From Chitinophaga filiformis (GTDB lineage Bacteria; Bacteroidota; Bacteroidia; Chitinophagales; Chitinophagaceae), in contig NZ_FNBN01000014.1 in the NCBI RefSeq assembly GCF_900102545.1, positions 1 to 64,000 of the forward strand: a DNA stretch of 64,000 nucleotides, read 5' to 3'. Of this stretch, positions 1-64,000 are shown piece by piece. Numbering within the stretch: position 1 is the stretch's first letter; every line of letters starts with the position of its first letter. Both the position numbers and the translations under genes were made by a program. A model generated the notes under the pieces. That model was not told the origin of the DNA. It was given only the letters and a program-made list of their open reading frames with translations, and did no database searches.

Positions 1-3000
1 ACTATATATGTAGATGGTGCTTCCGTAGGTACAACCACTGCTAACGCCAGTGGAAATTATACCTTCACCGTACCAACAGCCCTGACTGACGGTACACATG
101 CCTTCACAGCTACCGCTACTGATGCCGTAGGTAATGTCAGCGCACCGAGTGCAACACTGAATATCACCATCGATACGCAGAAACCGACAGTACCGACTAT
201 CACTACAGCCCAAACACTGACTAGTGATAATACGCCAACTGTAACAGGTACAGCGGAAGCTAACAGCACTGTAACTATCTATGTACACGGCAATGCAGTA
301 GGTACAACCACAGCTACCGCTACTGGTAACTATACCTTCACCGTGCCGACGCCACTGTCTGACGGCACACACGCCTTCACCGCTACCGCTACAGATGCTG
401 TAGGCAATGTTAGCGCTCCAAGTGCTACCCTGAATATCACTATTGATACTCAGAAGCCCACTGTGCCAACCATCACTACCGCTCAAACACTGACTAGTGA
501 CAACACGCCAACAGTAACAGGTACCGCAGAAGCTAACAGCACCGTAACTATCTATGTAGACGGCAATGCAATAGGTACAACCACAGCTAACGCTACTGGT
601 AACTACACCTTCACCGTTCCGACGCCACTGTCTGACGGCACACATGCCTTCACTGCTACAGCTACAGATGCTGTAGGCAATGTCAGCGCACCAAGTGCAA
701 CACTGAATATTACTATTGATACTCAGAAGCCAACAGTACCAACTATCACCACGGCTCAGACCCTGACTAGTGATAATACACCGACTGTAACCGGCACAGC
801 AGAAGCTAACAGCACCGTAACTATCTATGTAGACGGCAATGCAGTAGGTACAACCACAGCTAACGCTACTGGTAACTATACCTTCACCGTGCCAACTCCA
901 CTTTCAGACGGCACACATGCATTCACCGCTACTGCTACAGACGTAGTAGGTAATGTCAGCGCACCAAGTGCTACCCTGAATATCACTATCGATACGCAGA
1001 AGCCAACTGTACCGACTATCACTACCGCTCAAACATTGACTAGTGACAACACACCAACTGTAACCGGTACTGCGGAAGCTAATAGTACTGTTACAATATA
1101 TGTAGCCGGTAACGCAGTAGGGACAACTACCGCTAATGCCAGTGGCAACTATACATTCACGGTACCAGTACCGCTGTCCGATGGTACTTATGCCTTCACA
1201 GCTACAGCTACTGATGCAATAGGTAACGTTAGCGTACCAAGCGCCACCCTGAATATCACTATTGATACACAGGCCCCGGCGCCACCAACTATCACTACTG
1301 CACAGACATTAACCAATGATAACACGCCAACTGTAACCGGTACAGCAGAAGCCAACAGCACTGTCACAATCTATGTAGATGGCAATGCAGCAGGAACCAC
1401 CACAGCTGATGCCAGTGGTAAATACACCTTCACAGTGCCAGCCTCACTGTCCGATGGTACCCACGCATTCACCGCTACTGCAAAAGACGCTGTAGGTAAT
1501 GTGAGTGCTCCAAGCGCTACCCTGAATATCACTATCGATACGAAGGCGCCTCAGGCACCAACCATCACTACAGACAAAACACCTACCAGTGATAACACGC
1601 CAACCGTAACCGGTACTGCGGAAGCTAACAGTACGGTGACGATCTACCTGGGTGGTAACGTCGCTGGCACCACCAAGGCAGACGCAAGCGGCAACTATAC
1701 ATATACGTTCAATCCGTCCCTGGCTGACGGTAACTATACTATTACCGCAACGGCAACAGATGCCGCCGGTAATACCAGCGCACACAGCCCGGCCTTAAAT
1801 ATCACCATTGATGCAGCTGCTCCGGCAACGCCAGCTGCGCCTCAACTGATCGGTGGCACAAATGGCATCATTAATGATGCCACGCCATCTATCAAAGGTG
1901 ACGCAGAAGCCAACAGTACCGTAACCGTGTACGTAGATGGCAAACCTGTCGGCACCACAAAAACTGACGCCAGCGGTCATTACACTTATACATTTGACCC
2001 TGCATTGGCAGACGGACCACACGATATCACCGTGACAGCGACAGATGCCACCGGTAATACCAGCGGACAAAGTCCGGCGCTGCCCATCGTGATCGATACA
2101 CAGGCGCCAGCTGTGCCAACAGTTACGACCGATAAATCACCTACCAACGACAATACGCCGACTATCAACGGTAAAGCAGAACCGAATAGCACCGTAACAG
2201 TCTATGTAGATGGTAAACCTGCCGGTACAACAACCGCAGACAATAACGGTAACTATAGCTATACCTTTAATCCGGCATTGGCCGACGGTAACCACGACGT
2301 TACCACAACCGCTACAGATGCTGCAGGTAATACCAGTGCACAGACACCACCGCTGAGCCTCAGTGTGGATACCAAAGCACCTGCTGCTCCGACCATCGTA
2401 CTGGAAACAACCAGCAACAATGGTGTGATCACTACCACTAAACCAACGATCTCAGGTGCGGCAGAACCTAACAGCACAGTAACAATCTATGTAGATGGGG
2501 TCGTAGCTGGTACTACAACAGCAGATGCCAGCGGGCATTATACCTATACTTTCAATCCTGGTTTATCTCAGGGCGCTCATGCAATCACGGCGACAGCTAC
2601 CGATGCAGCGGGCAATACCAGCTTGCCAGGCGGCCCGCTTTCCTTCTCGATCGATGCAATGGCGCCGGGTATTCCTTCAGCACCGGTATTACCTGGTATA
2701 AATATCCCGGGTCTCGTAAATACCGGCACTCCAAGGATCACCGGTAGAGGAGAGCCAGGTACGATAATCACTGTGTATACCGATGACAAGCCGGTCGGTA
2801 CGGCTGAGGTAAACGCTAATGGCGACTGGTCTTACACTTATGATCCTGCGCTGACGGAAGGTGCGCACAACATCACTGTCACCGCCTCCGATAAAGAAGG
2901 AAATGAAAGTGGGCATAGTAACCAGGTCGTAATGACCGTGGATCTCACCAGACCGGATGTATCCCTGTTGACACGGGCCAAAGAACCATTGAATGCTCCT

Positions 3001-3486
3001 GCAGTCTTTACGTTTACCTTCTCTGAAGATGTGATAGGCTTCGAAGCAACAGATATCAATGTTAACAATGGTACCGTGAAGGAAATCAAACAACTGTCGC
3101 CTAGCATTTATGATGTGGTTATTGTACCACTCGAAAACGGGATAATGACAGTGAACGTTCCGGCGGACAAGGCAACTGACATGGCTGGTAATGGTAATGC
3201 GGTTTCCAGTACCCTGGCTCTCCGTATAAAATTCGGAATGAGTATAGAGATCGTCTATCCAATGCCGGCATCTGATGTAGTGAACGTACGCTTCAACGGC
3301 TTTGATTTCGGAGAGGTTACTTATACGATGACAAGTATGGCAGGTCAGGTATTGCTGCAGCAGGATGGTATTGTGAAGAATGGCATACTGACCTTCAATA
3401 CACAGCGTGTTCCTTCCGGTACTTACGTACTGTACATCAGGATGAAAGACCACAGCTTTAACACTACGGTCGTAATAGCAAGATAA
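1..3486 (+). CDS. Giant Ig-like repeat adhesin with T9SS sorting domain (5' truncated by window)
   Basis: The frame is open from base 1, so the N-terminus lies upstream; 1161 residues are visible. Eleven Ig-like repeats run in tandem. They are marked by a TIYVDG-type motif at bases 1, 274, 547, 820, 1093, 1366, 1639, 1924, 2197, 2482 and 2770, so the period is 273 bp (91 aa) and later 273-288 bp. Each repeat has the pattern NSTVTIYVDG, GTTTA, GNYTFTV, DGTHAFTATATDAVGN. Residues about 981-1079 look like a different Ig-like module (FTFTFSEDVIGFEATDI). The last 80 or so residues (YPMPASDVVNVRF ... GTYVLYI) match the Por-type C-terminal T9SS sorting domain, so the protein is probably exported by T9SS and anchored or released at the surface. 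It likely serves adhesion or gliding (inference). A porV gene follows directly. Confidence 0.9.
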   Translation, partial: TIYVDGASVGTTTANASGNYTFTVPTALTDGTHAFTATATDAVGNVSAPSATLNITIDTQKPTVPTITTAQTLTSDNTPTVTGTAEANSTVTIYVHGNAVGTTTATATGNYTFTVPTPLSDGTHAFTATATDAVGNVSAPSATLNITIDTQKPTVPTITTAQTLTSDNTPTVTGTAEANSTVTIYVDGNAIGTTTANATGNYTFTVPTPLSDGTHAFTATATDAVGNVSAPSATLNITIDTQKPTVPTITTAQTLTSDNTPTVTGTAEANSTVTIYVDGNAVGTTTANATGNYTFTVPTPLSDGTHAFTATATDVVGNVSAPSATLNITIDTQKPTVPTITTAQTLTSDNTPTVTGTAEANSTVTIYVAGNAVGTTTANASGNYTFTVPVPLSDGTYAFTATATDAIGNVSVPSATLNITIDTQAPAPPTITTAQTLTNDNTPTVTGTAEANSTVTIYVDGNAAGTTTADASGKYTFTVPASLSDGTHAFTATAKDAVGNVSAPSATLNITIDTKAPQAPTITTDKTPTSDNTPTVTGTAEANSTVTIYLGGNVAGTTKADASGNYTYTFNPSLADGNYTITATATDAAGNTSAHSPALNITIDAAAPATPAAPQLIGGTNGIINDATPSIKGDAEANSTVTVYVDGKPVGTTKTDASGHYTYTFDPALADGPHDITVTATDATGNTSGQSPALPIVIDTQAPAVPTVTTDKSPTNDNTPTINGKAEPNSTVTVYVDGKPAGTTTADNNGNYSYTFNPALADGNHDVTTTATDAAGNTSAQTPPLSLSVDTKAPAAPTIVLETTSNNGVITTTKPTISGAAEPNSTVTIYVDGVVAGTTTADASGHYTYTFNPGLSQGAHAITATATDAAGNTSLPGGPLSFSIDAMAPGIPSAPVLPGINIPGLVNTGTPRITGRGEPGTIITVYTDDKPVGTAEVNANGDWSYTYDPALTEGAHNITVTASDKEGNESGHSNQVVMTVDLTRPDVSLLTRAKEPLNAPAVFTFTFSEDVIGFEATDINVNNGTVKEIKQLSPSIYDVVIVPLENGIMTVNVPADKATDMAGNGNAVSSTLALRIKFGMSIEIVYPMPASDVVNVRFNGFDFGEVTYTMTSMAGQVLLQQDGIVKNGILTFNTQRVPSGTYVLYIRMKDHSFNTTVVIAR

Positions 3487-3497
3487 CAACTGATAAT

Positions 3498-3523
3498 CCC
3501 GGCAACCAGCCTGTGTTGCCGGG
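3498..3523 (+). terminator. 9-bp perfect hairpin after the adhesin gene
   Basis: CCCGGCAAC (3498-3506) and GTTGCCGGG (3515-3523) form a perfect 9-bp stem with an 8-nt loop, 12 bp after the adhesin stop codon. No T-tract follows, so it may attenuate transcription or protect the mRNA end rather than fully terminate. A GTG at 3513 that could start the next frame lies inside this stem, which favours the ATG at 3543 for porV. Confidence 0.5.
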
Positions 3524-3542
3524 ACTACATAAATCAATTGAG

Positions 3543-4673
3543 ATGATACGTTTCTGTTTCCGTTCTGCAGCACTGGTATTTCTGATAGGAACAGTTCTGC
3601 CCGTTATATCACATGCACAGGAGAAAACTATTAATGTGGCTACATCTGCCGCACCTTTCCTGAGGATATCTCCGGATGCCCGTGCCGGTGGAATGGGAGA
3701 AATAGGCATTGCCACAAAGGCGGATGCTAACGCGCCCTTCTATAATTTGTCTAAGATTGTCTTTGCAGAAGCGCCAAATGGTGTAGCTGTTTCCTATGTA
3801 CCCTGGTTGAGAGCAATCAGTAACAAGATTTACCTGGCTACTGTCAGTGGTTATCACAAACTGGATGATAACCAGGCAATAACCGGGGCACTCCGGTATT
3901 TTAACCTGGGCAATATCCAGTTTGCAGATGCTTCCGGTAATCCGCTGGGTAGTTCCAGTCCCCGGGAGTTCTCACTAGAAGGAGGCTATGCCCGTAAGCT
4001 GGGAAGCCGCTTGAGTCTTGCATTGGCGGCACGTTACATCTACTCAAAACTGGCCAGCGGCAACGCCAACAATTCTGGAGTCAATTACAAAGCCGGTAAT
4101 GCATTCGGAGTGGATATCTCCATGACTTACAACGCGGTGAACGAAGAAGGAAAGGGCCTGGTAACCGGCGCTACGCTTACCAACCTGGGCTCACGAGTGA
4201 ATTACAGTAACAACAGCGCTGCCAAAGAATACCTGCCCTCCAATTTTGGAGCAGGGGTAGCTTATAATCTGCCGATGCAGGAAGGCCATAAATTCACTTT
4301 CGGCCTCGATCTCAATAAGATGCTGACACCTGTCATTCCAAATGATTCGGCAGGCATTGCCTCTTATTACGACTACAGTGTCGTGAAAAGCTGGTTTAAA
4401 TCCTTTAGCAGTGCCAACGGCGGCTTGAAATCCTTCCAGATATCCCTGGGCTGCGAATACAGTTATAAGGATCAATTTTTCATGCGCACTGGCTATTTCT
4501 ATGAAGATAAATACCATGGCGACCGTAATTATCTGACCGCTGGCGTTGGGTATAAATATGGTTCGGCTATGATCAATATCGCCTACATAGTACCATCCGG
4601 TAGTGGCGCCACCAGGAGCCCACTGTCCAATACATTGCGTTTTGGCGCTACCGTGGACCTTCCCTGGAAATAG
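3543..4673 (+). CDS. porV: T9SS outer-membrane protein PorV/LptO
   Basis: Outer-membrane beta-barrel of the PorV family, 376 aa. PorV binds the C-terminal sorting domain of type A T9SS cargo and carries it from the translocon to the attachment complex. Visible evidence: signal peptide MIRFCFRSAALVFLIGTVLP ending in HAQ, then the family signature SPDARAGGMGEIGIA, followed by alternating amphipathic strands to a C-terminal strand ending in LPWK. The ATG at 3543 is chosen because it gives a clean signal peptide and the upstream GTG lies in a hairpin. The gene sits 56 bp after a cargo gene with a sorting domain, so it may be a dedicated or extra PorV copy rather than the housekeeping one. Confidence 0.85.
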   Translation: MIRFCFRSAALVFLIGTVLPVISHAQEKTINVATSAAPFLRISPDARAGGMGEIGIATKADANAPFYNLSKIVFAEAPNGVAVSYVPWLRAISNKIYLATVSGYHKLDDNQAITGALRYFNLGNIQFADASGNPLGSSSPREFSLEGGYARKLGSRLSLALAARYIYSKLASGNANNSGVNYKAGNAFGVDISMTYNAVNEEGKGLVTGATLTNLGSRVNYSNNSAAKEYLPSNFGAGVAYNLPMQEGHKFTFGLDLNKMLTPVIPNDSAGIASYYDYSVVKSWFKSFSSANGGLKSFQISLGCEYSYKDQFFMRTGYFYEDKYHGDRNYLTAGVGYKYGSAMINIAYIVPSGSGATRSPLSNTLRFGATVDLPWK

Positions 4674-4711
4674 ATTGTCTTTATCCCTGTCCTATATATC
4701 CACTACCTATG

Positions 4712-4741
4712 ATGGCTCGTCTTCCCGGCGGGCCATTTGTT
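4712..4741 (+). terminator. Hairpin terminator after porV
   Basis: ATGGCTCG (4712-4719) pairs with CGGGCCAT (4729-4736), with one G-T wobble, and is followed by TTTGTTTCTT. It lies 38 bp after the porV stop. The end of the stem abuts the putative -33 element of the next gene. Confidence 0.5.
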
Positions 4742-4765
4742 TCTTATTTAAATTATTTATATTTG
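4736..4765 (+). promoter_or_regulatory. Bacteroidota-type promoter for the 4809 gene
   Basis: TTTG at 4736-4739 and TATATTTG at 4758-4765 match the -33 (TTTG) and -7 (TAnnTTTG) elements with an 18-bp spacer. Transcription would start near 4770, giving a leader of about 38 nt before the ATG at 4809. Confidence 0.6.
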
Positions 4766-4808
4766 TTATACCTAATCGGCATTTTCCCTAAACCTAAACC
4801 CAAAACCT

Positions 4809-5120
4809 ATGATTTTCATTTATGGACGCAACAGTTTCAAAGTAAAGGCTGTTCAGCTGTCGGAAATCGGTATACACACTGAAGTTCCAGGGGTGGTACA
4901 ATTCGAATACAGGCAACAATATGCACATCTGTACTATATCCCAATGTTTCCCATTGGGTCACAGTGGTGTGTGCGTAAGACAGACAACAAGCTCTATGAG
5001 GTAAACCATGAATTGTTGCCAACATTGAATGCTTTGCCAAGGCCTAAAAGGGGATGGCTTGCTTTTGCCGGTCCTATTATTGCTGCGCTGGTATTCATTT
5101 ATTTCCGGATTTTCGTTTAA
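4809..5120 (+). CDS. Small hypothetical protein with C-terminal membrane segment
   Basis: 103 aa, family not recognised. Residues 1-80 are mixed and soluble-looking (MIFIYGRNSFKVKAVQLSEI, then YAHLYYIPMFPIGSQWCVRK). Residues about 84-102 (WLAFAGPIIAALVFIYFRIF) form one hydrophobic helix preceded by basic residues PRPKRG, which suggests a tail-anchored inner-membrane protein with its bulk in the cytoplasm. It has its own promoter upstream and terminator downstream, so it is probably monocistronic. Coding status is supported by these flanking signals and the clean ATG. Confidence 0.7.
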   Translation: MIFIYGRNSFKVKAVQLSEIGIHTEVPGVVQFEYRQQYAHLYYIPMFPIGSQWCVRKTDNKLYEVNHELLPTLNALPRPKRGWLAFAGPIIAALVFIYFRIFV

Positions 5121-5144
5121 GAATTATTACAGCATATGAAATAC

Positions 5145-5175
5145 AAAAGGGGGTATCGGGAGATACGCCCTTTTT
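5145..5175 (+). terminator. Intrinsic terminator
   Basis: AAAAGGGGGTATC (5145-5157) pairs with GATACGCCCTTTT from 5162 with one mismatch and a GGGA loop, followed by a T-run. It ends the 4809 transcript. Confidence 0.75.
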
Positions 5176-5290
5176 CGTTTTCCGGGAAAGGGAATTGCGC
5201 AAAAATTAACCGTTCCTCCTATACTTTTCTTGTGGTGATTGTTTTTTTGTATTTTCATTGTCATACCGTGCCACGTTAAACACAAAAAAC

Positions 5291-6265
5291 ATGAGTTCAA
5301 GAAGACAATTTATGCAACAGGCTGGCCTGATAGCCGCCGGTGTTATGATCAACCCATCTGGTATTTTCAGCAGAGCCCGCGAAAATACAGTTAACAAAAT
5401 AGGCATCCAGTTATATACCCTGCGTGACCAGCTGGCAAAAGACGTGAAAACCACCATTGAGAAGGTAGCCCAAACCGGCTATAGCCATGTTGAGACATTC
5501 TACGGTTATAAAGCGCCTGATCAGAAGGAACAGTTCTGGGGATTGGATCCTAAAGGTTTGAAGGCCCTGTTGAAAGACAACAATCTCGCCACCCACAGTG
5601 GACACTATCAGCTGAACGATTACCTGACCCGCGGAAAGGGGAGTGATGAAGCACTGAAAGTACAACTCGGCATTGCAAATGAACTGGGACAGCAATATCT
5701 TGTTGTACCGGTACCTCCGGTGGGTTTGTGGGATAAGATGACTGCTGATGACTATAAGTTCATTGCAGAACAACTGAACAAAGCAGGGGAGCTGGCTAAG
5801 AAATCTGGCCTGAAAATCGGGTATCATAATCACTACTGGGAATTCAGACAGCTGCCCGATGTAAAAGCCTCCGGATATGAGCTCATGCTGAAAGGAACCG
5901 ATCCTTCTCTGGTAACTTTTGAGCTGGATCTCTTCTGGGCCATTAAAGCCGATGTGGATCCTGTAGCGTTATTCAAAAAATATCCCGGCCGTTTCTCCAT
6001 GTGGCATGTGAAAGACATTGATAAATCAGCTACAGAGAAAATTGCCGGCGGTGATGCAGATCATAAAACCGCCATGGAGATCCTGCCTCATGTGAAATTC
6101 GCAGAGGTAGGCACCGGCGCTGTTGATTTCAAAGACATCTTTGCCAATGCCAGCTTAGCAGGCGTGAAATATGCTTTCGTAGAACAGGACAAGATCACTA
6201 TTGATCCGTTTGAAAGTATTAAGAAGAGTTACGGATATGTGAAAAGTAATTTGCTGAAAGCTTAA
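5291..6265 (+). CDS. Exported sugar phosphate isomerase/epimerase-like TIM-barrel protein
   Basis: 324 aa of the xylose-isomerase-like TIM-barrel (AP endonuclease 2) superfamily. The N-terminus MSSRRQFMQQAGLIAAGVMI is Tat-like (SRRQFMQ), so the protein probably functions in the periplasm. Barrel motifs include GIQLYTLRDQ, GYSHVETFYG, GLKIGYHNHYWEF, FELDLFWAIKADVDP, WHVKDID, and EVGTGAVDFKDIF with the final EQD. Conserved His/Glu/Asp residues in these strands fit metal binding as in the family. The substrate is unknown. An in-frame TTG at 5258 exists, but the ATG at 5291 directly precedes the Tat motif. Hydroxypyruvate-isomerase-like or inosose-dehydratase-like activity cannot be separated from sequence alone. 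Confidence 0.85.
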   Translation: MSSRRQFMQQAGLIAAGVMINPSGIFSRARENTVNKIGIQLYTLRDQLAKDVKTTIEKVAQTGYSHVETFYGYKAPDQKEQFWGLDPKGLKALLKDNNLATHSGHYQLNDYLTRGKGSDEALKVQLGIANELGQQYLVVPVPPVGLWDKMTADDYKFIAEQLNKAGELAKKSGLKIGYHNHYWEFRQLPDVKASGYELMLKGTDPSLVTFELDLFWAIKADVDPVALFKKYPGRFSMWHVKDIDKSATEKIAGGDADHKTAMEILPHVKFAEVGTGAVDFKDIFANASLAGVKYAFVEQDKITIDPFESIKKSYGYVKSNLLKA

Positions 6266-6602
6266 GAACATATAGCATTAAGGATAAACAGGGGTAGATA
6301 TGATTATCTGCCCCTGTTTGTTTCAGGATATGGCAGTCTTCTCAGGCAGATTGCTGCCACTGCGGACATTCCATTCCTTCAGCACCCCTATAACCCGCAG
6401 GATTTACGTAGTTCCTGAAAGGCCCCCGAATACGTATTTCCCGCAATGGTGGCCGATTTGAGAGTTTATAACGCCTTTTATTTTATCAGGAGTACCATTT
6501 ACCTGCCAATTCTTGCCAGATAGGAATTGCCATTTTTCTTTTCTTGTGCGATGCTCTTACTTTGCCTCCATAAAAATTTTCACCCCGAAAAAATTACTAA
6601 TT
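6266..6602 (+). other. Intergenic region between isomerase-like and M23 genes
   Basis: 337 bp without a supported gene. It holds the terminator at 6286-6319 and a leader for the M23 gene. The sequence TTACTTTG near 6549 resembles a -7 box but misses the TAnnTTTG spacing by one base. Nothing else recognisable. Confidence 0.5.
6286..6320 (+). terminator. Intrinsic terminator
   Basis: AAACAGGGG (6286-6294) pairs with CCCCTGTTT (6311-6319), extended inward by AGATA/TATCT around a TGAT loop, about 20 bp after the stop codon. Confidence 0.75.
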
Positions 6603-8375
6603 ATGAAAATCGCAATGACAGCAGCAGCCGTACTTTTATGTATACAGGCATTTGCGCAGGACCCTCAAAAAGAAGAAAGAGAAGCACCAGAACTACTCTA
6701 CAAAAGTGTTAAAAAAGCAACCATGACAGCTCCGGATGGACCGGATGGCGACGAGATCAGTAACAAGCCTGTAAGCAGCAGATTAAGGACAGTGACCCCT
6801 TCAAGAAAAATCAGTGCTGCCAAACAAGTGATATTTACAGAAGCAGATGCTCCCGGCATCGTAATGATGCGTGCCGGAAGTAGTAGCTGTGCTGCTCCCA
6901 TCGTGGAAGAAGGCATGGATCCGGTATATGATGGCGTAAAAGCGCATATGCCATTGTACCTGCCTTACAAAAGCAGCAGCGTAGGTATCTGGCAGGGCTT
7001 TTACTACAATTGGGATAAAAACAACGACGGTAATAAAGATATTCACCGTGCCACTGACTATGGCAAAACTTCGGTCGACGCTAACGAAGACCCCACTTTT
7101 GGTGTGTATGCCATCGCTCCAGGTAAGGTCATTGATGTATATTGGTCAAATGGTGGTGGTAACATTATCGTTATCGAACACACCGCACTTGACGGATTTA
7201 AATATCGTAGCCGCTATCTGCATCTTCGTAACGGATACGATAATGACAGAGCGCTGGCTAAAAACTCTCCAACCGCCAAGTATAAAGCATTTGCAAAGAA
7301 TGGCACTACCAGTAATTTATGCTGGGGTACCAACAGCCAGACTATTAAGGTCAAAAAGGATGACTATGTACAGGCCGGACAGTTCCTCGCTTATTCAGGT
7401 AATACCGGTTCCGGTGGTATTGGTGTAATCCTTAATGACGACGGTACGCTGACAAATCCAAATACAAAATCATTCAACGTGCACCTGCACTTTGAAACAG
7501 CTGTACTGGACACCCGCAACGGTCACAGTGGCGAATGGGTGAATGTAGATCCATATGGTACCTATAATCACAGTGGCGTTAGCTGTTATGATCTCGAATC
7601 AGTAACACCTTATGCCCGCTTATTTGCGCCGTTTTACCCCAGCTTCCATAATGTACCACTGAATATTGTAAACAAATTCTGGTCTTACTACACCGGTATG
7701 GGCATGGCATTACAGACAGTAAGCGTTGACCGCAATGGTAGCGATCTGTATGCTGCCGGTTCCTTTCAGTGGGGATTATCAGGAGAGTGGTACACACATT
7801 TTTATATGACAGGCGCGGTTTACCAAACTTATTTTAACACCTACAACGCAAAAGGTATGCGTCCCCGTCAGATATCAGTAACGAAAGATGGTAGCGGCAA
7901 CCCACGTTTTTCTGTGATCTGGGAAAAGAACCCTGCCGGCCAGTCAGCTTATTCTATCCACAATGCAGATGACGCCAGCTTTAATAATGCATGGAATACA
8001 TATGTTACCAGCAAGAAATGGCATGTACAGGAACATGTGGACTATACAGTTGGTGGCAAAAGATTGCATGCTGCGGTTTTTGTAAATAAACCTAACGACA
8101 ATGGCTTCTATCTGTACTACGGTATGAACTCAACGGACTTCAATAATAAGTTCAACGAATTATATCCTAACTGGGAGCTAAAGAGCATCTGTGTGAATGG
8201 CAGCCAGGTAGGAGGCGTATGGCGTCCTAAAAAGAATAATTACGCTGCTTATTACGGCATGACATCCGCAGACTATCAATCCAAATTTAACCAGTTTACG
8301 TCTCAGGGATTACGTTTGGTGAAGGTGCAGAATTACGACGACAATGAACGTTTCAGCGCCGTATGGAGTAAGTAA
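6603..8375 (+). CDS. Exported M23 (LytM-type) metallopeptidase with C-terminal BTRD1-like repeats
   Basis: 590 aa. Signal peptide MKIAMTAAAVLLCIQAFAQ fixes the start at 6603; an upstream in-frame start would bury it. Residues about 120-330 form a LytM/M23 zinc peptidase domain with HRATDYG (H148, D152), YLHL (H207) and HLHFE (H294, H296), the expected metal and catalytic residues. M23 enzymes cleave peptidoglycan cross-links or Gly-rich peptides. Residues about 355-590 hold at least three repeats of the type FxxYYGMxxxxFNxxFNxxxxxG...L...V, ending in FSAVW, resembling the bacterial tandem repeat domain BTRD1 also found in polyglycine hydrolases. This combination suggests a secreted lytic enzyme with a binding tail (inference). 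A strong terminator follows. Confidence 0.85.
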   Translation: MKIAMTAAAVLLCIQAFAQDPQKEEREAPELLYKSVKKATMTAPDGPDGDEISNKPVSSRLRTVTPSRKISAAKQVIFTEADAPGIVMMRAGSSSCAAPIVEEGMDPVYDGVKAHMPLYLPYKSSSVGIWQGFYYNWDKNNDGNKDIHRATDYGKTSVDANEDPTFGVYAIAPGKVIDVYWSNGGGNIIVIEHTALDGFKYRSRYLHLRNGYDNDRALAKNSPTAKYKAFAKNGTTSNLCWGTNSQTIKVKKDDYVQAGQFLAYSGNTGSGGIGVILNDDGTLTNPNTKSFNVHLHFETAVLDTRNGHSGEWVNVDPYGTYNHSGVSCYDLESVTPYARLFAPFYPSFHNVPLNIVNKFWSYYTGMGMALQTVSVDRNGSDLYAAGSFQWGLSGEWYTHFYMTGAVYQTYFNTYNAKGMRPRQISVTKDGSGNPRFSVIWEKNPAGQSAYSIHNADDASFNNAWNTYVTSKKWHVQEHVDYTVGGKRLHAAVFVNKPNDNGFYLYYGMNSTDFNNKFNELYPNWELKSICVNGSQVGGVWRPKKNNYAAYYGMTSADYQSKFNQFTSQGLRLVKVQNYDDNERFSAVWSK

Positions 8376-8395
8376 ACTCATACCGGTATAAAAAT

Positions 8396-8419
8396 GCCGT
8401 CCTGGAGAGCCAGGACGGC
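8396..8419. terminator. Bidirectional hairpin terminator
   Basis: GCCGTCCTGG (8396-8405) and CCAGGACGGC (8410-8419) form a perfect 10-bp stem with an AGAG loop. A-rich bases lie to the left and GTTT to the right, so it can serve both the M23 gene and the leftward coiled-coil gene ending at 8471. Confidence 0.8.
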
Positions 8420-8470
8420 GTTTCCTATTTGTTCACGTTTATGTCGTGCTTTGACCACATTGTTATTATG

Positions 8471-8971
8471 TCAGTCGCGACCTTTCGGTGCCTGTCTTGG
8501 AATGTTCTTCCTGGCCCCAGGTGGTTCGACATTTTTGTCAATGAGTGATTCCAATGAATAGAACCGGCTGTCCATCTGGATCTCCATTGCAGTAAACCTT
8601 TGTTCAATGTCTATCTGCCTTGATTCTATCATCGCTACTTTTTTCTCCACGACGGTTACCCTTTCTCCCATTACCTTGAATTCCTCCCTGACTTCATTTC
8701 GGAAATCATTCAGGTTAGTTTCCAGTGCATCTACTCTTTCTGTAAGCATATCCACCTTCTTCTCCAGTGCTATCACTCTATCGGTAAGTTTATCAACTTT
8801 TACCGCCAGTACCTCCACTTTTAGTGTGAGAGCATCTACCTTTGCCTCTATATTGGTCAATCTGGCCTCCATATTAATCGTTCGTTCTCCCAAATTGTCC
8901 AATGTTGTCTGCATATTAGTCAATAGTGTTACTATATGCCGGACTGCGTCAGCTCCAAATGTAAGTTCCAT
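8471..8971 (-). CDS. Coiled-coil protein, largest member of the small-ORF array
   Basis: 166 aa, no known family recognised. After an N-terminal segment MELTFGADAVRHIVTLLTNM, residues about 25-140 are near-continuous heptads with 7-residue spacing of L/V/I (for example VDALTLKVEVLAVKVDKL, then EKKVDMLTERVDALE), a long parallel coiled coil. The C-terminal 25 residues are Pro/Arg/Lys rich (PPGARKNIPRQAPKGRD). No signal peptide or membrane helix. Its first 20 residues are clearly related to the two small ORFs to its right (9037-9189, 9255-9422), and a leader of about 45 bp upstream is shared. Leftmost, last gene of the array. Confidence 0.75.
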   Translation of the reverse strand: MELTFGADAVRHIVTLLTNMQTTLDNLGERTINMEARLTNIEAKVDALTLKVEVLAVKVDKLTDRVIALEKKVDMLTERVDALETNLNDFRNEVREEFKVMGERVTVVEKKVAMIESRQIDIEQRFTAMEIQMDSRFYSLESLIDKNVEPPGARKNIPRQAPKGRD

Positions 8972-9036
8972 AACAAAAAAGATGTTTGTATAAATGATAG
9001 GTTAAAAAATGGTAACCCACTAAGCCCGATACAGAT

Positions 9037-9189
9037 CTAGCCCCCCTTACGAGTTTCCACGTGTGGTTCAGCACTAGCTTTTGCGCCCATCATTTCCATT
9101 GCGTCAAGAACAGCAGCCATCGTCATTTCTAACTTTATCAGCAGTGCCAGTATTCGCTGCATTGTATCAGCTCCAATTCTAAATTCCAT
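9037..9189 (-). CDS. Small paralogue of the coiled-coil array (50 aa)
   Basis: Fifty residues starting MEFRIGADTMQRILALLIKL and ending EPHVETRKGG. The start aligns with the 8471-8971 protein (MELTFGAD...IVTLLTNM), and the EPHxxT tail aligns with the 9255-9422 protein (EPHTGTED). It is Met-rich in the middle (LEMTMAAVLDAMEMMG) and predicted helical. It is too short for most gene callers. Support comes from paralogy at both ends and the conserved upstream leader. Function unknown. Confidence 0.6.
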   Translation of the reverse strand: MEFRIGADTMQRILALLIKLEMTMAAVLDAMEMMGAKASAEPHVETRKGG

Positions 9190-9254
9190 AGTAAAAAATG
9201 TTTTTGTATAAATGATTGGTTAAAAAGTGGAGTCTCACTAAACCCGATACAGGA

Positions 9255-9422
9255 TTAGTCTTCCGTTCCCGTGTGTGGTTCAATACTGGTTTTCTGTCCC
9301 GCATTTCCAGACCCTTCTGTCATCCTGGTTAGGATTGCTTGTATATTGATCATTACGGCCTCCATATTGGTCAATAGTGCTATTACATGCTGACCTATGT
9401 CAGTCCCCGGTGTTAATTCCAT
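9255..9422 (-). CDS. Small paralogue of the coiled-coil array (55 aa)
   Basis: Fifty-five residues, MELTPGTDIGQHVIALLTNM at the start and SIEPHTGTED at the end. The segment VIALLTNMEAVMINIQAIL matches VTLLTNMQTTLDNL of the long member, so it looks like a head-only version of that protein. Its C-terminal TGTED is identical to that of the next ORF (9480-9671), suggesting cassette duplication with tail exchange. The upstream leader is again conserved. Function unknown. Confidence 0.6.
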   Translation of the reverse strand: MELTPGTDIGQHVIALLTNMEAVMINIQAILTRMTEGSGNAGQKTSIEPHTGTED

Positions 9423-9479
9423 AACTAAACATGTTTTTGCAAAATGATTGATTAAAAGTGATCTCTATCCTGTTACGGA

Positions 9480-9671
9480 TTAGTCTTCCGTTCCAGTTTC
9501 CTTAGTCGGTTGCGCATCAGTCTTCTCCTCCTCCTTCTTTGTTTCTCCTTTGAATGCATCTGCTCTTATAATGAATATCTCTTCCTCCGTAGGAGTTATA
9601 ATGTTAATATTTACATTATTTACTACTACCTGAACTGGTTGTGCTGGATCAGCTTTAACTGTGAATTCCAT
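9480..9671 (-). CDS. Small acidic/charged member of the array (63 aa)
   Basis: Sixty-three residues starting MEFTVKADPAQPVQVVVNNV and ending KETGTED. The start at 9671 is preferred over an ATG two codons upstream (9677) because ME(F/L)xxxAD then aligns with its neighbours. The middle is a short Val/Asn/Ile-rich strand-like stretch, then a Lys/Glu-rich tail (KGETKKEEEKTDAQPTKE). It differs from the helical members after the first 11 residues but shares the final TGTED and the leader. Function unknown. Confidence 0.6.
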   Translation of the reverse strand: MEFTVKADPAQPVQVVVNNVNINIITPTEEEIFIIRADAFKGETKKEEEKTDAQPTKETGTED

Positions 9672-9691
9672 GATCATAAAAGTTGTTTTTT

Positions 9692-9919
9692 TTAAATAAA
9701 TGATTGGTTAGAAAATAATATATCGGACAATAGACCTCCCTTCCCGCTTACCCGCGGTAAACAGAACCTCCATGCTAACAAGTCTTTAAAATGCCGTCCT
9801 CCAGTGCCAGACAACGAGGGCAATAAATCCTCATCCGTCTTACCTCGCGGTAAAACAGGCACTGTGACAATTTCAATTATTAGGGTGTGATGATGCCAGC
9901 AAAAGATTGATTGCGGCAA
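9692..9919 (-). pseudogene. Possible decayed member or spacer of the array
   Basis: An open frame of 75 codons with only a TTG start, containing a twofold motif (VPVLPRGK and FCLPRVSGK) and the DNA repeat cgcggtaaa at 9753 and 9845. It ends inside the conserved leader of the 9480-9671 gene. No similarity to the other members in protein sequence; the DNA just upstream (9935-9955) weakly resembles the shared leader. It could be a degenerate copy or non-coding. Confidence 0.25.
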
Positions 9920-9963
9920 TGCGTAGTCGGGACGTCTACAAACAAATCAATAGGTCAACGATA

Positions 9964-10083
9964 TTAAGCAGGCTTTGATACAACCTCATTGCGTGGGTAT
10001 CGCTTTCTGCTCTTTCTCTTTTTAGGATGCTGCTGCTCGGTACCCGGAAATAATATCGGTAGTTGAGCAGGTATTTTCTGCAT
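9964..10083 (-). CDS. Possible small basic peptide, first ORF of the array (39 aa)
   Basis: Starts MQKIPAQLPILFPGTEQQHP and continues with a very basic stretch KKRKSRKRYPR. An ATG two codons upstream (10089) is an alternative. The 42 bp upstream resemble the leader of 9480-9671 (ATCATAAAA, then a T-run, ATGAATAATGGTTGG), which is the main reason to list it. No relatives recognised. It could be a regulatory peptide or a chance ORF. Confidence 0.35.
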   Translation of the reverse strand: MQKIPAQLPILFPGTEQQHPKKRKSRKRYPRNEVVSKPA

Positions 10084-10179
10084 TATCATAAAAACAGTTT
10101 TCACATGAATAATGGTTGGCTTCAATCAGAAAAGTAATAACCTTTCAAATTTTATAACCCTTCGATCAGAAAGGTATGG

Positions 10180-10241
10180 AACTGTGTCTATCCTAAGATA
10201 ACTGTACTTATCCTGAAGATAACTGTGTCTATCCGGAAGAT
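10180..10241. repeat. Three 20-21-bp direct repeats
   Basis: Tandem copies at 10180-10199, 10200-10220 and 10221-10241 with the consensus AACTGTGTCTATCCTGAAGA. The third is followed by ACACAGTT (10245-10252), an inverted copy of the unit's start, so a hairpin AACTGTGT...ACACAGTT can form. The repeats lie between the small-ORF array and the 3' end of the YfhO-like gene, upstream of the array in its direction of transcription, and may be a regulator binding region. Confidence 0.7.
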
Positions 10242-10317
10242 AAACACAGTTATCCTATGGCGGATTGATAATTTCTATCATAAACAAACAATGGTTTTTT
10301 ATTACCCCTCAAAAGTA

Positions 10318-12834
10318 TTAAACACTTTTCGGTTTTCCCTTGTTCATTTTGTTCATTCCCACATTCATCACCACACTTCCGGCCAGCAGCAATAACATTG
10401 CTATATAACTTGATACTGATAGTTTAATGCCGGTATAATAAGATGACGGCTCAAATCGGAATGTGATCGTATGTTTCCCCGCTGGTACCTGCATCCCACG
10501 CAATGCATAATCTACGCGGCAATAAGGCGCTGGCTGCTCATCAATGAACGCATGCCAGCCCTGCTCATAATACACCTCAGAAAACACTGCAAATTGCGGA
10601 GTACTTGCCATACTGTTATAACTAATCTCATTCAGATTGTTTGCAATAAGACTGATAGTCGCAGTAGAATCAAAAGACGGATTGTCTTTAATCAACGCCT
10701 TATATCGCTGGTCTATCACCACGGAATCCTTTGTATCCAGATGATCAAGCGCTTTCATCTCTGCGTCCGCATCCTTCGCCCACAGGATGTGCTTTACAAA
10801 CCAGGCATTACCCAATGCATCAGGGTTTCTCTGCGCAACAGGATGCCCGTCATTTCCAGGTACGATCACATATTTTGTATTGAGCATGTTAAGCACGCTG
10901 ATATTATTACGACTGATCTGCCGCTCAATCAGATCAGCATACAATTGTAGTTTAGCCGCATGATAACCGCCTATACTCTTATGAAAATAAGACGTCATTG
11001 CATCCTCAAATGGGGAAGCCGTGAGATTCAACACTCTGTAGTAAGGGTCTTTATCCTGCAATATCTGCTGATCTGCTTCTGACGCCTGGAACGGTTGACT
11101 GTAGCTGTTTTCGTCTATAAAGCTCTCTGCATTCAGATAGCGGTTGTCGACCTGCAGAAGATCAACCACAATTAACAGCGAAATGCCTGCCAGCAACCAG
11201 GTGGCATTAAAACGGTTCTTAAGGAATAACCATAACAGCAGAAAAGCGAGGCCTGTGAAAATTACAGTCCGCAATACATCATTATGATACAGGTCTTGTC
11301 TATCCACATACAGGGCTGTCATCAGCTCATCTGCTGCCTGCGTGTTACCCGCAAACATTTGCGTCAACCTTGAACGGAATACATCATCTCCACCGGGATT
11401 CCCAGCATCGTTGGTGGCATTTGTAAACCTGGCCCCAAAGGATGCTGCATAGATCACCAACAGCATGCCTGCAATGATCATTCCTGTCCATTTCAACTTC
11501 CGCTGCAGCTCTTCACGCGACAACTTTCCACTGATCAGCTCCTGCAATGTGAGCGCCGCCAATGCGGCAAATGAAAGCTGGGTAATGATCAATGCCTGTG
11601 ATGGTGCACGGAACTTGTTATACATCGGGAAATGATCGAACATAAAATAGTTGAACACTGAAAAATTGCTGCCCCAGGCCAGTAAAATACCCAAAACACT
11701 GATGGCAATCAGCCACCATTTATGCCATGACCGGATAACAAAAAGCCCCAGTAATGCCAGCAGGCAAATAACGGCGCCCATATATACAGGTCCGGAAGTA
11801 CCCAGAACAGATTGATCGCCCCAATAAAGATTCCAGTGTTTGGTCGCCTCCTGCGCACTGGGTTCCGGTACGCCCATCGATACCAGTTTCTTATATGTCT
11901 CTGAGCTGTTACTCAATGCTCCGGAAGAGCTGCCGCCATATATATCTGGCACCAGCATAGTAAAGGTTTCAAATTTGCCATAACTCCAGCGGAAAGCGTA
12001 CTCCCTGTCTAATCCCCCCTTGCTTTTATCTGCTGATGTTCCCGGTAGCGGCGTCAGTTCCGAGGTGCCGCCACGGGTACTCTCTTTGGAATATTCATAG
12101 GTCGTCCATAAGGTGAGTGCATTGGATCCCAGTGCAAGCACCAGTGCTAGTATGGTCAGCAGTCCGCTGATAATAAGATGTTTATATTGTTTTTGAACAA
12201 TGCAGTATACTGTATAAACGATAGCAACCACTGCCAGCACCAGGAAGAAATAATAGGTGATCTGCAGGTGATTGGCGCCTACCAGGTAAGTAAGGAACAG
12301 CGCCATAATACCCGTTCCCAATAGATATTTTTTACGTACGATCAGCACAAAGCCTGCTATTACCCCCGGCAGATAGGCCAGTGCCAGCATCTTGGTTTCA
12401 TGCCCCGTCACGATAATAATAGGCGAATAACTGGCATAGGTATACGCTACCGCTCCCACAAACCCTACCCAGGAATTAGTGCCCAGCACAATACATAACA
12501 GGTAAAAGCATAGCGCAGAGAGGAACAAGACATCTATCGGTTTGGGTAATCCGAAGGTCAGGATTGCCGGAATGTAACCGGTAAAAGTATACGGCGTTTC
12601 CATCGCTATCTGGTAGGTAGGCATCCCGCCGAATGCACTGGTCGTCCACAATGGGGTTACACCATGCGTCTGCTTAAATTGCATGGCTTCCCTGGACATT
12701 GCCTGCCATTGCGCATTGTCACTCTGGCTGAGTATTTTGCCATTCAGGGCCGGCTTACAATAGATAACAGAAAGCACCAACAGCCCTAGTATAGCAAGTG
12801 CATGTGGCAACAAAGTATTCAAACGGGTGATCAT
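10318..12834 (-). CDS. YfhO-family polytopic membrane protein
   Basis: 838 aa, about a dozen hydrophobic helices (for example LLPHALAILGLLVLSVIYCK, then VGFVGAVAYTYASYSPIIIV and LLGTGIMALFLTYLVG). It has a large soluble C-terminal portion (about residues 560-800) and a last helix near IAMLLLLAGSVVM. The N-terminal SQSDNAQWQAMSREAMQF and WTTSAFGGMPTYQI are typical of Bacteroidota YfhO proteins, relatives of GT-C glycosyltransferases thought to transfer sugars from a lipid carrier to cell-wall polymers. The conserved acidic first loop (QSDN) fits GT-C. Its substrate here is unknown. It stands alone, preceded by a terminator, so it is probably monocistronic. Confidence 0.85.
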   Translation of the reverse strand: MITRLNTLLPHALAILGLLVLSVIYCKPALNGKILSQSDNAQWQAMSREAMQFKQTHGVTPLWTTSAFGGMPTYQIAMETPYTFTGYIPAILTFGLPKPIDVLFLSALCFYLLCIVLGTNSWVGFVGAVAYTYASYSPIIIVTGHETKMLALAYLPGVIAGFVLIVRKKYLLGTGIMALFLTYLVGANHLQITYYFFLVLAVVAIVYTVYCIVQKQYKHLIISGLLTILALVLALGSNALTLWTTYEYSKESTRGGTSELTPLPGTSADKSKGGLDREYAFRWSYGKFETFTMLVPDIYGGSSSGALSNSSETYKKLVSMGVPEPSAQEATKHWNLYWGDQSVLGTSGPVYMGAVICLLALLGLFVIRSWHKWWLIAISVLGILLAWGSNFSVFNYFMFDHFPMYNKFRAPSQALIITQLSFAALAALTLQELISGKLSREELQRKLKWTGMIIAGMLLVIYAASFGARFTNATNDAGNPGGDDVFRSRLTQMFAGNTQAADELMTALYVDRQDLYHNDVLRTVIFTGLAFLLLWLFLKNRFNATWLLAGISLLIVVDLLQVDNRYLNAESFIDENSYSQPFQASEADQQILQDKDPYYRVLNLTASPFEDAMTSYFHKSIGGYHAAKLQLYADLIERQISRNNISVLNMLNTKYVIVPGNDGHPVAQRNPDALGNAWFVKHILWAKDADAEMKALDHLDTKDSVVIDQRYKALIKDNPSFDSTATISLIANNLNEISYNSMASTPQFAVFSEVYYEQGWHAFIDEQPAPYCRVDYALRGMQVPAGKHTITFRFEPSSYYTGIKLSVSSYIAMLLLLAGSVVMNVGMNKMNKGKPKSV

Positions 12835-12880
12835 AACGATGTGATGTAAATGAATAGTGAATATAGAAATAGTTTAAATA

Positions 12881-12915
12881 AAAAAGGAGCCCTGTTTATT
12901 ACAGCGCTCCTTTTT
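12881..12915. terminator. Bidirectional terminator between CorC-like and YfhO-like genes
   Basis: AAAAAGGAGC (12881-12890) pairs with GCTCCTTTTT (12906-12915), with a further CTGT/ACAG inner stem. It ends the leftward transcript of the CorC-like gene 22 bp after its stop. Confidence 0.8.
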
Positions 12916-12936
12916 ACTATCTGCTACAGGAAAGAG

Positions 12937-14271
12937 TTATTTCTCTTCTTCCTTTTCCTTATCTTTTTCTTTCTGCACATTACAGATGTGCACCTTTGCA
13001 ATACGGTGCTGGTCCATTTTAATCACTTCCAGCTTCAGGTTCCTCCAGCTGATACTATCACCGGTAGTTGGAATTTTACCCATCCTGTCTAATATAAATC
13101 CGCCCAGCGTTACGAAATTGGCAATATTTACTTTCTGCGGATCAGCGTCTATACCCATCAACTCCAGGAACTCTACGAATGGCAACTGACCATCTACCAG
13201 CAGACTGCCATCTTCATTGCGGATCACCTCATACTCAAATTCATTTGTTTCAGAGATATCTCCTACAAGCGCATCCACGATATCGTTGATGGTAACCAGA
13301 CCTTTGATAGACCCGAATTCATCCACTACCATTGCCTGGTAGATACGTTCTCTTTTGAACAGCTCCAGCAGCTGATAAGCCCTGTTATGAACAGTCACTA
13401 CCAGCAGTTTCCGGCTGATACTGTCCAGGTTATTGATCACCTCATTGAAATTCTCACTGAGAAGGTCCTTGGAATACACAAAACCTGTCGTATGATCCAA
13501 GTCCTCTTTTGCAAGAGGATAAACCGTATGTTTCTGTGAAAGGATCTTGGCTTTATTTACTTCAGGATCGTCCGTAATGTCCAGCCATACCACCTCATTA
13601 CGGGGTGTCATCAGGGCAGATACCTGGCGGTCGCCCAGGTTGAACACGTTCTGTATCAGTGCTTTCTCGGTTTCTTCAATCACGCCTCCCTGGTGACTTT
13701 CAGCGATAATCACGCGGAGCTCTTCTTCCGTGTGGATGTCTTCATGCTCATGCACCGGGCGGATACCCACCATGCGCAGTATCACGTTGGCAAGACCGTT
13801 GAGTATCCAGATGAAAGGTCTGAACACCACGTAGAACAATTTCAGCGGCAGCGCAACGGTAAAGGTCGTAGGCACCGGTTTGCGTATGGCCAGTGATTTA
13901 GGCGCCAGTTCCCCGAATACGATATGCAGTATGGTAATGCTCAGGAAGGCAAAGGGAATGGCTATTTTATGCGCGGTTGCTTCTTCCAGGTTGAGATGTA
14001 ATGCCTGAAAAAGTTGGATGATCAGTGTTGTAGTCACTTTTTCGCCTACCCAGCCCAATCCAAGTGAGGCAAGGGTGATTCCCAGCTGGGTGGCTGCAAG
14101 ATAACCGTCCAGGTTATTAACAATACTTTTGGCCATCTGCGAAACCGTCTTACTACGGCCGGAATTGACTTCTATCTGCGAGGACCGGACTTTCACAATC
14201 GCAAATTCTGCTGCCACAAAAAATCCGTTCAGCAGTACCAGGAAGATGGTGAAAAATATGTCTAATGTCAT
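12937..14271 (-). CDS. CorC/HlyC-type protein (CNNM, CBS pair, transporter-associated domain)
   Basis: 444 aa. Residues 1-190 form the CNNM/DUF21 membrane domain (FFTIFLVLLNGFFVAAEFAI, then YLAATQLGITLASLGLGWVG and the FGELAPKSLAI signature). Residues about 205-335 are a CBS pair (ALMTPRNEVVWLDITDDP; MVVDEFGSIKGLVTINDIVDALVGD), and residues about 350-435 a CorC_HlyC domain (DGSLLVDGQLPFVEFLELMG). The C-terminus is Lys/Glu-rich. Family members are linked to Mg2+/Co2+ efflux or homeostasis; the older 'hemolysin' label is not supported. All domains are present at normal length. Confidence 0.9.
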   Translation of the reverse strand: MTLDIFFTIFLVLLNGFFVAAEFAIVKVRSSQIEVNSGRSKTVSQMAKSIVNNLDGYLAATQLGITLASLGLGWVGEKVTTTLIIQLFQALHLNLEEATAHKIAIPFAFLSITILHIVFGELAPKSLAIRKPVPTTFTVALPLKLFYVVFRPFIWILNGLANVILRMVGIRPVHEHEDIHTEEELRVIIAESHQGGVIEETEKALIQNVFNLGDRQVSALMTPRNEVVWLDITDDPEVNKAKILSQKHTVYPLAKEDLDHTTGFVYSKDLLSENFNEVINNLDSISRKLLVVTVHNRAYQLLELFKRERIYQAMVVDEFGSIKGLVTINDIVDALVGDISETNEFEYEVIRNEDGSLLVDGQLPFVEFLELMGIDADPQKVNIANFVTLGGFILDRMGKIPTTGDSISWRNLKLEVIKMDQHRIAKVHICNVQKEKDKEKEEEK

Positions 14272-14314
14272 GTATGATGTGTCTTAATTTATACTAAGGA
14301 TTCTTAAGATAGTA

Positions 14315-14671
14315 CTAATTTGCCTGTTTAGGTCTATGCAGGTCACCCCAATCAGAAATGATCTGCAACATATGTCTCATAGACTGACCGTCGCTTGTAA
14401 GCTCATATTCCACTCTTGGCGGCACTTCCGCATATACCAGCCGTTTAATCAGCCCGTCCTTTTCCAGCTCCCGTAACTGCAATACAAGAATGCGCTCGGA
14501 TACATCAGGAATGTTCTTTTTTAGTTCGCTATACCGTAATTTACCTCCCAGGAGCGCCCAGAGTATCGTTGGCTTCCACCTTCCTCCAATCAGATCGAGC
14601 GTATAAGCCATCCCGCAATTTACGTGTATCTTATTCCTGTTCAATGTATTAGTTGAGCTTTCCTTTCTCAT
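14315..14671 (-). CDS. HxlR-family winged-helix transcriptional regulator
   Basis: 118 aa. It has the HxlR pattern: an N-terminal Cys (VNCGMAYTLDLIGGRWKPTI), then LLGGKLRYSELKKNIPDVSE and RILVLQLRELEKDGLIKR, and the wing VPPRVEYELTSDGQSM. The single Cys at about residue 19 is the position that senses electrophiles or oxidants in YodB/HypR-type members. It is divergent from an SDR gene across a 96-bp gap with direct repeats, so it most likely represses that gene and itself. Confidence 0.9.
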   Translation of the reverse strand: MRKESSTNTLNRNKIHVNCGMAYTLDLIGGRWKPTILWALLGGKLRYSELKKNIPDVSERILVLQLRELEKDGLIKRLVYAEVPPRVEYELTSDGQSMRHMLQIISDWGDLHRPKQAN

Positions 14672-14682
14672 TACTTACATTT

Positions 14683-14711
14683 TTGTCAGTACTTAATAAT
14701 CTTGTCAGTAC
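14683..14711. promoter_or_regulatory. Probable HxlR operator in the divergent promoter
   Basis: TTGTCAGTAC occurs at 14683-14692 and again at 14702-14711, 19 bp apart. Within it GTACT (14689-14693) and AGTAC (14707-14711) also form an inverted repeat. The site lies between the HxlR start (14671) and the SDR start (14768). Binding by the adjacent HxlR protein is inferred from position. Confidence 0.55.
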
Positions 14712-14767
14712 CTGTAAAATTAACGCTACCGCTTTACTTTTACAAACAATTAAGAAAAATAGTTATT

Positions 14768-15511
14768 ATGAAACATCTTGAAAACAAGGTCGCATTAGTG
14801 ACTGGTGGCAGCCGTGGCATGGGCGCCGCCATCGTAAAACAACTGGCTGAAGAAGGCGCAAATGTAGCATTTACCTATGTCCGTTCTGCTGAAAAGGCCC
14901 GGCAGCTGGCTGCTGAGGTTTCGAAATCAACTGGTCAAATGGTACTTGCCCTGGCGGCAGACAATGCCTCCGATACCGCGGTAACAGCTGCTGTGGAAGA
15001 AGTAGCCAGTAAACTCGGAGGAATAGACATCCTGGTGAACAATGCCGGTATCTACGAAAAGAAACCACTGGAAGAGCAAACGGCGGCGGATTATGATGAA
15101 ATGATGGATATCAATGTGAAGGCTGTATATATGGCTTCGATTACCGCCATGAAACACATGAAAGCAGGAGGGAGGATTATCAGTATCGGCAGCAATATGG
15201 CCGACCGTGTAGCTGGTCCCGGCGCCACGCTTTATGCAACAAGCAAGGCTGCACTGAAAGGCTTTACAAAAGGACTGGCCAGGGAACTCGGTCCCAAAGG
15301 CATTACGGTGAACCTCGTGCAGCCCGGTCCGATAGATACTGATATGAACCCGGCTAACAGCGCGCATGCCGACATGGTCCGCTCTATGATGGCATTGCAA
15401 CACTATGGCCATGTATCAGACATCGCCGGCATCGTAAGCTTCCTGGCAAGCCCGAAAAGCGGATTTATCACGGGCGCCTTCCTGACAATAGACGGTGGCT
15501 TTAGCATCTGA
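14768..15511 (+). CDS. SDR-family NAD(P)-dependent oxidoreductase
   Basis: 247 aa classical short-chain dehydrogenase/reductase. It has the cofactor motif TGGSRGMGAA, NNAG (ILVNNAGIYEK), the catalytic Ser in RIISIGSNMADR and YATSKAALKG with Tyr and Lys, then PGPIDTDMNP and the C-terminal FITGAFLTIDGGFSI. The substrate cannot be told. The gene is divergent from an HxlR regulator, a common arrangement for quinone or carbonyl detoxification (inference). The start is at 14768, where the Rossmann fold begins 10 residues in; the in-frame upstream start at 14702 lies on the operator repeat. Confidence 0.9.
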   Translation: MKHLENKVALVTGGSRGMGAAIVKQLAEEGANVAFTYVRSAEKARQLAAEVSKSTGQMVLALAADNASDTAVTAAVEEVASKLGGIDILVNNAGIYEKKPLEEQTAADYDEMMDINVKAVYMASITAMKHMKAGGRIISIGSNMADRVAGPGATLYATSKAALKGFTKGLARELGPKGITVNLVQPGPIDTDMNPANSAHADMVRSMMALQHYGHVSDIAGIVSFLASPKSGFITGAFLTIDGGFSI

Positions 15512-15551
15512 TAAAAGGATACGGCCTTCAATGTGGTATTAACCCAATGAT

Positions 15552-15579
15552 ACAGAATAGAGTGACGTCCCTATTCTGT
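15552..15579 (+). terminator. Hairpin after the SDR gene
   Basis: ACAGAATAG (15552-15560) and CTATTCTGT (15571-15579) form a 9-bp perfect stem 40 bp after the stop. No strong T-tract. Confidence 0.5.
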
Positions 15580-15672
15580 TCATTACAGACGGTCTCTGAC
15601 ATTCATTCCTGAAAATTGTAATCTTTCAAAAAAAAATTATAGCTTATGAGCCAATATTAACCATTCAACGTT

Positions 15673-17817
15673 ATGATCAAACAGATCGCGATCGCTTTTG
15701 TCGCCACACTGGCCCTGCAACCCGCCAGTGCCCAGATGAAGAAAATCTCCTTAACTACAGACCATACCGAGCTAGTCTTCTCTGTTGACCCGAAAGGAAA
15801 GTTATTCCAGAGTTACCTGGGAAGCAGGTTGACAGGAAATAATGACCTGCCACAAGGGAATCATGAAGCCTATATTCCTGCCGGTATCAACAACCTGTTC
15901 GAACCTGCTGTCAGCGTGACCCATGCTGACGGAAATCCCTCACTGGAACTCTTATATTCCTCTTTATCAGTAGATTCAGCTGTTTCAGGTGTAACTGCGT
16001 ATACGATTACGCTGAAAGATCCGCAGTACCCTTTTGAGGTATTGCTGCATGTTGACTGTTACAGGAAAGATGATATTTTCAGGAGCTGGACCGAGATCCG
16101 CCATAAGGAGAAAGGTCCCGTTACACTGAATAATTTTGCCTCTTCCATGCTGCACTTCGATGCACGCAGATACTGGCTGACCAACTTCCACGGCGACTGG
16201 GCGGAAGAAGCTAAAATGAAGGATAATGAACTGACCAGCGGTACAAAGATCCTTGATACCAAACTGGGTACCAGGGCCGATATGTACCAGTCTCCATTCT
16301 TTTTCATGTCCCTGAATGAGCCTTCCACAGAAACACATGGTGAACTGATTGCGGGTACCCTCGCATGGACAGGCAATTTCCGCTTCGCCTTTGAAGTAGA
16401 TGAACATAACTCCCTACGCATGGTGACAGGCATGAACACCTACGCATCGCAGTATAAACTACAGCCTGATCAATCATTTATAACACCAGGTTTTCTCTTT
16501 ACCTATTCTAATACCGGAAGAGGAACTGCCAGCCGTAATTTCCATCACTGGGCCAATAAATGGGGTGTATTAAACGGGGATGTTCCCAGAACGATACTAT
16601 TGAACAACTGGGAAGCAACAGGTTTCGATTTTAATGAAGAGAAACTGACAAACCTGCTTGATGATACAAAGAAACTAGGGGCAGATCTTTTCCTCCTGGA
16701 TGATGGATGGTTTGCCAATAAATATCCCCGTAATGACGATAAAACTTCCTTAGGTGACTGGGAGGAAAACAGGACAAAACTGCCTCATGGCCTTGGCTAC
16801 CTGGTGAAAACAGCTGCTGCCAAAGGTGTGAAATTCGGTATCTGGGTAGAGCCTGAAATGGTCAACCCTAAAAGCGAACTGTATGAAAAACATCCTGACT
16901 GGATACTGAAACTGCCTAACCGTGAGGAAGATTATTTCCGTAATCAGCTGGTGCTGGACCTGTTGAACCCTAAAGTGCAGGATTTTGTATTTGGAGTACT
17001 GGACAATATGCTGACGGCTAACCCCGGCATTGCTTATATCAAATGGGATTGTAACCGTATGATCACCAATGCGTGGTCGCCTTACCTGAAAGATAATCAG
17101 TCAGCCCTGTACATTGACTATGTACGCAGTCTGTATAAAGTACTGGGCCGCCTGAGAGCTAAATATAAAGATATTCCCATCATGCTTTGCTCCGGTGGCG
17201 GCGGCCGTGTGGATTATGGCGCATTGCCCTATTTCACCGAATTCTGGCCCAGCGATAATACTGACGCATTTGAAAGGGTATTCATTCAATGGGGTTACTC
17301 TTATTTCTTTCCGTCTTTTACGATTGCCTGTCACGTGACTTCCTGGGGGAAACAGTCCCTGAAGTACCGTACCGATGTAGCTATGATGGGCCGCCTGGGA
17401 TATGATATCAACGTCGATAAATTCACACCGGAGGAACTGGCTTTCAGTCAGCAGGCGGTGAACAATTACAGGCGTTTATACCCTGTTATCAGTCATGGAG
17501 ACCTATACCGCCTCATATCACCATATGAGGAAAACAGGGCCGTGCTGATGTATGTAAATGATGTAAAGGATAAAGCTGTGGTATTCTCCTACAACCTGCA
17601 CACCCGTTATGGAGAGAGCTTCCCGAACGTACGGTTTGAAGGCCTGAATGCCACAAAACAGTACAAGGTAGAAGAGATTAATACCGCTGATGGAAAAGCC
17701 AGCAACTGGAAAGAGAACGGAAAAGTGTTTACGGGAGATTATCTGATGAAGGTGGGCTTACCGGTATCCGGAAGAAGAGAATTATCCAGTATGGTGCTTG
17801 AACTGACTGGCATATAA
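15673..17817 (+). CDS. Exported alpha-galactosidase, GH36
   Basis: 714 aa. Signal peptide MIKQIAIAFVATLALQPASA. An N-terminal beta-supersandwich is followed by a TIM barrel with NNWEATGFDFNEEKL, ADLFLLDDGWF, FGIWVEPEMVNPKSELY, YIKWDCNR (predicted nucleophile D459), the GGGGR motif and WPSDNTDAFER (acid/base Asp region, residues 528-531), then a C-terminal beta domain. These are the GH36 signatures; such enzymes release alpha-1,6-linked galactose from raffinose-type oligosaccharides or galactomannan. It acts in the periplasm or at the surface. No SusC/D or regulator is adjacent, so it is not an evident PUL member. Confidence 0.93.
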   Translation: MIKQIAIAFVATLALQPASAQMKKISLTTDHTELVFSVDPKGKLFQSYLGSRLTGNNDLPQGNHEAYIPAGINNLFEPAVSVTHADGNPSLELLYSSLSVDSAVSGVTAYTITLKDPQYPFEVLLHVDCYRKDDIFRSWTEIRHKEKGPVTLNNFASSMLHFDARRYWLTNFHGDWAEEAKMKDNELTSGTKILDTKLGTRADMYQSPFFFMSLNEPSTETHGELIAGTLAWTGNFRFAFEVDEHNSLRMVTGMNTYASQYKLQPDQSFITPGFLFTYSNTGRGTASRNFHHWANKWGVLNGDVPRTILLNNWEATGFDFNEEKLTNLLDDTKKLGADLFLLDDGWFANKYPRNDDKTSLGDWEENRTKLPHGLGYLVKTAAAKGVKFGIWVEPEMVNPKSELYEKHPDWILKLPNREEDYFRNQLVLDLLNPKVQDFVFGVLDNMLTANPGIAYIKWDCNRMITNAWSPYLKDNQSALYIDYVRSLYKVLGRLRAKYKDIPIMLCSGGGGRVDYGALPYFTEFWPSDNTDAFERVFIQWGYSYFFPSFTIACHVTSWGKQSLKYRTDVAMMGRLGYDINVDKFTPEELAFSQQAVNNYRRLYPVISHGDLYRLISPYEENRAVLMYVNDVKDKAVVFSYNLHTRYGESFPNVRFEGLNATKQYKVEEINTADGKASNWKENGKVFTGDYLMKVGLPVSGRRELSSMVLELTGI

Positions 17818-17837
17818 CATTTACAGCCAGATATTTA

Positions 17838-17865
17838 AGAGCGCCCTTTATGTAGCGGGCGCTCT
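17838..17865 (+). terminator. Hairpin terminator after GH36
   Basis: AGAGCGCCC (17838-17846) and GGGCGCTCT (17857-17865), perfect 9-bp stem with a 10-nt loop, 20 bp after the stop, followed by AATATTT. Confidence 0.7.
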
Positions 17866-17962
17866 CAATATTTATCATACCTGTTATTCACTGCTGTAAG
17901 GTATCATATCAGCGCATGAAACCCATAGCACTGCTCGTTTTCGTAAATGAAGCAGAATATTC

Positions 17963-18325
17963 TCAGAGGAACAGCATCAGGGCGAGGGTAATAAGCGCCG
18001 GCAATGCCTGTACGAAGAAGATACGCTTGCCTGCGGTCAATGCACCATAAATGCCTGCTATCGCTATACAGATCAGGAAGAAAGCGGCGACCTTCAATGA
18101 CCATTCTGCATCTTCTATAAAGAATGACCAGATCAGTCCTGCGGCAAGGAAGCCGTTATAAAGTCCCTGATTACCGGCCAGTGTTTTAGTGGGTTCAAAG
18201 AGGTGTGCCGGCAGCTGTTTAAAGACCTTTGGTGCACGTGTGGTCCAGGCAAACATCTCCAGCCATAGGATATAGAGGTGCTCCAGGGCGCAAAAGCCAA
18301 TGAGAAATTTAATTAAGAGCAACAT
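17963..18325 (-). CDS. DUF1304 membrane protein
   Basis: 120 aa, four predicted transmembrane helices (LIKFLIGFCALEHLYILWLE; NGFLAAGLIWSFFI; VAAFFLICIAIAGIYGAL; FVQALPALITLALML). The family core EMF.WTTRAPKVF and NQGLYNGFLAAGL matches DUF1304, small inner-membrane proteins of unknown function. Single gene on the minus strand, divergent from the OmpA-like gene. Confidence 0.88.
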   Translation of the reverse strand: MLLLIKFLIGFCALEHLYILWLEMFAWTTRAPKVFKQLPAHLFEPTKTLAGNQGLYNGFLAAGLIWSFFIEDAEWSLKVAAFFLICIAIAGIYGALTAGKRIFFVQALPALITLALMLFL

Positions 18326-18381
18326 AAGTAGTAATTTAGTGTAGGTTTTCGATGGACTAAGATATAACTAATTCCACGTGC

Positions 18382-19872
18382 ATGCTGGCCTATGTTAGAA
18401 AAAGTATCGGAATGATACTCATTTGCTGGTGCTGTACAACACGCACGATGGCCCAGAACCTGGTGCTGAATGCCTCTTTCGAAGATGTAAATATCTGTAC
18501 GGAATATACAGCGCCCTGTGCCCCATCTGCCTGGCTCTCTGTGGCCCCGGAGGTTGCCAGAATGAAATATCTGTGTAACGGCTCCGCCCTTCAGGGGCAG
18601 CACCATGTTTCTTTATTGCAGGAAGGTCGTGATAACCCCGATACCAGGGTATATATCCAGACACGCCTGTTATGTCCCCTGGAAAAAGGCCGGGCATATA
18701 GGATACGCCTGTATATGAACACCGACAACTACCCCTTACGCGCCGGCATCCGCTTTGATACCGCCTTCATTTTTACCGAAAATGCCATCTGCCTGACTGC
18801 TCCGGCCAGCACAGAACTGACTGAAAATGACGTAGAGAAGAAGCTGTTCCGCCTCAATCATCCCTGGTATATACTGGAAAAGACCTACGTGGCAACAAGC
18901 GCATCCACGCATTTGATTATAGGCAACTTCAGACCTCCCGAGAAGAAAGGTGGTTATAAAAACGCACAACTATTTATCGATAGTGTCAGTATTACACCTG
19001 TAGATGGCCAGGTAGCCTGCTCCGGACAGGACAATATCTTCGTGGATCTCTATTCTGAACGTCACCGGCATACTATTCCCGAAAAATTCATCGCAGCCGG
19101 TAGCCTTATTCGTCGCCTGGATAGCCCCACAGGTTGTGATACCATTATCCTGAAGGATGATTTGTTTACCGCAGATAGAAGTAGCCTGAATATCCGTTAC
19201 AAAGAACAGATAGATGAAGCATTGAAAAATTACCGGACTGGCGGTCGTACCCATATACTGCTGATCGGTCATGCATGGCAGACTGCTTCAGATGAATTCA
19301 ATAAGATCATTTCTGCGGATAAAGCCAAAGCCGTTGCCAATTACCTTGTCTATAACGAAGGATATAGCTTTGAGGACTTCGAAGTGCAGGGTGTCGGCAA
19401 GCAACATCCCCGTTATGATACAACAGGCAACGCTGCAGGCGACAATAACCGTGTGGAGATGATTATTTGTCGTCCGCCTGTCGCAAAAGATACCAGCCGT
19501 CCCCATAAGGTGGCCCAACGCCCTGATACCCTTATCATTCCTGATATCCTCTTCAAATTCAACAGCAGCGAGCTGAATACGGAGTTCTACAGCTCACTGG
19601 ACAGCCTCATGAAAAAGATACCCCGTGATGGTAGTATACAGTTGCAGGTAAGCGGTCATACGGATAATGCGGGCACTACCGCATATAACAACACGCTCTC
19701 CGTCAAACGTGCAAATGCAGTAGCCCACTACATGCAGGAACATGGTCTTGGAAATGATATCAGACAGATCAATGGCGCAGGTGAAAGTCAACCGGTTGCT
19801 ACCAATCAGTCTGCTGAAGGAAGAAGAAGGAATCGCAGGGTAGAGATCATCATTTTTTATAGTCCTGATTAA
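18382..19872 (+). CDS. OmpA-family protein with tandem OmpA-like domains
   Basis: 496 aa. Hydrophobic N-terminus (GMILICWCCTTRTMAQ) acts as signal peptide; the ATG at 18412 is an alternative start that leaves it intact. Residues about 26-215 form a beta-rich module with the look of a surface-associated jelly-roll domain (NLVLNASFEDVN, Cys pairs). Residues about 290-370 are a first, poorly conserved OmpA-like domain (HILLIGHAWQ...VGKQHPRYDTTG). Residues about 385-493 are a canonical OmpA C-terminal domain (ILFKFNSSELNT, VSGHTDNAGTTAYNNTLSVK, RRRNRRVEIIIF). OmpA domains bind peptidoglycan, so the protein probably links outer membrane and wall. Confidence 0.85.
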   Translation: MLAYVRKSIGMILICWCCTTRTMAQNLVLNASFEDVNICTEYTAPCAPSAWLSVAPEVARMKYLCNGSALQGQHHVSLLQEGRDNPDTRVYIQTRLLCPLEKGRAYRIRLYMNTDNYPLRAGIRFDTAFIFTENAICLTAPASTELTENDVEKKLFRLNHPWYILEKTYVATSASTHLIIGNFRPPEKKGGYKNAQLFIDSVSITPVDGQVACSGQDNIFVDLYSERHRHTIPEKFIAAGSLIRRLDSPTGCDTIILKDDLFTADRSSLNIRYKEQIDEALKNYRTGGRTHILLIGHAWQTASDEFNKIISADKAKAVANYLVYNEGYSFEDFEVQGVGKQHPRYDTTGNAAGDNNRVEMIICRPPVAKDTSRPHKVAQRPDTLIIPDILFKFNSSELNTEFYSSLDSLMKKIPRDGSIQLQVSGHTDNAGTTAYNNTLSVKRANAVAHYMQEHGLGNDIRQINGAGESQPVATNQSAEGRRRNRRVEIIIFYSPD

Positions 19873-20203
19873 TCTTTTCCTTTGAATGCCCGGTTGATGT
19901 GTTGACCCACGCTTTCCGCTTCAGTACTCACATTTGCCGACAATCAGATTATAATTAAAATGATATATGAAATTCTTGTAAAAGAATGATTGTTTTTATA
20001 TTTTGTCCAATATAGGAATATAACACTGCTTGTTTTAACCAAAATCTGATAAGGAAGAATTGCTTATGTCGATGAGACTCTATGGTTCGTAACCTGTTAA
20101 CGGATGTAACTTATTGCACTATCGGACAAAACCATGCTGTTCCAACAAGGACAGCCTGAATTTTCATGCTTTTTTCACATCACTTATTCTAAACTTACAG
20201 CTT
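19873..20203 (+). other. Leader region upstream of the SusC gene
   Basis: 331 bp without a gene. It contains a small hairpin TTCTTG...AAGAA near 19972 and an AT-rich stretch with TATATTTTG near 20000, one base off the -7 consensus. No riboswitch, sigma/anti-sigma gene or other named element is seen. Confidence 0.4.
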
Positions 20204-23200
20204 ATGAAATTTTTTACAGGGCTGACGCTGGTCATGCTATTAGCTGTCTGTTCTACCGCATTTGCCCAGAAAGGGAGGGTAGTGCGTGGACAGGTAGTTG
20301 CCGGAGAAAACAGGCAGCCACTTGAAAGAGTGGCCGTACTGGAAAAAGGCACACAAAACCATGTATTTACTGGAGCAGCCGGCGACTATGCAATAACCCT
20401 CACCGGCGACAATGCTACATTGGTATTCTCTTACGTGGGCTATGGCACACAACAACTGCCTGTTGGAAATGGTGAAACGCTCAACGTCACCATGCAGTCT
20501 TCCCAGAAAGATCTGAGCGAAGTAGTCGTGACTGCCTTTGGCGTAAAGAAAGAAAAACGCGCACTGGGCTACACGATTCAACAGGTAGAAAGCAAAGATC
20601 TCAACGTGAATCATCAATCTAACGTGGTGAACGCACTACAGGGAAAGGTGGCCGGGGTACAGATCTCCAGCGCCGGAGGTGGCCCGGGTCAGGGCTCCCG
20701 CATCATTATCAGGGGGATTAATTCCATTGCGAGCGACAGAAGCAGTCAGCCGCTGTTTATTGTAGATGGCGTGGAAATAGATAACAGCACTTACACTACC
20801 GGTGATGCTGAAACCAGGGGGATGAGTAACCGTGCCAGTGATATCAATCCGGACGACATTGAAAGTGTATCCGTTCTCAGAGGCGGAGCGGCAACAGCGT
20901 TGTACGGTATCCGCGCCGCGAATGGAGCAATTCTGATTACTACCAAATCCGGTAAAGCCGGCAAGCTGCAGGTGAGCTACAGCGGTATGTACGGCCTGGA
21001 CAAAGTAAATAAAACACCGGATGTGCAATCAAGATTTTCGCAGGGCTACCTTGGTGTATATGACCCTGCCAGCTTCTGGCCTACCTTTGGTCCTACTGTA
21101 GATGAGGCGAGAAAGCTGGATAATACTCATCCGGCACAACTGTATAACAATTACAAGCAGGCCTTCGAAACCGGTACACAAACGCGTCACACGGTGAACC
21201 TGACCGGTGGTTCTGAAAGAGCACAGTTAATGGGATCTATGTCCTATTTCAACCAGGATGGTGTAATCCCTTTCAGTGATTACAAAAGCTATAATGCACG
21301 CCTGAATACACAGTTTAAGATCAGCGATAAGATCAGTGCAGGGGCCTCGCTCAACTATATCAACTCAGGTGGTAACAGGATAAATTCCGATCGTTATGGT
21401 GAGCAGATCATTTACTGGTCGCCCCGCTGGAACATGAAAGACTATGTGAAACCCGATGGTACACAACAGACTTACAGCACTGGTACGAACAATCCTATCT
21501 ATACCTTATCAACCAACAAGTTCAGGGATAATGTGAACCGTACTATCACCAGTGCGTTCATTAGCTATAAGCCTGTACAATGGCTTAATTTTTCTTATCG
21601 CATCGGGAACGATTTCTATACGGATGGCAGAACACATCAGGCGCCCGGTCCAATGGGACTGGTGGGAGAAGCGCCGAACCTTGATGACAATGAATACGGC
21701 TTCATTTATGAGTATAACCTGCGTAGCCGTAACCTGACATCTACTTTATTGGCCAACATCACGCATACCTTCAATAAAAAGTATTCCATCGACCTGAAAC
21801 TGGGCCATGACCTGCGGGATCAGCGGGTAAGAAGGAACAGCGTTATGGGAGATACACTGGTCGTACCTGATCTCTTCCTCTTAGGTAATGCCAAACGTGT
21901 CACTGCTGATTCCTACATCATGGACTACAGGAACTATGGTTACTTTGCCGACCTGACCCTGGGACTGAACAACTACCTGTTCCTGGAAGTGACCGGCAGA
22001 AATGATCTGACTTCCACTTTATCACTGAGCAACCGTAGCTACTTTTATCCTTCTGTGAGCCTGGCTTATATCTTCAGCGATCAGTTTAAACTGCCCGGCT
22101 GGTGGAGCTATGGTAAGGCAAAGGTGTCTTATGCGAAGATCGGTAAAGACGGAGATGCCTACGCGATCACGAACGGATTCGAAACAGGACTTTCCCTGGG
22201 TTCAACCATTCCGTTCTACCAGAGCAGGACTTTAGGCAACCCTAATCTTCGCCCTGAATTTACCCAGACGCTGGAAGCAGGTACTGAGCTGAGATTCCTG
22301 GAAAACAGGCTGGGCATGGAAGTGACCGTTTATCAGCAGAAGAGTAAAGACCTGCTGGTACCTGTAGACGTTTCTCCTACCACAGGTTTTGACAAGGCTT
22401 ATGTCAATGCCGGTGAGATCAATAACAAAGGACTGGAAGTGACATTGTCTGCTATGCCGGTACACACAAAAGATTTCAGCTGGGATTTCAGGGTGAACTT
22501 TTCAACCAACAGGAACAGGGTAGAAAAGCTGAATGATAACCTGGGACAGATCGTTATCTCTACACAATTTGGTTACCTCAGTTCCAGTGTGACGACCAAG
22601 CTGGTTCCGGGGCAGTCTTACGGGGCACTGTACGGCAGGACTTACAAACGCTATTATGGTAACGAAGTGGATGATAAGATCACGCTTCGTAAAGATCTTC
22701 CAATGCTGATCGGAGCCAATGGTTTCCCTGTGTTGGATGATGCATCCAATCAGCGCTACCTGGGTAATAGCTTGCCTAAGTGGATCGGTAGTACAACACA
22801 GACTTTACGCTACAAACAACTGTCGCTCTCATTGTTGCTGGATGTACGCCATGGCAATTACAAATACAATCAGCTGTCCAACTTCCTGGCTGCGTTTGGC
22901 GAATCGAAGGTGACGGAGAACCGCGATCAGACGATCGTGTTCAATGGTGTACTGGCCGACGGAACACCTAATACCAAACCTGTGTACCTCGGCCAGGCCA
23001 AAGGTCCTGATGGGGTAGATTACGGCGCTGGTTTTTACAGGAACTATTACAGGGGCGCGAGTGAAAACTTTATCGAAGATGCCTCCTGGGTAAGATTGCG
23101 ATCTGCATCATTATCTTATACCTTGCCAGCGCAGTGGCTGAGTGGTACCAGGACGATCAGCGGAGCTACGGTATCATTCACAGGTAATAATCTCTGGCTG

Positions 23201-23332
23201 CATACAAAGTATACCGGCTTCGATCCTGAAACAAGTTCCTCCTCGGCAGGTAATAACGCATCGGATGCATTTTCTGGATTTACTTATCCGGCTACACGCA
23301 GTTTCCTTTTCAGCGTAAACCTTCAATTCTAA
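20204..23332 (+). CDS. SusC/RagA-family TonB-linked outer-membrane transporter
   Basis: 1042 aa. Signal peptide MKFFTGLTLVMLLAVCSTAFA, then a carboxypeptidase-D regulatory-like domain (GRVVRGQVVAGENRQPLERV; residues about 25-100), the TonB box/plug transition DLSEVVVTAFGVKKEKRALG, plug domain with the SusC signature (IIIRGINSIASDRSSQPLFI, then ALYGIRAANGAILITTKSG) and a 22-strand barrel ending RSFLFSVNLQF. It imports a ligand with its SusD partner 12 bp downstream. The upstream in-frame start is ignored because it would disrupt the signal peptide. No STN domain, hence not a FecI/FecR-signalling type. The ligand is unknown: no glycosidase, protease or regulator is in the operon. Confidence 0.95.
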   Translation: MKFFTGLTLVMLLAVCSTAFAQKGRVVRGQVVAGENRQPLERVAVLEKGTQNHVFTGAAGDYAITLTGDNATLVFSYVGYGTQQLPVGNGETLNVTMQSSQKDLSEVVVTAFGVKKEKRALGYTIQQVESKDLNVNHQSNVVNALQGKVAGVQISSAGGGPGQGSRIIIRGINSIASDRSSQPLFIVDGVEIDNSTYTTGDAETRGMSNRASDINPDDIESVSVLRGGAATALYGIRAANGAILITTKSGKAGKLQVSYSGMYGLDKVNKTPDVQSRFSQGYLGVYDPASFWPTFGPTVDEARKLDNTHPAQLYNNYKQAFETGTQTRHTVNLTGGSERAQLMGSMSYFNQDGVIPFSDYKSYNARLNTQFKISDKISAGASLNYINSGGNRINSDRYGEQIIYWSPRWNMKDYVKPDGTQQTYSTGTNNPIYTLSTNKFRDNVNRTITSAFISYKPVQWLNFSYRIGNDFYTDGRTHQAPGPMGLVGEAPNLDDNEYGFIYEYNLRSRNLTSTLLANITHTFNKKYSIDLKLGHDLRDQRVRRNSVMGDTLVVPDLFLLGNAKRVTADSYIMDYRNYGYFADLTLGLNNYLFLEVTGRNDLTSTLSLSNRSYFYPSVSLAYIFSDQFKLPGWWSYGKAKVSYAKIGKDGDAYAITNGFETGLSLGSTIPFYQSRTLGNPNLRPEFTQTLEAGTELRFLENRLGMEVTVYQQKSKDLLVPVDVSPTTGFDKAYVNAGEINNKGLEVTLSAMPVHTKDFSWDFRVNFSTNRNRVEKLNDNLGQIVISTQFGYLSSSVTTKLVPGQSYGALYGRTYKRYYGNEVDDKITLRKDLPMLIGANGFPVLDDASNQRYLGNSLPKWIGSTTQTLRYKQLSLSLLLDVRHGNYKYNQLSNFLAAFGESKVTENRDQTIVFNGVLADGTPNTKPVYLGQAKGPDGVDYGAGFYRNYYRGASENFIEDASWVRLRSASLSYTLPAQWLSGTRTISGATVSFTGNNLWLHTKYTGFDPETSSSSAGNNASDAFSGFTYPATRSFLFSVNLQF

Positions 23333-23344
23333 AACAGCCTATCA

Positions 23345-24769
23345 ATGAAACGCACACATCGCAAAATATATACAATGGCGCTGGCTGCAGGACTGTTGTT
23401 CTCGCTGGCAGCCTGTGAAAAAGGATACCTGGATGTAAACCAGACCAATCCCAATCTGACAGAAAAGCCGCCTATTAATGGTTTGCTTGCAGGAGTGACT
23501 TATCAATCGGCAGTGGATGTTTTTTCTGTAGGAAATATCACTTCCTATTATGTACAGCAACTCGCATCTCCCAATGCCGGTAGTGGTTCCGATATCTACG
23601 ACGACGTAGACAGAAGTACTACCTGGAGATATATCTACCTGAATGTCACTGATATCCGCCAGATGAAGAAACTGGCCCTTGAACGTAACGCTTATGAACA
23701 TCTTGGGGTGGCCGACATCCTGGAGGCGTTCAACATGAGCATGCTGGTAGATCTCTTTGGTGATGCACCCTACCGCGAGGCATGGAGTCAGGGCGAAAAC
23801 CTGAAGCCGGGATACGACTCAGCAAGGGCCATTTATGACAGCTGCCTGTCGCTGATAGACCAGGGAGTAGCAGCATTCAACCTGCCGGACCCTCAGGTAA
23901 CCCTTGAAGCCAGCAATGACCTCATACACGGGGGGAATAAAGCTGCCTGGATCAAAACAGCCTATGCCCTCAAAGCCCGTCTGCTGAACCGGATGAGCAA
24001 ACAGGCGAACTATGCCCCGGCGGCTATTCTTGCAGCGCTGGGGAATGCCTACGCCAGCAATGCCGATGATGCCCAGGTAACCCGGTTTGAAAGCCTGAGC
24101 CTCTGGAACGGGGTGGCTAAGAATAACGCCAGCGGTACCCTGGACGGATGGTTGAGCGCTAACTTTGTAAATGCCCTCAATGGGACCACTTACGGCGTTT
24201 TTGATCCCCGCCTTCCCCTTATTACCGACACGACCCGTTTCGGCGATTATAGGGGCACTGTGAACGGTGTGGGACGTACCGGCTCTGGTACCGACAACTC
24301 AGCATGCGCATTATCGCCAAATGGGTACTATTCCCGGGGCGGAGCCCCATTATTGATGCTCACCTATGCCGAGATGAAATTCATCGAAGCAGAGGCCTCT
24401 TTTGGCTCAGATAAGGCCAGGTCTTACCAGGCATACCTGGATGGTATTGCTGCCAATATGGATAAGGTCGGGGTCGCTGCTGCGGCTAAACAGGCTTATT
24501 TGAGCAATCCGGTAGTTGCAGTGGGTGTTGCATCATTTACTAAAGAGCTGATCTTCAAAGAGAAATACGTCGCAACCTTCCTGCAGCCGGAAACCTGGAC
24601 AGATGCCCGCCGGTTTGATTATAAGTACAAGGACTTCAAGTTGCCCACGAATGCCCAATTGAACACTTTCATCAGAAGAGTCGGGTATCCTACATCAGAA
24701 ACCAGTCGCAACGGGGAGAATGTGCCGGCAGTTGGTTCACTGGCGGATCATCTTTGGTGGGATAAGTAA
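23345..24769 (+). CDS. SusD/RagB-family surface lipoprotein
   Basis: 474 aa. Lipoprotein signal MKRTHRKIYTMALAAGLLFS, then LAAC, giving a lipidated Cys at about residue 26. It has the SusD-like helical (TPR) fold with the pattern of the SusD-like_2 group: YLDVNQTNPNLTEKPPINGL, DLFGDAPYREAW, AAWIKTAYALKARLLNRM, YAEMKFIEAEAS, IFKEKYVATFLQPETWTDAR. It acts as the lid of the SusC transporter. The stop-start gap of 12 bp shows an operon. No terminator is obvious immediately after it; a repeat block follows. Confidence 0.93.
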   Translation: MKRTHRKIYTMALAAGLLFSLAACEKGYLDVNQTNPNLTEKPPINGLLAGVTYQSAVDVFSVGNITSYYVQQLASPNAGSGSDIYDDVDRSTTWRYIYLNVTDIRQMKKLALERNAYEHLGVADILEAFNMSMLVDLFGDAPYREAWSQGENLKPGYDSARAIYDSCLSLIDQGVAAFNLPDPQVTLEASNDLIHGGNKAAWIKTAYALKARLLNRMSKQANYAPAAILAALGNAYASNADDAQVTRFESLSLWNGVAKNNASGTLDGWLSANFVNALNGTTYGVFDPRLPLITDTTRFGDYRGTVNGVGRTGSGTDNSACALSPNGYYSRGGAPLLMLTYAEMKFIEAEASFGSDKARSYQAYLDGIAANMDKVGVAAAAKQAYLSNPVVAVGVASFTKELIFKEKYVATFLQPETWTDARRFDYKYKDFKLPTNAQLNTFIRRVGYPTSETSRNGENVPAVGSLADHLWWDK

Positions 24770-24835
24770 GGTTGAAATAACGCCCCCCTGGCTTCTCTGG
24801 TATATATTCGGTACCTATTCGGTGCGATCTATAAC

Positions 24836-24925
24836 CTATAGGCTCCGTACTATAGCATTATAAGCACTGTTGTATAGCGATGGCTATAGAACGGTAGGCC
24901 TAATGTAGGACTACAGAGCCTATAG
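24836..24925. repeat. Inverted repeat with CTATAG-rich interior
   Basis: CTATAGGCTC (24836-24845) and GAGCCTATAG (24916-24925) are exact inverted copies 90 bp end to end. The interior and right flank repeat TATAG/CTATA in both orientations (near 24850, 24873, 24883 and 24940). Confidence 0.65.
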
Positions 24926-24998
24926 ATTAAGGATCGTAGTATAGTCGTATACTATTGGTACTATGGATGATCTGATCCGGAATTGTCACAGGTCCAAC

Positions 24999-25053
24999 TT
25001 AAAGGCATGTTAAAGGCATATCAAAGGCATAGTAAAGGCATGGATAAAGCATG
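24999..25053. repeat. Five 11-bp direct repeats
   Basis: TTAAAGGCATG at 24999, TTAAAGGCATA at 25010, TCAAAGGCATA at 25021, GTAAAGGCATG at 25032 and the diverged GATAAAGCATG at 25043. The exact 11-bp spacing puts each copy about one helical turn apart, as in protein-binding iterons; alternatively, slippage products. Confidence 0.75.
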
Positions 25054-25127
25054 ATATCGTGGGTCATTTTTGGACCTTATAACGGGAGGGTATCCGGATC
25101 CATATTTCGAGGATATTACCAGCATCA

Positions 25128-25203
25128 AACTTGCATATAACTTGTATCGTCTTCCGATAATCCTCCGATTCGATCGGAAGATGATACAAGTTATATGCAA
25201 GTT
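25128..25203. repeat. 76-bp near-perfect palindrome
   Basis: Left arm 25128-25158 (starts AACTTGCATATAACTTGTAT, ends CTTCCGAT) is complementary to right arm 25173-25203 over 31 bp with a single G-T wobble; the loop is 14 nt. The AAGTTATATGCAAGT part is also followed by a partial direct copy (AAGTTACATACAAGT, 25200-25214). It could act as a strong bidirectional terminator for the flanking convergent genes, but it lacks T-tracts and is far longer than the other terminators here. Confidence 0.85.
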
Positions 25204-25312
25204 ACATACAAGTCATAAGGAGATATTGACTTTGCATTAGAAGGACGAACAGCCCAATGTATAATCAGGAAAAAACAGGAATTAACGTTGGAAATATCTC
25301 AGGCGGGGCAAT

Positions 25313-26647
25313 TTAATTAGCGTTGCTGTTCACCTGGCTAAGCGGAAAACTGGCGTAAAAAGTAGTACCCTTACCCAAAACGCTCTCAAACCACAATTCT
25401 CCCTGCTGCAAAGCCAGCAGTTCTTTACAGAGTACAAGCCCCAGGCCGATTCCCTTTTCATTATTGGTACCGAAAGTAGACTGGCTTTTAAGAGAGAAAA
25501 TCTCTTGCTGCTGGCTAGGGTCAATGCCAATCCCATTGTCAGCGATCATGAGATGACAGGTACCGCCATTTATCTGCAGATCGATGCTGACCTGTCCGCC
25601 GGTAGGGGTGAACTTAATAGCGTTATTGATCAGGTTGCGGACTACCAGTTCCAACATATTATGATCAGCCGTGATATAGATGGTTGGATCTACGTGGGAA
25701 GTAATGTTGACAGACTTTTTATCTGCCAGCATACGTTGTATAGATAAAGCTCTTTCCACAGCTTCATGGACATTCTCTGATGACAACCTGACACCTTTGC
25801 CATCCATCTGCAGTTTTGACCATGTGAGCAGGTTGGTCAGCAGGTTGGAGGTATTCTTCGTCAGGGTCAGCAGTTCATCTCCCAGCATTTTCTTCTCTTC
25901 CTCCTCCAGGTCATATTCTGCGATGAGGTGGAGGGTGGTAATGATGGAATTAAGAGGACTCTGAAGATCGTGAGCAATAATGGAGAACAGCTTGTCCTTT
26001 TTCTGGTTCAGCTGTTCAAGATTGATATTCTGGGTATCTATTTTGTTGGCACGTTCTTCGGCAGTCTGTTTTTCCCTTTCGTAGTTCTTTCTCAGGTAAT
26101 TGGTTATCAGGTAAATACAAGTCAGGGTGACAATATAACTCGAAAGAATGTCAATATACCTGTTTGAAGCGTCCCTGTAACTATCTGCTATCCATGCCGG
26201 ATCAAAGTATTCTTTGGTCAGCAGCACCACTGGGATCAACAGGTGCAGGAGGGCCCAGAGCCAGTGTCTGCGGCGGGGACTGAATGCGATCAGGAGGTTA
26301 AAAGTCAGGAAGAATAGTAGCAGGGCAGGGCCATGGCTACCGGAATTGAGGTAAAAAGTGGCAGTCAGCGTGATATAACTGACTATCACATAAGCCAGCA
26401 TACTGGCATAATAAATACGCCTGTAACGGGAAAGGTAAAAAAAGAAGATCTGTAATGCCAGCAGGGTGGCAACCATCACCCATACAGCCGTGAGGCCTAG
26501 TAGCATATTAAAGGGCAGTAAGACTGTCAGCAGCACCATTGTCACAACGCTGATGGAATTAAAGGCCCGGTTCTCAAATGAGAATGATGCAGGGTCTCCT
26601 ACCAGTTCTTCCCATACGTCGGCTAGTTTACGTACAATTTTATGCAA
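25313..26647 (-). CDS. Membrane sensor histidine kinase
   Basis: 444 aa. The N-terminal part (about residues 30-190) has five to six transmembrane helices without a periplasmic sensor domain. A linker coiled coil (EREKQTAEERANKID) precedes a HisKA domain, IIAHDLQSPLNSII, with phospho-acceptor H226. The HATPase domain shows NLINNAIKFTP, DNGIGIDPSQQQEIF and GIGLGLVLCKELL. The start is TTG at 26647: the frame is closed by a stop at 26687 with no ATG between, and WEELVGDPASFSFENRAFN right after it is typical of Bacteroidota kinases of this type. No response regulator is adjacent. Confidence 0.9.
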   Translation of the reverse strand: MHKIVRKLADVWEELVGDPASFSFENRAFNSISVVTMVLLTVLLPFNMLLGLTAVWVMVATLLALQIFFFYLSRYRRIYYASMLAYVIVSYITLTATFYLNSGSHGPALLLFFLTFNLLIAFSPRRRHWLWALLHLLIPVVLLTKEYFDPAWIADSYRDASNRYIDILSSYIVTLTCIYLITNYLRKNYEREKQTAEERANKIDTQNINLEQLNQKKDKLFSIIAHDLQSPLNSIITTLHLIAEYDLEEEEKKMLGDELLTLTKNTSNLLTNLLTWSKLQMDGKGVRLSSENVHEAVERALSIQRMLADKKSVNITSHVDPTIYITADHNMLELVVRNLINNAIKFTPTGGQVSIDLQINGGTCHLMIADNGIGIDPSQQQEIFSLKSQSTFGTNNEKGIGLGLVLCKELLALQQGELWFESVLGKGTTFYASFPLSQVNSNAN

Positions 26648-26798
26648 ATGCTGGCTTTTATAGTCTAAATGCTGATAATAGATAAGTTACGCAAAGTTCA
26701 TAGTTTAAAAGCGAATATTTATAACACATAGATGTTATAACTTTTATATAACAAAATATGGAATGATCTTAGCATATTCTACAATAAACTACTTTTTT

Positions 26799-27302
26799 AT
26801 GAGAAGTGTACAATGTAAGGGTATAGCAGTAATAACATTACTCATAGCGTTGTTTTCCAATCAATTATATGCACAGAAGCAACAGGACAATAAGGAACAG
26901 GCAATAGAAAAGATGGTCACAGCCCGTAATTATGTGTTTAAGGCCCAAACGGTGCTGCCAACCAGTCCGACAGCTAACAGGCAGCTGACCTCAGATTATG
27001 ACGTGAGGATCTCTCCCGACACGGTTATCACCTATTTGCCTTATTTCGGCCGAGCCTATAATGCGCCAATGGACCCGACAAAGGGAGGTATCCAGTTTAC
27101 TTCTACAAAATTTGATTATACACAGACTGCCAGAAAGAAAGGAGGATGGGATATTGTAATTAAACCGCACGATACACAGGATACGAGGTTAATGTCTTTC
27201 AGTATTTCAGAGAGTGGATATGCTTCATTACAGGTTATCAGCAACAACAGGCAGCCTATTACTTTCAACGGCTATATCACCGAAAAGAAAACTAAAAGAT
27301 AA
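26799..27302 (+). CDS. Exported DUF4251 protein
   Basis: 167 aa. Signal peptide MRSVQCKGIAVITLLIALFS, then NQLYAQ. The remainder follows the DUF4251 pattern: KMVTARNYVFKAQTVLPTSP, SDYDVRISPDTVITYLPYFGRAY, GGIQFTSTKFDYTQTARKKG, and a C-terminal ISNNRQPITFNGYI. Function of the family is unknown; these are periplasmic or surface proteins restricted to Bacteroidota. An ATG at 26763 would add 12 residues before the signal peptide and is less likely. Alone in its transcript. Confidence 0.85.
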   Translation: MRSVQCKGIAVITLLIALFSNQLYAQKQQDNKEQAIEKMVTARNYVFKAQTVLPTSPTANRQLTSDYDVRISPDTVITYLPYFGRAYNAPMDPTKGGIQFTSTKFDYTQTARKKGGWDIVIKPHDTQDTRLMSFSISESGYASLQVISNNRQPITFNGYITEKKTKR

Positions 27303-27384
27303 GTTAAAGTTCCGCTAACGTTTTCCAATTCTGGCATAGAGGAATAGTTCTTGTTTTATATCAGGTGAACCAAAAATTTTAACT

Positions 27385-27651
27385 ATGTCAAAGAACAGTA
27401 GAGAAGGCGTTAAGCATGCAATCCAGGAGTTGGCGATGGGTAACTACAGAAGCTACCCGGAAGAGTATGGGGTCCAGATAGAGGATACAGCTGCCAATGT
27501 GCAGTCTTTGGCCAAAGGATATTGGGATAGCCGTGAGGTCAAGGAAATACAGCGCGATGAAAAACTGGGCATTCGCCTGGATGATTACAAGCAATGGACA
27601 CAGGAAGCGTTTGTAGCATTTATGAAGAATAATGAGTATTCTTTAAGTTAA
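27385..27651 (+). CDS. Small hypothetical protein (88 aa)
   Basis: Cytoplasmic-looking, mixed-charge protein: MSKNSREGVKHAIQELAMGN at the start, VQIEDTAANVQSLAKGYWD in the middle and QWTQEAFVAFMKNNEYSLS at the end. No family recognised. Coding is supported by a good ATG, balanced composition and a strong terminator (27686-27731) after the stop. Confidence 0.65.
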   Translation: MSKNSREGVKHAIQELAMGNYRSYPEEYGVQIEDTAANVQSLAKGYWDSREVKEIQRDEKLGIRLDDYKQWTQEAFVAFMKNNEYSLS

Positions 27652-27685
27652 CGGATAGCACTCTTAAACAGGAAACATTTTACTG

Positions 27686-27731
27686 ACTGCGGATAATACT
27701 ATTACAGATAGTTTTATCCGCAGTTTTTTTT
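27686..27731 (+). terminator. Intrinsic terminator
   Basis: ACTGCGGATAA (27686-27696) and TTATCCGCAGT (27714-27724) form a perfect 11-bp stem followed by seven Ts. Confidence 0.9.
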
Positions 27732-27765
27732 ATTATCTTTAGAAAAACCGCTAGATCCACCCGTT

Positions 27766-28638
27766 ATGAAAGCAAATACCGCCAGTCGTACAGCCCAATA
27801 TATGGCGCTGTTCCGGGCACTGGAGACGAACCGTCCGTCCGGAAAAAGACTGTTTACTGACCCTTATGCTGTTTCTTTTCTTACTGCAGGATTTAAATTC
27901 GTTACCCAATTATCTGTTATCCCTTTTATCCGCAACCTGGTTTATGGCATTATCCGGAAGAGAATTCCGGGAGCGCTGTCGTCGGGTGTGGCACGTACCC
28001 GCTATATTGATGAACTGCTGCAACAGGCCGTGCGTAATGGCGTCAGACAGGTCATCATATTAGGGGCAGGATACGATACCCGCGCCCTGCGATTGGGTTT
28101 CCTGCGCGCATTGCCCGTGATTGAAATAGACCATCCCGATACCGCCAGATTAAAACAGGAGCGTGTCAGGAGGAGCCTGGGAAGAATGCCGGAAAATGTA
28201 CGATACATCCAGACCGACTTCAATGACCGCAGCCTTGATCAGCTGGCCAATGATCAGCAGATTGACCGCACATTGCCAACCGTTTTTATTTGGGAAGGTG
28301 TCACGAATTATCTTACTGCAGATGCCGTTGCTGCTACCTTTGCCTTCATGCAACAGTTTGCCCGTGGCAGTTATGTGATCTTCACCTACGTGGATGAAAA
28401 GATTATCCGATATCCCGCCGCTTTCTTCGGCGGTGAAAAACTACTGGAAGACCTGAAGCAGATCGAAGAACACTGGACCTTTGGACTGGAACCTTTCCTT
28501 ACAAGGCGTTACCTGGACAATTTTGATATGGACCTGCTGGAAGATTACAGTGCCGGAGAATACCGTAATCACTATCTACCCGAACGTTCTGAAAAAGGAT
28601 ATGAATTCTACCGTGTCGCCTTTGCCGTAAAACGATAA
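27766..28638 (+). CDS. SAM-dependent methyltransferase, leucine carboxyl methyltransferase-like
   Basis: 290 aa. It begins ASRTAQYMALFRALETNRPS with LFTDPYAVSFL, followed by the SAM-binding VRQVIILGAGYDTRALRL and FEID-like EIDHPDTARLKQER, then TVFIWEGVTNYLTADAV. This is the order of the PF04072/TIGR00027 methyltransferases, whose bacterial substrates are mostly unknown small molecules. The protein is soluble. A TATCTTTA sequence at 27734 is one base from the -7 consensus. Confidence 0.88.
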   Translation: MKANTASRTAQYMALFRALETNRPSGKRLFTDPYAVSFLTAGFKFVTQLSVIPFIRNLVYGIIRKRIPGALSSGVARTRYIDELLQQAVRNGVRQVIILGAGYDTRALRLGFLRALPVIEIDHPDTARLKQERVRRSLGRMPENVRYIQTDFNDRSLDQLANDQQIDRTLPTVFIWEGVTNYLTADAVAATFAFMQQFARGSYVIFTYVDEKIIRYPAAFFGGEKLLEDLKQIEEHWTFGLEPFLTRRYLDNFDMDLLEDYSAGEYRNHYLPERSEKGYEFYRVAFAVKR

Positions 28639-28691
28639 TAAAGCCCGTATTTAAATTTCTATTCTATATTTTTATTGTATAACTGACGTGT

Positions 28692-29123
28692 ATGAAAATT
28701 TACTCCATACTACTAGCATTTTGCATGATGTCAACAATTTCCTTTGCACAGTCAAAAGAAGAAAAGGCCGTCGCCTCACAGGTGGAACTATTAAGAAAAG
28801 CCATGGTAGATGCAGACAAGGCTTCACTGGAAAAAGTAGCTAATGAGAAATTATCTTACGGACACTCTGGTGGTAAAATAGAAGACAAAACCGCTTTTGT
28901 TTCCAATATCGTGAGCGGAAAATCTGATTTCGTTTCCATAGATCTCTCTGATCAGACGATTGCTATAAGCGGCAATACTGCAATTGTAAGACATACGCTT
29001 ACTGCAGAAACTAATGACAATGGTGTGGCTGGACATGTAAAGCTATATGTATTACTCGTGTGGAGTAAAGAAGGCAGTCAGTGGAAACTGCTTGCCAGGC
29101 AGGCAGTCAAAGTTCCCGCCTGA
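28692..29123 (+). CDS. Exported NTF2-like (DUF4440-type) protein
   Basis: 143 aa. Signal peptide MKIYSILLAFCMMSTISFAQ. The mature part has the NTF2/SnoaL cone fold pattern: VASQVELLRKAMVDADKASLEK, then YGHSGGKIEDKTAFVSNIVS, and the strands AISGNTAIVRHTLTAE, VKLYVLLVWSKEGSQWKLLA. Such proteins bind or convert small hydrophobic ligands; the specific role is unknown. It lies 53 bp after the methyltransferase, possibly co-transcribed. Confidence 0.85.
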   Translation: MKIYSILLAFCMMSTISFAQSKEEKAVASQVELLRKAMVDADKASLEKVANEKLSYGHSGGKIEDKTAFVSNIVSGKSDFVSIDLSDQTIAISGNTAIVRHTLTAETNDNGVAGHVKLYVLLVWSKEGSQWKLLARQAVKVPA

Positions 29124-29286
29124 GGCCGTCCTTAAATTTACCCATAATGATGAGAACATTACTCCAACTTCTACGGGAATATAAGCCTGTGAGGAGGGAA
29201 ATCTCTGTGGCATAATTTTTTGAGATTTATTGCGTAATACAGAGGCAATGAACAGCCTTATCTGTTAACCAATAAAACTTATTATT

Positions 29287-29748
29287 ATGCAAGCTACAGT
29301 TGAAACTATTGAGGTACTGAATGATCTTATCCAGATCAATAATGACCGTATAGAAGGATATGAAAAAGCGTTGAGGGAGTTAAAACAGGAAGATTCAGAT
29401 CTGAAGGCATTGTTCTCTTCCATGATCAGCGAAAGTCATGAGATCCGTCTTGCATTGGGAACAGAAGTAAATGTACTGGGTGGTGATATGGATAACTCTA
29501 CAACTACAAGTGGTAAGATATATCGCGCCTGGATGGATGTGAAAGCCGTGTTTACAGGGCATGATCGCCATACAGTACTCGCTAATTGTGAAGCCGGTGA
29601 AGATGCAGCACAACGTGCGTACAGAACAGCGCTGGAAGATGAAGATCTGCCTGCTTACCTGCGTGAAATGATCACCGAACAACAGGCTACTCTGAAAGCT
29701 TCTCATGATCAGATCAAGGCGCTGCGGGATGCCAATAAAGACAGATAA
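29287..29748 (+). CDS. PA2169-type four-helix-bundle protein (DUF2383)
   Basis: 153 aa, all helical, no signal peptide. It follows the ferritin-like DUF2383 pattern: ETIEVLNDLIQINNDRIEGY, then LKALFSSMISESHEIRLAL, GKIYRAWMDVKAVFTGHDRH, and a last helix with REMITEQQATLKASHDQIKAL. Acidic and His residues sit where ferritin-like bundles bind metal. Members are often stress-induced; the role is unknown. Followed by a strong terminator. Confidence 0.8.
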   Translation: MQATVETIEVLNDLIQINNDRIEGYEKALRELKQEDSDLKALFSSMISESHEIRLALGTEVNVLGGDMDNSTTTSGKIYRAWMDVKAVFTGHDRHTVLANCEAGEDAAQRAYRTALEDEDLPAYLREMITEQQATLKASHDQIKALRDANKDR

Positions 29749-29770
29749 ACAGTATATAGGGCGAATAAAT

Positions 29771-29810
29771 GCGGAAGGCTGCTCAATTATCGGGCAGCCT
29801 TCTGCGTTTT
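29771..29810. terminator. Intrinsic terminator between convergent genes
   Basis: GAAGGCTGC (29774-29782) and GCAGCCTTC (29794-29802), extended outward by GCG/TGC pairs, followed by GTTTT. It serves the DUF2383 gene; the convergent Hpt gene ends at 29815. Confidence 0.8.
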
Positions 29811-29814
29811 AATT

Positions 29815-30177
29815 TTATCCTTCTTCAGTATTTAACAAGGTAAGGTCTTTTTCCATCAACGGTTTGATAGCAGCAAATATCTCGCTTAACTGGCTGACAC
29901 GGCGATCGGTGTCATTACTCCAGGAGGTTGTACTATTAAGTGACTTAATAATCTCCGCTGCTCCTTTTACCTCCAGGTTCATCACACTGGGCTTCATTTT
30001 ATGGATCACTTTTTTAAGTTCGGGAAGATTTTTCTGCTGTTGCAGCGTGGCCAGCTCAATAATATATTCATCCAGTGAAGAGATGAAAAGCATGATCATT
30101 TTCTGAATGAAAGCCGTACTGGTATTACTTATCTTGTATAAATAAGTATAAGTATACAATTGATGTTCCGGTCGCAT
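29815..30177 (-). CDS. Hpt-domain phosphotransfer protein
   Basis: 120 aa stand-alone histidine phosphotransfer protein. The helical core SSLDEYIIELATLQQQKNLP, then ELKKVIHKMKPSVMNLEVKG, contains the phospho-acceptor His in the HKMKPS motif (about residue 59), as in Hpt domains that pass phosphate between receivers. It begins 18 bp after the sigma-54 activator gene, so the two are an operon and probably relay partners. No hybrid kinase is in the window. Confidence 0.8.
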   Translation of the reverse strand: MRPEHQLYTYTYLYKISNTSTAFIQKMIMLFISSLDEYIIELATLQQQKNLPELKKVIHKMKPSVMNLEVKGAAEIIKSLNSTTSWSNDTDRRVSQLSEIFAAIKPLMEKDLTLLNTEEG

Positions 30178-30195
30178 AATGGGTTGATACTATCG

Positions 30196-31554
30196 TCAGG
30201 CGCCCTCTATTTCACCTGTCTGTAACATTTTATAAATGGTGGATTTGCCAATATCCAGTTTCTCCGCCACAAGCAGCACATTATCATCGTACCTTTTCAG
30301 GTAATTGCGGATGATGAGCCTTGTATATTCTCTTAAGGTGAGTTCCGTATTCAACACAGTATCCACGTCATGATTATTACCTGAGAGGAAGGTAATATCT
30401 TCAGGTTCCACGAGATTATTCTCTGACATGACCGCTGCCAGTTCCACTACTGACTTTAGTTCGCGCACGTTTCCCGGATAGGTGTAACCCAACAGCTTTT
30501 CTCTCGCGCTGGGAGACACTTTTATTTCAGGTACTTTATTTTCCTTACAGTAAGCGGTCAGGAAATGCTGTGTCAGCAGCAGGATATCTTCTTTGCGCTC
30601 ACGCAGGGGAGGGAGCGTAATAGGAAGACCAATGATACGGTAATAAAGGTCTTCACGGAAATTACCCTTTTTTACTTCCTCCGCAAGGTTCTTGTGAGTG
30701 GCAACTACCAGCCTGAAGTCCAGTTTGATCTTGCTGGTGCCTCCGAGGCGGGTCAATTCCTTCTCCTGCAATACGCGCAGCAGCTTGCTTTGTATATTCA
30801 GATCCATTTCCCCGATCTCATCCAGGAAAAGGGTACCGCCATTCGCTTCTTCAAAACGGCCGGTCTTCTTATTCAGTGCACCGGTAAAGGCGCCTTTTTC
30901 ATAACCGAACAATTCGCTTTCCACCAGTTCCTTCGGAATAGCGGCCATATTTACAGGCACAAAAGGATGACTGCTTCTGGCAGAATTATAATGGACAGCC
31001 CGCGCCACCAATTCCTTACCGGTACCGGTTTCGCCTGATACGGAGACATTGATAAGTGAGCCGGCAGCTTTATCTATTAATTTGAAAACGCTTTGCAGGG
31101 CAGGACTATTACCAATAATAGACCGGGAATAGTCGTATTTGGTCTTGAGTTCGGCCTTGAGCTCGGAAATCTCATTCTTGAGAGAAAGCTTTTCCCTTAA
31201 GCGGATGATTGCCTTCCACAACAGTTGTTGGGTATTATCATCTTTTACCAGGTAATCTTCTGCCCCCATTTTTAGCAGATCCACTGCAGTAGTGATCCTC
31301 TCCTGAGCGCTGATAATGATAACAGGGAGATTTGGCTGGGCCTGTTTAATTTTTTTGTAAAGTTCTTCCCCGTTCATATCAGGAAGCCCAAAGTCGATGG
31401 TCACAAGATCTGGTTTCCGGTGCAACTGCGCCAGGCATTCCTTGCCTGAGCCAATCAAGGTTATTTCGTAGTCGGGGTTTTGACTAAGGTAATGCTGTAA
31501 TAATCCTCCGTACCACTTATCATCCTCTACAATAAAAATCTTAAAATCGAGCAT
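30196..31554 (-). CDS. Sigma-54-dependent response regulator (NtrC type)
   Basis: 452 aa with three domains: receiver, residues 1-120 (phospho-acceptor D54 in LVTIDFGLPDMNG; conserved Lys in YLVKDD); AAA+ sigma-54 activator, about 145-375 (Walker A GETGTGKE, GAFTGA loop in YEKGAFTGALNKKTG, Walker B GGTLFLDEIGEM, second region RVLQEKELTRLGG); and a Fis-type HTH at the end (LLVAEKLDIGKSTIYKML). It activates RpoN promoters on phosphorylation. The paired Hpt gene is downstream. The start follows a 610-bp gene-free stretch with hairpin repeats. Confidence 0.93.
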   Translation of the reverse strand: MLDFKIFIVEDDKWYGGLLQHYLSQNPDYEITLIGSGKECLAQLHRKPDLVTIDFGLPDMNGEELYKKIKQAQPNLPVIIISAQERITTAVDLLKMGAEDYLVKDDNTQQLLWKAIIRLREKLSLKNEISELKAELKTKYDYSRSIIGNSPALQSVFKLIDKAAGSLINVSVSGETGTGKELVARAVHYNSARSSHPFVPVNMAAIPKELVESELFGYEKGAFTGALNKKTGRFEEANGGTLFLDEIGEMDLNIQSKLLRVLQEKELTRLGGTSKIKLDFRLVVATHKNLAEEVKKGNFREDLYYRIIGLPITLPPLRERKEDILLLTQHFLTAYCKENKVPEIKVSPSAREKLLGYTYPGNVRELKSVVELAAVMSENNLVEPEDITFLSGNNHDVDTVLNTELTLREYTRLIIRNYLKRYDDNVLLVAEKLDIGKSTIYKMLQTGEIEGA

Positions 31555-31590
31555 TCATGGAATTTTCTGTTAATTTAGGAAAATTTCCCA

Positions 31591-32102
31591 TCATCAAAAA
31601 AGGCCTCACGTAGCTACCTTTTTAAAGATAACGCCGGAGGCCCGATAGGGATTATGTAGGCAAGCAAAAAAACAAGGTAATTGTTCACTGTTCCTGTGGT
31701 TTCATCAACAGGCCCCTCTGCCTCACAAATCCATTTGCATCGGGGCCCTGATGAAGCACTCTTAAAGCTGGTAAGGGATCACACTCTAATAACATCATTG
31801 TACGATCATCGCCTGGCCCCTCCAACTCACACTAACAGCAACCACACGAGGGGCCGGGATGACAGTCCACATACTCAACACAATATTTTTAAAGATCTTT
31901 TTACTGTTTATCATCGCCTGGCCCCTCTGCGACACATTTCCATTTTCACCGGGGCCGGGATGACGCATTCTCAAAGCTGGCAAAGCATCACATCCACATC
32001 CTTAATCTGTTTCAATTTCTTCTGATTCATCGCCTGGCCCCACTGTTTCACTTGCTGCGCCTGCACCGGGGCCGGGATGAACGTCCACAAACAACACAAA
32101 AT
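31591..32102. repeat. Array of four (possibly five) hairpins spaced about 105 bp
   Basis: Hairpin units lie at 31702-31754, 31806-31862, 31911-31963 and 32027-32080. Units 2-4 start TCATCGCCTGGCCCC and end GGGGCCGGGATGA; unit 1 is a variant (TCATCAACAGGCCCC ... GGGGCCCTGATGA). Arms pair over about 15 bp with two bulges; loops are variable (about 20-27 nt). A degenerate unit may lie at 31591-31645. The spacers alternate: 31757-31783 matches 31966-31992 (22 of 27 bases), and 31863-31884 resembles 32081-32102, so the array is two copies of a dimer of about 210 bp. This fills the gap between the glycosyltransferase and the sigma-54 regulator. No gene is supported in it. Confidence 0.85.
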
Positions 32103-32164
32103 GTCAACTGGAATCCTGAATACTCCTGAACTAGTCTCAGTCTACATTTGCACCATATCCATTG

Positions 32165-33340
32165 TTAATTCCTCGAATTGTCAATATATTCCTGTAAAGC
32201 AGCGGGGTAGAGCAGCACTTCTGCCAGTTGTTCCTTCTTGCGGGTGGCGGTAAAGTAATTTCCTTCCAGGAAGATGTCTCCCACCTGCTGCTTGAAAAAT
32301 TCTGATTTAAACTGAGAGGCTACCAGTTGTGCAGCGCAGCTCATGTCCGCATATAAAGGCTTGTTCTGGAACAGCTGCTCTACATGTTTGCGTACCTTGT
32401 CGATATAATGGCCGCTGATACGGTAACCGTTCCATCCGTGCGCTACCAGTTCATTTGCTCCTCCACTCAGTGGTACGATCACTGGTCTGCCGTAACTCAT
32501 CGCCTGCAGAATGCTGATATCAAACGTATCATGATGGTGCTCAACATGAGAGAGATTCAGTACCACAGCCGCACGCTGGTAGAAAGGATGCAGGTTCATC
32601 TGTGTGCCGTATATCATCAGATTGTCGGGCATCTGGCAGTGTTCAAAGTACGCGTCAATATGTTTCTTGTGGGCATTGATCACCAGTTCAAACTTTGTCG
32701 CTGGCATGAGTGTAGCTAGTTCTAGCAGTTCACGCAGGCCGCTTTCTTCATCGAGAGAAGCCACCATCAATACCGTTTTACGGGAACCATGATTGGAATG
32801 CAGCACTGCTTCCTGTACGAACGACTGAGGCAGACAACTGTGTACAACATGTTTCTCTGCTTTCGGGAAAGTCATCTGTGACTGTAAGTAGCGAGAGCCG
32901 AACACCACCTGTGTGGCCAGTTTTTTCGCAGATTCATACAGTAGCCCGCGAAGAAATGGTACGTGTACGGCCATTTCATGAATGTGATAAGTGATCGGCG
33001 CGTTCTTCAGCCTGCCAGCCCATGCTGCTCCCAAAGGCAGTAAGGTATTAATATACACTTTCGCTTCCGGTTCATACAAACTCAATACCTTCCTGAAAAT
33101 CAGCACTTGCGCCAGCAGGAAGCTGAAGAATAGACGCCATTTGTTCCCCCGTTCAGAATAATTTATGTAGTGGTACTGTATACCCGGGACACCTGTAAGG
33201 AACCCTGGCATTTCACCAGTACGGTTTGTGATAAGATGCACTTCCAGACCTTTCTCTATCAAGGTTTCCAGTGACTGGCGAAATACCAGTGTGCTACCGC
33301 TCCTGTCGTTTTGCAGATGTACTGCTATGATCTTTTTCAT
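32165..33340 (-). CDS. Glycosyltransferase family 4-like protein
   Basis: 391 aa with a GT-B two-domain layout. N-terminal domain: KKIIAVHLQNDRSGSTLVFR, VYINTLLPLGAAWAGRL, ITYHIHEMAVHVPFLRG. C-terminal domain: TVLMVASLDEESGLRELLEL (nucleotide-sugar binding start), NLMIYGTQMNLHPFYQRAAV, and the GT4-like acceptor loop FDISILQAMSYGRPVIVPLSGGANE. The usual EGFG is replaced by DISI, but the position is conserved. A role in surface polysaccharide assembly is likely; donor and acceptor are unknown. It is not in a polysaccharide cluster. Confidence 0.85.
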   Translation of the reverse strand: MKKIIAVHLQNDRSGSTLVFRQSLETLIEKGLEVHLITNRTGEMPGFLTGVPGIQYHYINYSERGNKWRLFFSFLLAQVLIFRKVLSLYEPEAKVYINTLLPLGAAWAGRLKNAPITYHIHEMAVHVPFLRGLLYESAKKLATQVVFGSRYLQSQMTFPKAEKHVVHSCLPQSFVQEAVLHSNHGSRKTVLMVASLDEESGLRELLELATLMPATKFELVINAHKKHIDAYFEHCQMPDNLMIYGTQMNLHPFYQRAAVVLNLSHVEHHHDTFDISILQAMSYGRPVIVPLSGGANELVAHGWNGYRISGHYIDKVRKHVEQLFQNKPLYADMSCAAQLVASQFKSEFFKQQVGDIFLEGNYFTATRKKEQLAEVLLYPAALQEYIDNSRN

Positions 33341-33431
33341 GATATGCGTTGTTAAAGTTGTGGTGATAAAAGGTATAGGGATAAACAGGACACTTCTTTA
33401 ACAGTTGTGGGCCTATAGCAGGCGGCGTAGA

Positions 33432-33920
33432 TTATGAAGATCTCAGAACGTCGTATAAATAGCTGAACAGTGAACAGGATGCCAGTACCAATCCTACGAA
33501 AAAGAAGAACCTGTTGTTTCTGCGTTTTTTCTTCAGATAATCCTGTACCACAAAAAGTTTGTTAAGCGTGGCTGTTATATGTTCCAATACACTGTCGTCT
33601 TTAATAATGTAGTCAAACGCACCGTTCTTGAGTGATTCTGTTGCGATTTCCGGTTGCTGACGGGAGCTGGCGAAGATCACGAAGATGTCGGAGTTGAATC
33701 GTTTGATATCCTTTAACAAGTCCAGTCCGGTCATATCTCCCAGGTCATGGTCCAACAGTACAATATCCGGCTCGTCTGACAGTTGCAACAGAAAGTCTGT
33801 ACCCGATAAGAAGCAAGTCACATTTTCATATCCCTGTGCCCTGAGGTGCTTATCGTATGCGGCGAGACAGAATGGATCATCATCTACCACGTATATCTTA
33901 CTGTCGAATTTGTTAGCCAT
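33432..33920 (-). CDS. Receiver-domain protein with C-terminal membrane segment
   Basis: 162 aa. Residues 1-125 are a complete response-regulator receiver: acidic pocket VVDDD (13-15), phospho-acceptor D57 in IVLLDHDLGDMTG, Ser in IFASSRQQ and Lys in YIIKDD. There is no DNA-binding or enzymatic output. Instead a basic stretch KKKRRNNR precedes a hydrophobic helix (FFFFVGLVLASCSLFSYLYD) at the very C-terminus, so the receiver should be anchored on the inner face of the membrane. The start is taken at 33920 (MANKF); an ATG at 33950 is possible. Confidence 0.8.
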   Translation of the reverse strand: MANKFDSKIYVVDDDPFCLAAYDKHLRAQGYENVTCFLSGTDFLLQLSDEPDIVLLDHDLGDMTGLDLLKDIKRFNSDIFVIFASSRQQPEIATESLKNGAFDYIIKDDSVLEHITATLNKLFVVQDYLKKKRRNNRFFFFVGLVLASCSLFSYLYDVLRSS

Positions 33921-34074
33921 TGTTTCGTTGTTTGATATAGTAGAATCCATTTGGATGCCAGATTGCGGAATCGTGCCAAAGCCGCTATGGTGGCTGACTT
34001 CAGAATTGGCACAGGACGAGAAACGTCCATTTGCAGGAAAAAATTCCAAAAAATGGAAAAATGGGGCAGGCTCA

Positions 34075-34107
34075 TAAAAAAAACGTTCCGCGACAGGCAG
34101 AACGTTT
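34075..34107 (-). terminator. Intrinsic terminator of the RhlE-like gene
   Basis: On the minus strand AAACGTTC (34107-34100) pairs with GAACGTTT (34088-34081) and is followed by a run of Ts, 54 bp past the helicase stop codon. Confidence 0.85.
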
Positions 34108-34160
34108 CAGATAATATGGATATGTATTTACTTTTCGGCGTCAGAAGTGGGGATGCACTG

Positions 34161-35489
34161 CTATGGCTTAGGCTGATTATTACCGCTATGCTGGCTGTTG
34201 CCGCTCTTACTGCGGTGTTGCTGCGGATGTCCGCCACCGCCCCGGTTATTATGACCGGATGGTTTGTGATTACGGTTACCACTACCACCAGGGCGCTTTT
34301 TACCGTGAGGGCGACCTCCACCGGAACGGCCGGACTTAGGCGTGTATTCCGGTACCGGGCCCAAATCTGGGGGAACGGTAGCCTTGACTACAGGTTTTCC
34401 CAGTACTTCTTCGATCCGGGCAAATTTCCTTTGTTCCTTTTCACTTACAACGGTGTATGCGGTACCATCTGTGGCCGCCCGGGCAGTACGTCCGATACGG
34501 TGAATATAATCCTCCGCATCGTTTGGCACGTCGTAGTTGATCACCAGGTCGATATCCTCAATGTCGATACCACGGCTCAGAATATCCGTGGCTACCAGCA
34601 TTTTCAGTTTCTTGTTTTTAAAGTCCATGAGTACCTGTTCCCTTTTTTCCTGCTCCAGGTCGGAGTGGATCTCTTCCACGGAAAAACGGGCTCTTTTGAG
34701 CTCATGGCAGAGCTGTTTTACGTTCTGCTTACGGGAACAGAAGATAATGATGCTGCCGAACTGTTTCTGTGACAGAACATGTTTCATCAACGCGATCTTC
34801 TGGTCTTCGAAAACTACGAAAGCCTCCTGTACGATCTTGTCAGGCGGTTTGGAGATCGCGATATTGATCTCTTCCGGCTGATGCAGGATCTTGAGGGCCA
34901 GTTTACGGATCTTGTCGGGCATGGTAGCCGAAAACAGGAGGTTCTGCCTTTGCTTGGGCAGAAAGGACGTAATCTTGATGATATCGTCATTAAAACCCAT
35001 GTCCAGCATACGGTCTGCCTCGTCCAGTACCAGGTACTTCACAGCATCCAGTTTTACATAGCCCATATTCAGATGTGCGATCATACGCCCAGGCGTACAG
35101 ATCACGATATCCACCCCTGAAGTCAGTGCTTTCTTTTCTGCAGAGAATAATGCTCCGTTGCTACCGCCGTATACGGCAATAGAGCTGACAGAAGTAAAGT
35201 AGGACATACCTTCCAGTGTCTGGGCAATCTGTACTGCCAGTTCACGGGTCGGTACTATTATCAGTGAGTTGATCTTATGCGTCTCGTGGGACTCGGTGAT
35301 TAAACGGTGCAATATAGGCAACAGGAACGCCGCGGTTTTACCAGTACCTGTCTGTGCGCAGGCCAGAATGTCCTTCCCGGCAATAATCGGGGGGATAACT
35401 TTTTCCTGAACAGGCGTCGCGGTGGTATATCCCATTGCATCTATTCCGTCCAAAACCCGATCATCCAGGTCAAATTCGTCGAAATACAA
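34161..35489 (-). CDS. rhlE: DEAD-box RNA helicase, RhlE group
   Basis: 442 aa. All helicase motifs are present: Q motif GYTTATPVQEKVIPP, motif I AQTGTGKT, PTRELA, TPGR, VLDEADRMLDMGF (DEAD), SAT, and the C-terminal ATDILSRGIDIEDIDLVINYD and HRIGRTARA. The last 75 residues are Gly/His/Asn/Lys rich and disordered, typical of RNA-binding tails. Helicases of this group remodel rRNA or mRNA, often in cold adaptation. The start is TTG at 35489: a stop lies two codons upstream (TAA, 35493-35495) and homology begins right at YFDEFDLD. Confidence 0.92.
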   Translation of the reverse strand: MYFDEFDLDDRVLDGIDAMGYTTATPVQEKVIPPIIAGKDILACAQTGTGKTAAFLLPILHRLITESHETHKINSLIIVPTRELAVQIAQTLEGMSYFTSVSSIAVYGGSNGALFSAEKKALTSGVDIVICTPGRMIAHLNMGYVKLDAVKYLVLDEADRMLDMGFNDDIIKITSFLPKQRQNLLFSATMPDKIRKLALKILHQPEEINIAISKPPDKIVQEAFVVFEDQKIALMKHVLSQKQFGSIIIFCSRKQNVKQLCHELKRARFSVEEIHSDLEQEKREQVLMDFKNKKLKMLVATDILSRGIDIEDIDLVINYDVPNDAEDYIHRIGRTARAATDGTAYTVVSEKEQRKFARIEEVLGKPVVKATVPPDLGPVPEYTPKSGRSGGGRPHGKKRPGGSGNRNHKPSGHNNRGGGGHPQQHRSKSGNSQHSGNNQPKP

Positions 35490-35600
35490 ATGTTAGATGG
35501 TTTTGATTCAAAAAAAATATTAGTTAAAGATACGGAATTGTACTCAGACACATACGGTATGTTCTTTGCAGCAAAGCCGGATACCAATAACCCGTCTGAT

Positions 35601-36710
35601 ATGATCGAAAATTTGCAGCGCGATCTCCATCTTCCGCCATTTTTATGGAACATTTTACTCGGATGTGCAGCCCTGATCAGTGGCCTGATCATCAAATATC
35701 TTGTGTCCATCTTTCTTAAATACACCTCCAGGAAGGTGACAGATTATTCATTTGTCAGGTCTGTATTGAATCGCCTGGGAATGCCGCTCAGCTATTTTCT
35801 GCCCATGCTCATCCTGGATATCGTACTGCCCTTTATGGAGCTCCACAGAAAGCCGATGGCACTATTAAGTAAGATAGTAGAAATAGGCCTGATGGTTTCT
35901 TTTGGCTTTATGCTGATAGGATTGGTCAAGTTTTTTGAGGACTATATATCGCATACCTACGATCTCAAAAAAGAGGACAATCTGCGGGAGCGGAAAATGC
36001 GTACCCAGCTGCAGTTTGTACGTAAACTGGCCATCAGTATGATCATGATACTGACGTTTTGTGCTGTACTGCTCAGTTTTGATAATCTGCGTAAGATTGG
36101 CGCGGGATTGCTGACTGGCGTCGGGGTTGGCGGTATCATTGTTGGTTTCGCCGCACAGCGTTCCCTGTCCAATTTTCTGGCAGGGATGCAAATTGCTTTT
36201 ACGCAGCCCATCCGTATTGACGATGTGCTGGTAGTGGAAGGAGAGTGGGGCCGAGTGGAAGAGATCACGCTCACTTATGTGGTGGTCGGCATCTGGGACC
36301 AGCGCAAGCTGATCCTGCCCATCAATTATTTCATAGAAAAGCCTTTCCAGAACTGGACAAGGACCGGTTCTGCGATACTGGGCACCGCGTTCCTTTACCT
36401 GGATTATACGGCGCCAATTGATGCTTTACGGTCAGAATTTGAGCGTTTGCTGAAGGATCAGCCGCTATGGGACAAGCGGGTACAGGTAATGCAGGTCACC
36501 AACATTACAGAGCAGACCATAGAAGTTCGTATGCTGGTCAGCGCCAACAGTTCGGGTAAGGCTTTTGACCTGCGTTGTTATCTCAGGGAGAAAATGCTTG
36601 CTTTTATCCAGGAGCATCATGCATACTGTCTACCAAAAAAGCGCGCTATTCTTGAAGATGGTGGGGAGCGTTTGCTGACCAATGATCAGATCAGGTATGA
36701 TCATCGTTGA
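35601..36710 (+). CDS. MscS-family mechanosensitive ion channel
   Basis: 369 aa from the ATG at 35601. It has four to five membrane helices (FLWNILLGCAALISGLIIKY, then SYFLPMLILDIVLPF and a helix near IGLMVSFGFMLIGLV). The pore helix and beta domain signature are GAGLLTGVGVGGIIVGFAAQ and QRSLSNFLAGMQIAFTQPIR with DDVLVVEGEWGRVEEITL. This is MscS topology without the small-subunit TM spacing; such channels release solutes under tension. Alternative in-frame starts at 35490 and 35559 are less likely because 35490 abuts the divergent helicase start and leaves no promoter. Its 3' end overlaps the convergent VOC gene by 20 bp. Confidence 0.88.
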   Translation: MIENLQRDLHLPPFLWNILLGCAALISGLIIKYLVSIFLKYTSRKVTDYSFVRSVLNRLGMPLSYFLPMLILDIVLPFMELHRKPMALLSKIVEIGLMVSFGFMLIGLVKFFEDYISHTYDLKKEDNLRERKMRTQLQFVRKLAISMIMILTFCAVLLSFDNLRKIGAGLLTGVGVGGIIVGFAAQRSLSNFLAGMQIAFTQPIRIDDVLVVEGEWGRVEEITLTYVVVGIWDQRKLILPINYFIEKPFQNWTRTGSAILGTAFLYLDYTAPIDALRSEFERLLKDQPLWDKRVQVMQVTNITEQTIEVRMLVSANSSGKAFDLRCYLREKMLAFIQEHHAYCLPKKRAILEDGGERLLTNDQIRYDHR

Positions 36711-37152
36711 TCTCTACCCAGTAACCGTCAGGATCGGTGAAATAGATCTGTTTCACACCGTCCACACGGAGGGTAGGCTTGTCTGCTTCTCCTTTCCAGC
36801 TTTCAAAAGGAATGTGATGCTGGCGCAGACGGGTCATAAATTCTTCTACTGAGGGAACACTGAAGCAGAGGTGCGAGTTTTTGTCGTGGGTTACAATTTC
36901 CTTTGCTCCGGATATAATGTGCAGATGGCTGTGTTCAGCTACTTTGAACCATGTGTGGCGGCCATCGTGGAAAGGCTCGGGGATGGTATCTATCTGGATA
37001 ATGTCCCTGTAAAAAGCCGTGCTTTTTTCAAGGTTATAAACATAAAGCGCTATATGATTTAACATAGCGCTTTTCCGCTGTGCGAAAGTGGGTATACCGG
37101 AGATGATCATAACAGCCACCAGTAAAAGGCATTGTGGAATCCGTTTTTTCAT
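36691..37152 (-). CDS. Exported VOC-family (glyoxalase/dioxygenase fold) protein
   Basis: 153 aa. Signal peptide MKKRIPQCLLLVAVMIISGI, then PTFAQ. The rest is one VOC domain with paired beta-alpha-beta3 units: LNHIALYVYNLEKSTAFYRD and, in the second half, SHLCFSVPSVEEFMTRLRQH and FTDPDGYWVEIND. His in NHIAL, His in SHLCF and Glu in WVEIN are probable metal ligands. Periplasmic location of a VOC protein is uncommon but frequent in Bacteroidota. Reaction unknown. It overlaps the mscS gene end by 20 bp (convergent). Confidence 0.85.
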   Translation of the reverse strand: MKKRIPQCLLLVAVMIISGIPTFAQRKSAMLNHIALYVYNLEKSTAFYRDIIQIDTIPEPFHDGRHTWFKVAEHSHLHIISGAKEIVTHDKNSHLCFSVPSVEEFMTRLRQHHIPFESWKGEADKPTLRVDGVKQIYFTDPDGYWVEINDDHT

Positions 37153-37164
37153 GCTCCAATATAA

Positions 37165-37725
37165 TCAATGCGAATCGAATTTTATGAATTTTCTACTCAC
37201 TTTAATACCAGTATTCAGGATCAGTGTTACTACGTAGACCCCTGGATTAAAACGGCTCACATCTACCTGGCGCTCAAACCTGGTACCTTGAGCGTTATTA
37301 GGAACGATCCCTTGTTCCGCGTACACCATGTTTCCACCAATGCTGATAATACGGATATCAATCTTATTCACGGAAACGGTATCCTCCCTCATGTAAACGA
37401 TGGTCAGTTTTGGCGTCGTAGCGATGGGGTTCGGATACAGGACCATGTCATTATCTTTCAGGATCAGGAGATTTTGCAGTGGGGGTTGCAGAAAGCCCTG
37501 CGTGAGAATAGCCACATCCGGATACTTAATGGTGGTTACAGCGATATCACCTACTGACCAATCCAGGTCAAGTCCTGCTTCAAACGTGTCACTAACTTCA
37601 TAAGTGACGTTCTTACTGGTGCTGGTGATTACCTGTCTTTCAATATATTGCGCGTGCGCCGCTCCTGAAACCAGGAGGGACGCACACACTATATTGGTAG
37701 TTAATATTTTTCTGATGACGGTCAT
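37165..37725 (-). CDS. Small exported protein with T9SS-like sorting domain
   Basis: 186 aa. Signal peptide MTVIRKILTTNIVCASLLVS, then AAHAQ. After a short beta-rich part (VGDIAVTTIKYPDVAILTQG), residues about 95-186 resemble the Por sorting domain: LYPNPIATTPKLTIVY at its start, IRIISIGGNMVYAEQGIVPN and FNPGVYVVTLILNTGIKVSR at its end. It begins 2 bp after the stop of the large repeat/OmpA gene, so the two are translationally coupled. It is likely surface-exposed and perhaps a partner of the large protein (inference). Confidence 0.75.
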   Translation of the reverse strand: MTVIRKILTTNIVCASLLVSGAAHAQYIERQVITSTSKNVTYEVSDTFEAGLDLDWSVGDIAVTTIKYPDVAILTQGFLQPPLQNLLILKDNDMVLYPNPIATTPKLTIVYMREDTVSVNKIDIRIISIGGNMVYAEQGIVPNNAQGTRFERQVDVSRFNPGVYVVTLILNTGIKVSRKFIKFDSH

Positions 37726-37727
37726 TA

Positions 37728-40700
37728 TCAAGGTTTTTCTTCAGTAAGGATTTCCATTTCCACTCTTCTGTTCTTTCCTTTGGCAGCTTTGCTGTCGTTG
37801 GCAGCGAGAGGTTTCGTTTGTCCGTACCCTTTGGTAGTGATCCTGTTTGCGGTAACACCCTTGCTAACCAGGTATTGTTTTACAGCCTCACTTCTTTTTT
37901 CTGATAAAGCCTGGTTAAATGCTTCTGTTCCTTCATTGTCAGTGTGGCCGCTCAACATTAACTGCCATTCCGGGTGCGCCTGCAGCAGGCTGGCCATTTT
38001 ATCCAGGGAAGGTAGTGACGTTGTTGCGATATCTGCTTTTGCACTGGCAAACTGAAGGTTGGAAAATGCTTTATTGATAACCTCTTTTTCTGTTGTTTTC
38101 AGATCTACTGTTTTGAGGACTGGTTTAGCGCTAGCCGCAGGAGCATCAGGAGTTGCAGCTGTAGAAGCTTCCTGTACCGGTAATGGGCCAGGACCTACAG
38201 GGAAACGTCTGTCTGAATAAGGGAGCACTGTTCCATCAGGCAGTACTTCATCCGCACGGGATGCAACGATCTGCCAGGTGAAAGGAACATTTGATTTACC
38301 ACCCTGTAATTCTTTTACATCAAATCCTTTAGCTGATTTATTGGTCACATACACACCATTACATTCGCCTTCCAGCTGAATGAACACCTTCATCGGGTGT
38401 TTGGCGTCTACGCGGATCACTTTTGTAAGCAGGCCTTCCAGATCAATGTGAGCAGCACCATTCTGAAGTTCACCGGTTCCGAAGTCCTGAAACAGCACCT
38501 CAGGCGCTTCTGTACAGAAAAGGAGACGGTTTTCACCAGCATTGTCTTTTACAACAGTTGATTTGGTACCGTTGGAAATGAGACCATAGATACCGGAGGA
38601 ATTGGCGCCTGCCAGGTAAGCGTATACATGAACGGAGCTGATACCAGTACCAAACTGGAAAACACCACCCCAACGGTCAATATCAGTTGCGTTACCTTTT
38701 GCAAATCCATGTACACCTACACCGGTGTTCAATCCGCCTGCGGAACCAGCTACGCCGGCGCCACCAATCGGATATACCACTACCTCATTATTACCACCAC
38801 CTACTACACCCATACCGTTGGTAGCTGTTGTTCCAAAACCAACCACGCCTGCGCGGGTACCAATACCCATCATACCACCACCGATGGTAGGCGGATTGGT
38901 GAACAGGTCAGGTTTCAGGTTGTTACCGATACCTACCACACCGTAACCGGAAGCATGCGTGGATGAACCCATTACACCAGCGGATCTTACTTCTGTAGTA
39001 GGTTTATAAGGAGAGTTCGTGGTACCTTCCACACCCAGACCACCGTTGGTGGAAGAGTTAGTACCTTTTACACCCTGTATATAGCGGGAAGTACCAGTAC
39101 CGAGAACCGCAGGTCCGAAAGCAGTAGCACCTCTGATACCAGGGCCGCTACCAAAGTTATAACCTGCAACACCAGCACCTGTACTGCTGTTAGCATACCC
39201 TACGATACCATTGGAGTAATTAGGGTCGCCATTAATAATACCAGTAGGCACTTCACTGGAAAATACGGTTAATACTGCTTTACCTACCTGCGCACCCGCA
39301 TCGTCAGTCCCATTCAGGATGGTCATTGGTTTATCAGGGAAGGTGCGGAGCCTTTCAAAGTTAGGAGCAGTACCACCTGCTTTTATAATAAATGGATTAT
39401 CATCTACTGTACCGATAAAATCGAGCGCGGGGTTAGTGTCTTTGTTACCTCTGACCAGCCATGCCCTGTTTGCTGATTTTACTGTATCGGTATTGGCCGT
39501 TGTAGTCAGACCGATGGATCCGTTATCCTGGAATTCCAGGTTTGACAGGTTCCATCCTGTACCGTCCTGCGCCAGTATCTGCCAGGTGCCGGTGGTATCG
39601 TAGATATAAGCTTTTCTGTCGGTGCTGTTGTAATATGCCTGGTTTGTTATCGCGCTGGCAGGAGGTGCAGCTAAAGTACCGAGCCAGCTGATAGAAATAC
39701 CGGTAGAACCATCCTGTGCCAGCACATTCCAGCTACCGGCGCCGGTAGTATCGTAGATATAAGATTTTCTGTCTGCTGTATTGTAATAGGCCTGGTTTAA
39801 TGTAGGACTGGCAGGAGGAGTTGCCAGAGAGCCCAGCCAGCTGATAGAGGTACCGGAGAGACCGGATACACCATCTTGTGTCAGGATCTGCCAGCTACCA
39901 GCGCCAGTAGTATCATAGATATAAGATTTCTTGTCTACTGTGTTGTAATAGGCCTGATTCAGTAGCGGACTGACGGGTGGTGTTGTCAGAGAACCGAGCC
40001 AGCTCACACCTGTACCAACACCATTCTGGCCGCTTTCAGAGAAAACCTGCCAGGCAGAACCATCATATATATATGCTTTCCGGTCGGTCAGGTCGTAATA
40101 GGCCTGGTTTAATCCCGGACTGGAAGGCGCAGACGTAAATGAGCCAAGCCAGCTGAGGGAGGTACCCGGCAAACCGTCCTGGGCCATGATGTTCCAGTTG
40201 GCAGTACCACCAGTAGTATCGTAAATATAGGAGCGTTTGTCTGTACTGTTATAATAAGCCTGTCCTGCTGAAGGTGTTGCCGGTGGAGTGGCGAGTGTAC
40301 CGAGCCATACGATGCTTACATTGGTGCTACCATTTCCTCCGCCGCCAGAGCCACCGTTCGCAGCATAGAGTGCATAAGGCACTGCCATGAACGGCATTAC
40401 ACCCATAGGCACGAAGGCACTTTGTCCACCCATGGCCATATCCACTCTCAGGTACTGATTACCCTTGCTCCAGGGAATGTTTTTGAAGTCCCCGATCTCA
40501 GGAGTACCGCCACCTATCACCGCGGTGAAGAGGCCTTGACTGTTGGTAAGGACGTCATGTATTTCCGTGTATATCGGATTGGCGTCAGGACCACCGTCAA
40601 GGATGCTGAATTTTATACGTACTGTTTGTAACGCAATTACAGCTCCTTTTGGGTTTTCCCTGGCAATAGCCTGGTAGTTGATACCCCATAAACCACTTTG

Positions 40701-40769
40701 CTGTGCTTTCGCGAAGAAGCTCAAACAGACGAAAATGGGAATAAATACAATGAGTAAAATTGCTTTCAT
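37728..40769 (-). CDS. Large surface protein: five WLG repeats, Gly-rich repeat region, OmpA C-terminal domain
   Basis: 1013 aa. Start at 40769 (MKAILLIVFIPIFVCLSFFA, signal peptide). Residues about 20-130 hold INYQAIARENPKGAVIALQT, a conserved N-terminal module of Bacteroidota surface proteins. Residues about 150-410 carry five repeats of WLG(T/S)L..PP.SP..NQAYYN...RKSYIYD.TG.W..LAQDG. Residues about 510-720 are rich in GxGVxG motifs (for example GVVGFGTTATNGMGVVGGGN), like beta-helix or trimeric fibre repeats. Residues about 895-1010 are an OmpA domain (LSGHTDNEGTEAFNQALSEK, GKNRRVEMEIL). It may form a cell-wall-attached fibre. Downstream, a small sorting-domain gene follows at 2 bp. Confidence 0.82.
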   Translation of the reverse strand: MKAILLIVFIPIFVCLSFFAKAQQSGLWGINYQAIARENPKGAVIALQTVRIKFSILDGGPDANPIYTEIHDVLTNSQGLFTAVIGGGTPEIGDFKNIPWSKGNQYLRVDMAMGGQSAFVPMGVMPFMAVPYALYAANGGSGGGGNGSTNVSIVWLGTLATPPATPSAGQAYYNSTDKRSYIYDTTGGTANWNIMAQDGLPGTSLSWLGSFTSAPSSPGLNQAYYDLTDRKAYIYDGSAWQVFSESGQNGVGTGVSWLGSLTTPPVSPLLNQAYYNTVDKKSYIYDTTGAGSWQILTQDGVSGLSGTSISWLGSLATPPASPTLNQAYYNTADRKSYIYDTTGAGSWNVLAQDGSTGISISWLGTLAAPPASAITNQAYYNSTDRKAYIYDTTGTWQILAQDGTGWNLSNLEFQDNGSIGLTTTANTDTVKSANRAWLVRGNKDTNPALDFIGTVDDNPFIIKAGGTAPNFERLRTFPDKPMTILNGTDDAGAQVGKAVLTVFSSEVPTGIINGDPNYSNGIVGYANSSTGAGVAGYNFGSGPGIRGATAFGPAVLGTGTSRYIQGVKGTNSSTNGGLGVEGTTNSPYKPTTEVRSAGVMGSSTHASGYGVVGIGNNLKPDLFTNPPTIGGGMMGIGTRAGVVGFGTTATNGMGVVGGGNNEVVVYPIGGAGVAGSAGGLNTGVGVHGFAKGNATDIDRWGGVFQFGTGISSVHVYAYLAGANSSGIYGLISNGTKSTVVKDNAGENRLLFCTEAPEVLFQDFGTGELQNGAAHIDLEGLLTKVIRVDAKHPMKVFIQLEGECNGVYVTNKSAKGFDVKELQGGKSNVPFTWQIVASRADEVLPDGTVLPYSDRRFPVGPGPLPVQEASTAATPDAPAASAKPVLKTVDLKTTEKEVINKAFSNLQFASAKADIATTSLPSLDKMASLLQAHPEWQLMLSGHTDNEGTEAFNQALSEKRSEAVKQYLVSKGVTANRITTKGYGQTKPLAANDSKAAKGKNRRVEMEILTEEKP

Positions 40770-41241
40770 CTCATACAAGTTATAACAGTAATAAGGCTAT
40801 AAGTATATAATATTACATTATATATTATATTATAAATAAAGTAAAGATATGATTAATATTCTATTTATTCTTATTTTAATGTATTGTTTACACAAACCTG
40901 CTACACGTTGGATGTAGAAATGAAGGGGTTATACTCATTTCTACTCATATTTTTACAACTTTCGTGGTATATGAACTGAAAGAACACTTGAAGTAAGAGT
41001 GGGTTATTACTTGATTATCAATGTAAAGCAGTTTGATGCTTTTTCGGTGCTTATACTCAATTCTGCCTGCTTCCCCAAAACGTGTTACCATATTTAAAAA
41101 GATAGTCTTATAGAACATAATTTCGCCAGTTACAGGAGATAATTCATTGCAAATTATTTTCATGGGTATGAGATCTTCAAGCCCGTCTTTCGTTTTCTCC
41201 GTTCCCCTCCGTATATTGCCTGTCTAAAGGAATATTGAGAT
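40770..41241. other. Divergent promoter region, surface protein and GH92
   Basis: 472 bp, very AT-rich at 40790-40890 with overlapping TATA-like repeats (tatataatattacattatat). An open frame on the minus strand at 40945-41163 has no other coding support. No named regulatory element is recognised. Confidence 0.4.
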
Positions 41242-43524
41242 ATGCAATTGGGACTTAAGCATTATCCTATGCTGGCTGCTTCACTATTATTAGCGGGCAT
41301 GCAGGTAAAGGGACAAGAGAAAAAAACAGCTTTCACCGCAGCAAAAGACTTTAAGCCGGTAGAATATGTAGATCCCTACATTGGTTCGGGTGGTCATGGT
41401 CACGTATTTGTGGGAGCGAGTGTACCATTCGGTGCTGTACAGGTAGGACCTACTAACATTGTTAAAGGGTGGGACTGGTGCTCCGGATACCATTATTCGG
41501 ACAGTGTGGTGATCGGTTTTCCGCAGACGCACCTGAGCGGCACCGGTATCGGCGACCTGGGAGATGTACTGATCATGCCTTATACCGGTAAGATCAGAAC
41601 GAACCACGGCAGCCAGGAGGACCCTACCAGTGGATATGGTTCCCATTATACGCATGCGCACGAAACAGCTAAACCAGGGTATTACGCTGTACAGTTGGAA
41701 GATTATAATATTAAAGTAGAGCTAACCGCTTCCGAAAGGGTTGGTTTTCATAAATATACTTTCCCGCAAGGCGAAGAAGGTCATATCATTATAGACCTGA
41801 AAGAAGGCATCGGCTGGGATGCTCCGGTTGAAACCTTTATCCAGAAGAAAGATGATTATACCCTAGTTGGTTACCGTCTTTCCAAAGGCTGGGCAGAAGA
41901 CCAGCGCCTCTGGTTTGCTATCCGCAGCAGTGTACCCCTGAAAGATTTCCAGGTGTTCAATGGCGATGAGAAACTGGTGGGTACCGAGGGTAAAGGCAAG
42001 AATATCAAGGGGGTGATCTCCTTTGATAAAGCGCCGGCGCAGGCAATGCTGAAAGTGGGTATTTCCCCGGTTAGCAGTGAGAATGCCCTGGCAAATATCA
42101 ACAGCGAGATCCCGTCCTGGGATTTTGCAGGTACCGTGAAAGCTGCCAGCGCAAAGTGGAATAAGGAACTGTCCAAAATACAGCTGGATACCAAAGATGT
42201 AACCAACAGGAGTATCTTCTATACAGCTTTGTATCATACCATGATAGGACCTGCGCTCTTCAACGATCATAACCGCGCTTACCGTGGTACTGATAAGAAG
42301 GTGTACAGCAATCCGGGTTTTGACAACTATACCGTTTTCTCCCTCTGGGATATTTATCGTTCCTGCGCTCCTTTGTATACACTGACACAGCCTGAAAGGG
42401 TAAACAGCTTTGTAAACTCTATGGTGACCATCTACAAACAGCAGGGCAAACTGCCTATCTGGCCACTCATGGGTAGCGAGACAAACTGTATGGTGGGTTA
42501 TCACGCAGTACCGGTGATAGCAGACGCTTATCTGAAAGGATACAAAGGTTTCGATATCAATGCTGCCTTTGAAGCCATGAAAGCATCTTCTATGAGAGAT
42601 GATCTGGGTATGAAAGATATCAAGGCAAAAGGATACATTCCGGCTGATAAGGAATATGAGTCTGTATCCAAAGCGATGGAATACGCAATAGACGACTGGT
42701 GTATTGCTGCCGTAGCAAAGAAACTGGGCCGTACCGCCGATTTTGAATATTATTCAAAAAGAGCAGGTTATTATAAGAACTACTTCGACAGCACCATTAA
42801 GTTCGTTCGCCCGAGAATGGACGATGGCAGCTTCAAAACGCCTTATGATCCTTTCAACTCTATCCACGAGAAAGGCGACTTCACTGAAGGTAACGGCTGG
42901 CAGTATACCTGGCTGGTACCACAGGATGTAGAAGGTTTGATCAGCCTGATGGGCGGTGATGACGCTTTCACAAAGAAACTGGATAGCCTGTTCGTAGCAA
43001 AAGGCGATATGGGCGCCCAGGCTTCTAATGATATCTCAGGTCTGATTGGTATGTATGCACACGGTAATGAGCCAAGCCATCACGTGACCTACATGTATGC
43101 TTATTCCGGCAATCAATGGAAGACAGCTGAAAAGGTGAGACAGGTAATGAAGGACTTCTATACCAAAACGCCTGAAGGCCTGGCTGGTAACGAGGATGTT
43201 GGTGCGATGTCTTCCTGGTATGTATTCTCTTCCCTGGGCTTCTATCCGGTAAATCCAGCCAAAGGCATTTACGTGTTTGGTAGTCCGCTGTTCGAAAAAG
43301 CCAGCCTGAAATTACAGGGTGGTAAGACGTTCACCGTAGAAACTGTCAATAACAGCGCTGAGAATATCTACATTCAGCAGGTAACCCTGAATGGCAAACC
43401 GTATAACAACAGTTATATCCGTCACGCTGATATCCTGAAAGGAGGAGCACTGAAGATCACAATGGGCAACAAGCCTTCTGACTTCGGAAAACTGGCGGCT
43501 AACCGTCCGGATTCAAAGTATTGA
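41242..43524 (+). CDS. GH92-family alpha-mannosidase-like glycoside hydrolase
   Basis: 760 aa. Signal sequence LAASLLLAGMQVKG within the first 28 residues, then the GH92 hallmarks: VDPYIGSGGHGHVFVGASVP, FPQTHLSGTGIGDLGD, FTALYHTMIGP-type segment, LPIWPLMGSETNCMVGYHAV, GNEPSHHVTYMYAY and GNEDVGAMSSWYVFSSLGFY. GH92 enzymes are Ca2+-dependent exo-alpha-mannosidases acting by inversion, used on N-glycans or fungal mannan. The catalytic loops are intact. Single gene with its own terminator, no SusC/D next to it. Confidence 0.93.
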   Translation: MQLGLKHYPMLAASLLLAGMQVKGQEKKTAFTAAKDFKPVEYVDPYIGSGGHGHVFVGASVPFGAVQVGPTNIVKGWDWCSGYHYSDSVVIGFPQTHLSGTGIGDLGDVLIMPYTGKIRTNHGSQEDPTSGYGSHYTHAHETAKPGYYAVQLEDYNIKVELTASERVGFHKYTFPQGEEGHIIIDLKEGIGWDAPVETFIQKKDDYTLVGYRLSKGWAEDQRLWFAIRSSVPLKDFQVFNGDEKLVGTEGKGKNIKGVISFDKAPAQAMLKVGISPVSSENALANINSEIPSWDFAGTVKAASAKWNKELSKIQLDTKDVTNRSIFYTALYHTMIGPALFNDHNRAYRGTDKKVYSNPGFDNYTVFSLWDIYRSCAPLYTLTQPERVNSFVNSMVTIYKQQGKLPIWPLMGSETNCMVGYHAVPVIADAYLKGYKGFDINAAFEAMKASSMRDDLGMKDIKAKGYIPADKEYESVSKAMEYAIDDWCIAAVAKKLGRTADFEYYSKRAGYYKNYFDSTIKFVRPRMDDGSFKTPYDPFNSIHEKGDFTEGNGWQYTWLVPQDVEGLISLMGGDDAFTKKLDSLFVAKGDMGAQASNDISGLIGMYAHGNEPSHHVTYMYAYSGNQWKTAEKVRQVMKDFYTKTPEGLAGNEDVGAMSSWYVFSSLGFYPVNPAKGIYVFGSPLFEKASLKLQGGKTFTVETVNNSAENIYIQQVTLNGKPYNNSYIRHADILKGGALKITMGNKPSDFGKLAANRPDSKY

Positions 43525-43543
43525 TCATATAAAGATATGAGGC

Positions 43544-43583
43544 AAATGGCTGCTCTGTAAAGTACGGAGCAGCCATTTTTCTT
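43544..43583 (+). terminator. Intrinsic terminator of GH92 gene
   Basis: AAATGGCTGCTC (43544-43555) and GAGCAGCCATTT (43567-43578), perfect 12-bp stem followed by TTCTTT. Confidence 0.9.
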
Positions 43584-43812
43584 TATATTATAGTCTGTTT
43601 ACAGATGCATAAAAAATCTAATGGGCTGCGGCGCCGTTTCCTGCGCAATCGTTTACCCTCACGCCCTCATAACAATTTGTTAGCAAATGCGTTAACTGGC
43701 AATTAACAGTTTTAATGAACGGATGTGCGTAGCTTCATGCAATAGATTGCAGTGAATGAACCTGCATTGCCCACGTGCGGAGCCATCTATCATAAAAAAT
43801 GAACAGTTAAGA

Positions 43813-44970
43813 ATGATGAGTGAAAATCACGAACACATTTACCAGTTGTTGCTGAAGAAGCGTAATGGCACGATTAACGAATCTGACGATCAGTATGTAT
43901 CAGCGTTAATTAACGGTCATGAGGATGTTGAATTAATGTGGAGGGCATTGAAGCATAGTTTTTCATTGCCGGGGGAAGAGAAATTCTGGCAGCAGATAGA
44001 TGTAACGAACGCCTGGAGCGCTGTAAGGAGTGAATTGACCGTTAAACATACCGGGATCCTCAGTATCAGGAAATGGCTGTTTGCTGCTGCAGTAGTAATT
44101 GTTGCCATGGTGGGCATCAGCCTGATATGGAAAAATATACACCGCAAGGCGGAGCAAGCGCCGACAGTAGTAACAACCCCTCCAGCTCCGATTAACGGTC
44201 TGCAGTTACAGCTGGCAGGAGGAGAGACTATTGCGCTGCCTTATAACCAGGAAAAACAGGATATCAAGGCTGGCGATGTACAGCTCAGCGCTGGCGCAAA
44301 GAAACTGCAATTTACGGGTGGTACTGCCATGGGAAATGGCTTTAATACGCTCACAGTACCCCCAAAAATGGATTATAAACTGTTGTTGTCAGACGGTACG
44401 GAAGTATGGCTGAACGCTACTTCCAGATTGCGTTTCCCATTTAGTTTCTCAGGCGATAAGCGGGAGGTATACCTGGATGGAGAGGCCTATTTCCAGGTAA
44501 CAAAAAATGAGTCCAAACCATTTATTGTACATACCGAGCAAACGGATATCGAGGTACTGGGTACGTCTTTTAACGTTAACGCTTATAACGATGGTCTTAC
44601 GAGAACCTCGCTGGTGAGCGGCTCGGTTGTTGCCAGGGCGGATGGCAAAGAAGTACATCTGCGGGCAGGGCAGGAGGCCGTTTACAAGACAGACCGGGGC
44701 TATGATGTACACTCATTCGATGAGAGTGAAGTGCTGGCCTGGATGAAAGGGGTATATGTATTCCATAACACCTCTCTGATGGAGATTGCCGAAGTGCTGG
44801 AACGCTGGTATGGTGTGAAGGTTATTTTTGACAATAAGGCGCTGGCCGGTAAAAAGTTTACCGGAGGACTTGAAAAGCTGCAACGCCTGGATTACTTCCT
44901 GGAAACCCTGGAACTGATCGGCGACATCCATTACAGCTACGACCAGAGCGGTGCCCTGCATCTGAAATGA
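43813..44970 (+). CDS. FecR-family anti-sigma factor (orphan)
   Basis: 385 aa from the ATG at 43813. Residues 1-90 are cytoplasmic and helical (ENHEHIYQLLLKKRNGTINE), followed by a membrane helix KWLFAAAVVIVAMVGISLIW. The periplasmic FecR domain is marked by LTVPPKMDYKLLLSDGTEVW, LNATSRLRFPFSFSGDKREV, YLDGEAYFQVTKNE and EVLGTSFNVNAY; then a DUF4974 tail with LMEIAEVLERWYGVKVIFDN. It normally sequesters an ECF sigma factor encoded next to it and responds to a TonB receptor. No sigma-factor gene and no TonB receptor adjoin it here. Confidence 0.9.
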   Translation: MMSENHEHIYQLLLKKRNGTINESDDQYVSALINGHEDVELMWRALKHSFSLPGEEKFWQQIDVTNAWSAVRSELTVKHTGILSIRKWLFAAAVVIVAMVGISLIWKNIHRKAEQAPTVVTTPPAPINGLQLQLAGGETIALPYNQEKQDIKAGDVQLSAGAKKLQFTGGTAMGNGFNTLTVPPKMDYKLLLSDGTEVWLNATSRLRFPFSFSGDKREVYLDGEAYFQVTKNESKPFIVHTEQTDIEVLGTSFNVNAYNDGLTRTSLVSGSVVARADGKEVHLRAGQEAVYKTDRGYDVHSFDESEVLAWMKGVYVFHNTSLMEIAEVLERWYGVKVIFDNKALAGKKFTGGLEKLQRLDYFLETLELIGDIHYSYDQSGALHLK

Positions 44971-45037
44971 ATTACCTATATCAAAACACCATTAACTAAC
45001 GATAACAGGACTCCGTCAGCAGTCCATATGTTTGTGG

Positions 45038-45058
45038 CCTCGGGACGACAACCCGGGG
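45038..45058. terminator. Short hairpin between FecR and the LuxR-type gene
   Basis: CCTCGGG (45038-45044) pairs with CCCGGGG (45052-45058) with one wobble. Lies between convergent genes; no T-tract. Confidence 0.4.
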
Positions 45059-45063
45059 AACGT

Positions 45064-45729
45064 CTACGATAATATTTTGTATTGCTGCGTAAGGTGTTTG
45101 ATAGCATATTTTATCAATGAATTATGCCCTGTAAGATTCAGCTTTTTGGAGATATTATGCCTGTGATTCTCGACAGTTTTAATACTGATATTAAGCGTCT
45201 GTGCAATCTCTTTCGTGCTCATCCCTTCTGCAATCATCTGCATCACCCTGAATTCCGTTTTACTTAGTTTATGATGGACCTCAGGAGGAATAACGGGCAT
45301 AGAAACAATGGTCGTATGCTTTTTCTCTCTCTGCTGTACATTAAAGATCGTAAACCGGGTCAGCCGGGATTTAACACTCAGCAACAATTCCTTACTCTTA
45401 AAAGGCTTTGAAAGGAAGTCGTCCGCGCCGAGATTCATCCCCATGCGCATGTCTTCTTTTCCTTCCTTGCCGCTGATGAAGATAAGGGGAATATGCTGAA
45501 GGGATGGGTCGTTCCGCAGTTCCATCAGAAAATGATACCCGCTTCCGCCACGCAGTCTTACACCGCATACAACAAGATCGGGTTTGTACTGCCGACAGAT
45601 ATAAATGCCCTCTTCCGGAGTAGTGGAAGTGTAGACGTCGTAATGCTGCAGGGTTAATAACTGTTGAATCTTTTTTATTAAAGCAGCATCCTCTTCAATA
45701 ACGAGTATTCTATAAATTGGCTCTTTCAT
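45064..45729 (-). CDS. LuxR/NarL-type regulator with atypical receiver domain
   Basis: 221 aa. Receiver-like domain, residues 1-125: acidic pocket IEEDA (12-14), LIFISGKEGKED and conserved Lys in FLSKPF. At the phospho-acceptor position the sequence is PDLVVCGVRLRGG, so Gly56 (codon GGT, 45562-45564) replaces Asp. HTH LuxR domain, residues about 155-215: LSKTEFRVMQMIAEGMSTKE, TLNISIKTVENHRHNISKKL. It probably binds DNA without classical phosphorylation. No kinase adjacent. The GAT-to-GGT change is a single base, so it could also be recent. Confidence 0.85.
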   Translation of the reverse strand: MKEPIYRILVIEEDAALIKKIQQLLTLQHYDVYTSTTPEEGIYICRQYKPDLVVCGVRLRGGSGYHFLMELRNDPSLQHIPLIFISGKEGKEDMRMGMNLGADDFLSKPFKSKELLLSVKSRLTRFTIFNVQQREKKHTTIVSMPVIPPEVHHKLSKTEFRVMQMIAEGMSTKEIAQTLNISIKTVENHRHNISKKLNLTGHNSLIKYAIKHLTQQYKILS

Positions 45730-46554
45730 TGGCTAACTAGTTTGAGGTAGTTTGTTCGTCCCCGTTAGTGCTTTCGTTTTTACACCTGTTTGCCGGACAT
45801 TCGGATGATTGTTTTCTATTAAACGTATAACCGCCGCTGAAATTGGCAGTAGGCAAAGATTCTATCCGCATAGTTATAGGTCGCGTATTAATTTTTCTCT
45901 TCAAATAAGTCTTTTTAATTAATCGATGAACAATTCACATCCGTACAGTCAGCAGCAATGTAAACCGGACAATACAGGATTACTTTTAATGAGGTTTTCC
46001 AGGGAAGATTGGCGGGTAAAAACAGTCAGGCAGCGAGCTGGGCGTAAATATGCGTCAAATATTGGGGCCTTTTACTGCCAGGACCGCTGTGCTTCTTTAA
46101 AATAAGTGTTAGCACCTAGAAATATGTGTGTCCTTACTCATTTTCTATATTGGCTCCTGAAATTTACGAAATTGGCAGCAACAATTGTACATCTTTACAT
46201 AAGAAATGCATAAATCATTTAGCTTTAACTGCATTTGAAGTAAAAATTAATATCAATAGGTTATAATATTTATATGTTTAATCGACATATCTGATCATAT
46301 TTATTCTGCCATATCCATATCCATAATAAAGCCACATGGTTTCGCAAGCCTGGTATGCTGATTATGAGATTGTATACCAGGCAAATGCGAAAGATTTTTT
46401 AAACACAGGTTTTCATAGGATAGATAACTAAATTGCCGCTCATTCCTGGGCGGCATCTTTCTTTTATTCCCATAATTCATTAGCTTTATTCCCTTACAGG
46501 TTTCGCCATTTGCGTGGTATAACCGCAACGTGCATACTTAACTATCATAATTCC
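45730..46554. other. Long divergent intergenic region
   Basis: 825 bp between the LuxR-type regulator and the SGNH hydrolase. TAGCTTTA (46219-46226) is one base off the -7 consensus on the plus strand. An open frame at 46301-46528 (minus) starts with TTG and has no family resemblance. No RNA element or repeat is recognised. Confidence 0.4.
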
Positions 46555-47322
46555 ATGGAACAACAACCTAATTCTAACCGGAGAAATTTTATCCGGAACC
46601 TATCACTTGGCAGTCTGGCCGCTATTAGTCTTCCCAATATCGTAACGGCAGCTACAGGTGAAATGAAAGCCAAAAAAGTAACATTGAAAAAGGATGCAGT
46701 AATCCTCTTTCAGGGAGACTCTATCACAGATGCAGGACGTAAACGGGACCAGAGTGAAGCGAACAACACCAGCGCATTAGGCAACGGTTATGCTTATCTC
46801 GCCGCTGCGGCTTTGCTGAGAGAATTTCCCGACAAAAATCTGAAGATCTATAACAAGGGGATCAGCGGTAATAAGGTATACCAGCTGGCTGAAAGATGGG
46901 ATACAGACTGTCTGCAGATAAAACCAGATGTGCTGAGCATCCTCATCGGTGTAAATGACTTCTGGCATACCCTGAACGGTAATTATAAAGGTACTATCAA
47001 AACTTACCGTGATGATTTTAATGCTTTGCTGGATCGTACCAAACAGCAATTGCCAGAGGTGCAACTGATCATTGGTGAACCCTTTGCCGTAAATGGTGTG
47101 AAAGCGGTGGATGATAAATGGTTTCCTGCATTCAATGAATATCGTGTGGCAGCCCGTGAAATTGCAACGAAATTTGATGCGGTCTTCATTCCATACCAGG
47201 CTATTTACGATAAGGCGCAGCAGTCTGCACCAGGCTCTTACTGGACAGGAGACGGGGTACATCCTGCTATAGCCGGAGCTTCGCTGATGGCAGCTTCCTG
47301 GATGGATACGATCAAGAAGTAA
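46555..47322 (+). CDS. Exported SGNH/GDSL-type esterase/lipase-like hydrolase
   Basis: 255 aa. Tat-like N-terminus NRRNFIRNLSLGSLAAISLP. Block I ILFQGDSITDAG with the nucleophile S56, block II GISGNKVYQL (Gly), block III ILIGVNDFW (Asn), block V GDGVHPAIAG with D233 and H236. This is an SGNH hydrolase as found in rhamnogalacturonan or xylan acetylesterases of Bacteroidota. The start at 46555 places the Tat motif at the N-terminus. The terminator at 47342-47370 is shared with the convergent efflux operon. Confidence 0.9.
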   Translation: MEQQPNSNRRNFIRNLSLGSLAAISLPNIVTAATGEMKAKKVTLKKDAVILFQGDSITDAGRKRDQSEANNTSALGNGYAYLAAAALLREFPDKNLKIYNKGISGNKVYQLAERWDTDCLQIKPDVLSILIGVNDFWHTLNGNYKGTIKTYRDDFNALLDRTKQQLPEVQLIIGEPFAVNGVKAVDDKWFPAFNEYRVAAREIATKFDAVFIPYQAIYDKAQQSAPGSYWTGDGVHPAIAGASLMAASWMDTIKK

Positions 47323-47341
47323 TCAGTTTGGGTTAGTATAA

Positions 47342-47370
47342 AAAAGCCGCGGGGATGATCCGCGGCTTTT
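47342..47370. terminator. Bidirectional intrinsic terminator
   Basis: AAAAGCCGCGG (47342-47352) and CCGCGGCTTTT (47360-47370), perfect 11-bp stem with a 7-nt loop between the convergent SGNH and RND genes. Confidence 0.92.
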
Positions 47371-47375
47371 GCGTA

Positions 47376-50300
47376 TTAATGAGTCTCCACCTTCGGTGGG
47401 ATCAGTTTATAGATAATGGGAGTTACAATCCTCGACAGCAGGGTTGAGCTGATCAACCCGCCAATGAGCACTATCGCCAATGGCGCTATCAATGGGTTGG
47501 TAGAAATTGCGATCGGGATCAATCCTCCGATAGCGGTCAGTGATGTCAGTACAATCGGCAGGAAACGTATTTCTCCGGCCTCCCTGATCGCTTCATCGAG
47601 CGACTTCCCCTGTTCTCTGAGCTGGTTTGTGAAATCGACCAGCAGGATGGTATTCTTCACCTCAATTCCCGCCAGGGCTATCATACCAATAATGGCAACG
47701 AACGACAGGGAGTTACCTGTTAACCACAGTCCCACGGCAGCGCCCACTACACCCAGTGGTATTACCGACAATACGATCAGCGTGCTTTTGAAAGTCTTGA
47801 ATTCCAGTACGAGCACTGCTATGAACAGGAACATAGTAACAATGATAATGCTCATAAAGCCTCCGAAAGAGTCCTGCCTTGTTTCCACTTCACCACCCAT
47901 TTCATAGCTGTAACCAGCAGGCAGCGGAAAGGCATTCATTTTCTCAATAGTACTGTTGATCACACGGTCAGTCAGGAAACCTTCCTGTATGGAAGCTGTA
48001 ATAGACACTACGCGTCTTTTCTCCTGGTGATTGATGCGCAGGGGAGAAGCCTCCATCCGGAGACTGGCTACCTGCGACAGCGGATAGGGTTTGTCGTCCT
48101 GGTTGTTTACGTAGAGGTTGTTGAAGACATCCATCGTAGGACGACCATCCTTGTTACGCGTCAGCAGCACATCGTAGTCATTGTCATTCTTATCGGCATA
48201 ATGTCCCAGGTTGAGTCCTGCTACTGCCAGTCTCACCGTCCTGTCGATATTGATACTTGGAATACCCAGCAACTGTGCCTTCTCTTTGTCAATGTCTACC
48301 CGGATATCTGTTTTCAGCAGCTTCACGGGATTGTTCACATAAATAGCGCCTGGCACTTTCTGCAGCATCGTTTCTATCCGGCCTGCCAGGCTACGGAGGG
48401 TATCGAGATTATCGCCAAAGAGACGTACTTCCACTGGGGCCGGGGCAGGTGGTCCCTGCTCGAAGTTGACCACCTCCACTTTAGCCCCGGGATATGGTGT
48501 CCACTGTCTACGCAATTTCTCAATCAGCTTTAGCTTGTCATAAGGACTGGTGTGATTGTCCAGCTGTATGAATATCTGCGCGAAGTCGCTTCTCTCATTT
48601 TCCTGAATAACATTATAGTAGATACGGGGATTTCCCTTGCCGACATTGGTTGCGAAGTAGGTAACGGCCCTTTCTTTCTTTAAAGCCTGTTCCACCTGCC
48701 TGGCAATGCTCTTGGTATAAGCAAGACTTGACTGCGGTGGTGTCGTAATATTCACCAGGAACTGTGGTTTTTCTGAAGCGGGGAAAAGACTGAAACCCAC
48801 TACCTGGAACAATACGATGGATCCACTGAAGATGATCAGGGTGATCACTATTGACAACACCGGTCTTTTCAGCGCTTTATCCAATACACGTGAATAGCTG
48901 CCGTGGATCAGTCTTTTGAGGGCGCGCATGAAGATATTTCCTTCAGGATTACCTGCATGTTCAGGCAACAGTTTGCTGGCCAGGAAAGGAATGATCGTCA
49001 GGGACACAAACATGGATGCAAATACGCTGAGAATAACGGCCATTGGCAGTCCCCGGATAAAGTCCCCGGCACCTTCAGGCAGGAATACCAGTGGCATGAA
49101 TGCAATGATCAACGCGGCCGTACATCCCACAACAGCGAGACCGATCTGTTTGGTCGCTTTCAGTGTGGCATCCATTCTCGAATGGCCTTCCAGTATCCAG
49201 CGCTCGATATTCTCTATTACTACGATGCTATCGTCCACTAATAATCCCAGCGCTACCACCAGTCCAACGATGCTCAGCTGGTTCAGATTATAACCGAATA
49301 TATTCAGTAAGACAACGCCAATAGCGAGAGACAGAGGAATAGAGATCATTACGATCAATGCAGGACGGAATCCCAGTGGAAGCAGGGTGATAGCCACCAG
49401 CAGGATAGCGATTATGAAGTCTTTTCCCAGACCGCCCAGACGTCTGTTCACGTTGTCTGCCTGATCAAAATGCTGCACCATGTCAATGTTCGACGGCAGT
49501 GTTTTCTTAAACTGGGTCAATATAGGAAGGTAGCGTTCTTTGGTCTTACTGATGTTCTCGCCTTCCTTTTGTGCCGCCACTACAAAGGCGCACCTGCGAC
49601 CGTTCAGCCTTGTTTCATATTGCTCATCTGCCAGGCCGTAATAGATAACAGCTACATCTTTCAGAAAGATATTCTTTCCTTTGCTGTTAAAGACAACGGT
49701 ATTCTTTATTTCATCAAGCCGCTGATAACTACCACTGCTTTTAATGTTATAAGTGCGATTACCGGCTTCAATACTTCCGCCGGGGATATTGCTGATTTCA
49801 TTCTGTATACTGGAGATAACCTTGTATACGGGAAGCCCCATCTGCGCGATCTTTTCGAGGTTCAGCTCAATTCTTACCTGCCTGTCGGGTAGGCCATGTA
49901 TCTCTACATTCTTCAACTCTTTGATGGTTTCCAGGTCGTCCTGCAACTTCTCTGCATAGTACTGCAGTTTGTCTTTGGAGGCTGTTTCAGATACCAGCGC
50001 TATCTGCATAATATTTACATCACTGGGCTGCTGGCGCATTACGTCAATGCTGATATTCTCCGGTAGCTCGTCGCGTTTGCCATTCACCACGCGCAGTACT
50101 TCCTGGTATTTATCATCTACATTGCTGCGGTATTTGTATTCCACGCGTATTACAGCCAGACCATCGCCTATACTGGTGCGAACGCGTTTGATATTTTCCT
50201 GTGACGACAATTCTTTTTCCAGTGGGTCTACCACAAGGTCTTCCATGTCTTTCGGACTGGTACCCGGATATACGACTACTACATTAAAGAAAGGAGATTT

Positions 50301-50420
50301 TACTTCGGGATCTTCGGACCGGGGCATCGTGAGGATGGTGGTAATACCCAGTACGATGATCATAATAAAGATCACCAGTGTAAACTGATAGTTCTTTACC
50401 GCGTATGAAGAGATTTTCAT
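47376..50420 (-). CDS. RND efflux permease (HAE1/AcrB type)
   Basis: 1014 aa. Twelve transmembrane helices in the RND pattern: N-terminal FTLVIFIMIIVLGITTILTM, then a large periplasmic loop, TM2-6 (DFIIAILLVAITLLPLGFRP), TM4 with the proton-relay pair in VVALGLLVDDSIVVIENIER, a second periplasmic loop and TM8-12 (FLFIAVLVLEFKTFKSTLIV; AGIEVKNTILLVDFTNQLRE). Last gene of a TetR-TolC-adaptor-RND cluster, 36 bp after the adaptor gene. It exports drugs, bile-salt-like or other amphiphilic compounds; the substrate cannot be told. Confidence 0.95.
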   Translation of the reverse strand: MKISSYAVKNYQFTLVIFIMIIVLGITTILTMPRSEDPEVKSPFFNVVVVYPGTSPKDMEDLVVDPLEKELSSQENIKRVRTSIGDGLAVIRVEYKYRSNVDDKYQEVLRVVNGKRDELPENISIDVMRQQPSDVNIMQIALVSETASKDKLQYYAEKLQDDLETIKELKNVEIHGLPDRQVRIELNLEKIAQMGLPVYKVISSIQNEISNIPGGSIEAGNRTYNIKSSGSYQRLDEIKNTVVFNSKGKNIFLKDVAVIYYGLADEQYETRLNGRRCAFVVAAQKEGENISKTKERYLPILTQFKKTLPSNIDMVQHFDQADNVNRRLGGLGKDFIIAILLVAITLLPLGFRPALIVMISIPLSLAIGVVLLNIFGYNLNQLSIVGLVVALGLLVDDSIVVIENIERWILEGHSRMDATLKATKQIGLAVVGCTAALIIAFMPLVFLPEGAGDFIRGLPMAVILSVFASMFVSLTIIPFLASKLLPEHAGNPEGNIFMRALKRLIHGSYSRVLDKALKRPVLSIVITLIIFSGSIVLFQVVGFSLFPASEKPQFLVNITTPPQSSLAYTKSIARQVEQALKKERAVTYFATNVGKGNPRIYYNVIQENERSDFAQIFIQLDNHTSPYDKLKLIEKLRRQWTPYPGAKVEVVNFEQGPPAPAPVEVRLFGDNLDTLRSLAGRIETMLQKVPGAIYVNNPVKLLKTDIRVDIDKEKAQLLGIPSINIDRTVRLAVAGLNLGHYADKNDNDYDVLLTRNKDGRPTMDVFNNLYVNNQDDKPYPLSQVASLRMEASPLRINHQEKRRVVSITASIQEGFLTDRVINSTIEKMNAFPLPAGYSYEMGGEVETRQDSFGGFMSIIIVTMFLFIAVLVLEFKTFKSTLIVLSVIPLGVVGAAVGLWLTGNSLSFVAIIGMIALAGIEVKNTILLVDFTNQLREQGKSLDEAIREAGEIRFLPIVLTSLTAIGGLIPIAISTNPLIAPLAIVLIGGLISSTLLSRIVTPIIYKLIPPKVETH

Positions 50421-50456
50421 GATTCGTTGATTTATTAGAGGAGTTCCGTTGCGGTA

Positions 50457-51524
50457 TTATTTTACGGTGATGATGCTGCCTTCTGTGAGATAAGCGCTAC
50501 CTGAAGTGATCAGGGATGCTGCTTCCTGCAGCCCTTTGCTTATGATCACTTTATCGGCTTCCATGCCTGCAATGGTAACAGCTACTTTGTGAGCGGTTTT
50601 ATTATCGTTGGTGACGTATACATAACCTGTGCTACCGTCACCTTCCAATAAGGCGTCGTAAGGAATAGCCCAGGGACCCTGACCATTGGCTGAAGCGACT
50701 ATTACAGGCTTGATGACTGCTTTACCGAACATGCCGAAGGCAATAGCTGAAGGCTTTTCTCCTGTTAGTTTAATATCCGCAGTAAAAGATCCGCTTTGTG
50801 GTTGTACACCTTCCGACTTGCGGGAAACAACGCCCTGGAAGACTTTGCCGGGAACAGCTTCTACTTCGACCGTTGCTTTGTCCTGGAGATTAATAGCAGC
50901 CCACTCTTTATTACTGACATTCACGCGCAGCATCCAGTTGCCTGATTGGGCGCCATTGGTTTCCAGTACAGGAGTGCCGGGTTGCACCAATTGTCCTTCA
51001 CTGGCCAGTTTACGCAGTATATAACCACTTTCTGTAGCCTGGATCTGTGAATGACTACGGTTGAACTGTGCAGTCTTCAGTTGCTCAGCAGCCATATCCA
51101 GCGCGGTCTTTGCATTCTGTAACTGCTCGAGGGTAGCAACGCTGTCTTTATAAAGATTCTCTACACGTCTATGATCACGTTGCGCCTTTTCAAATCCCAA
51201 TTGCGCCTGTTGCACCTGCGCATTGATCTCTGTAGGATTCAATACTGCGAGGAGCTGCCCTTTCTTAACAGCATCGCCTTCCTTCACCAGGATGCGCTGG
51301 ATGATACCGCCGGTCTTAAAGGAGAGCAATACTTCATCGTCGGTGGTAAACTGACCTGATACAGCAATCGCCGGATTAGCGTTCATCTGACCATTCAGCG
51401 GAAGGAGTTTCACTGGTATTTCGGCGGACTGGCTATTGTTGTTTTCTGCTGCACTGGGTGCTCCGCAGGAAATAACCAGGCAGGAAAAAGATGCCAGCAG
51501 TGAAAAAGAGAGACTAGATTTCAT
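50457..51524 (-). CDS. RND efflux periplasmic adaptor (membrane fusion) lipoprotein
   Basis: 355 aa. Lipoprotein signal MKSSLSFSLLASFSCLVISC (lipidated Cys 20). Barrel-sandwich domain with GGIIQRILVKEGDAVKKGQL and the matching half GYILRKLASEGQLVQPGTPV flanking an alpha-hairpin (VQQAQLGFEKAQRDHRRVEN); then beta-barrel and membrane-proximal domains, ending SGSAYLTEGSIITVK. It links the RND pump with TolC. Gene spacing is 24 bp from the TolC gene and 36 bp to the permease gene. Confidence 0.93.
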   Translation of the reverse strand: MKSSLSFSLLASFSCLVISCGAPSAAENNNSQSAEIPVKLLPLNGQMNANPAIAVSGQFTTDDEVLLSFKTGGIIQRILVKEGDAVKKGQLLAVLNPTEINAQVQQAQLGFEKAQRDHRRVENLYKDSVATLEQLQNAKTALDMAAEQLKTAQFNRSHSQIQATESGYILRKLASEGQLVQPGTPVLETNGAQSGNWMLRVNVSNKEWAAINLQDKATVEVEAVPGKVFQGVVSRKSEGVQPQSGSFTADIKLTGEKPSAIAFGMFGKAVIKPVIVASANGQGPWAIPYDALLEGDGSTGYVYVTNDNKTAHKVAVTIAGMEADKVIISKGLQEAASLITSGSAYLTEGSIITVK

Positions 51525-51548
51525 GTTGAATATTTTTAGAGAAGTAGA

Positions 51549-52901
51549 TTAAAGTTTATAGGAAGCCTGTGTGCGTTCAATGTCGGCGATAGCGGTTTGT
51601 ACTGCGGCGAAATCCACGGACAGTTGCAGCTTTGCATTAGTCAGCTGGGTTTGTGCGTCCAGCAATTCGATATACAGCAACTGTCCTGCCTTGTATACCT
51701 TCGATTGATCCGTATAGTATTTTTCAGATAATTGTAGCTGTTCTCTGGCGCTCTTGAAATTGGCCACCGCGGTGCGGTAGTTGTTCTCAGCTACCTGTTG
51801 TTCCAGCTGAAACGAGATACTTGTTTCATTGTAAGCCGCCTGCAGATTACTGATGTCGATAGCTGCCTGTTGTGCCTTGTATTTGCGCTGACCAGCAGCA
51901 AAGAGATCCCATTGGAGACTTACACCCCACATATAGTAGCGGGATTTATTGTCGACATTCCATTTGAAGCCCTGTGAGCCAAGATCCAGAAAGGTGCTCA
52001 GTTTAGGCACCAGGTAAGACTTTGACTGACGGTAAAAGAGTGAAGCGATCTTTTGTTGTTGAGATAATTGCAGCAATTCATCTCTTGTATTGCCGGTAGG
52101 AGCAGGAGGGGGCAATACTTCTTCCGGCATAAAAATGCTGCTATCGATATTAATGGCGGTGTTCAGATCCCGGTTTAGCAGGAAGTTGAAATATGCCTGG
52201 GCATTTTTCTGTTTGTTCTCTGCTTCTGTTATAGATGCGGCGATCTTTTGCTGCTCTGCTTTGGCACGGGTCAGCGCAGTGCTGTTGGTAACCCCATTAG
52301 CCAGGAAGCTGGTGTTGACCCTTATGTTCTCCTGCACCTGCAGCAGGGCCGTATTGTAAATCTCCACTGCTTTCCCTGCCTGATAATATTGATAGTAGGC
52401 CGTTTTGATGTCTTTTACCAGTTTACGTTTATACACGTTCACTGCTGCCTGTTGCAGGGAAATGCTTTCCTTGCGGATCTTGTTGGCGTACCATATTTCC
52501 GTATTCACCAAAGGGAGGGAAGTGCGAACGTGTACGTCATAAAAATCATTAGGGTTCAGCAGGAACGACTGATTTTCCACCTGGGGGAATTTCTGGCTGT
52601 TGGTCAGTTGATTGAGGGTGCTGTATGCAGGATTCAACAGATCTCCGATAGGAAGATCGATAGTACGGCCGCCATGGGTCCTGGTATAACTCCCGGTCAG
52701 TCCCACCTGTGGATAGAAAAGGCTTTTGGCCTCTTTTAGGGCATAGAGTGACTTATCCAGCTGGAAGTTCTGCTGTTTCAGTCCCTGGTTCTGTGAAAAG
52801 GCGCTCTGGATATACTCGTCCAGGATCTTCCCCTGTCCATAGCCATACCGGACGGCGATTCCGGATAAAGTTAGCATCAGTATGAACATTTTTCTTTTCA
52901 T
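51549..52901 (-). CDS. TolC-family outer-membrane efflux protein
   Basis: 450 aa. Signal peptide MKRKMFILMLTLSGIAVRYG. Two structural repeats of the OEP domain: ILDEYIQSAFSQNQGLKQQN and later AAIDISNLQAAYNETSISFQ, with long helices (NIRVNTSFLANGVTNSTALT; YYTDQSKVYKAGQLLYIELL). It forms the outer-membrane exit channel. First structural gene of the efflux operon, downstream of the TetR gene. Confidence 0.93.
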   Translation of the reverse strand: MKRKMFILMLTLSGIAVRYGYGQGKILDEYIQSAFSQNQGLKQQNFQLDKSLYALKEAKSLFYPQVGLTGSYTRTHGGRTIDLPIGDLLNPAYSTLNQLTNSQKFPQVENQSFLLNPNDFYDVHVRTSLPLVNTEIWYANKIRKESISLQQAAVNVYKRKLVKDIKTAYYQYYQAGKAVEIYNTALLQVQENIRVNTSFLANGVTNSTALTRAKAEQQKIAASITEAENKQKNAQAYFNFLLNRDLNTAINIDSSIFMPEEVLPPPAPTGNTRDELLQLSQQQKIASLFYRQSKSYLVPKLSTFLDLGSQGFKWNVDNKSRYYMWGVSLQWDLFAAGQRKYKAQQAAIDISNLQAAYNETSISFQLEQQVAENNYRTAVANFKSAREQLQLSEKYYTDQSKVYKAGQLLYIELLDAQTQLTNAKLQLSVDFAAVQTAIADIERTQASYKL

Positions 52902-52986
52902 GATCGTAGTTGAAATTATAAACAGTGTTTAGTAATAGAGGATAAAAAAAGACACATGAAGTGTCGTAGTACCTGTGTATATCAGG

Positions 52987-53036
52987 CAGATATCTGTATT
53001 ATATTGACAAGGTCAAATAACGGGGACAGATATCTG
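52987..53036 (-). promoter_or_regulatory. Operator-like palindromes upstream of the efflux operon
   Basis: CAGATATCTG occurs at 52987-52996 and 53027-53036, 40 bp apart, and between them TTGACAAGGTCAA (53004-53016) is a 13-bp palindrome. They lie between the TetR stop and the TolC start. Which, if any, is the TetR-family operator is inference. Confidence 0.55.
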
Positions 53037-53088
53037 CATGATACGCACCTCTGGTAGTTGATAGCGTCAATTATCTGACGCGAACACT

Positions 53089-53697
53089 TTATTTCCTTAT
53101 CAGCCGCAGATGTTCATTTACAGTGGCTGTAATTACATTACGGACCTGATCGTCAGGTAGTTGCATGACCTTGATGCGTTCCCTGATAAACAGGGAGATC
53201 AAGCCATGACCAAGTGACCAGACAGAAAGCGCTGCAATCCCGGCATTTTCGTAACGTAGCTGGTCGATACACTTTTCCAATGTGTCAGTCAGGAAATGAT
53301 AAGCTTCATCGCAATTTGGCCAATCATTATTATCGTCTACCGCATTCATGGGAGCGCGGAGAACGAACATCAGGTCATACAGGTCCGGATGTTCGAAGCC
53401 AAAGTTGATGTAAGAGTGGAGTAGCTGTTCCAGCCTTTCCAGCGGATCAGTAGCTGTTACATCCTTCACAAAGGTGTTATAGAGTTCCAGGAACGCTTGT
53501 CCCTGTACCTCATACAACAACTCGTCCTTGTCCTTATAGTAGAGATAAATGGTAGCGGGACTGTATTCTATCTTATCAGCTATGTTGCGTATTGACGTTC
53601 TGTCAAAGCCCTCTTTAATAAACATCTCCATGGCGGCGGTGATGATCAGTTTCCTCATTTCCTGCTTTTCCCGCTCTTTTCTGTCTGTAATGCCCAT
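53089..53697 (-). CDS. TetR/AcrR-family repressor of the efflux operon
   Basis: 202 aa. N-terminal HTH: KLIITAAMEMFIKEGFDRTS, IRNIADKIEYSPATIYLYYK, DKDELLYEV. The C-terminal ligand-binding part resembles the TetR_C_33-type helices (FGFEHPDLYDLMFVLRAPMN). It is transcribed towards tolC, so it probably represses the efflux operon and itself, with a pump substrate as inducer. The start is 53697, since a TAAGTTTG -7 box lies at 53723-53716; a TTG at 53718 falls on that box. Confidence 0.9.
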   Translation of the reverse strand: MGITDRKEREKQEMRKLIITAAMEMFIKEGFDRTSIRNIADKIEYSPATIYLYYKDKDELLYEVQGQAFLELYNTFVKDVTATDPLERLEQLLHSYINFGFEHPDLYDLMFVLRAPMNAVDDNNDWPNCDEAYHFLTDTLEKCIDQLRYENAGIAALSVWSLGHGLISLFIRERIKVMQLPDDQVRNVITATVNEHLRLIRK

Positions 53698-53715
53698 ATT
53701 AATAACTTTACGCCA

Positions 53716-53737
53716 CAAACTTACTGAACAGTGTTCA
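53716..53737 (-). promoter_or_regulatory. TetR gene promoter box and adjacent operator palindrome
   Basis: On the minus strand TAAGTTTG (53723-53716) fits the -7 consensus, about 19 bp before the tetR ATG. Immediately upstream TGAACAGTGTTCA (53725-53737) is a 13-bp perfect palindrome with a central G, a form common in TetR-family operators, and also sits in the promoter region of the divergent epimerase gene. Confidence 0.6.
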
Positions 53738-53795
53738 TAAAATGAAATATTTCTTTTAGCTTTACGTCATTAATTATTAAAAAGCCCACCCTATT

Positions 53796-54767
53796 ATGAC
53801 CAAGACACAAGTAAATCTAACAGAATCAGGAGTTTACACAATTTTAGGAGCAGGAGGGAGTATTGCGCGGGAGTTGACAACCGTTTTACTGGAGCAGGGA
53901 AAACACGTGAGACTGGTAAGCAGGCAGGTTAAGCCGGTAAATGGGGTAACAGATATTATAGCGGCAGACATTACAGACCCTCTGCAGACACGCAGGGCTA
54001 TCAGCGGTTCGTCTATCGTGTTTTTATGTGTTGGATTGGTCTATGACCATAAGGTCTGGCAGGACAAATGGCCGAAGATCATTCAGAACGTGATTGAAGC
54101 TTGCGGTGAAAGCGGTATTCCTTTCATCTTTTTTGACAATGTTTATATGTATGGGCTGGTAGACGGCGCTATGACCGAGGATACGCCTCACAATCCCAGG
54201 AGTAAAAAGGGGGAGATCAGAGCGATGATTGCCGATAAGATCATGCAGCAGGTGAAACAGGGAAATATTACAGCCAGTATTGCCCGCTCAGCAGATTTTT
54301 ATGGTCCTGCGGCAGACAGCACCAGTGTTCTCAATATTATGGTCGTTAATAAACTGGCACAGGGACAAGCAGCCAACTGGATGGGAAATGACCAGGTGCC
54401 CCACAGCTATACTTTTATACCTGATGCAGGAAAGGCCTTGTATTTAATGGCGTCTGATCCATCTTCCTTCAACCAGGTATGGCATCTGCCTACGACCAAC
54501 CCGGCGCCTAACGGAAAAGAATATGTGGAAATGATAGCAGCAGCTTTAAACGTGAAGCCTCGTTATTCAAAGCTCAATGGCTTTATGATCCGCCTGGCAG
54601 GGCTCTTCAACAAAACGGTTGGAGAAATGCATGAGATGATGTACCAGAGTACACATCCCTACATTTTTGACAGCTCAAAATTTGAAAAGCATTTCAATTT
54701 TAAACCAACTTCATACAAAGACGGAATTGCCCTAACGGTAAAAAGTATAGCGGATAATAAAAAATAA
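53796..54767 (+). CDS. NAD(P)-dependent epimerase/dehydratase-like protein
   Basis: 323 aa, extended SDR fold. TILGAGGSIARELTTVLLEQ near the N-terminus is the GxGGxxA nucleotide-binding motif; IVFLCVGLVYDH, FIFFDNVYMYGLVDGAMTED (Tyr of the YxxxK region is shifted, with K in DKIMQQ) and IARSADFYGPAADSTSVLNI follow. The C-terminal half includes HSYTFIPDAGKALYLMA. The catalytic motif deviates from classical epimerases, so it may act as an atypical reductase or be a sensor. It is divergent from tetR and shares its operator region, so it may belong to the same regulon. Confidence 0.85.
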   Translation: MTKTQVNLTESGVYTILGAGGSIARELTTVLLEQGKHVRLVSRQVKPVNGVTDIIAADITDPLQTRRAISGSSIVFLCVGLVYDHKVWQDKWPKIIQNVIEACGESGIPFIFFDNVYMYGLVDGAMTEDTPHNPRSKKGEIRAMIADKIMQQVKQGNITASIARSADFYGPAADSTSVLNIMVVNKLAQGQAANWMGNDQVPHSYTFIPDAGKALYLMASDPSSFNQVWHLPTTNPAPNGKEYVEMIAAALNVKPRYSKLNGFMIRLAGLFNKTVGEMHEMMYQSTHPYIFDSSKFEKHFNFKPTSYKDGIALTVKSIADNKK

Positions 54768-54768
54768 A

Positions 54769-54801
54769 TTTGGCGATTTAAATTGTTCTCCTATATCTTT
54801 G
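54769..54801 (+). promoter_or_regulatory. Promoter of the SAM riboswitch transcript
   Basis: TTTG at 54769-54772 and TATCTTTG at 54794-54801 with a 21-bp spacer match the Bacteroidota -33/-7 consensus. Transcription should start near 54806, just before the riboswitch. Confidence 0.8.
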
Positions 54802-54819
54802 CATCAGTTCTTTAAGTTT

Positions 54820-54928
54820 CTTATCAAGAAAGGCAGAGGGAAATGGCCCTGCGAAGCCTTAGCAACCACCCGGTTCCACCAGACCGGAAAGGTGCTACAT
54901 CCAGCCCGCTAATAGCGGGAAAGATAAG
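54820..54928 (+). ncRNA. SAM-I (S-box) riboswitch
   Basis: The leader has the S-box core: P1 5' strand CTTATC (54820-54825) and 3' strand GATAAG (54923-54928); AGAAAGGCAGAGGG, then TGGCCCTGCGAAGCC (P2 and kink-turn side), TTAGCAACC, a P3 hairpin (CCGGTTCCACCAGACCGG), AAGGTGCTACATCCAGC and a short P4 hairpin (CCCGCTAATAGCGGG). It binds S-adenosylmethionine and here should favour termination at 54961-54994 when SAM is high. It controls the metB-like gene at 55096. Assignment as SAM-I by consensus; not tested against a covariance model. Confidence 0.92.
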
Positions 54929-54960
54929 TCAGTAGGTTTGATCTATTTTACTTGAAATAT

Positions 54961-54994
54961 AAAAAACTCACCTGGCTCCCAGGTGAGTTTTTTT
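54961..54994 (+). terminator. Riboswitch-linked intrinsic terminator
   Basis: ACTCACCTGG (54966-54975) and CCAGGTGAGT (54979-54988) form a perfect 10-bp stem with a CTC loop, extended by five A-T pairs, and followed by a T-run to 54994. Its position between the SAM riboswitch and the gene start fits transcriptional control. Confidence 0.92.
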
Positions 54995-55095
54995 ATTTTA
55001 ATTACTTCCTGCCACTATCTGCCATCTCTTTGATAAGTTCCTCATAAGGACCTGTTTAATCAACAATTATCATCAAACTCAAAAACAAAAAAGAG

Positions 55096-56268
55096 ATGAG
55101 CACAATCACACAACTGATCCATTCTATTCCCGTAGATCCACAGACAGGCGCAATTGCTGTACCTATTTACCAGACCTCTACTTTCGTACAGGACGCACCG
55201 GGTGTAAACAAGGGCTATGACTATGCAAGGACCAACAATCCTACGCGCGAAACACTGGAGAAAATAGCTGCAGGACTGGAAGGCGGCGCTACCGGTATTG
55301 CTTTCTCCAGCGGACTGGCAGCCATTGACGCTATTATAAAACTGCTGCAGTATGGTGATGAAATTGTTGCAGTAGATGATATCTACGGAGGGGCTTTCCG
55401 GTTATTCAACAAAGTGTATGATAAATTCGGCATCAAGGTGACTTATGTAGATACCTCAGATGTGCAGGCTGTCTTCAACGCTATTACGCCAGCCACTAAA
55501 CTGATATGGCTGGAAACACCCACTAATCCTACACTAAAGATATCCGATATTGCTGCCATTGCGAAGATCGCTGCCGCCAGCAAATGCCTGTTTTGTGTGG
55601 ATAATACTTTCGCATCTCCGGTGTTGCAACAGCCCCTGGCGCTTGGTGCGGATATAGTGGTACATAGCGCTACCAAATACCTGGGAGGTCATAGCGACCT
55701 TATTGCTGGTCTGGTAGTGACAAAAACGCCTGAACTGGGAGCAGCCATCAAATTCTATCAGAATGCCTGTGGTGCAGTTCTCTCACCATTCGATAGTTTC
55801 CTGCTGATCCGTGGTATAGAGACAGTGCACCTGCGTGTACGGCAACACTGCGCCAATGCCCAGGCAATTGCAGAATACCTGGAACAGCATCCGCTGGTGG
55901 ATAAGGTATATTATCCCGGTCTGGCCAGTCACCCGGGTCATGACATCGCGAAAAAACAATCCAAAGGGTTCGGCGGCATTGTTTCCTTCACTTTCAAGGA
56001 CGATACCGAGGCAACAGCGCAGGCTTTTGTGACTGGCACCCAATATTTTAAGCTGGCGGAAAGCCTGGGAGGTGTTAAAAGTTTGTTATGTCATCCGGCC
56101 AGCATGACCCATAAATCCATCCCTGATGAAAAGCGGAGAGCCGCCGGGGTGGCGGATAGTCTGGTCCGTTTGTCGGTAGGACTGGAGGAGCCGGAAGACC
56201 TCCTTTCAGACCTCGATCTTGCCTTTCATAAAATTCAACAGGCGACCGGGTCCGTTTTAAGTTTATAG
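55096..56268 (+). CDS. metB: Cystathionine gamma-synthase/trans-sulfuration PLP enzyme
   Basis: 390 aa of the Cys/Met metabolism PLP family. Motifs: TGAIAVPIYQTSTFVQDAPG, YDYARTNNPTRETLEKIAAG, IWLETPTNPTLK, CVDNTFASPVLQQPLALGAD, and SATKYLGGHSDLIAG with the PLP Lys at residue 194. It makes cystathionine from an activated homoserine and cysteine; the closely related cystathionine beta/gamma-lyase and O-succinylhomoserine sulfhydrylase cannot be excluded by sequence alone. Control by a SAM riboswitch supports a biosynthetic role in methionine supply. Confidence 0.88.
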   Translation: MSTITQLIHSIPVDPQTGAIAVPIYQTSTFVQDAPGVNKGYDYARTNNPTRETLEKIAAGLEGGATGIAFSSGLAAIDAIIKLLQYGDEIVAVDDIYGGAFRLFNKVYDKFGIKVTYVDTSDVQAVFNAITPATKLIWLETPTNPTLKISDIAAIAKIAAASKCLFCVDNTFASPVLQQPLALGADIVVHSATKYLGGHSDLIAGLVVTKTPELGAAIKFYQNACGAVLSPFDSFLLIRGIETVHLRVRQHCANAQAIAEYLEQHPLVDKVYYPGLASHPGHDIAKKQSKGFGGIVSFTFKDDTEATAQAFVTGTQYFKLAESLGGVKSLLCHPASMTHKSIPDEKRRAAGVADSLVRLSVGLEEPEDLLSDLDLAFHKIQQATGSVLSL

Positions 56269-56276
56269 TTTCGTAG

Positions 56277-56306
56277 TTTGCAGTTTCTGGATCGATAAAC
56301 TGCAAA
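56277..56306. repeat. Perfect 10-bp inverted repeat
   Basis: TTTGCAGTTT (56277-56286) and AAACTGCAAA (56297-56306), 10-nt loop, between the metB-like and amidohydrolase genes, 10 bp before the ATG of the latter. It may terminate the metB transcript or act on initiation of the next gene. Confidence 0.7.
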
Positions 56307-56316
56307 TTGCGTAACT

Positions 56317-57627
56317 ATGCTAAAACGTGTATTTTTCAGTGTTTGCCTTTCCGCTATATGTTACTACACTTATGCCCAGGACAACACTTCCTTTATACTC
56401 AAAGATATTACCCTGATTGACGGGAGCGGGGCTGAACCCCGTTCTCATGTCAGTCTGGTGGTCACCGAAGACACCATTGCTGCGATATTACCCGCAGGCA
56501 CAAACTATCCCGTCAAAGGTGCTGAAGAAATAGATGGTCAGGGTATGACAGTGATGCCACTATTGGTGAACGCCCATGCCCATGTTGGACTACTAAAAGG
56601 TACCACTATTGCCGCCGCCAATTATACCCCGGAAAATGTGAACCGCCATCTGATGCAATATCTGGAGTATGGTGTGGGAACAATATTGAGCCTGGGTACC
56701 GATCAGGCATCCGCCTTCATTTTTCAGGATGCGTCCCGCATAGGCATGCTCCCCGGCGCTTCTTTTTATACTGCCGGATATGGTTTTGGTGCTCCCAAAG
56801 GAGTACCTCCTGTTGCATTCGGTCCGAGTATACTGCGCCCTGTAAATGCAGATCAGGCCTTACAGGATATGCGCCGCCTCGCTACATTGAAACCAGACTT
56901 TGTCAAGATCTGGGTAGATGGAGAACCCCGTATGCTTCCTGAGATCTACCATGCTATTATTACAGAAGCACATGCGCATAATATAAAAGTAGCCGCACAT
57001 GTATACTACCTCGAAGATGCCCGTAAACTGGTAGATGCAGGTGTCGATGTGCTGGCCCATAGTATCAGGGACCAGGAAGTAGATGATTCCCTGATCATAG
57101 CCATGAAACAGAAGAATGTCTGTTATATTCCCACCCTTTGCATTGAAGAATTCGGTTTTGCTTATGCCACTTTGCCGGGATGGTTTGCCGATCCTTTTTT
57201 TCTCCGTTCCCTGGAGCCAGGCGTAGAAGATATGCTGAAAAGCGATGATTACCGTAAACAACAGGAGAGTGAAAGGGAGCGTAAAATAAAGTCTCTCCAG
57301 ATTGCTTCCCGGAATCTCCATAAAATGGATAGCGCAGGCATTAAGATCGTTATGGGCACAGACTCAGGTGCACAGCCTGTAAGAGCTATCGGCTTTTCTG
57401 AACATATGGAACTGCAGCTGATGACAGAAGCCGGCATCCCACCTTTAAAAGTGATCAAATATGCTACGTATAACGGAGCCGCTATGTTGGGAATAGAAGG
57501 CCGGACAGGTAGCCTGCTGCCTGGTAAAAAGGCCGACTTTATGGTGCTTGACGCGGATCCTTTGCAGGATATCAGGGCCACACGCAGTATCAAAGCTATT
57601 TATAAGAACGGGAAACAGATACAGTAA
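56317..57627 (+). CDS. Exported amidohydrolase-family protein
   Basis: 436 aa. Signal peptide MLKRVFFSVCLSAICYYTYA. The metal-dependent TIM barrel includes the HxH motif NAHAHVG (H87, H89), FVKIWVDGEPR, VAAHVYYLEDARKLVDAGVD, VLAHS and MGTDSGAQPV (D349), and closes with GSLLPGKKADFMVLDADPL. This is the imidazolonepropionase-/prolidase-like amidohydrolase subgroup. The Lys replaced in some binuclear members appears as K in FVKIW. Reaction and substrate are unknown. It is 39 bp before the YdcF-like gene, so an operon is likely. Confidence 0.88.
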   Translation: MLKRVFFSVCLSAICYYTYAQDNTSFILKDITLIDGSGAEPRSHVSLVVTEDTIAAILPAGTNYPVKGAEEIDGQGMTVMPLLVNAHAHVGLLKGTTIAAANYTPENVNRHLMQYLEYGVGTILSLGTDQASAFIFQDASRIGMLPGASFYTAGYGFGAPKGVPPVAFGPSILRPVNADQALQDMRRLATLKPDFVKIWVDGEPRMLPEIYHAIITEAHAHNIKVAAHVYYLEDARKLVDAGVDVLAHSIRDQEVDDSLIIAMKQKNVCYIPTLCIEEFGFAYATLPGWFADPFFLRSLEPGVEDMLKSDDYRKQQESERERKIKSLQIASRNLHKMDSAGIKIVMGTDSGAQPVRAIGFSEHMELQLMTEAGIPPLKVIKYATYNGAAMLGIEGRTGSLLPGKKADFMVLDADPLQDIRATRSIKAIYKNGKQIQ

Positions 57628-57666
57628 TCTAAACTAAGGTGCAGCCAACGCGCCGGGGGAAAAAAT

Positions 57667-58971
57667 ATGAGATCAGTAGTAAACATGAGCCTATGCATGT
57701 TATTGTGCCTGGTTACATTGACCGCACAATCACAGCGCAGAAAGACAACAAGAAGTAAATCCAAAGCAAGAACAACAAAGACGGCTAAGAGCACAAAGAC
57801 CGTTGCACCCTCTTACACCACTGCACAGCAGGTACAGATGAGGAAATCATTCTACCTGTTATACCTGCTGGAAAGGAAGGGAGATGCACACGATGCGATT
57901 GTAAAAGACGCTGTATTTAACCAGATAGCAAAAGATAGACAGGCTCGTTTAACAGCTGCCTATAGCCAGTGTGGAGATGCCGCCTGTATTGGTAAAGCGC
58001 TTGAATGGACAGCAGACGAGATCCAGGAGGTAGGTGAGGAATTCAAAAGACTGGCAGTCAGTAATGCTGATGTAGCAGAAACAGTGCAGCGCCTCAAAGT
58101 CGTTGATCGCTATCCGTTATATACAGAGAGTTCTGATACCGCCTTTATCCGAAAGGCATGGCAGGATGTAGCCGCTGGCATTAATCATATCTGCAAAGTA
58201 TATCTCGAGGGTGTTCCTCCCCGTTATCCGAGGATCGATTCCATCTCTTTCAGGCCTTCTGATCCTGCATTCGTAAAACAGGTGAAAACAGCCGTGCAGC
58301 AGATTATGGCAGTGGGAACAGGTAATGCCTTCTACAGACAGCCCTTACTGGGATCATTGAAAGCACTGGAAATCAATGGCAGGGACGAGGCTACCCGTTA
58401 TGAGCCTTTATACAAAGGTGAGAATGCTGCCGCCTTCGCCAAGTCCAGAAGGATGAACTGGAATGCCTATCGCTTCAGCTCTATTATGGTGCCTGGAAGC
58501 GGTCCCGGAAAGGCAGGACAATCTATGGACAGCATGGGGATGTTCCGTTGCAAGCTGGCGGCAGAACAGTATCGCGATAATGTGGCTCCTTTTATCATCG
58601 TATCAGGAGGCCATGTGCATCCTTACAAGACGCCTTTCTGCGAAGCAATTGAGATGAAGAAATATATGGTGAGCAAGTTAGGCATCCCGGACAGCGCGGT
58701 GATCATTGAGCCACATGCAAGGCATACCACGACGAACATCCGTAATGCCGTGAGACTGGTATACCTGTTCAATATGCCAGCCTCCAAACCAATGCTGATC
58801 GTATCAGATTCATTCCAGTCGCTCGCTATTGAAAAGATGGCAGCCCGCTTCATCAATGAAATAGGCTATCTGCCTTACACAGGACTGGAAAGAAAGGCGA
58901 CCACAGAAAATATTATACTACCGGATCTGAAAGCCTGGCAACAGGATCCTGAAGATCCTCTCGATCCTTAA
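57667..58971 (+). CDS. DUF218/YdcF-like exported protein with basic N-terminal linker
   Basis: 434 aa. Signal peptide MRSVVNMSLCMLLCLVTLTA, then a very basic, Thr/Lys/Arg-rich linker (about residues 24-45, for example RRKTTRSKSKARTTKTAKST) and a helical part (about 55-235). The DUF218 domain (about 265-420) shows SIMVPGSGPG, GMFRCKLAAEQYRD, APFIIVSGGHVHPY and IPDSAVIIEPHARHTTTNIR, as in YdcF/SanA proteins linked to envelope integrity. The 3' end overlaps the convergent symporter gene by 59 bp. Confidence 0.82.
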   Translation: MRSVVNMSLCMLLCLVTLTAQSQRRKTTRSKSKARTTKTAKSTKTVAPSYTTAQQVQMRKSFYLLYLLERKGDAHDAIVKDAVFNQIAKDRQARLTAAYSQCGDAACIGKALEWTADEIQEVGEEFKRLAVSNADVAETVQRLKVVDRYPLYTESSDTAFIRKAWQDVAAGINHICKVYLEGVPPRYPRIDSISFRPSDPAFVKQVKTAVQQIMAVGTGNAFYRQPLLGSLKALEINGRDEATRYEPLYKGENAAAFAKSRRMNWNAYRFSSIMVPGSGPGKAGQSMDSMGMFRCKLAAEQYRDNVAPFIIVSGGHVHPYKTPFCEAIEMKKYMVSKLGIPDSAVIIEPHARHTTTNIRNAVRLVYLFNMPASKPMLIVSDSFQSLAIEKMAARFINEIGYLPYTGLERKATTENIILPDLKAWQQDPEDPLDP

Positions 58972-60175
58972 GCCAACGGCGTCCTTTCATGACCCTGGTC
59001 ACCATCATGGCCGCTACTGTATCGCCGGTAGCATTCAGGATGGTGGCCAGCGGATCTACCAGGGTACCGATCACCATCACTGCAGGAAGCGCTTCTATTG
59101 GGAAGCCGTATACGGACATCACCAACAATTCCCCGATATACCCACCGTTAGGAATTCCTCCCTCCACAATACTAACGATCACTGTTACTCCTAACGCAAG
59201 TAATACTGTGTCCACGCCTGTCAGCGGACGATGGAACATGGCAAAAACAACACCTATTTTTACTATCGAAGAGATGCTGGAACCGTCTTTATGGAGGGTA
59301 CCCCCCAATGGCACGACCACATTCCCGATATGTTCCGGAATACCCATACGCTGTGCAGCTACCAGGTTGGCAGGTATAGTAGCGATACTGCTACAGGACC
59401 CCAGTGCCGTAAAAGTAGGCACAAGGTTATTCTTCCAGTAGATCTTCACCCCGGCCATTCCTCCGGCAAGGAAAGCATATACGCTGAATATTACGATGAA
59501 ATAGAATAATCCGAAGCCATAATACAGTGCCATTGAACTGGCATAGGTACCAAAGAGCTCAGGGCCTAGCGTACCTACCTGGTATGCGAAATAAGCGCCC
59601 AGACCTATGGGTCCCAGCAGCATGATAATGTTCAGCAATTGTTTCATGACTTCGTTGCCCGAGTTGAGGAAATTACGGAAGGCTTTACCGTATTCTCCCG
59701 CCTTCAATGCAGCAAATCCCACCAGGGCGGAGAAGATGAGGAAGGGTAACATATTCTTCCGCGACAGCAGCTCATAAAATTCTCCTACAGTCAGCAAGCG
59801 GGTGATTTGCTCTCCCGGTCCTGCGGTCTTTACTTCCTCCAGAACAGTAGAACCAGTGGTCACTGCCTGTAAAGGAAAGAACCAGATAGCGACGATCGTA
59901 AGGAAGGCCGATATGAGAACGGTGCCGACGAATACCAGTCCCATAACAGACATCACCCTACCCAGTTTCTGACTGGGATCAACATTGGCAATAGCTGAAG
60001 CAATGGCAAAGAATACCAGCGGTATAACAGCCGTAAAAAGAAGGTTCAGAAATATATCGCCTATCGGTTTGATCACTTCTACCTGTTTTCCGAAGATCAG
60101 TCCCAGGATGCTGCCGGCGATAATTCCACCTAACAGCAGTAGCAGGCTGCTATAATTTTTAAGTATGGTCCGCAT
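58913..60175 (-). CDS. Dicarboxylate/amino acid:cation symporter (SDF/DAACS family)
   Basis: 420 aa, about eight helices plus re-entrant loops. Motifs of the family: LNLLFTAVIPLVFFAIASAI, LGSCSSIATIPANLVAAQRM (serine-rich hairpin HP1), VVPLGGTLHKDGSSISSIVK and MVIGTLVDPLATILNATGDT (binding residues in TM8). It transports C4-dicarboxylates, glutamate or aspartate with Na+ or H+. The start at 60175 lies just after a TATATTTG -7 box on the minus strand. Its 3' end overlaps the YdcF-like gene by 59 bp. Confidence 0.93.
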   Translation of the reverse strand: MRTILKNYSSLLLLLGGIIAGSILGLIFGKQVEVIKPIGDIFLNLLFTAVIPLVFFAIASAIANVDPSQKLGRVMSVMGLVFVGTVLISAFLTIVAIWFFPLQAVTTGSTVLEEVKTAGPGEQITRLLTVGEFYELLSRKNMLPFLIFSALVGFAALKAGEYGKAFRNFLNSGNEVMKQLLNIIMLLGPIGLGAYFAYQVGTLGPELFGTYASSMALYYGFGLFYFIVIFSVYAFLAGGMAGVKIYWKNNLVPTFTALGSCSSIATIPANLVAAQRMGIPEHIGNVVVPLGGTLHKDGSSISSIVKIGVVFAMFHRPLTGVDTVLLALGVTVIVSIVEGGIPNGGYIGELLVMSVYGFPIEALPAVMVIGTLVDPLATILNATGDTVAAMMVTRVMKGRRWLKDREDLQDPVARLSDPVV

Positions 60176-60179
60176 GGCT

Positions 60180-60187
60180 CAAATATA
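60180..60187 (-). promoter_or_regulatory. -7 box of the symporter gene
   Basis: TATATTTG on the minus strand (60187-60180) is an exact -7 match. The ATG begins only 5 bases after it, so the transcript would be leaderless or nearly so. No clear TTTG -33 element is seen. Confidence 0.5.
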
Positions 60188-60220
60188 TTGAAAAGTCCAC
60201 TTTATAAGATGTTTTGTCCA

Positions 60221-60251
60221 TTTGTTGCGGGTAGGTGCATAAATATCTTTG
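60221..60251 (+). promoter_or_regulatory. Promoter of the DODA-type dioxygenase gene
   Basis: TTTG (60221-60224) and TATCTTTG (60244-60251) with a 19-bp spacer exactly match the Bacteroidota -33/-7 consensus. The ATG at 60259 is 8 bases past the -7 box, implying a 5' leader of only a few nucleotides. Confidence 0.8.
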
Positions 60252-60258
60252 CGTTAGT

Positions 60259-61140
60259 ATGAACAGGAAGGATTTTCTGGCTGCAATGGCCGTTTTGCCT
60301 GTAGGAGGATTATATATGCAATTACAAGAACTGGGGAAGATCACCCGTGATTATCAGCGTACTACGTTGATGCCGGCAATGTTTATCGGACATGGTAACC
60401 CGATGAATGCCCTTTACGACAATGCTTTCACCCGCCGGCTGAAAGAGATGGGGGAATCAGTAAAACAATTACCTAACGCTATATTGGTAGTATCTGCACA
60501 TTGGTTGACGAGGGGCACACATGTGCTGACCGCCAGCAGGCCCGCTACAATACATGACTTCGGAGGCTTTCCGCAGGCTTTGCATGATGTGCAGTATCCC
60601 GCTCCGGGAGCACCGGAATTAGCCCGTGAAACGGCTAAGCTGATCACAAGCACCCAGGTGGTGGAGGATGATCAATGGGGATTGGACCATGGCACATGGA
60701 CGGTACTGAAACACATGTACCCTGAAGCCAATATTCCCGTGTTTCAGCTTAGCATTGACTATTACAAGCCGCCGGCCTATCATTTTCAGCTGGCGCAGGA
60801 GCTGAGAGAACTCCGTAAGAGGGGAGTGCTTATTGTAGGTAGTGGCAATCTTGTCCATAACCTGAGAAGGATCAGCTTCGACGATAAGGCGGTTCCTTTT
60901 GACTGGGCACTGGAATTTGATGCCACCGTAAAAAGTAAGGTAGAGCAGCGTGCATTTGACGATCTGCTGCACTATGAAAGGCTGGGAGAGGCGGCAAAGC
61001 TATCCGTTCCTACGCCTGATCACTATTTCCCTTTCATTTACGGGCTCGGCCTGGCTGAGCAGGACGAGGAGATCAGGTTCACCTATGAGGAGATCCAGAA
61101 TGGTAGCATCAGTATGCGCTGTTTCCAGGTAGGAGAGTAG
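60259..61140 (+). CDS. ygiD: LigB-type extradiol dioxygenase, DODA-like (YgiD)
   Basis: 293 aa. Core as in 4,5-DOPA dioxygenases: MPAMFIGHGNPMNALYDNAF (H45), ILVVSAHWLTRGTHVLTA, IHDFGGFPQALHDVQYPAPG, WGLDHGTWTVLKHMYPEANI and VLIVGSGNLVHNLRRISFDD. Zinc- or iron-ligand His residues are all present. Residues 1-36 are an extra N-terminal segment (MNRKDFLAAMAVLPVGGLYM) that resembles a Tat-type signal (NRKDFL), so the protein could be exported; most YgiD proteins start at the MPA region. Followed by a strong terminator. Confidence 0.88.
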   Translation: MNRKDFLAAMAVLPVGGLYMQLQELGKITRDYQRTTLMPAMFIGHGNPMNALYDNAFTRRLKEMGESVKQLPNAILVVSAHWLTRGTHVLTASRPATIHDFGGFPQALHDVQYPAPGAPELARETAKLITSTQVVEDDQWGLDHGTWTVLKHMYPEANIPVFQLSIDYYKPPAYHFQLAQELRELRKRGVLIVGSGNLVHNLRRISFDDKAVPFDWALEFDATVKSKVEQRAFDDLLHYERLGEAAKLSVPTPDHYFPFIYGLGLAEQDEEIRFTYEEIQNGSISMRCFQVGE

Positions 61141-61163
61141 ATACAAAACATCAGCATATAAAG

Positions 61164-61212
61164 GTCCATAGGCAACAGCCATAAAACGGGTTGTTGTCTA
61201 TGGGCTTTTTTT
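61164..61212 (+). terminator. Intrinsic terminator
   Basis: GTCCATAGGCAACA (61164-61177) pairs with TGTTGTCTATGGGC (61192-61205), two wobbles, followed by seven Ts. Confidence 0.9.
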
Positions 61213-61237
61213 ATGTTCCAAAGAAGTGAAAAATATA

Positions 61238-61254
61238 ATTGTAAATTTGACATT
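61238..61254. promoter_or_regulatory. AraR-like operator site 1
   Basis: ATTGTAAATTTGACATT matches the 62542-62558 site at 16 of 17 positions and the araB-upstream site in its conserved ends (ATTGT...TTGACA.T). No gene starts within 600 bp downstream, so it may control a lost gene or the distant HAD gene. Confidence 0.6.
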
Positions 61255-61548
61255 TATCATTAAATTGCATGAGATAGCAATTACGTTTACCAAGAATTGC
61301 TCATCTGGATGTTCCACTGTTATGCTATTTATCCGGCAGGTGATGTGTCGTCTGACAGATCGCTTACAGCGCTGCTTTCGTAAAGCCGGATCTGTTTTCC
61401 TGTCTGCGTGGTGTTGATTGTGCGGGGTACACGGGTTTACCATAGAAAATGTTTCTGCGAACTGCATGCAAAATCCAGTAATTTTTGCCGCATGCGGTCG
61501 ATTCAATAACGTGAACTAGATCGCGAGGGTCGAACTCATTCGACCTTC

Positions 61549-61598
61549 TTTTTTTTCCGGTTTCCGGAAAAAAAAGCCCGGGGTTTCACCCCGCGCTA
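61549..61598. repeat. Palindrome plus GC-rich hairpin
   Basis: TTTTTTTTCCGG (61549-61560) and CCGGAAAAAAAA (61564-61575) form a 12-bp perfect palindrome with a TTT loop. Directly after it, AGCCCGGGG (61575-61583) and CCCCGCGCT (61589-61597) form a hairpin with a TTTCA loop. This resembles a REP-type element. Confidence 0.75.
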
Positions 61599-61619
61599 CA
61601 AACACTGTGGCTCCTGACG

Positions 61620-61765
61620 GAGCCAATTGTTGCGAATGATTGCATAGGATGGATTCCCGAGCTAATTGTAGCGAATAATCCAATAGAAGGGATTTCTCCG
61701 GACGCTATTGTTGCGAATAATCCAATAGAATGCATTTTCCCGAAATCTATTACCATGGGCGATCC
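61620..61765. repeat. 39/42-bp imperfect tandem repeats
   Basis: A TTGTxGCGAATAATCCAATA core starts at 61627, 61666 and 61708, and a truncated unit at 61750; periods are 39, 42 and 42 bp. On the minus strand the repeats read through as about 14-residue units (GLFATIASGEIPSI / GLFATISSGIHPMQ / SFATIGS). Period divisible by 3, but the reading frame has no other gene-like property. Confidence 0.75.
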
Positions 61766-61846
61766 CATTTGGGGATAAATCAGCATATCCGACAAACTAA
61801 ACAAATAAGCATAAAATAGGGACTACTCCACAGCTATTTAATTTAT

Positions 61847-61854
61847 TAGCTTTG
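61847..61854 (+). promoter_or_regulatory. -7 box of the HAD gene
   Basis: TAGCTTTG is an exact TAnnTTTG match, 26 bases before the ATG at 61881. No clear -33 element 19-21 bp upstream. Confidence 0.5.
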
Positions 61855-61880
61855 AGCCGCTAAAATTGTAAAACAGGCAT

Positions 61881-62531
61881 ATGAAAAAGGCATTTATATT
61901 TGACATGAACGGCACTATGATCGACGATATGGCGTATCATCTGGAAGGCTGGTATAATACACTGACTGAGCTGGGCGCGGGTTTGAGCCGGGAGGCGGTA
62001 AAGAAGGAGATGTATGGTAAAAACCAGGAATTGCTGGTCCGTGTGTTTGGAAAGGACCGTTTTACAGCAGCAGAGATGGATACATTATCCCTCGAGAAGG
62101 AGAAACGCTACCAGGCGGCTTACCTTCCCCATCTGCAGCTGATACCGGGCCTGCAGGCATTCCTGGAGGCTGCTGAGAAGGAGGGGATCCCCATGGGGAT
62201 AGGCACTGCGGCCATTCCTTTTAACGTTGACTTCGCGTTGGATAATCTGCATATACGCCACTTTTTCAAGAGTATTATTACCGCTAATGATGTAACCACC
62301 AGCAAACCACATCCCGAAGTATTTCTGAAGGCAGCAGAAGAACTGGGTGTAAATCCTGCTTCATGTATTGTGTTTGAAGATGCGCCTAAAGGTGTAGAAG
62401 CGGCTGCCAATGCAGGTATGAAGGCGGTAGTACTTACCACTATGCACACCCGTGAGGAGTTCAGCGACTACGATAATATCATCACTTTTATACCCGATTA
62501 TAGTACCTTAACTCCCGCTCAATTATTCTGA
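61881..62531 (+). CDS. HAD-family phosphatase/beta-phosphoglucomutase-like
   Basis: 216 aa. Motif I KKAFIFDMNGTMID (nucleophile DxN variant: Asp8 with Asn in the second position, DMNG), a helical cap, motif II GIGTAA (Thr) and motif III/IV TSKPHPEVFLKAAEELGVNP, FEDAPKGVEAAANAGMKAV. The second Asp of the DxD pair is Asn, which usually lowers phosphatase activity or changes the reaction. Sugar-phosphate substrate is likely given the neighbouring araR/araB-like genes. Confidence 0.85.
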   Translation: MKKAFIFDMNGTMIDDMAYHLEGWYNTLTELGAGLSREAVKKEMYGKNQELLVRVFGKDRFTAAEMDTLSLEKEKRYQAAYLPHLQLIPGLQAFLEAAEKEGIPMGIGTAAIPFNVDFALDNLHIRHFFKSIITANDVTTSKPHPEVFLKAAEELGVNPASCIVFEDAPKGVEAAANAGMKAVVLTTMHTREEFSDYDNIITFIPDYSTLTPAQLF

Positions 62532-62541
62532 GAAAAAAATA

Positions 62542-62558
62542 ATTGTAAAGTTGACATT
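62542..62558. promoter_or_regulatory. AraR-like operator site 2 (upstream of the Nudix regulator)
   Basis: ATTGTAAAGTTGACATT, 99 bp before the regulator's ATG at 62658. It differs from site 1 at a single base. Position suggests autoregulation. Confidence 0.65.
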
Positions 62559-62657
62559 TAAAGTTCTATCTTGTGTAGAAATAAACAGTCTGTGAGTCAA
62601 AAAGCTGGCAATGTCAACAGGGAGTTTTATATTAGCGGAATTAAACTCCTGGATAGT

Positions 62658-63362
62658 ATGACACGTTATTCCCGGCAAACCCGGATGCTTGTAGCAGTAG
62701 ACTGTATTATTTTCGGTTTTGACGGACAGGATCTAAAGCTCTTGCTGATCAAGCGCGGTTTTGAGCCGGAAAAGGGAAAATGGAGCCTCATGGGGGGCTT
62801 CGTACAGGCAGATGAAGATCTGGAGCAGGCAGCGGCCCGCACCTTAACCAAGCTCACGGGGCTGGAAGGGGTCTATATGGAGCAGCTGGCGGCTTTCGGC
62901 AGCCCGGACAGGGATCCGATGGAACGTACGCTCTCTGTATCCTACTTTGCATTGATCGACATCAACCAGTACAAGCAACAGATCACGGATGAGTACAAAG
63001 CTGAGTGGTTCCCACTCAAAGATGCACCCAAACTGATCTTTGACCACGCCAAAATGGTAGAAGAGGCCCAGGCACGGTTACGTTACAAAGCAGCTATCCA
63101 CCCGCTGCTGTTTGAACTGCTGCCGACCAGGTTCACCATCCCCCAATTGCAGATACTGTTTGAAGCAGTATATGACGCCGGCTTTGACAAGCGCAATTTC
63201 AGCAGGAAAGTATTATCTACCGGCTTACTTGTCAAACAGAAAGAAAAAGAGAGGGCTACTTCCAAAAGGGGAGCATTCTATTATAAGCTGGATAAAAGAA
63301 AATACAGCGCCAAATTCCACGCCTTCCTCAATTTTGTTTCCGATCCCGGAAATCTGAAATAA
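62658..63362 (+). CDS. araR: Nudix-domain winged-helix regulator, AraR/NrtR-like
   Basis: 234 aa from the ATG at 62658 (the upstream frame to 62571 has only a TTG). N-terminal Nudix fold: MLVAVDCIIFGFDGQDLKLL, LLIKRGFEPEKGKWSLMGGF. The Nudix box reads GGFVQADEDLEQAAARTLTK and lacks the catalytic REUxEE core (RTLTKLTGL in its place), so the domain should bind but not hydrolyse its ligand. The C-terminal winged helix (LPTRFTIPQLQILFEAVYDA, then KRNFSRKVLSTGLLVKQKEK) matches NrtR-type regulators such as the Bacteroides arabinose regulator AraR. It sits directly upstream of araB. Confidence 0.85.
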   Translation: MTRYSRQTRMLVAVDCIIFGFDGQDLKLLLIKRGFEPEKGKWSLMGGFVQADEDLEQAAARTLTKLTGLEGVYMEQLAAFGSPDRDPMERTLSVSYFALIDINQYKQQITDEYKAEWFPLKDAPKLIFDHAKMVEEAQARLRYKAAIHPLLFELLPTRFTIPQLQILFEAVYDAGFDKRNFSRKVLSTGLLVKQKEKERATSKRGAFYYKLDKRKYSAKFHAFLNFVSDPGNLK

Positions 63363-63369
63363 GGCAACA

Positions 63370-63417
63370 CTGATATGGTAATCACTGTCATGGTGATAGT
63401 CATATCAGCATTTTTTT
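63370..63417 (+). terminator. Intrinsic terminator of the regulator gene
   Basis: CTGATATG (63370-63377) and CATATCAG (63401-63408) with an inner ATCAC/GTGAT stem, followed by seven Ts. Confidence 0.8.
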
Positions 63418-63430
63418 GCCTTATTTAATA

Positions 63431-63447
63431 ATTGTCGGTTTGACAAT
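63431..63447. promoter_or_regulatory. AraR-like operator site 3 (upstream of araB)
   Basis: ATTGTCGGTTTGACAAT is a perfect palindrome with 6-bp arms (ATTGTC/GACAAT) around a 5-bp centre, 89 bp before the araB ATG. It is the most symmetric of the three related sites. Its TTTG could double as the -33 element. Confidence 0.7.
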
Positions 63448-63535
63448 AAAGTAGACTGGAACATTTACTCATTTTAAAATTAGCTGCTGTCTTCCGCTGC
63501 CGACAGGCCAGGAAGACCGTTCAAGTACGTACGTT

Positions 63536-64000
63536 ATGGAAAATTCATTTGTAATAGGTGTCGACTTTGGCACCGATTCAGTACGGTCTCTCGTAGTGAA
63601 TACCCGGACAGGAGAGGAAGTAGGTAGTGCCGTGCACTATTATCCCCGCTGGCAGAAAGGATTATACTGTGATCCTGCTGTGCAGCAATACCGTCAGCAT
63701 CCCCTGGATTATCTGGAAGGACTGGAGCAAAGCATTCTAGGAGCATTGAAACAATGTCCGGCAGGCACCGCCGCGCTGGTGAAAGGTATCGCGGTTGATA
63801 CAACGGGCTCTACTCCCGGTCCCGTAGACGAAACGGGCACGCCACTGGCCCTGTTACCTGGCTTTGAAAACAATCCCAACGCTATGTTCGTGCTCTGGAA
63901 AGATCACACAGCCAATAAGGAGGCTGCGTTGATCAACGACACCGCACATAGCAATGGCACCGATTATACGAAATACTGTGGCGGCATTTACAGCAGTGAA
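63536..64000 (+). CDS. araB: L-ribulokinase AraB (3' end beyond window)
   Basis: 155 residues are visible, start MENSFVIGVDFGTDSVRSLV. The FGGY-kinase phosphate-1 motif VDFGTDSVRSL, YYPRWQKGLYCDP, GIAVDTTGSTPGPVDETGTP and NPNAMFVLWKDHTA are nearly the same as in known L-ribulokinases, and the visible part ends at YCGGIYSSE. It phosphorylates L-ribulose in L-arabinose catabolism. Genes for the epimerase and isomerase probably follow outside the window. Preceded by operator site 3. Confidence 0.95.
   Translation, partial: MENSFVIGVDFGTDSVRSLVVNTRTGEEVGSAVHYYPRWQKGLYCDPAVQQYRQHPLDYLEGLEQSILGALKQCPAGTAALVKGIAVDTTGSTPGPVDETGTPLALLPGFENNPNAMFVLWKDHTANKEAALINDTAHSNGTDYTKYCGGIYSSE

Follow-up and report, generated by a model that had tools for sequence, protein, structure and literature searches.

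Introduction

Stable hairpins between the cistrons of polycistronic mRNAs can stabilize or uncouple the neighbouring messages, the REP region between malE and malF being an example. REPs usually occur in more than 100 copies per genome, measure 20-40 bp, carry in many cases a GTAG or CGTC head and are tied to a transposase, and stabilization of mRNA has been proposed for them; in BIMEs, REPs are arranged in alternating orientation (PMC2817692, PMC3733652). RNA regulation in the Bacteroidota is little mapped, and an alternating hairpin array may resemble BIMEs yet be something else. Such an array was analysed here in a window of 64,000 nt of Chitinophaga filiformis, by which we mean the whole stretch of DNA studied. 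It was compared with its counterparts in related genomes.

Organization of the array

On the minus strand of the window, a glycosyltransferase gene is followed by the array and then by a gene for a sigma-54 response regulator (Table 1). The array is to be read on this strand because both flanking genes lie on it. Four hairpins are spaced 104, 105 and 116 nt from start to start, which confirms the regular period of 104-116 bp described in the earlier note. That note had also counted four near-identical stems. Three of them (stems 2-4) are indeed identical, exactly TCATCGCCTGGCCCC...GGGGCCGGGATGA with unit-specific loops, whereas stem 1 is a variant (TCATCAACAGGCCCC...GGGGCCCTGATGA). A pattern search of the whole 8.6-Mb Chitinophaga genome retrieved these four copies and none elsewhere.

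The possible fifth unit of the note turned out to be a real hairpin, but one with a different stem that the unit covariance model R1 does not match. By eye, a T-run follows this terminal hairpin and none of the other units; in some relatives the T-run is shorter or absent. The hairpin is attenuator- or terminator-like, and an attenuator, as had been proposed for the array, fits this distinct element by the regulator gene but not the other units. The leader of the regulator gene, which adjoins the array, is ∼90% identical even where the remaining region has diverged or is not alignable. These ∼40 nt before the start codon, in the window as in the orthologues, resemble an operator or leader. Elsewhere on the minus strand of the window (37728-40778) lies the gene of an OmpA-like protein, large and secreted, that contains tandem repeats (SWLGTLATPPASP...NQAYYNTADRKSYIYD).

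Table 1. Features of the array and its flanking genes in the window
Feature	Position	Strand	Evidence
Sigma-54-interacting response regulator gene	30196..31554	-	Pfam PF00072 + PF00158
40-nt conserved leader of the regulator gene, GGAAAATTTTCC...GGAAAATTCC	31555..31594	-	DNA search matches to query 1-40
Terminal hairpin adjoining the regulator gene, stem GGCCTC/GAGGCC, then T6 on minus strand	31591..31648	-	Own cluster
Hairpin unit B2, variant stem	31702..31754	-	Covariance model R1 match 31699-31775, 56.1 bits; type B by clustering
Hairpin unit A2	31806..31862	-	Covariance model R1 match 31803-31882, 72.8 bits; type A by clustering
A-type spacer, AAAGATCTTTAAAAATATTGTGTTGAGTATGTGGACT on minus strand	31863..31910	-	Kept before A hairpins across species
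Hairpin unit B1	31911..31963	-	Covariance model R1 match 31908-31984, 80.3 bits; type B by clustering
Hairpin unit A1, nearest the glycosyltransferase gene	32027..32080	-	Covariance model R1 match 32024-32100, 70.8 bits; type A by clustering
Glycosyltransferase group 1 gene	32165..33340	-	Pfam PF00534
Receiver-domain protein gene upstream of the glycosyltransferase gene	33432..34049	-	Pfam PF00072

Two unit types alternate

Units from 13 genomes were typed by unsupervised clustering of their leads plus hairpins. Two types emerged that differ in both loop and lead, type A with the lead UAUUGUGUUGAGUAUGUGGAC and type B with UGCCAGCUUUGAGAGUGC and the like. The order in the window is A-B-A-B on the minus strand, and the same alternation was obtained across the 13 genomes, in agreement with the two dimers seen by the earlier note. 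Most relatives alternate as well, and there are local expansions; C. filiformis, for example, has three additional A units. Within species the units can be near-identical, as in genome G001. On the sequences compared, the A/B alternation is shown to predate the species. A pairing between the A loop and the B spacer (GCUGUCA with UGCCAGC/UGACAGU), judged by eye, was dropped; its mismatch is retained in most copies.

Comparative evidence for a structured RNA on the sense strand

The minus-strand unit reads UCAUC CC GGCCC(C/U) - loop - (A/G)GGGCC A GG C GAUGA and forms a stem of 13 bp, the 3' arm of which carries two bulges of one nucleotide each. The loop, ∼25-30 nt long but widely variable in length, starts with (N)GGUG in most units, and the hairpin is preceded by a short lead, conserved and single-stranded (UUGAGUAUGUG or similar). 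For the whole array (551 nt), the folding energy is -183 kcal/mol on the minus strand, versus -145 on the plus strand. Since the fold z-scores (-2.4 and -2.2) are modest taken alone, the case for structure rests on comparative evidence.

Among 116 distinct units aligned to the model, 8 of the 13 pairs had changed on both sides, giving 50 covariation cells against 10.0 in shuffles (0 of 500 shuffles as high), where the alignment itself leans towards the model and some of the counts depend on it. Structures slid along the same 116 units gave far lower covariation than the true one. When 40 units were aligned without the model, two-sided changes were found at 4 pairs, with 12 cells versus 2.6 in shuffles. 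Further support is provided by the kinds of mismatch. On the sense strand 26 G-U, 6 A-C and 21 other non-Watson-Crick oppositions were counted, the units being related and the counts hence not independent events. Selection on the sense RNA would be expected to produce such an excess of G-U over A-C on this strand. In line with this strand, 105 of 114 units gave a hairpin of lower energy in the sense than in the antisense orientation.

The array was also compared with that of six close relatives. Identity to the window was 88-100% in the arms, 70-84% in the loops and 62-88% in the 40-nt leads, compared with 52-71% for the four-fold sites in the glycosyltransferase gene. Covariation and arm conservation together support the selection on structure that the earlier note had proposed. 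That the array is a structured RNA of the sense strand is, on these comparative grounds, well supported; single-stranded DNA could be an alternative source of the strand asymmetry. Conservation of the spacers and loops suggests that the array does more than simply block exonucleases, because a pure stabilizer would require neither the conserved UUGAGUAUGUG lead nor the A-type loop sequence.

The array is confined to one locus in a single clade

For a survey of the genus, 79 Chitinophaga genomes were searched at the DNA level, the gap between both genes was extracted and the covariance model was then applied; one genome was taken per species, so that strain variation may be missed. The array was found in 21 of the 79 genomes, with ∼2-11 units, always at the same glycosyltransferase/regulator locus. 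Of 111 covariance model matches 110 lay at this locus, the sole match elsewhere being weak (24.5 bits, in G044). All but one of the 110 are sense to both flanking genes, and the single antisense match is a palindromic echo of 26.6 bits that overlaps a sense unit. An array absent elsewhere in its own genome might have been a local tandem duplication only, as the note had allowed; it is, however, conserved in 20 relatives.

The glycosyltransferase gene is present in exactly the 21 array-bearing genomes. This co-occurrence could reflect shared ancestry alone, because all carriers belong to one clade and 21 related genomes are not independent events. A close regulator (74-75%), again preceded by a similar receiver gene, occurs in two more genomes; these lack the glycosyltransferase, and no array was found in their gap of ∼900 bp. 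In G075 the array directly follows the glycosyltransferase gene and is separated from the regulator by ∼8 kb of other genes. Thus the position directly upstream of the sigma-54 regulator, true of the window, is not constant, since the array of G075 stays with the glycosyltransferase. The insert in G075 (L076, about 2400-10300) holds genes that, named by eye, are ArsR-type regulator-like, ArsM-like methyltransferase, low-molecular-weight phosphatase-like and arsenite-type transporter-like.

Beyond the genus survey, a GTDB-wide pattern scan found multi-unit arrays only on Chitinophaga-type contigs, one of them from a MAG labelled Flavihumibacter. The carriers were C. ginsengisoli, C. filiformis, C. 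rhizophila, C. pinensis, C. silvisoli, C. tropicalis and relatives. Single pattern matches in unrelated taxa were taken for chance palindromes, without a case-by-case look. A sample of ∼300 genomes of the family, searched with strict filters, contained outside the genus only a weak match of 28 bits (G340), and a sample of ∼395 genomes of the class, likewise under strict filters and at E 1e-4, gave no match beyond the source genome.

GA-rich tandem repeats of ∼45-50 nt take the place of the array interior in a subclade that includes [Flexibacter] sp. ATCC 35208, C. silvisoli and relatives (L079-L083), and hairpin units persist at the edges. In L080 a second repeat of ∼40 nt likewise lies inside the array. 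In six closed genomes the locus has a constant strand and a dnaA-relative position of 0.54-0.61, in the terminus half, which may be plain synteny.

Promoter and terminator signals

Within the array, sigma-70-like promoters did not exceed chance and the Bacteroidota-type promoter pattern was not found, Bacteroidota promoters being loosely defined. The same pattern matches elsewhere in the window, at 54769-54801, just upstream of a SAM riboswitch (54818-54930, plus strand; Rfam RF00162, 84 bits). The small RNAs considered in the earlier note thus lack promoter evidence in the array. A terminator scan of the array reported no terminator-like site. Behind the array of G075, inspection by eye shows a hairpin that is rich in GC and has a T-rich tail; the scan reports no terminator there. 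Unpaired sequence of the sense strand is poor in C, with 12% (mean of 21 genomes) versus 19% in the other co-directional gaps of the window. Evasion of Rho was not built upon, as the array of the window, with 13.4% C, merely equals the lowest of the other gaps.

Possible roles of the array

We tentatively favour, while holding it somewhat short of an even chance, the reading that the array is a tandem structured RNA of the sense strand, located in the intercistronic region (3' UTR) between the glycosyltransferase gene and the regulator gene and acting in cis. Gene order and strand suggest co-transcription with the glycosyltransferase gene. The action would probably be in cis; this role is favoured because of the fixed orientation, the linkage to the 3' end of the glycosyltransferase gene and the lack of promoters. 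The hairpins would block 3' exonucleases and so protect or delimit the 3' end of the glycosyltransferase mRNA, and would uncouple this message from the regulator gene. In some species the terminal T-tailed hairpin could serve as a leaky terminator. Unit repetition would set the strength of the effect, and for this reason copy number could drift while each stem is conserved.

The strongest rival is an RNA acting in trans, given that sequence conservation extends to the leads and the A-type loops. Such an RNA would be a precursor or an independent long non-coding RNA, with repeated hairpins that serve as sponge or scaffold for a protein or for other RNAs. It would either be released from the 3' UTR of the glycosyltransferase gene or have a promoter of its own. 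Besides the conservation of lead and loop in addition to the stem, the alternation of two unit types, the multiplication up to ∼11 units and the separation of the array from the regulator gene in G075 all speak for it. With neither a sigma-70-like promoter beyond chance nor a Bacteroidota-type promoter in the array, and with a partner protein that is only hypothetical, we regard a role in trans as possible but unlikely. A more specific proposal, a clade-specific non-coding RNA of tandemly multiplied, alternating hairpins of two types that travels with the glycosyltransferase gene and offers a multivalent platform (sponge or scaffold) to a hypothetical protein, is doubtful.

The array might instead be a neutral local satellite, in which tandem recombination duplicates a once-functional hairpin that has no present function. 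Variable copy number, the near-identical units inside some species (G001) and the expansion of unrelated tandem repeats in the same gap of one subclade would fit. Arms more conserved than synonymous sites, compensatory changes in the stems and A and B types retained across species would not, and we consider neutrality improbable.

Next in rank, and improbable as well, are roles at the DNA level, which are disfavoured because the arms are unequal and the strands asymmetric. The units would then be repeated binding sites, for instance enhancers recognized by the sigma-54 activator encoded next to them, or hairpins of single-stranded DNA that act in recombination or chromosome organization. Inverted-repeat arms do adjoin the regulator gene, and in six closed genomes the locus is found in the terminus half, but synteny would lead one to expect a shared position on the chromosome. 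In nearly all units two extra bulged bases on one arm make the arms non-equivalent as sites; the excess of G-U over A-C is strand-specific, loop length is very variable and orientation is fixed. Mobile palindromes of the REP/BIME type are very improbable: the units are GC-rich imperfect palindromes in intergenic tandem and the genome has one Y1_Tnp gene, but they occupy a single locus in one rather than alternating orientation, their arms stand ∼25-30 nt apart without a GTAG-type head, and the transposase is on another contig.

The array offers a well-defined and comparatively supported RNA structure with a natural copy-number series (∼2-11) at one conserved site. This series therefore lends itself to testing whether the repetition of intercistronic hairpins tunes gene expression in the Bacteroidota.

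Comparison with known systems

The earlier note had likened the array to mobile REP/BIME repeats. Both are GC-rich imperfect palindromes in intergenic clusters, whereas the array consists of ∼54-nt hairpins with long loops at one locus in fixed orientation. Measured against the description of REPs (PMC2817692), all three features tested fail, namely dispersal, alternating orientation and the link to a transposase: the source genome has its four copies at a single locus and model R1 finds one locus per genome; all units of the array are co-oriented; and the only Y1-type transposase (PF01797) lies at G000:C9:544838-545182, with the array on C4.

The array resembles integron attC arrays in its tandem of imperfect hairpins, one arm of which has extrahelical bases, but it has no gene cassettes between the units. 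The attC R boxes (RYYYAAC/GTTRRRY) are absent from the array consensus, and most units have TCATC/GATGA at the base of the hairpin. A search of the genome for an integron integrase gave no match, as did the positive controls.

No Rfam 15 family reached its gathering score for the array. The best matches below threshold, CRISPR-DR25 (19.3 bits) and sn1502 (18.2 bits), are at chance level (E 0.55-0.67). Nothing relevant was found in the literature searched for Chitinophaga repeats or RNAs. The type of evidence is nevertheless that of Rfam families, a conserved structure with covariation. Like the intercistronic stabilizing hairpins described above, the units are stable hairpins between co-oriented genes; they differ in being tandem, alternating and covarying, with conserved single-stranded leads, and their effect on RNA is putative. 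We therefore regard the array as a new candidate structured RNA, absent from Rfam and unusual in its alternating tandem multiplication and its narrow distribution.
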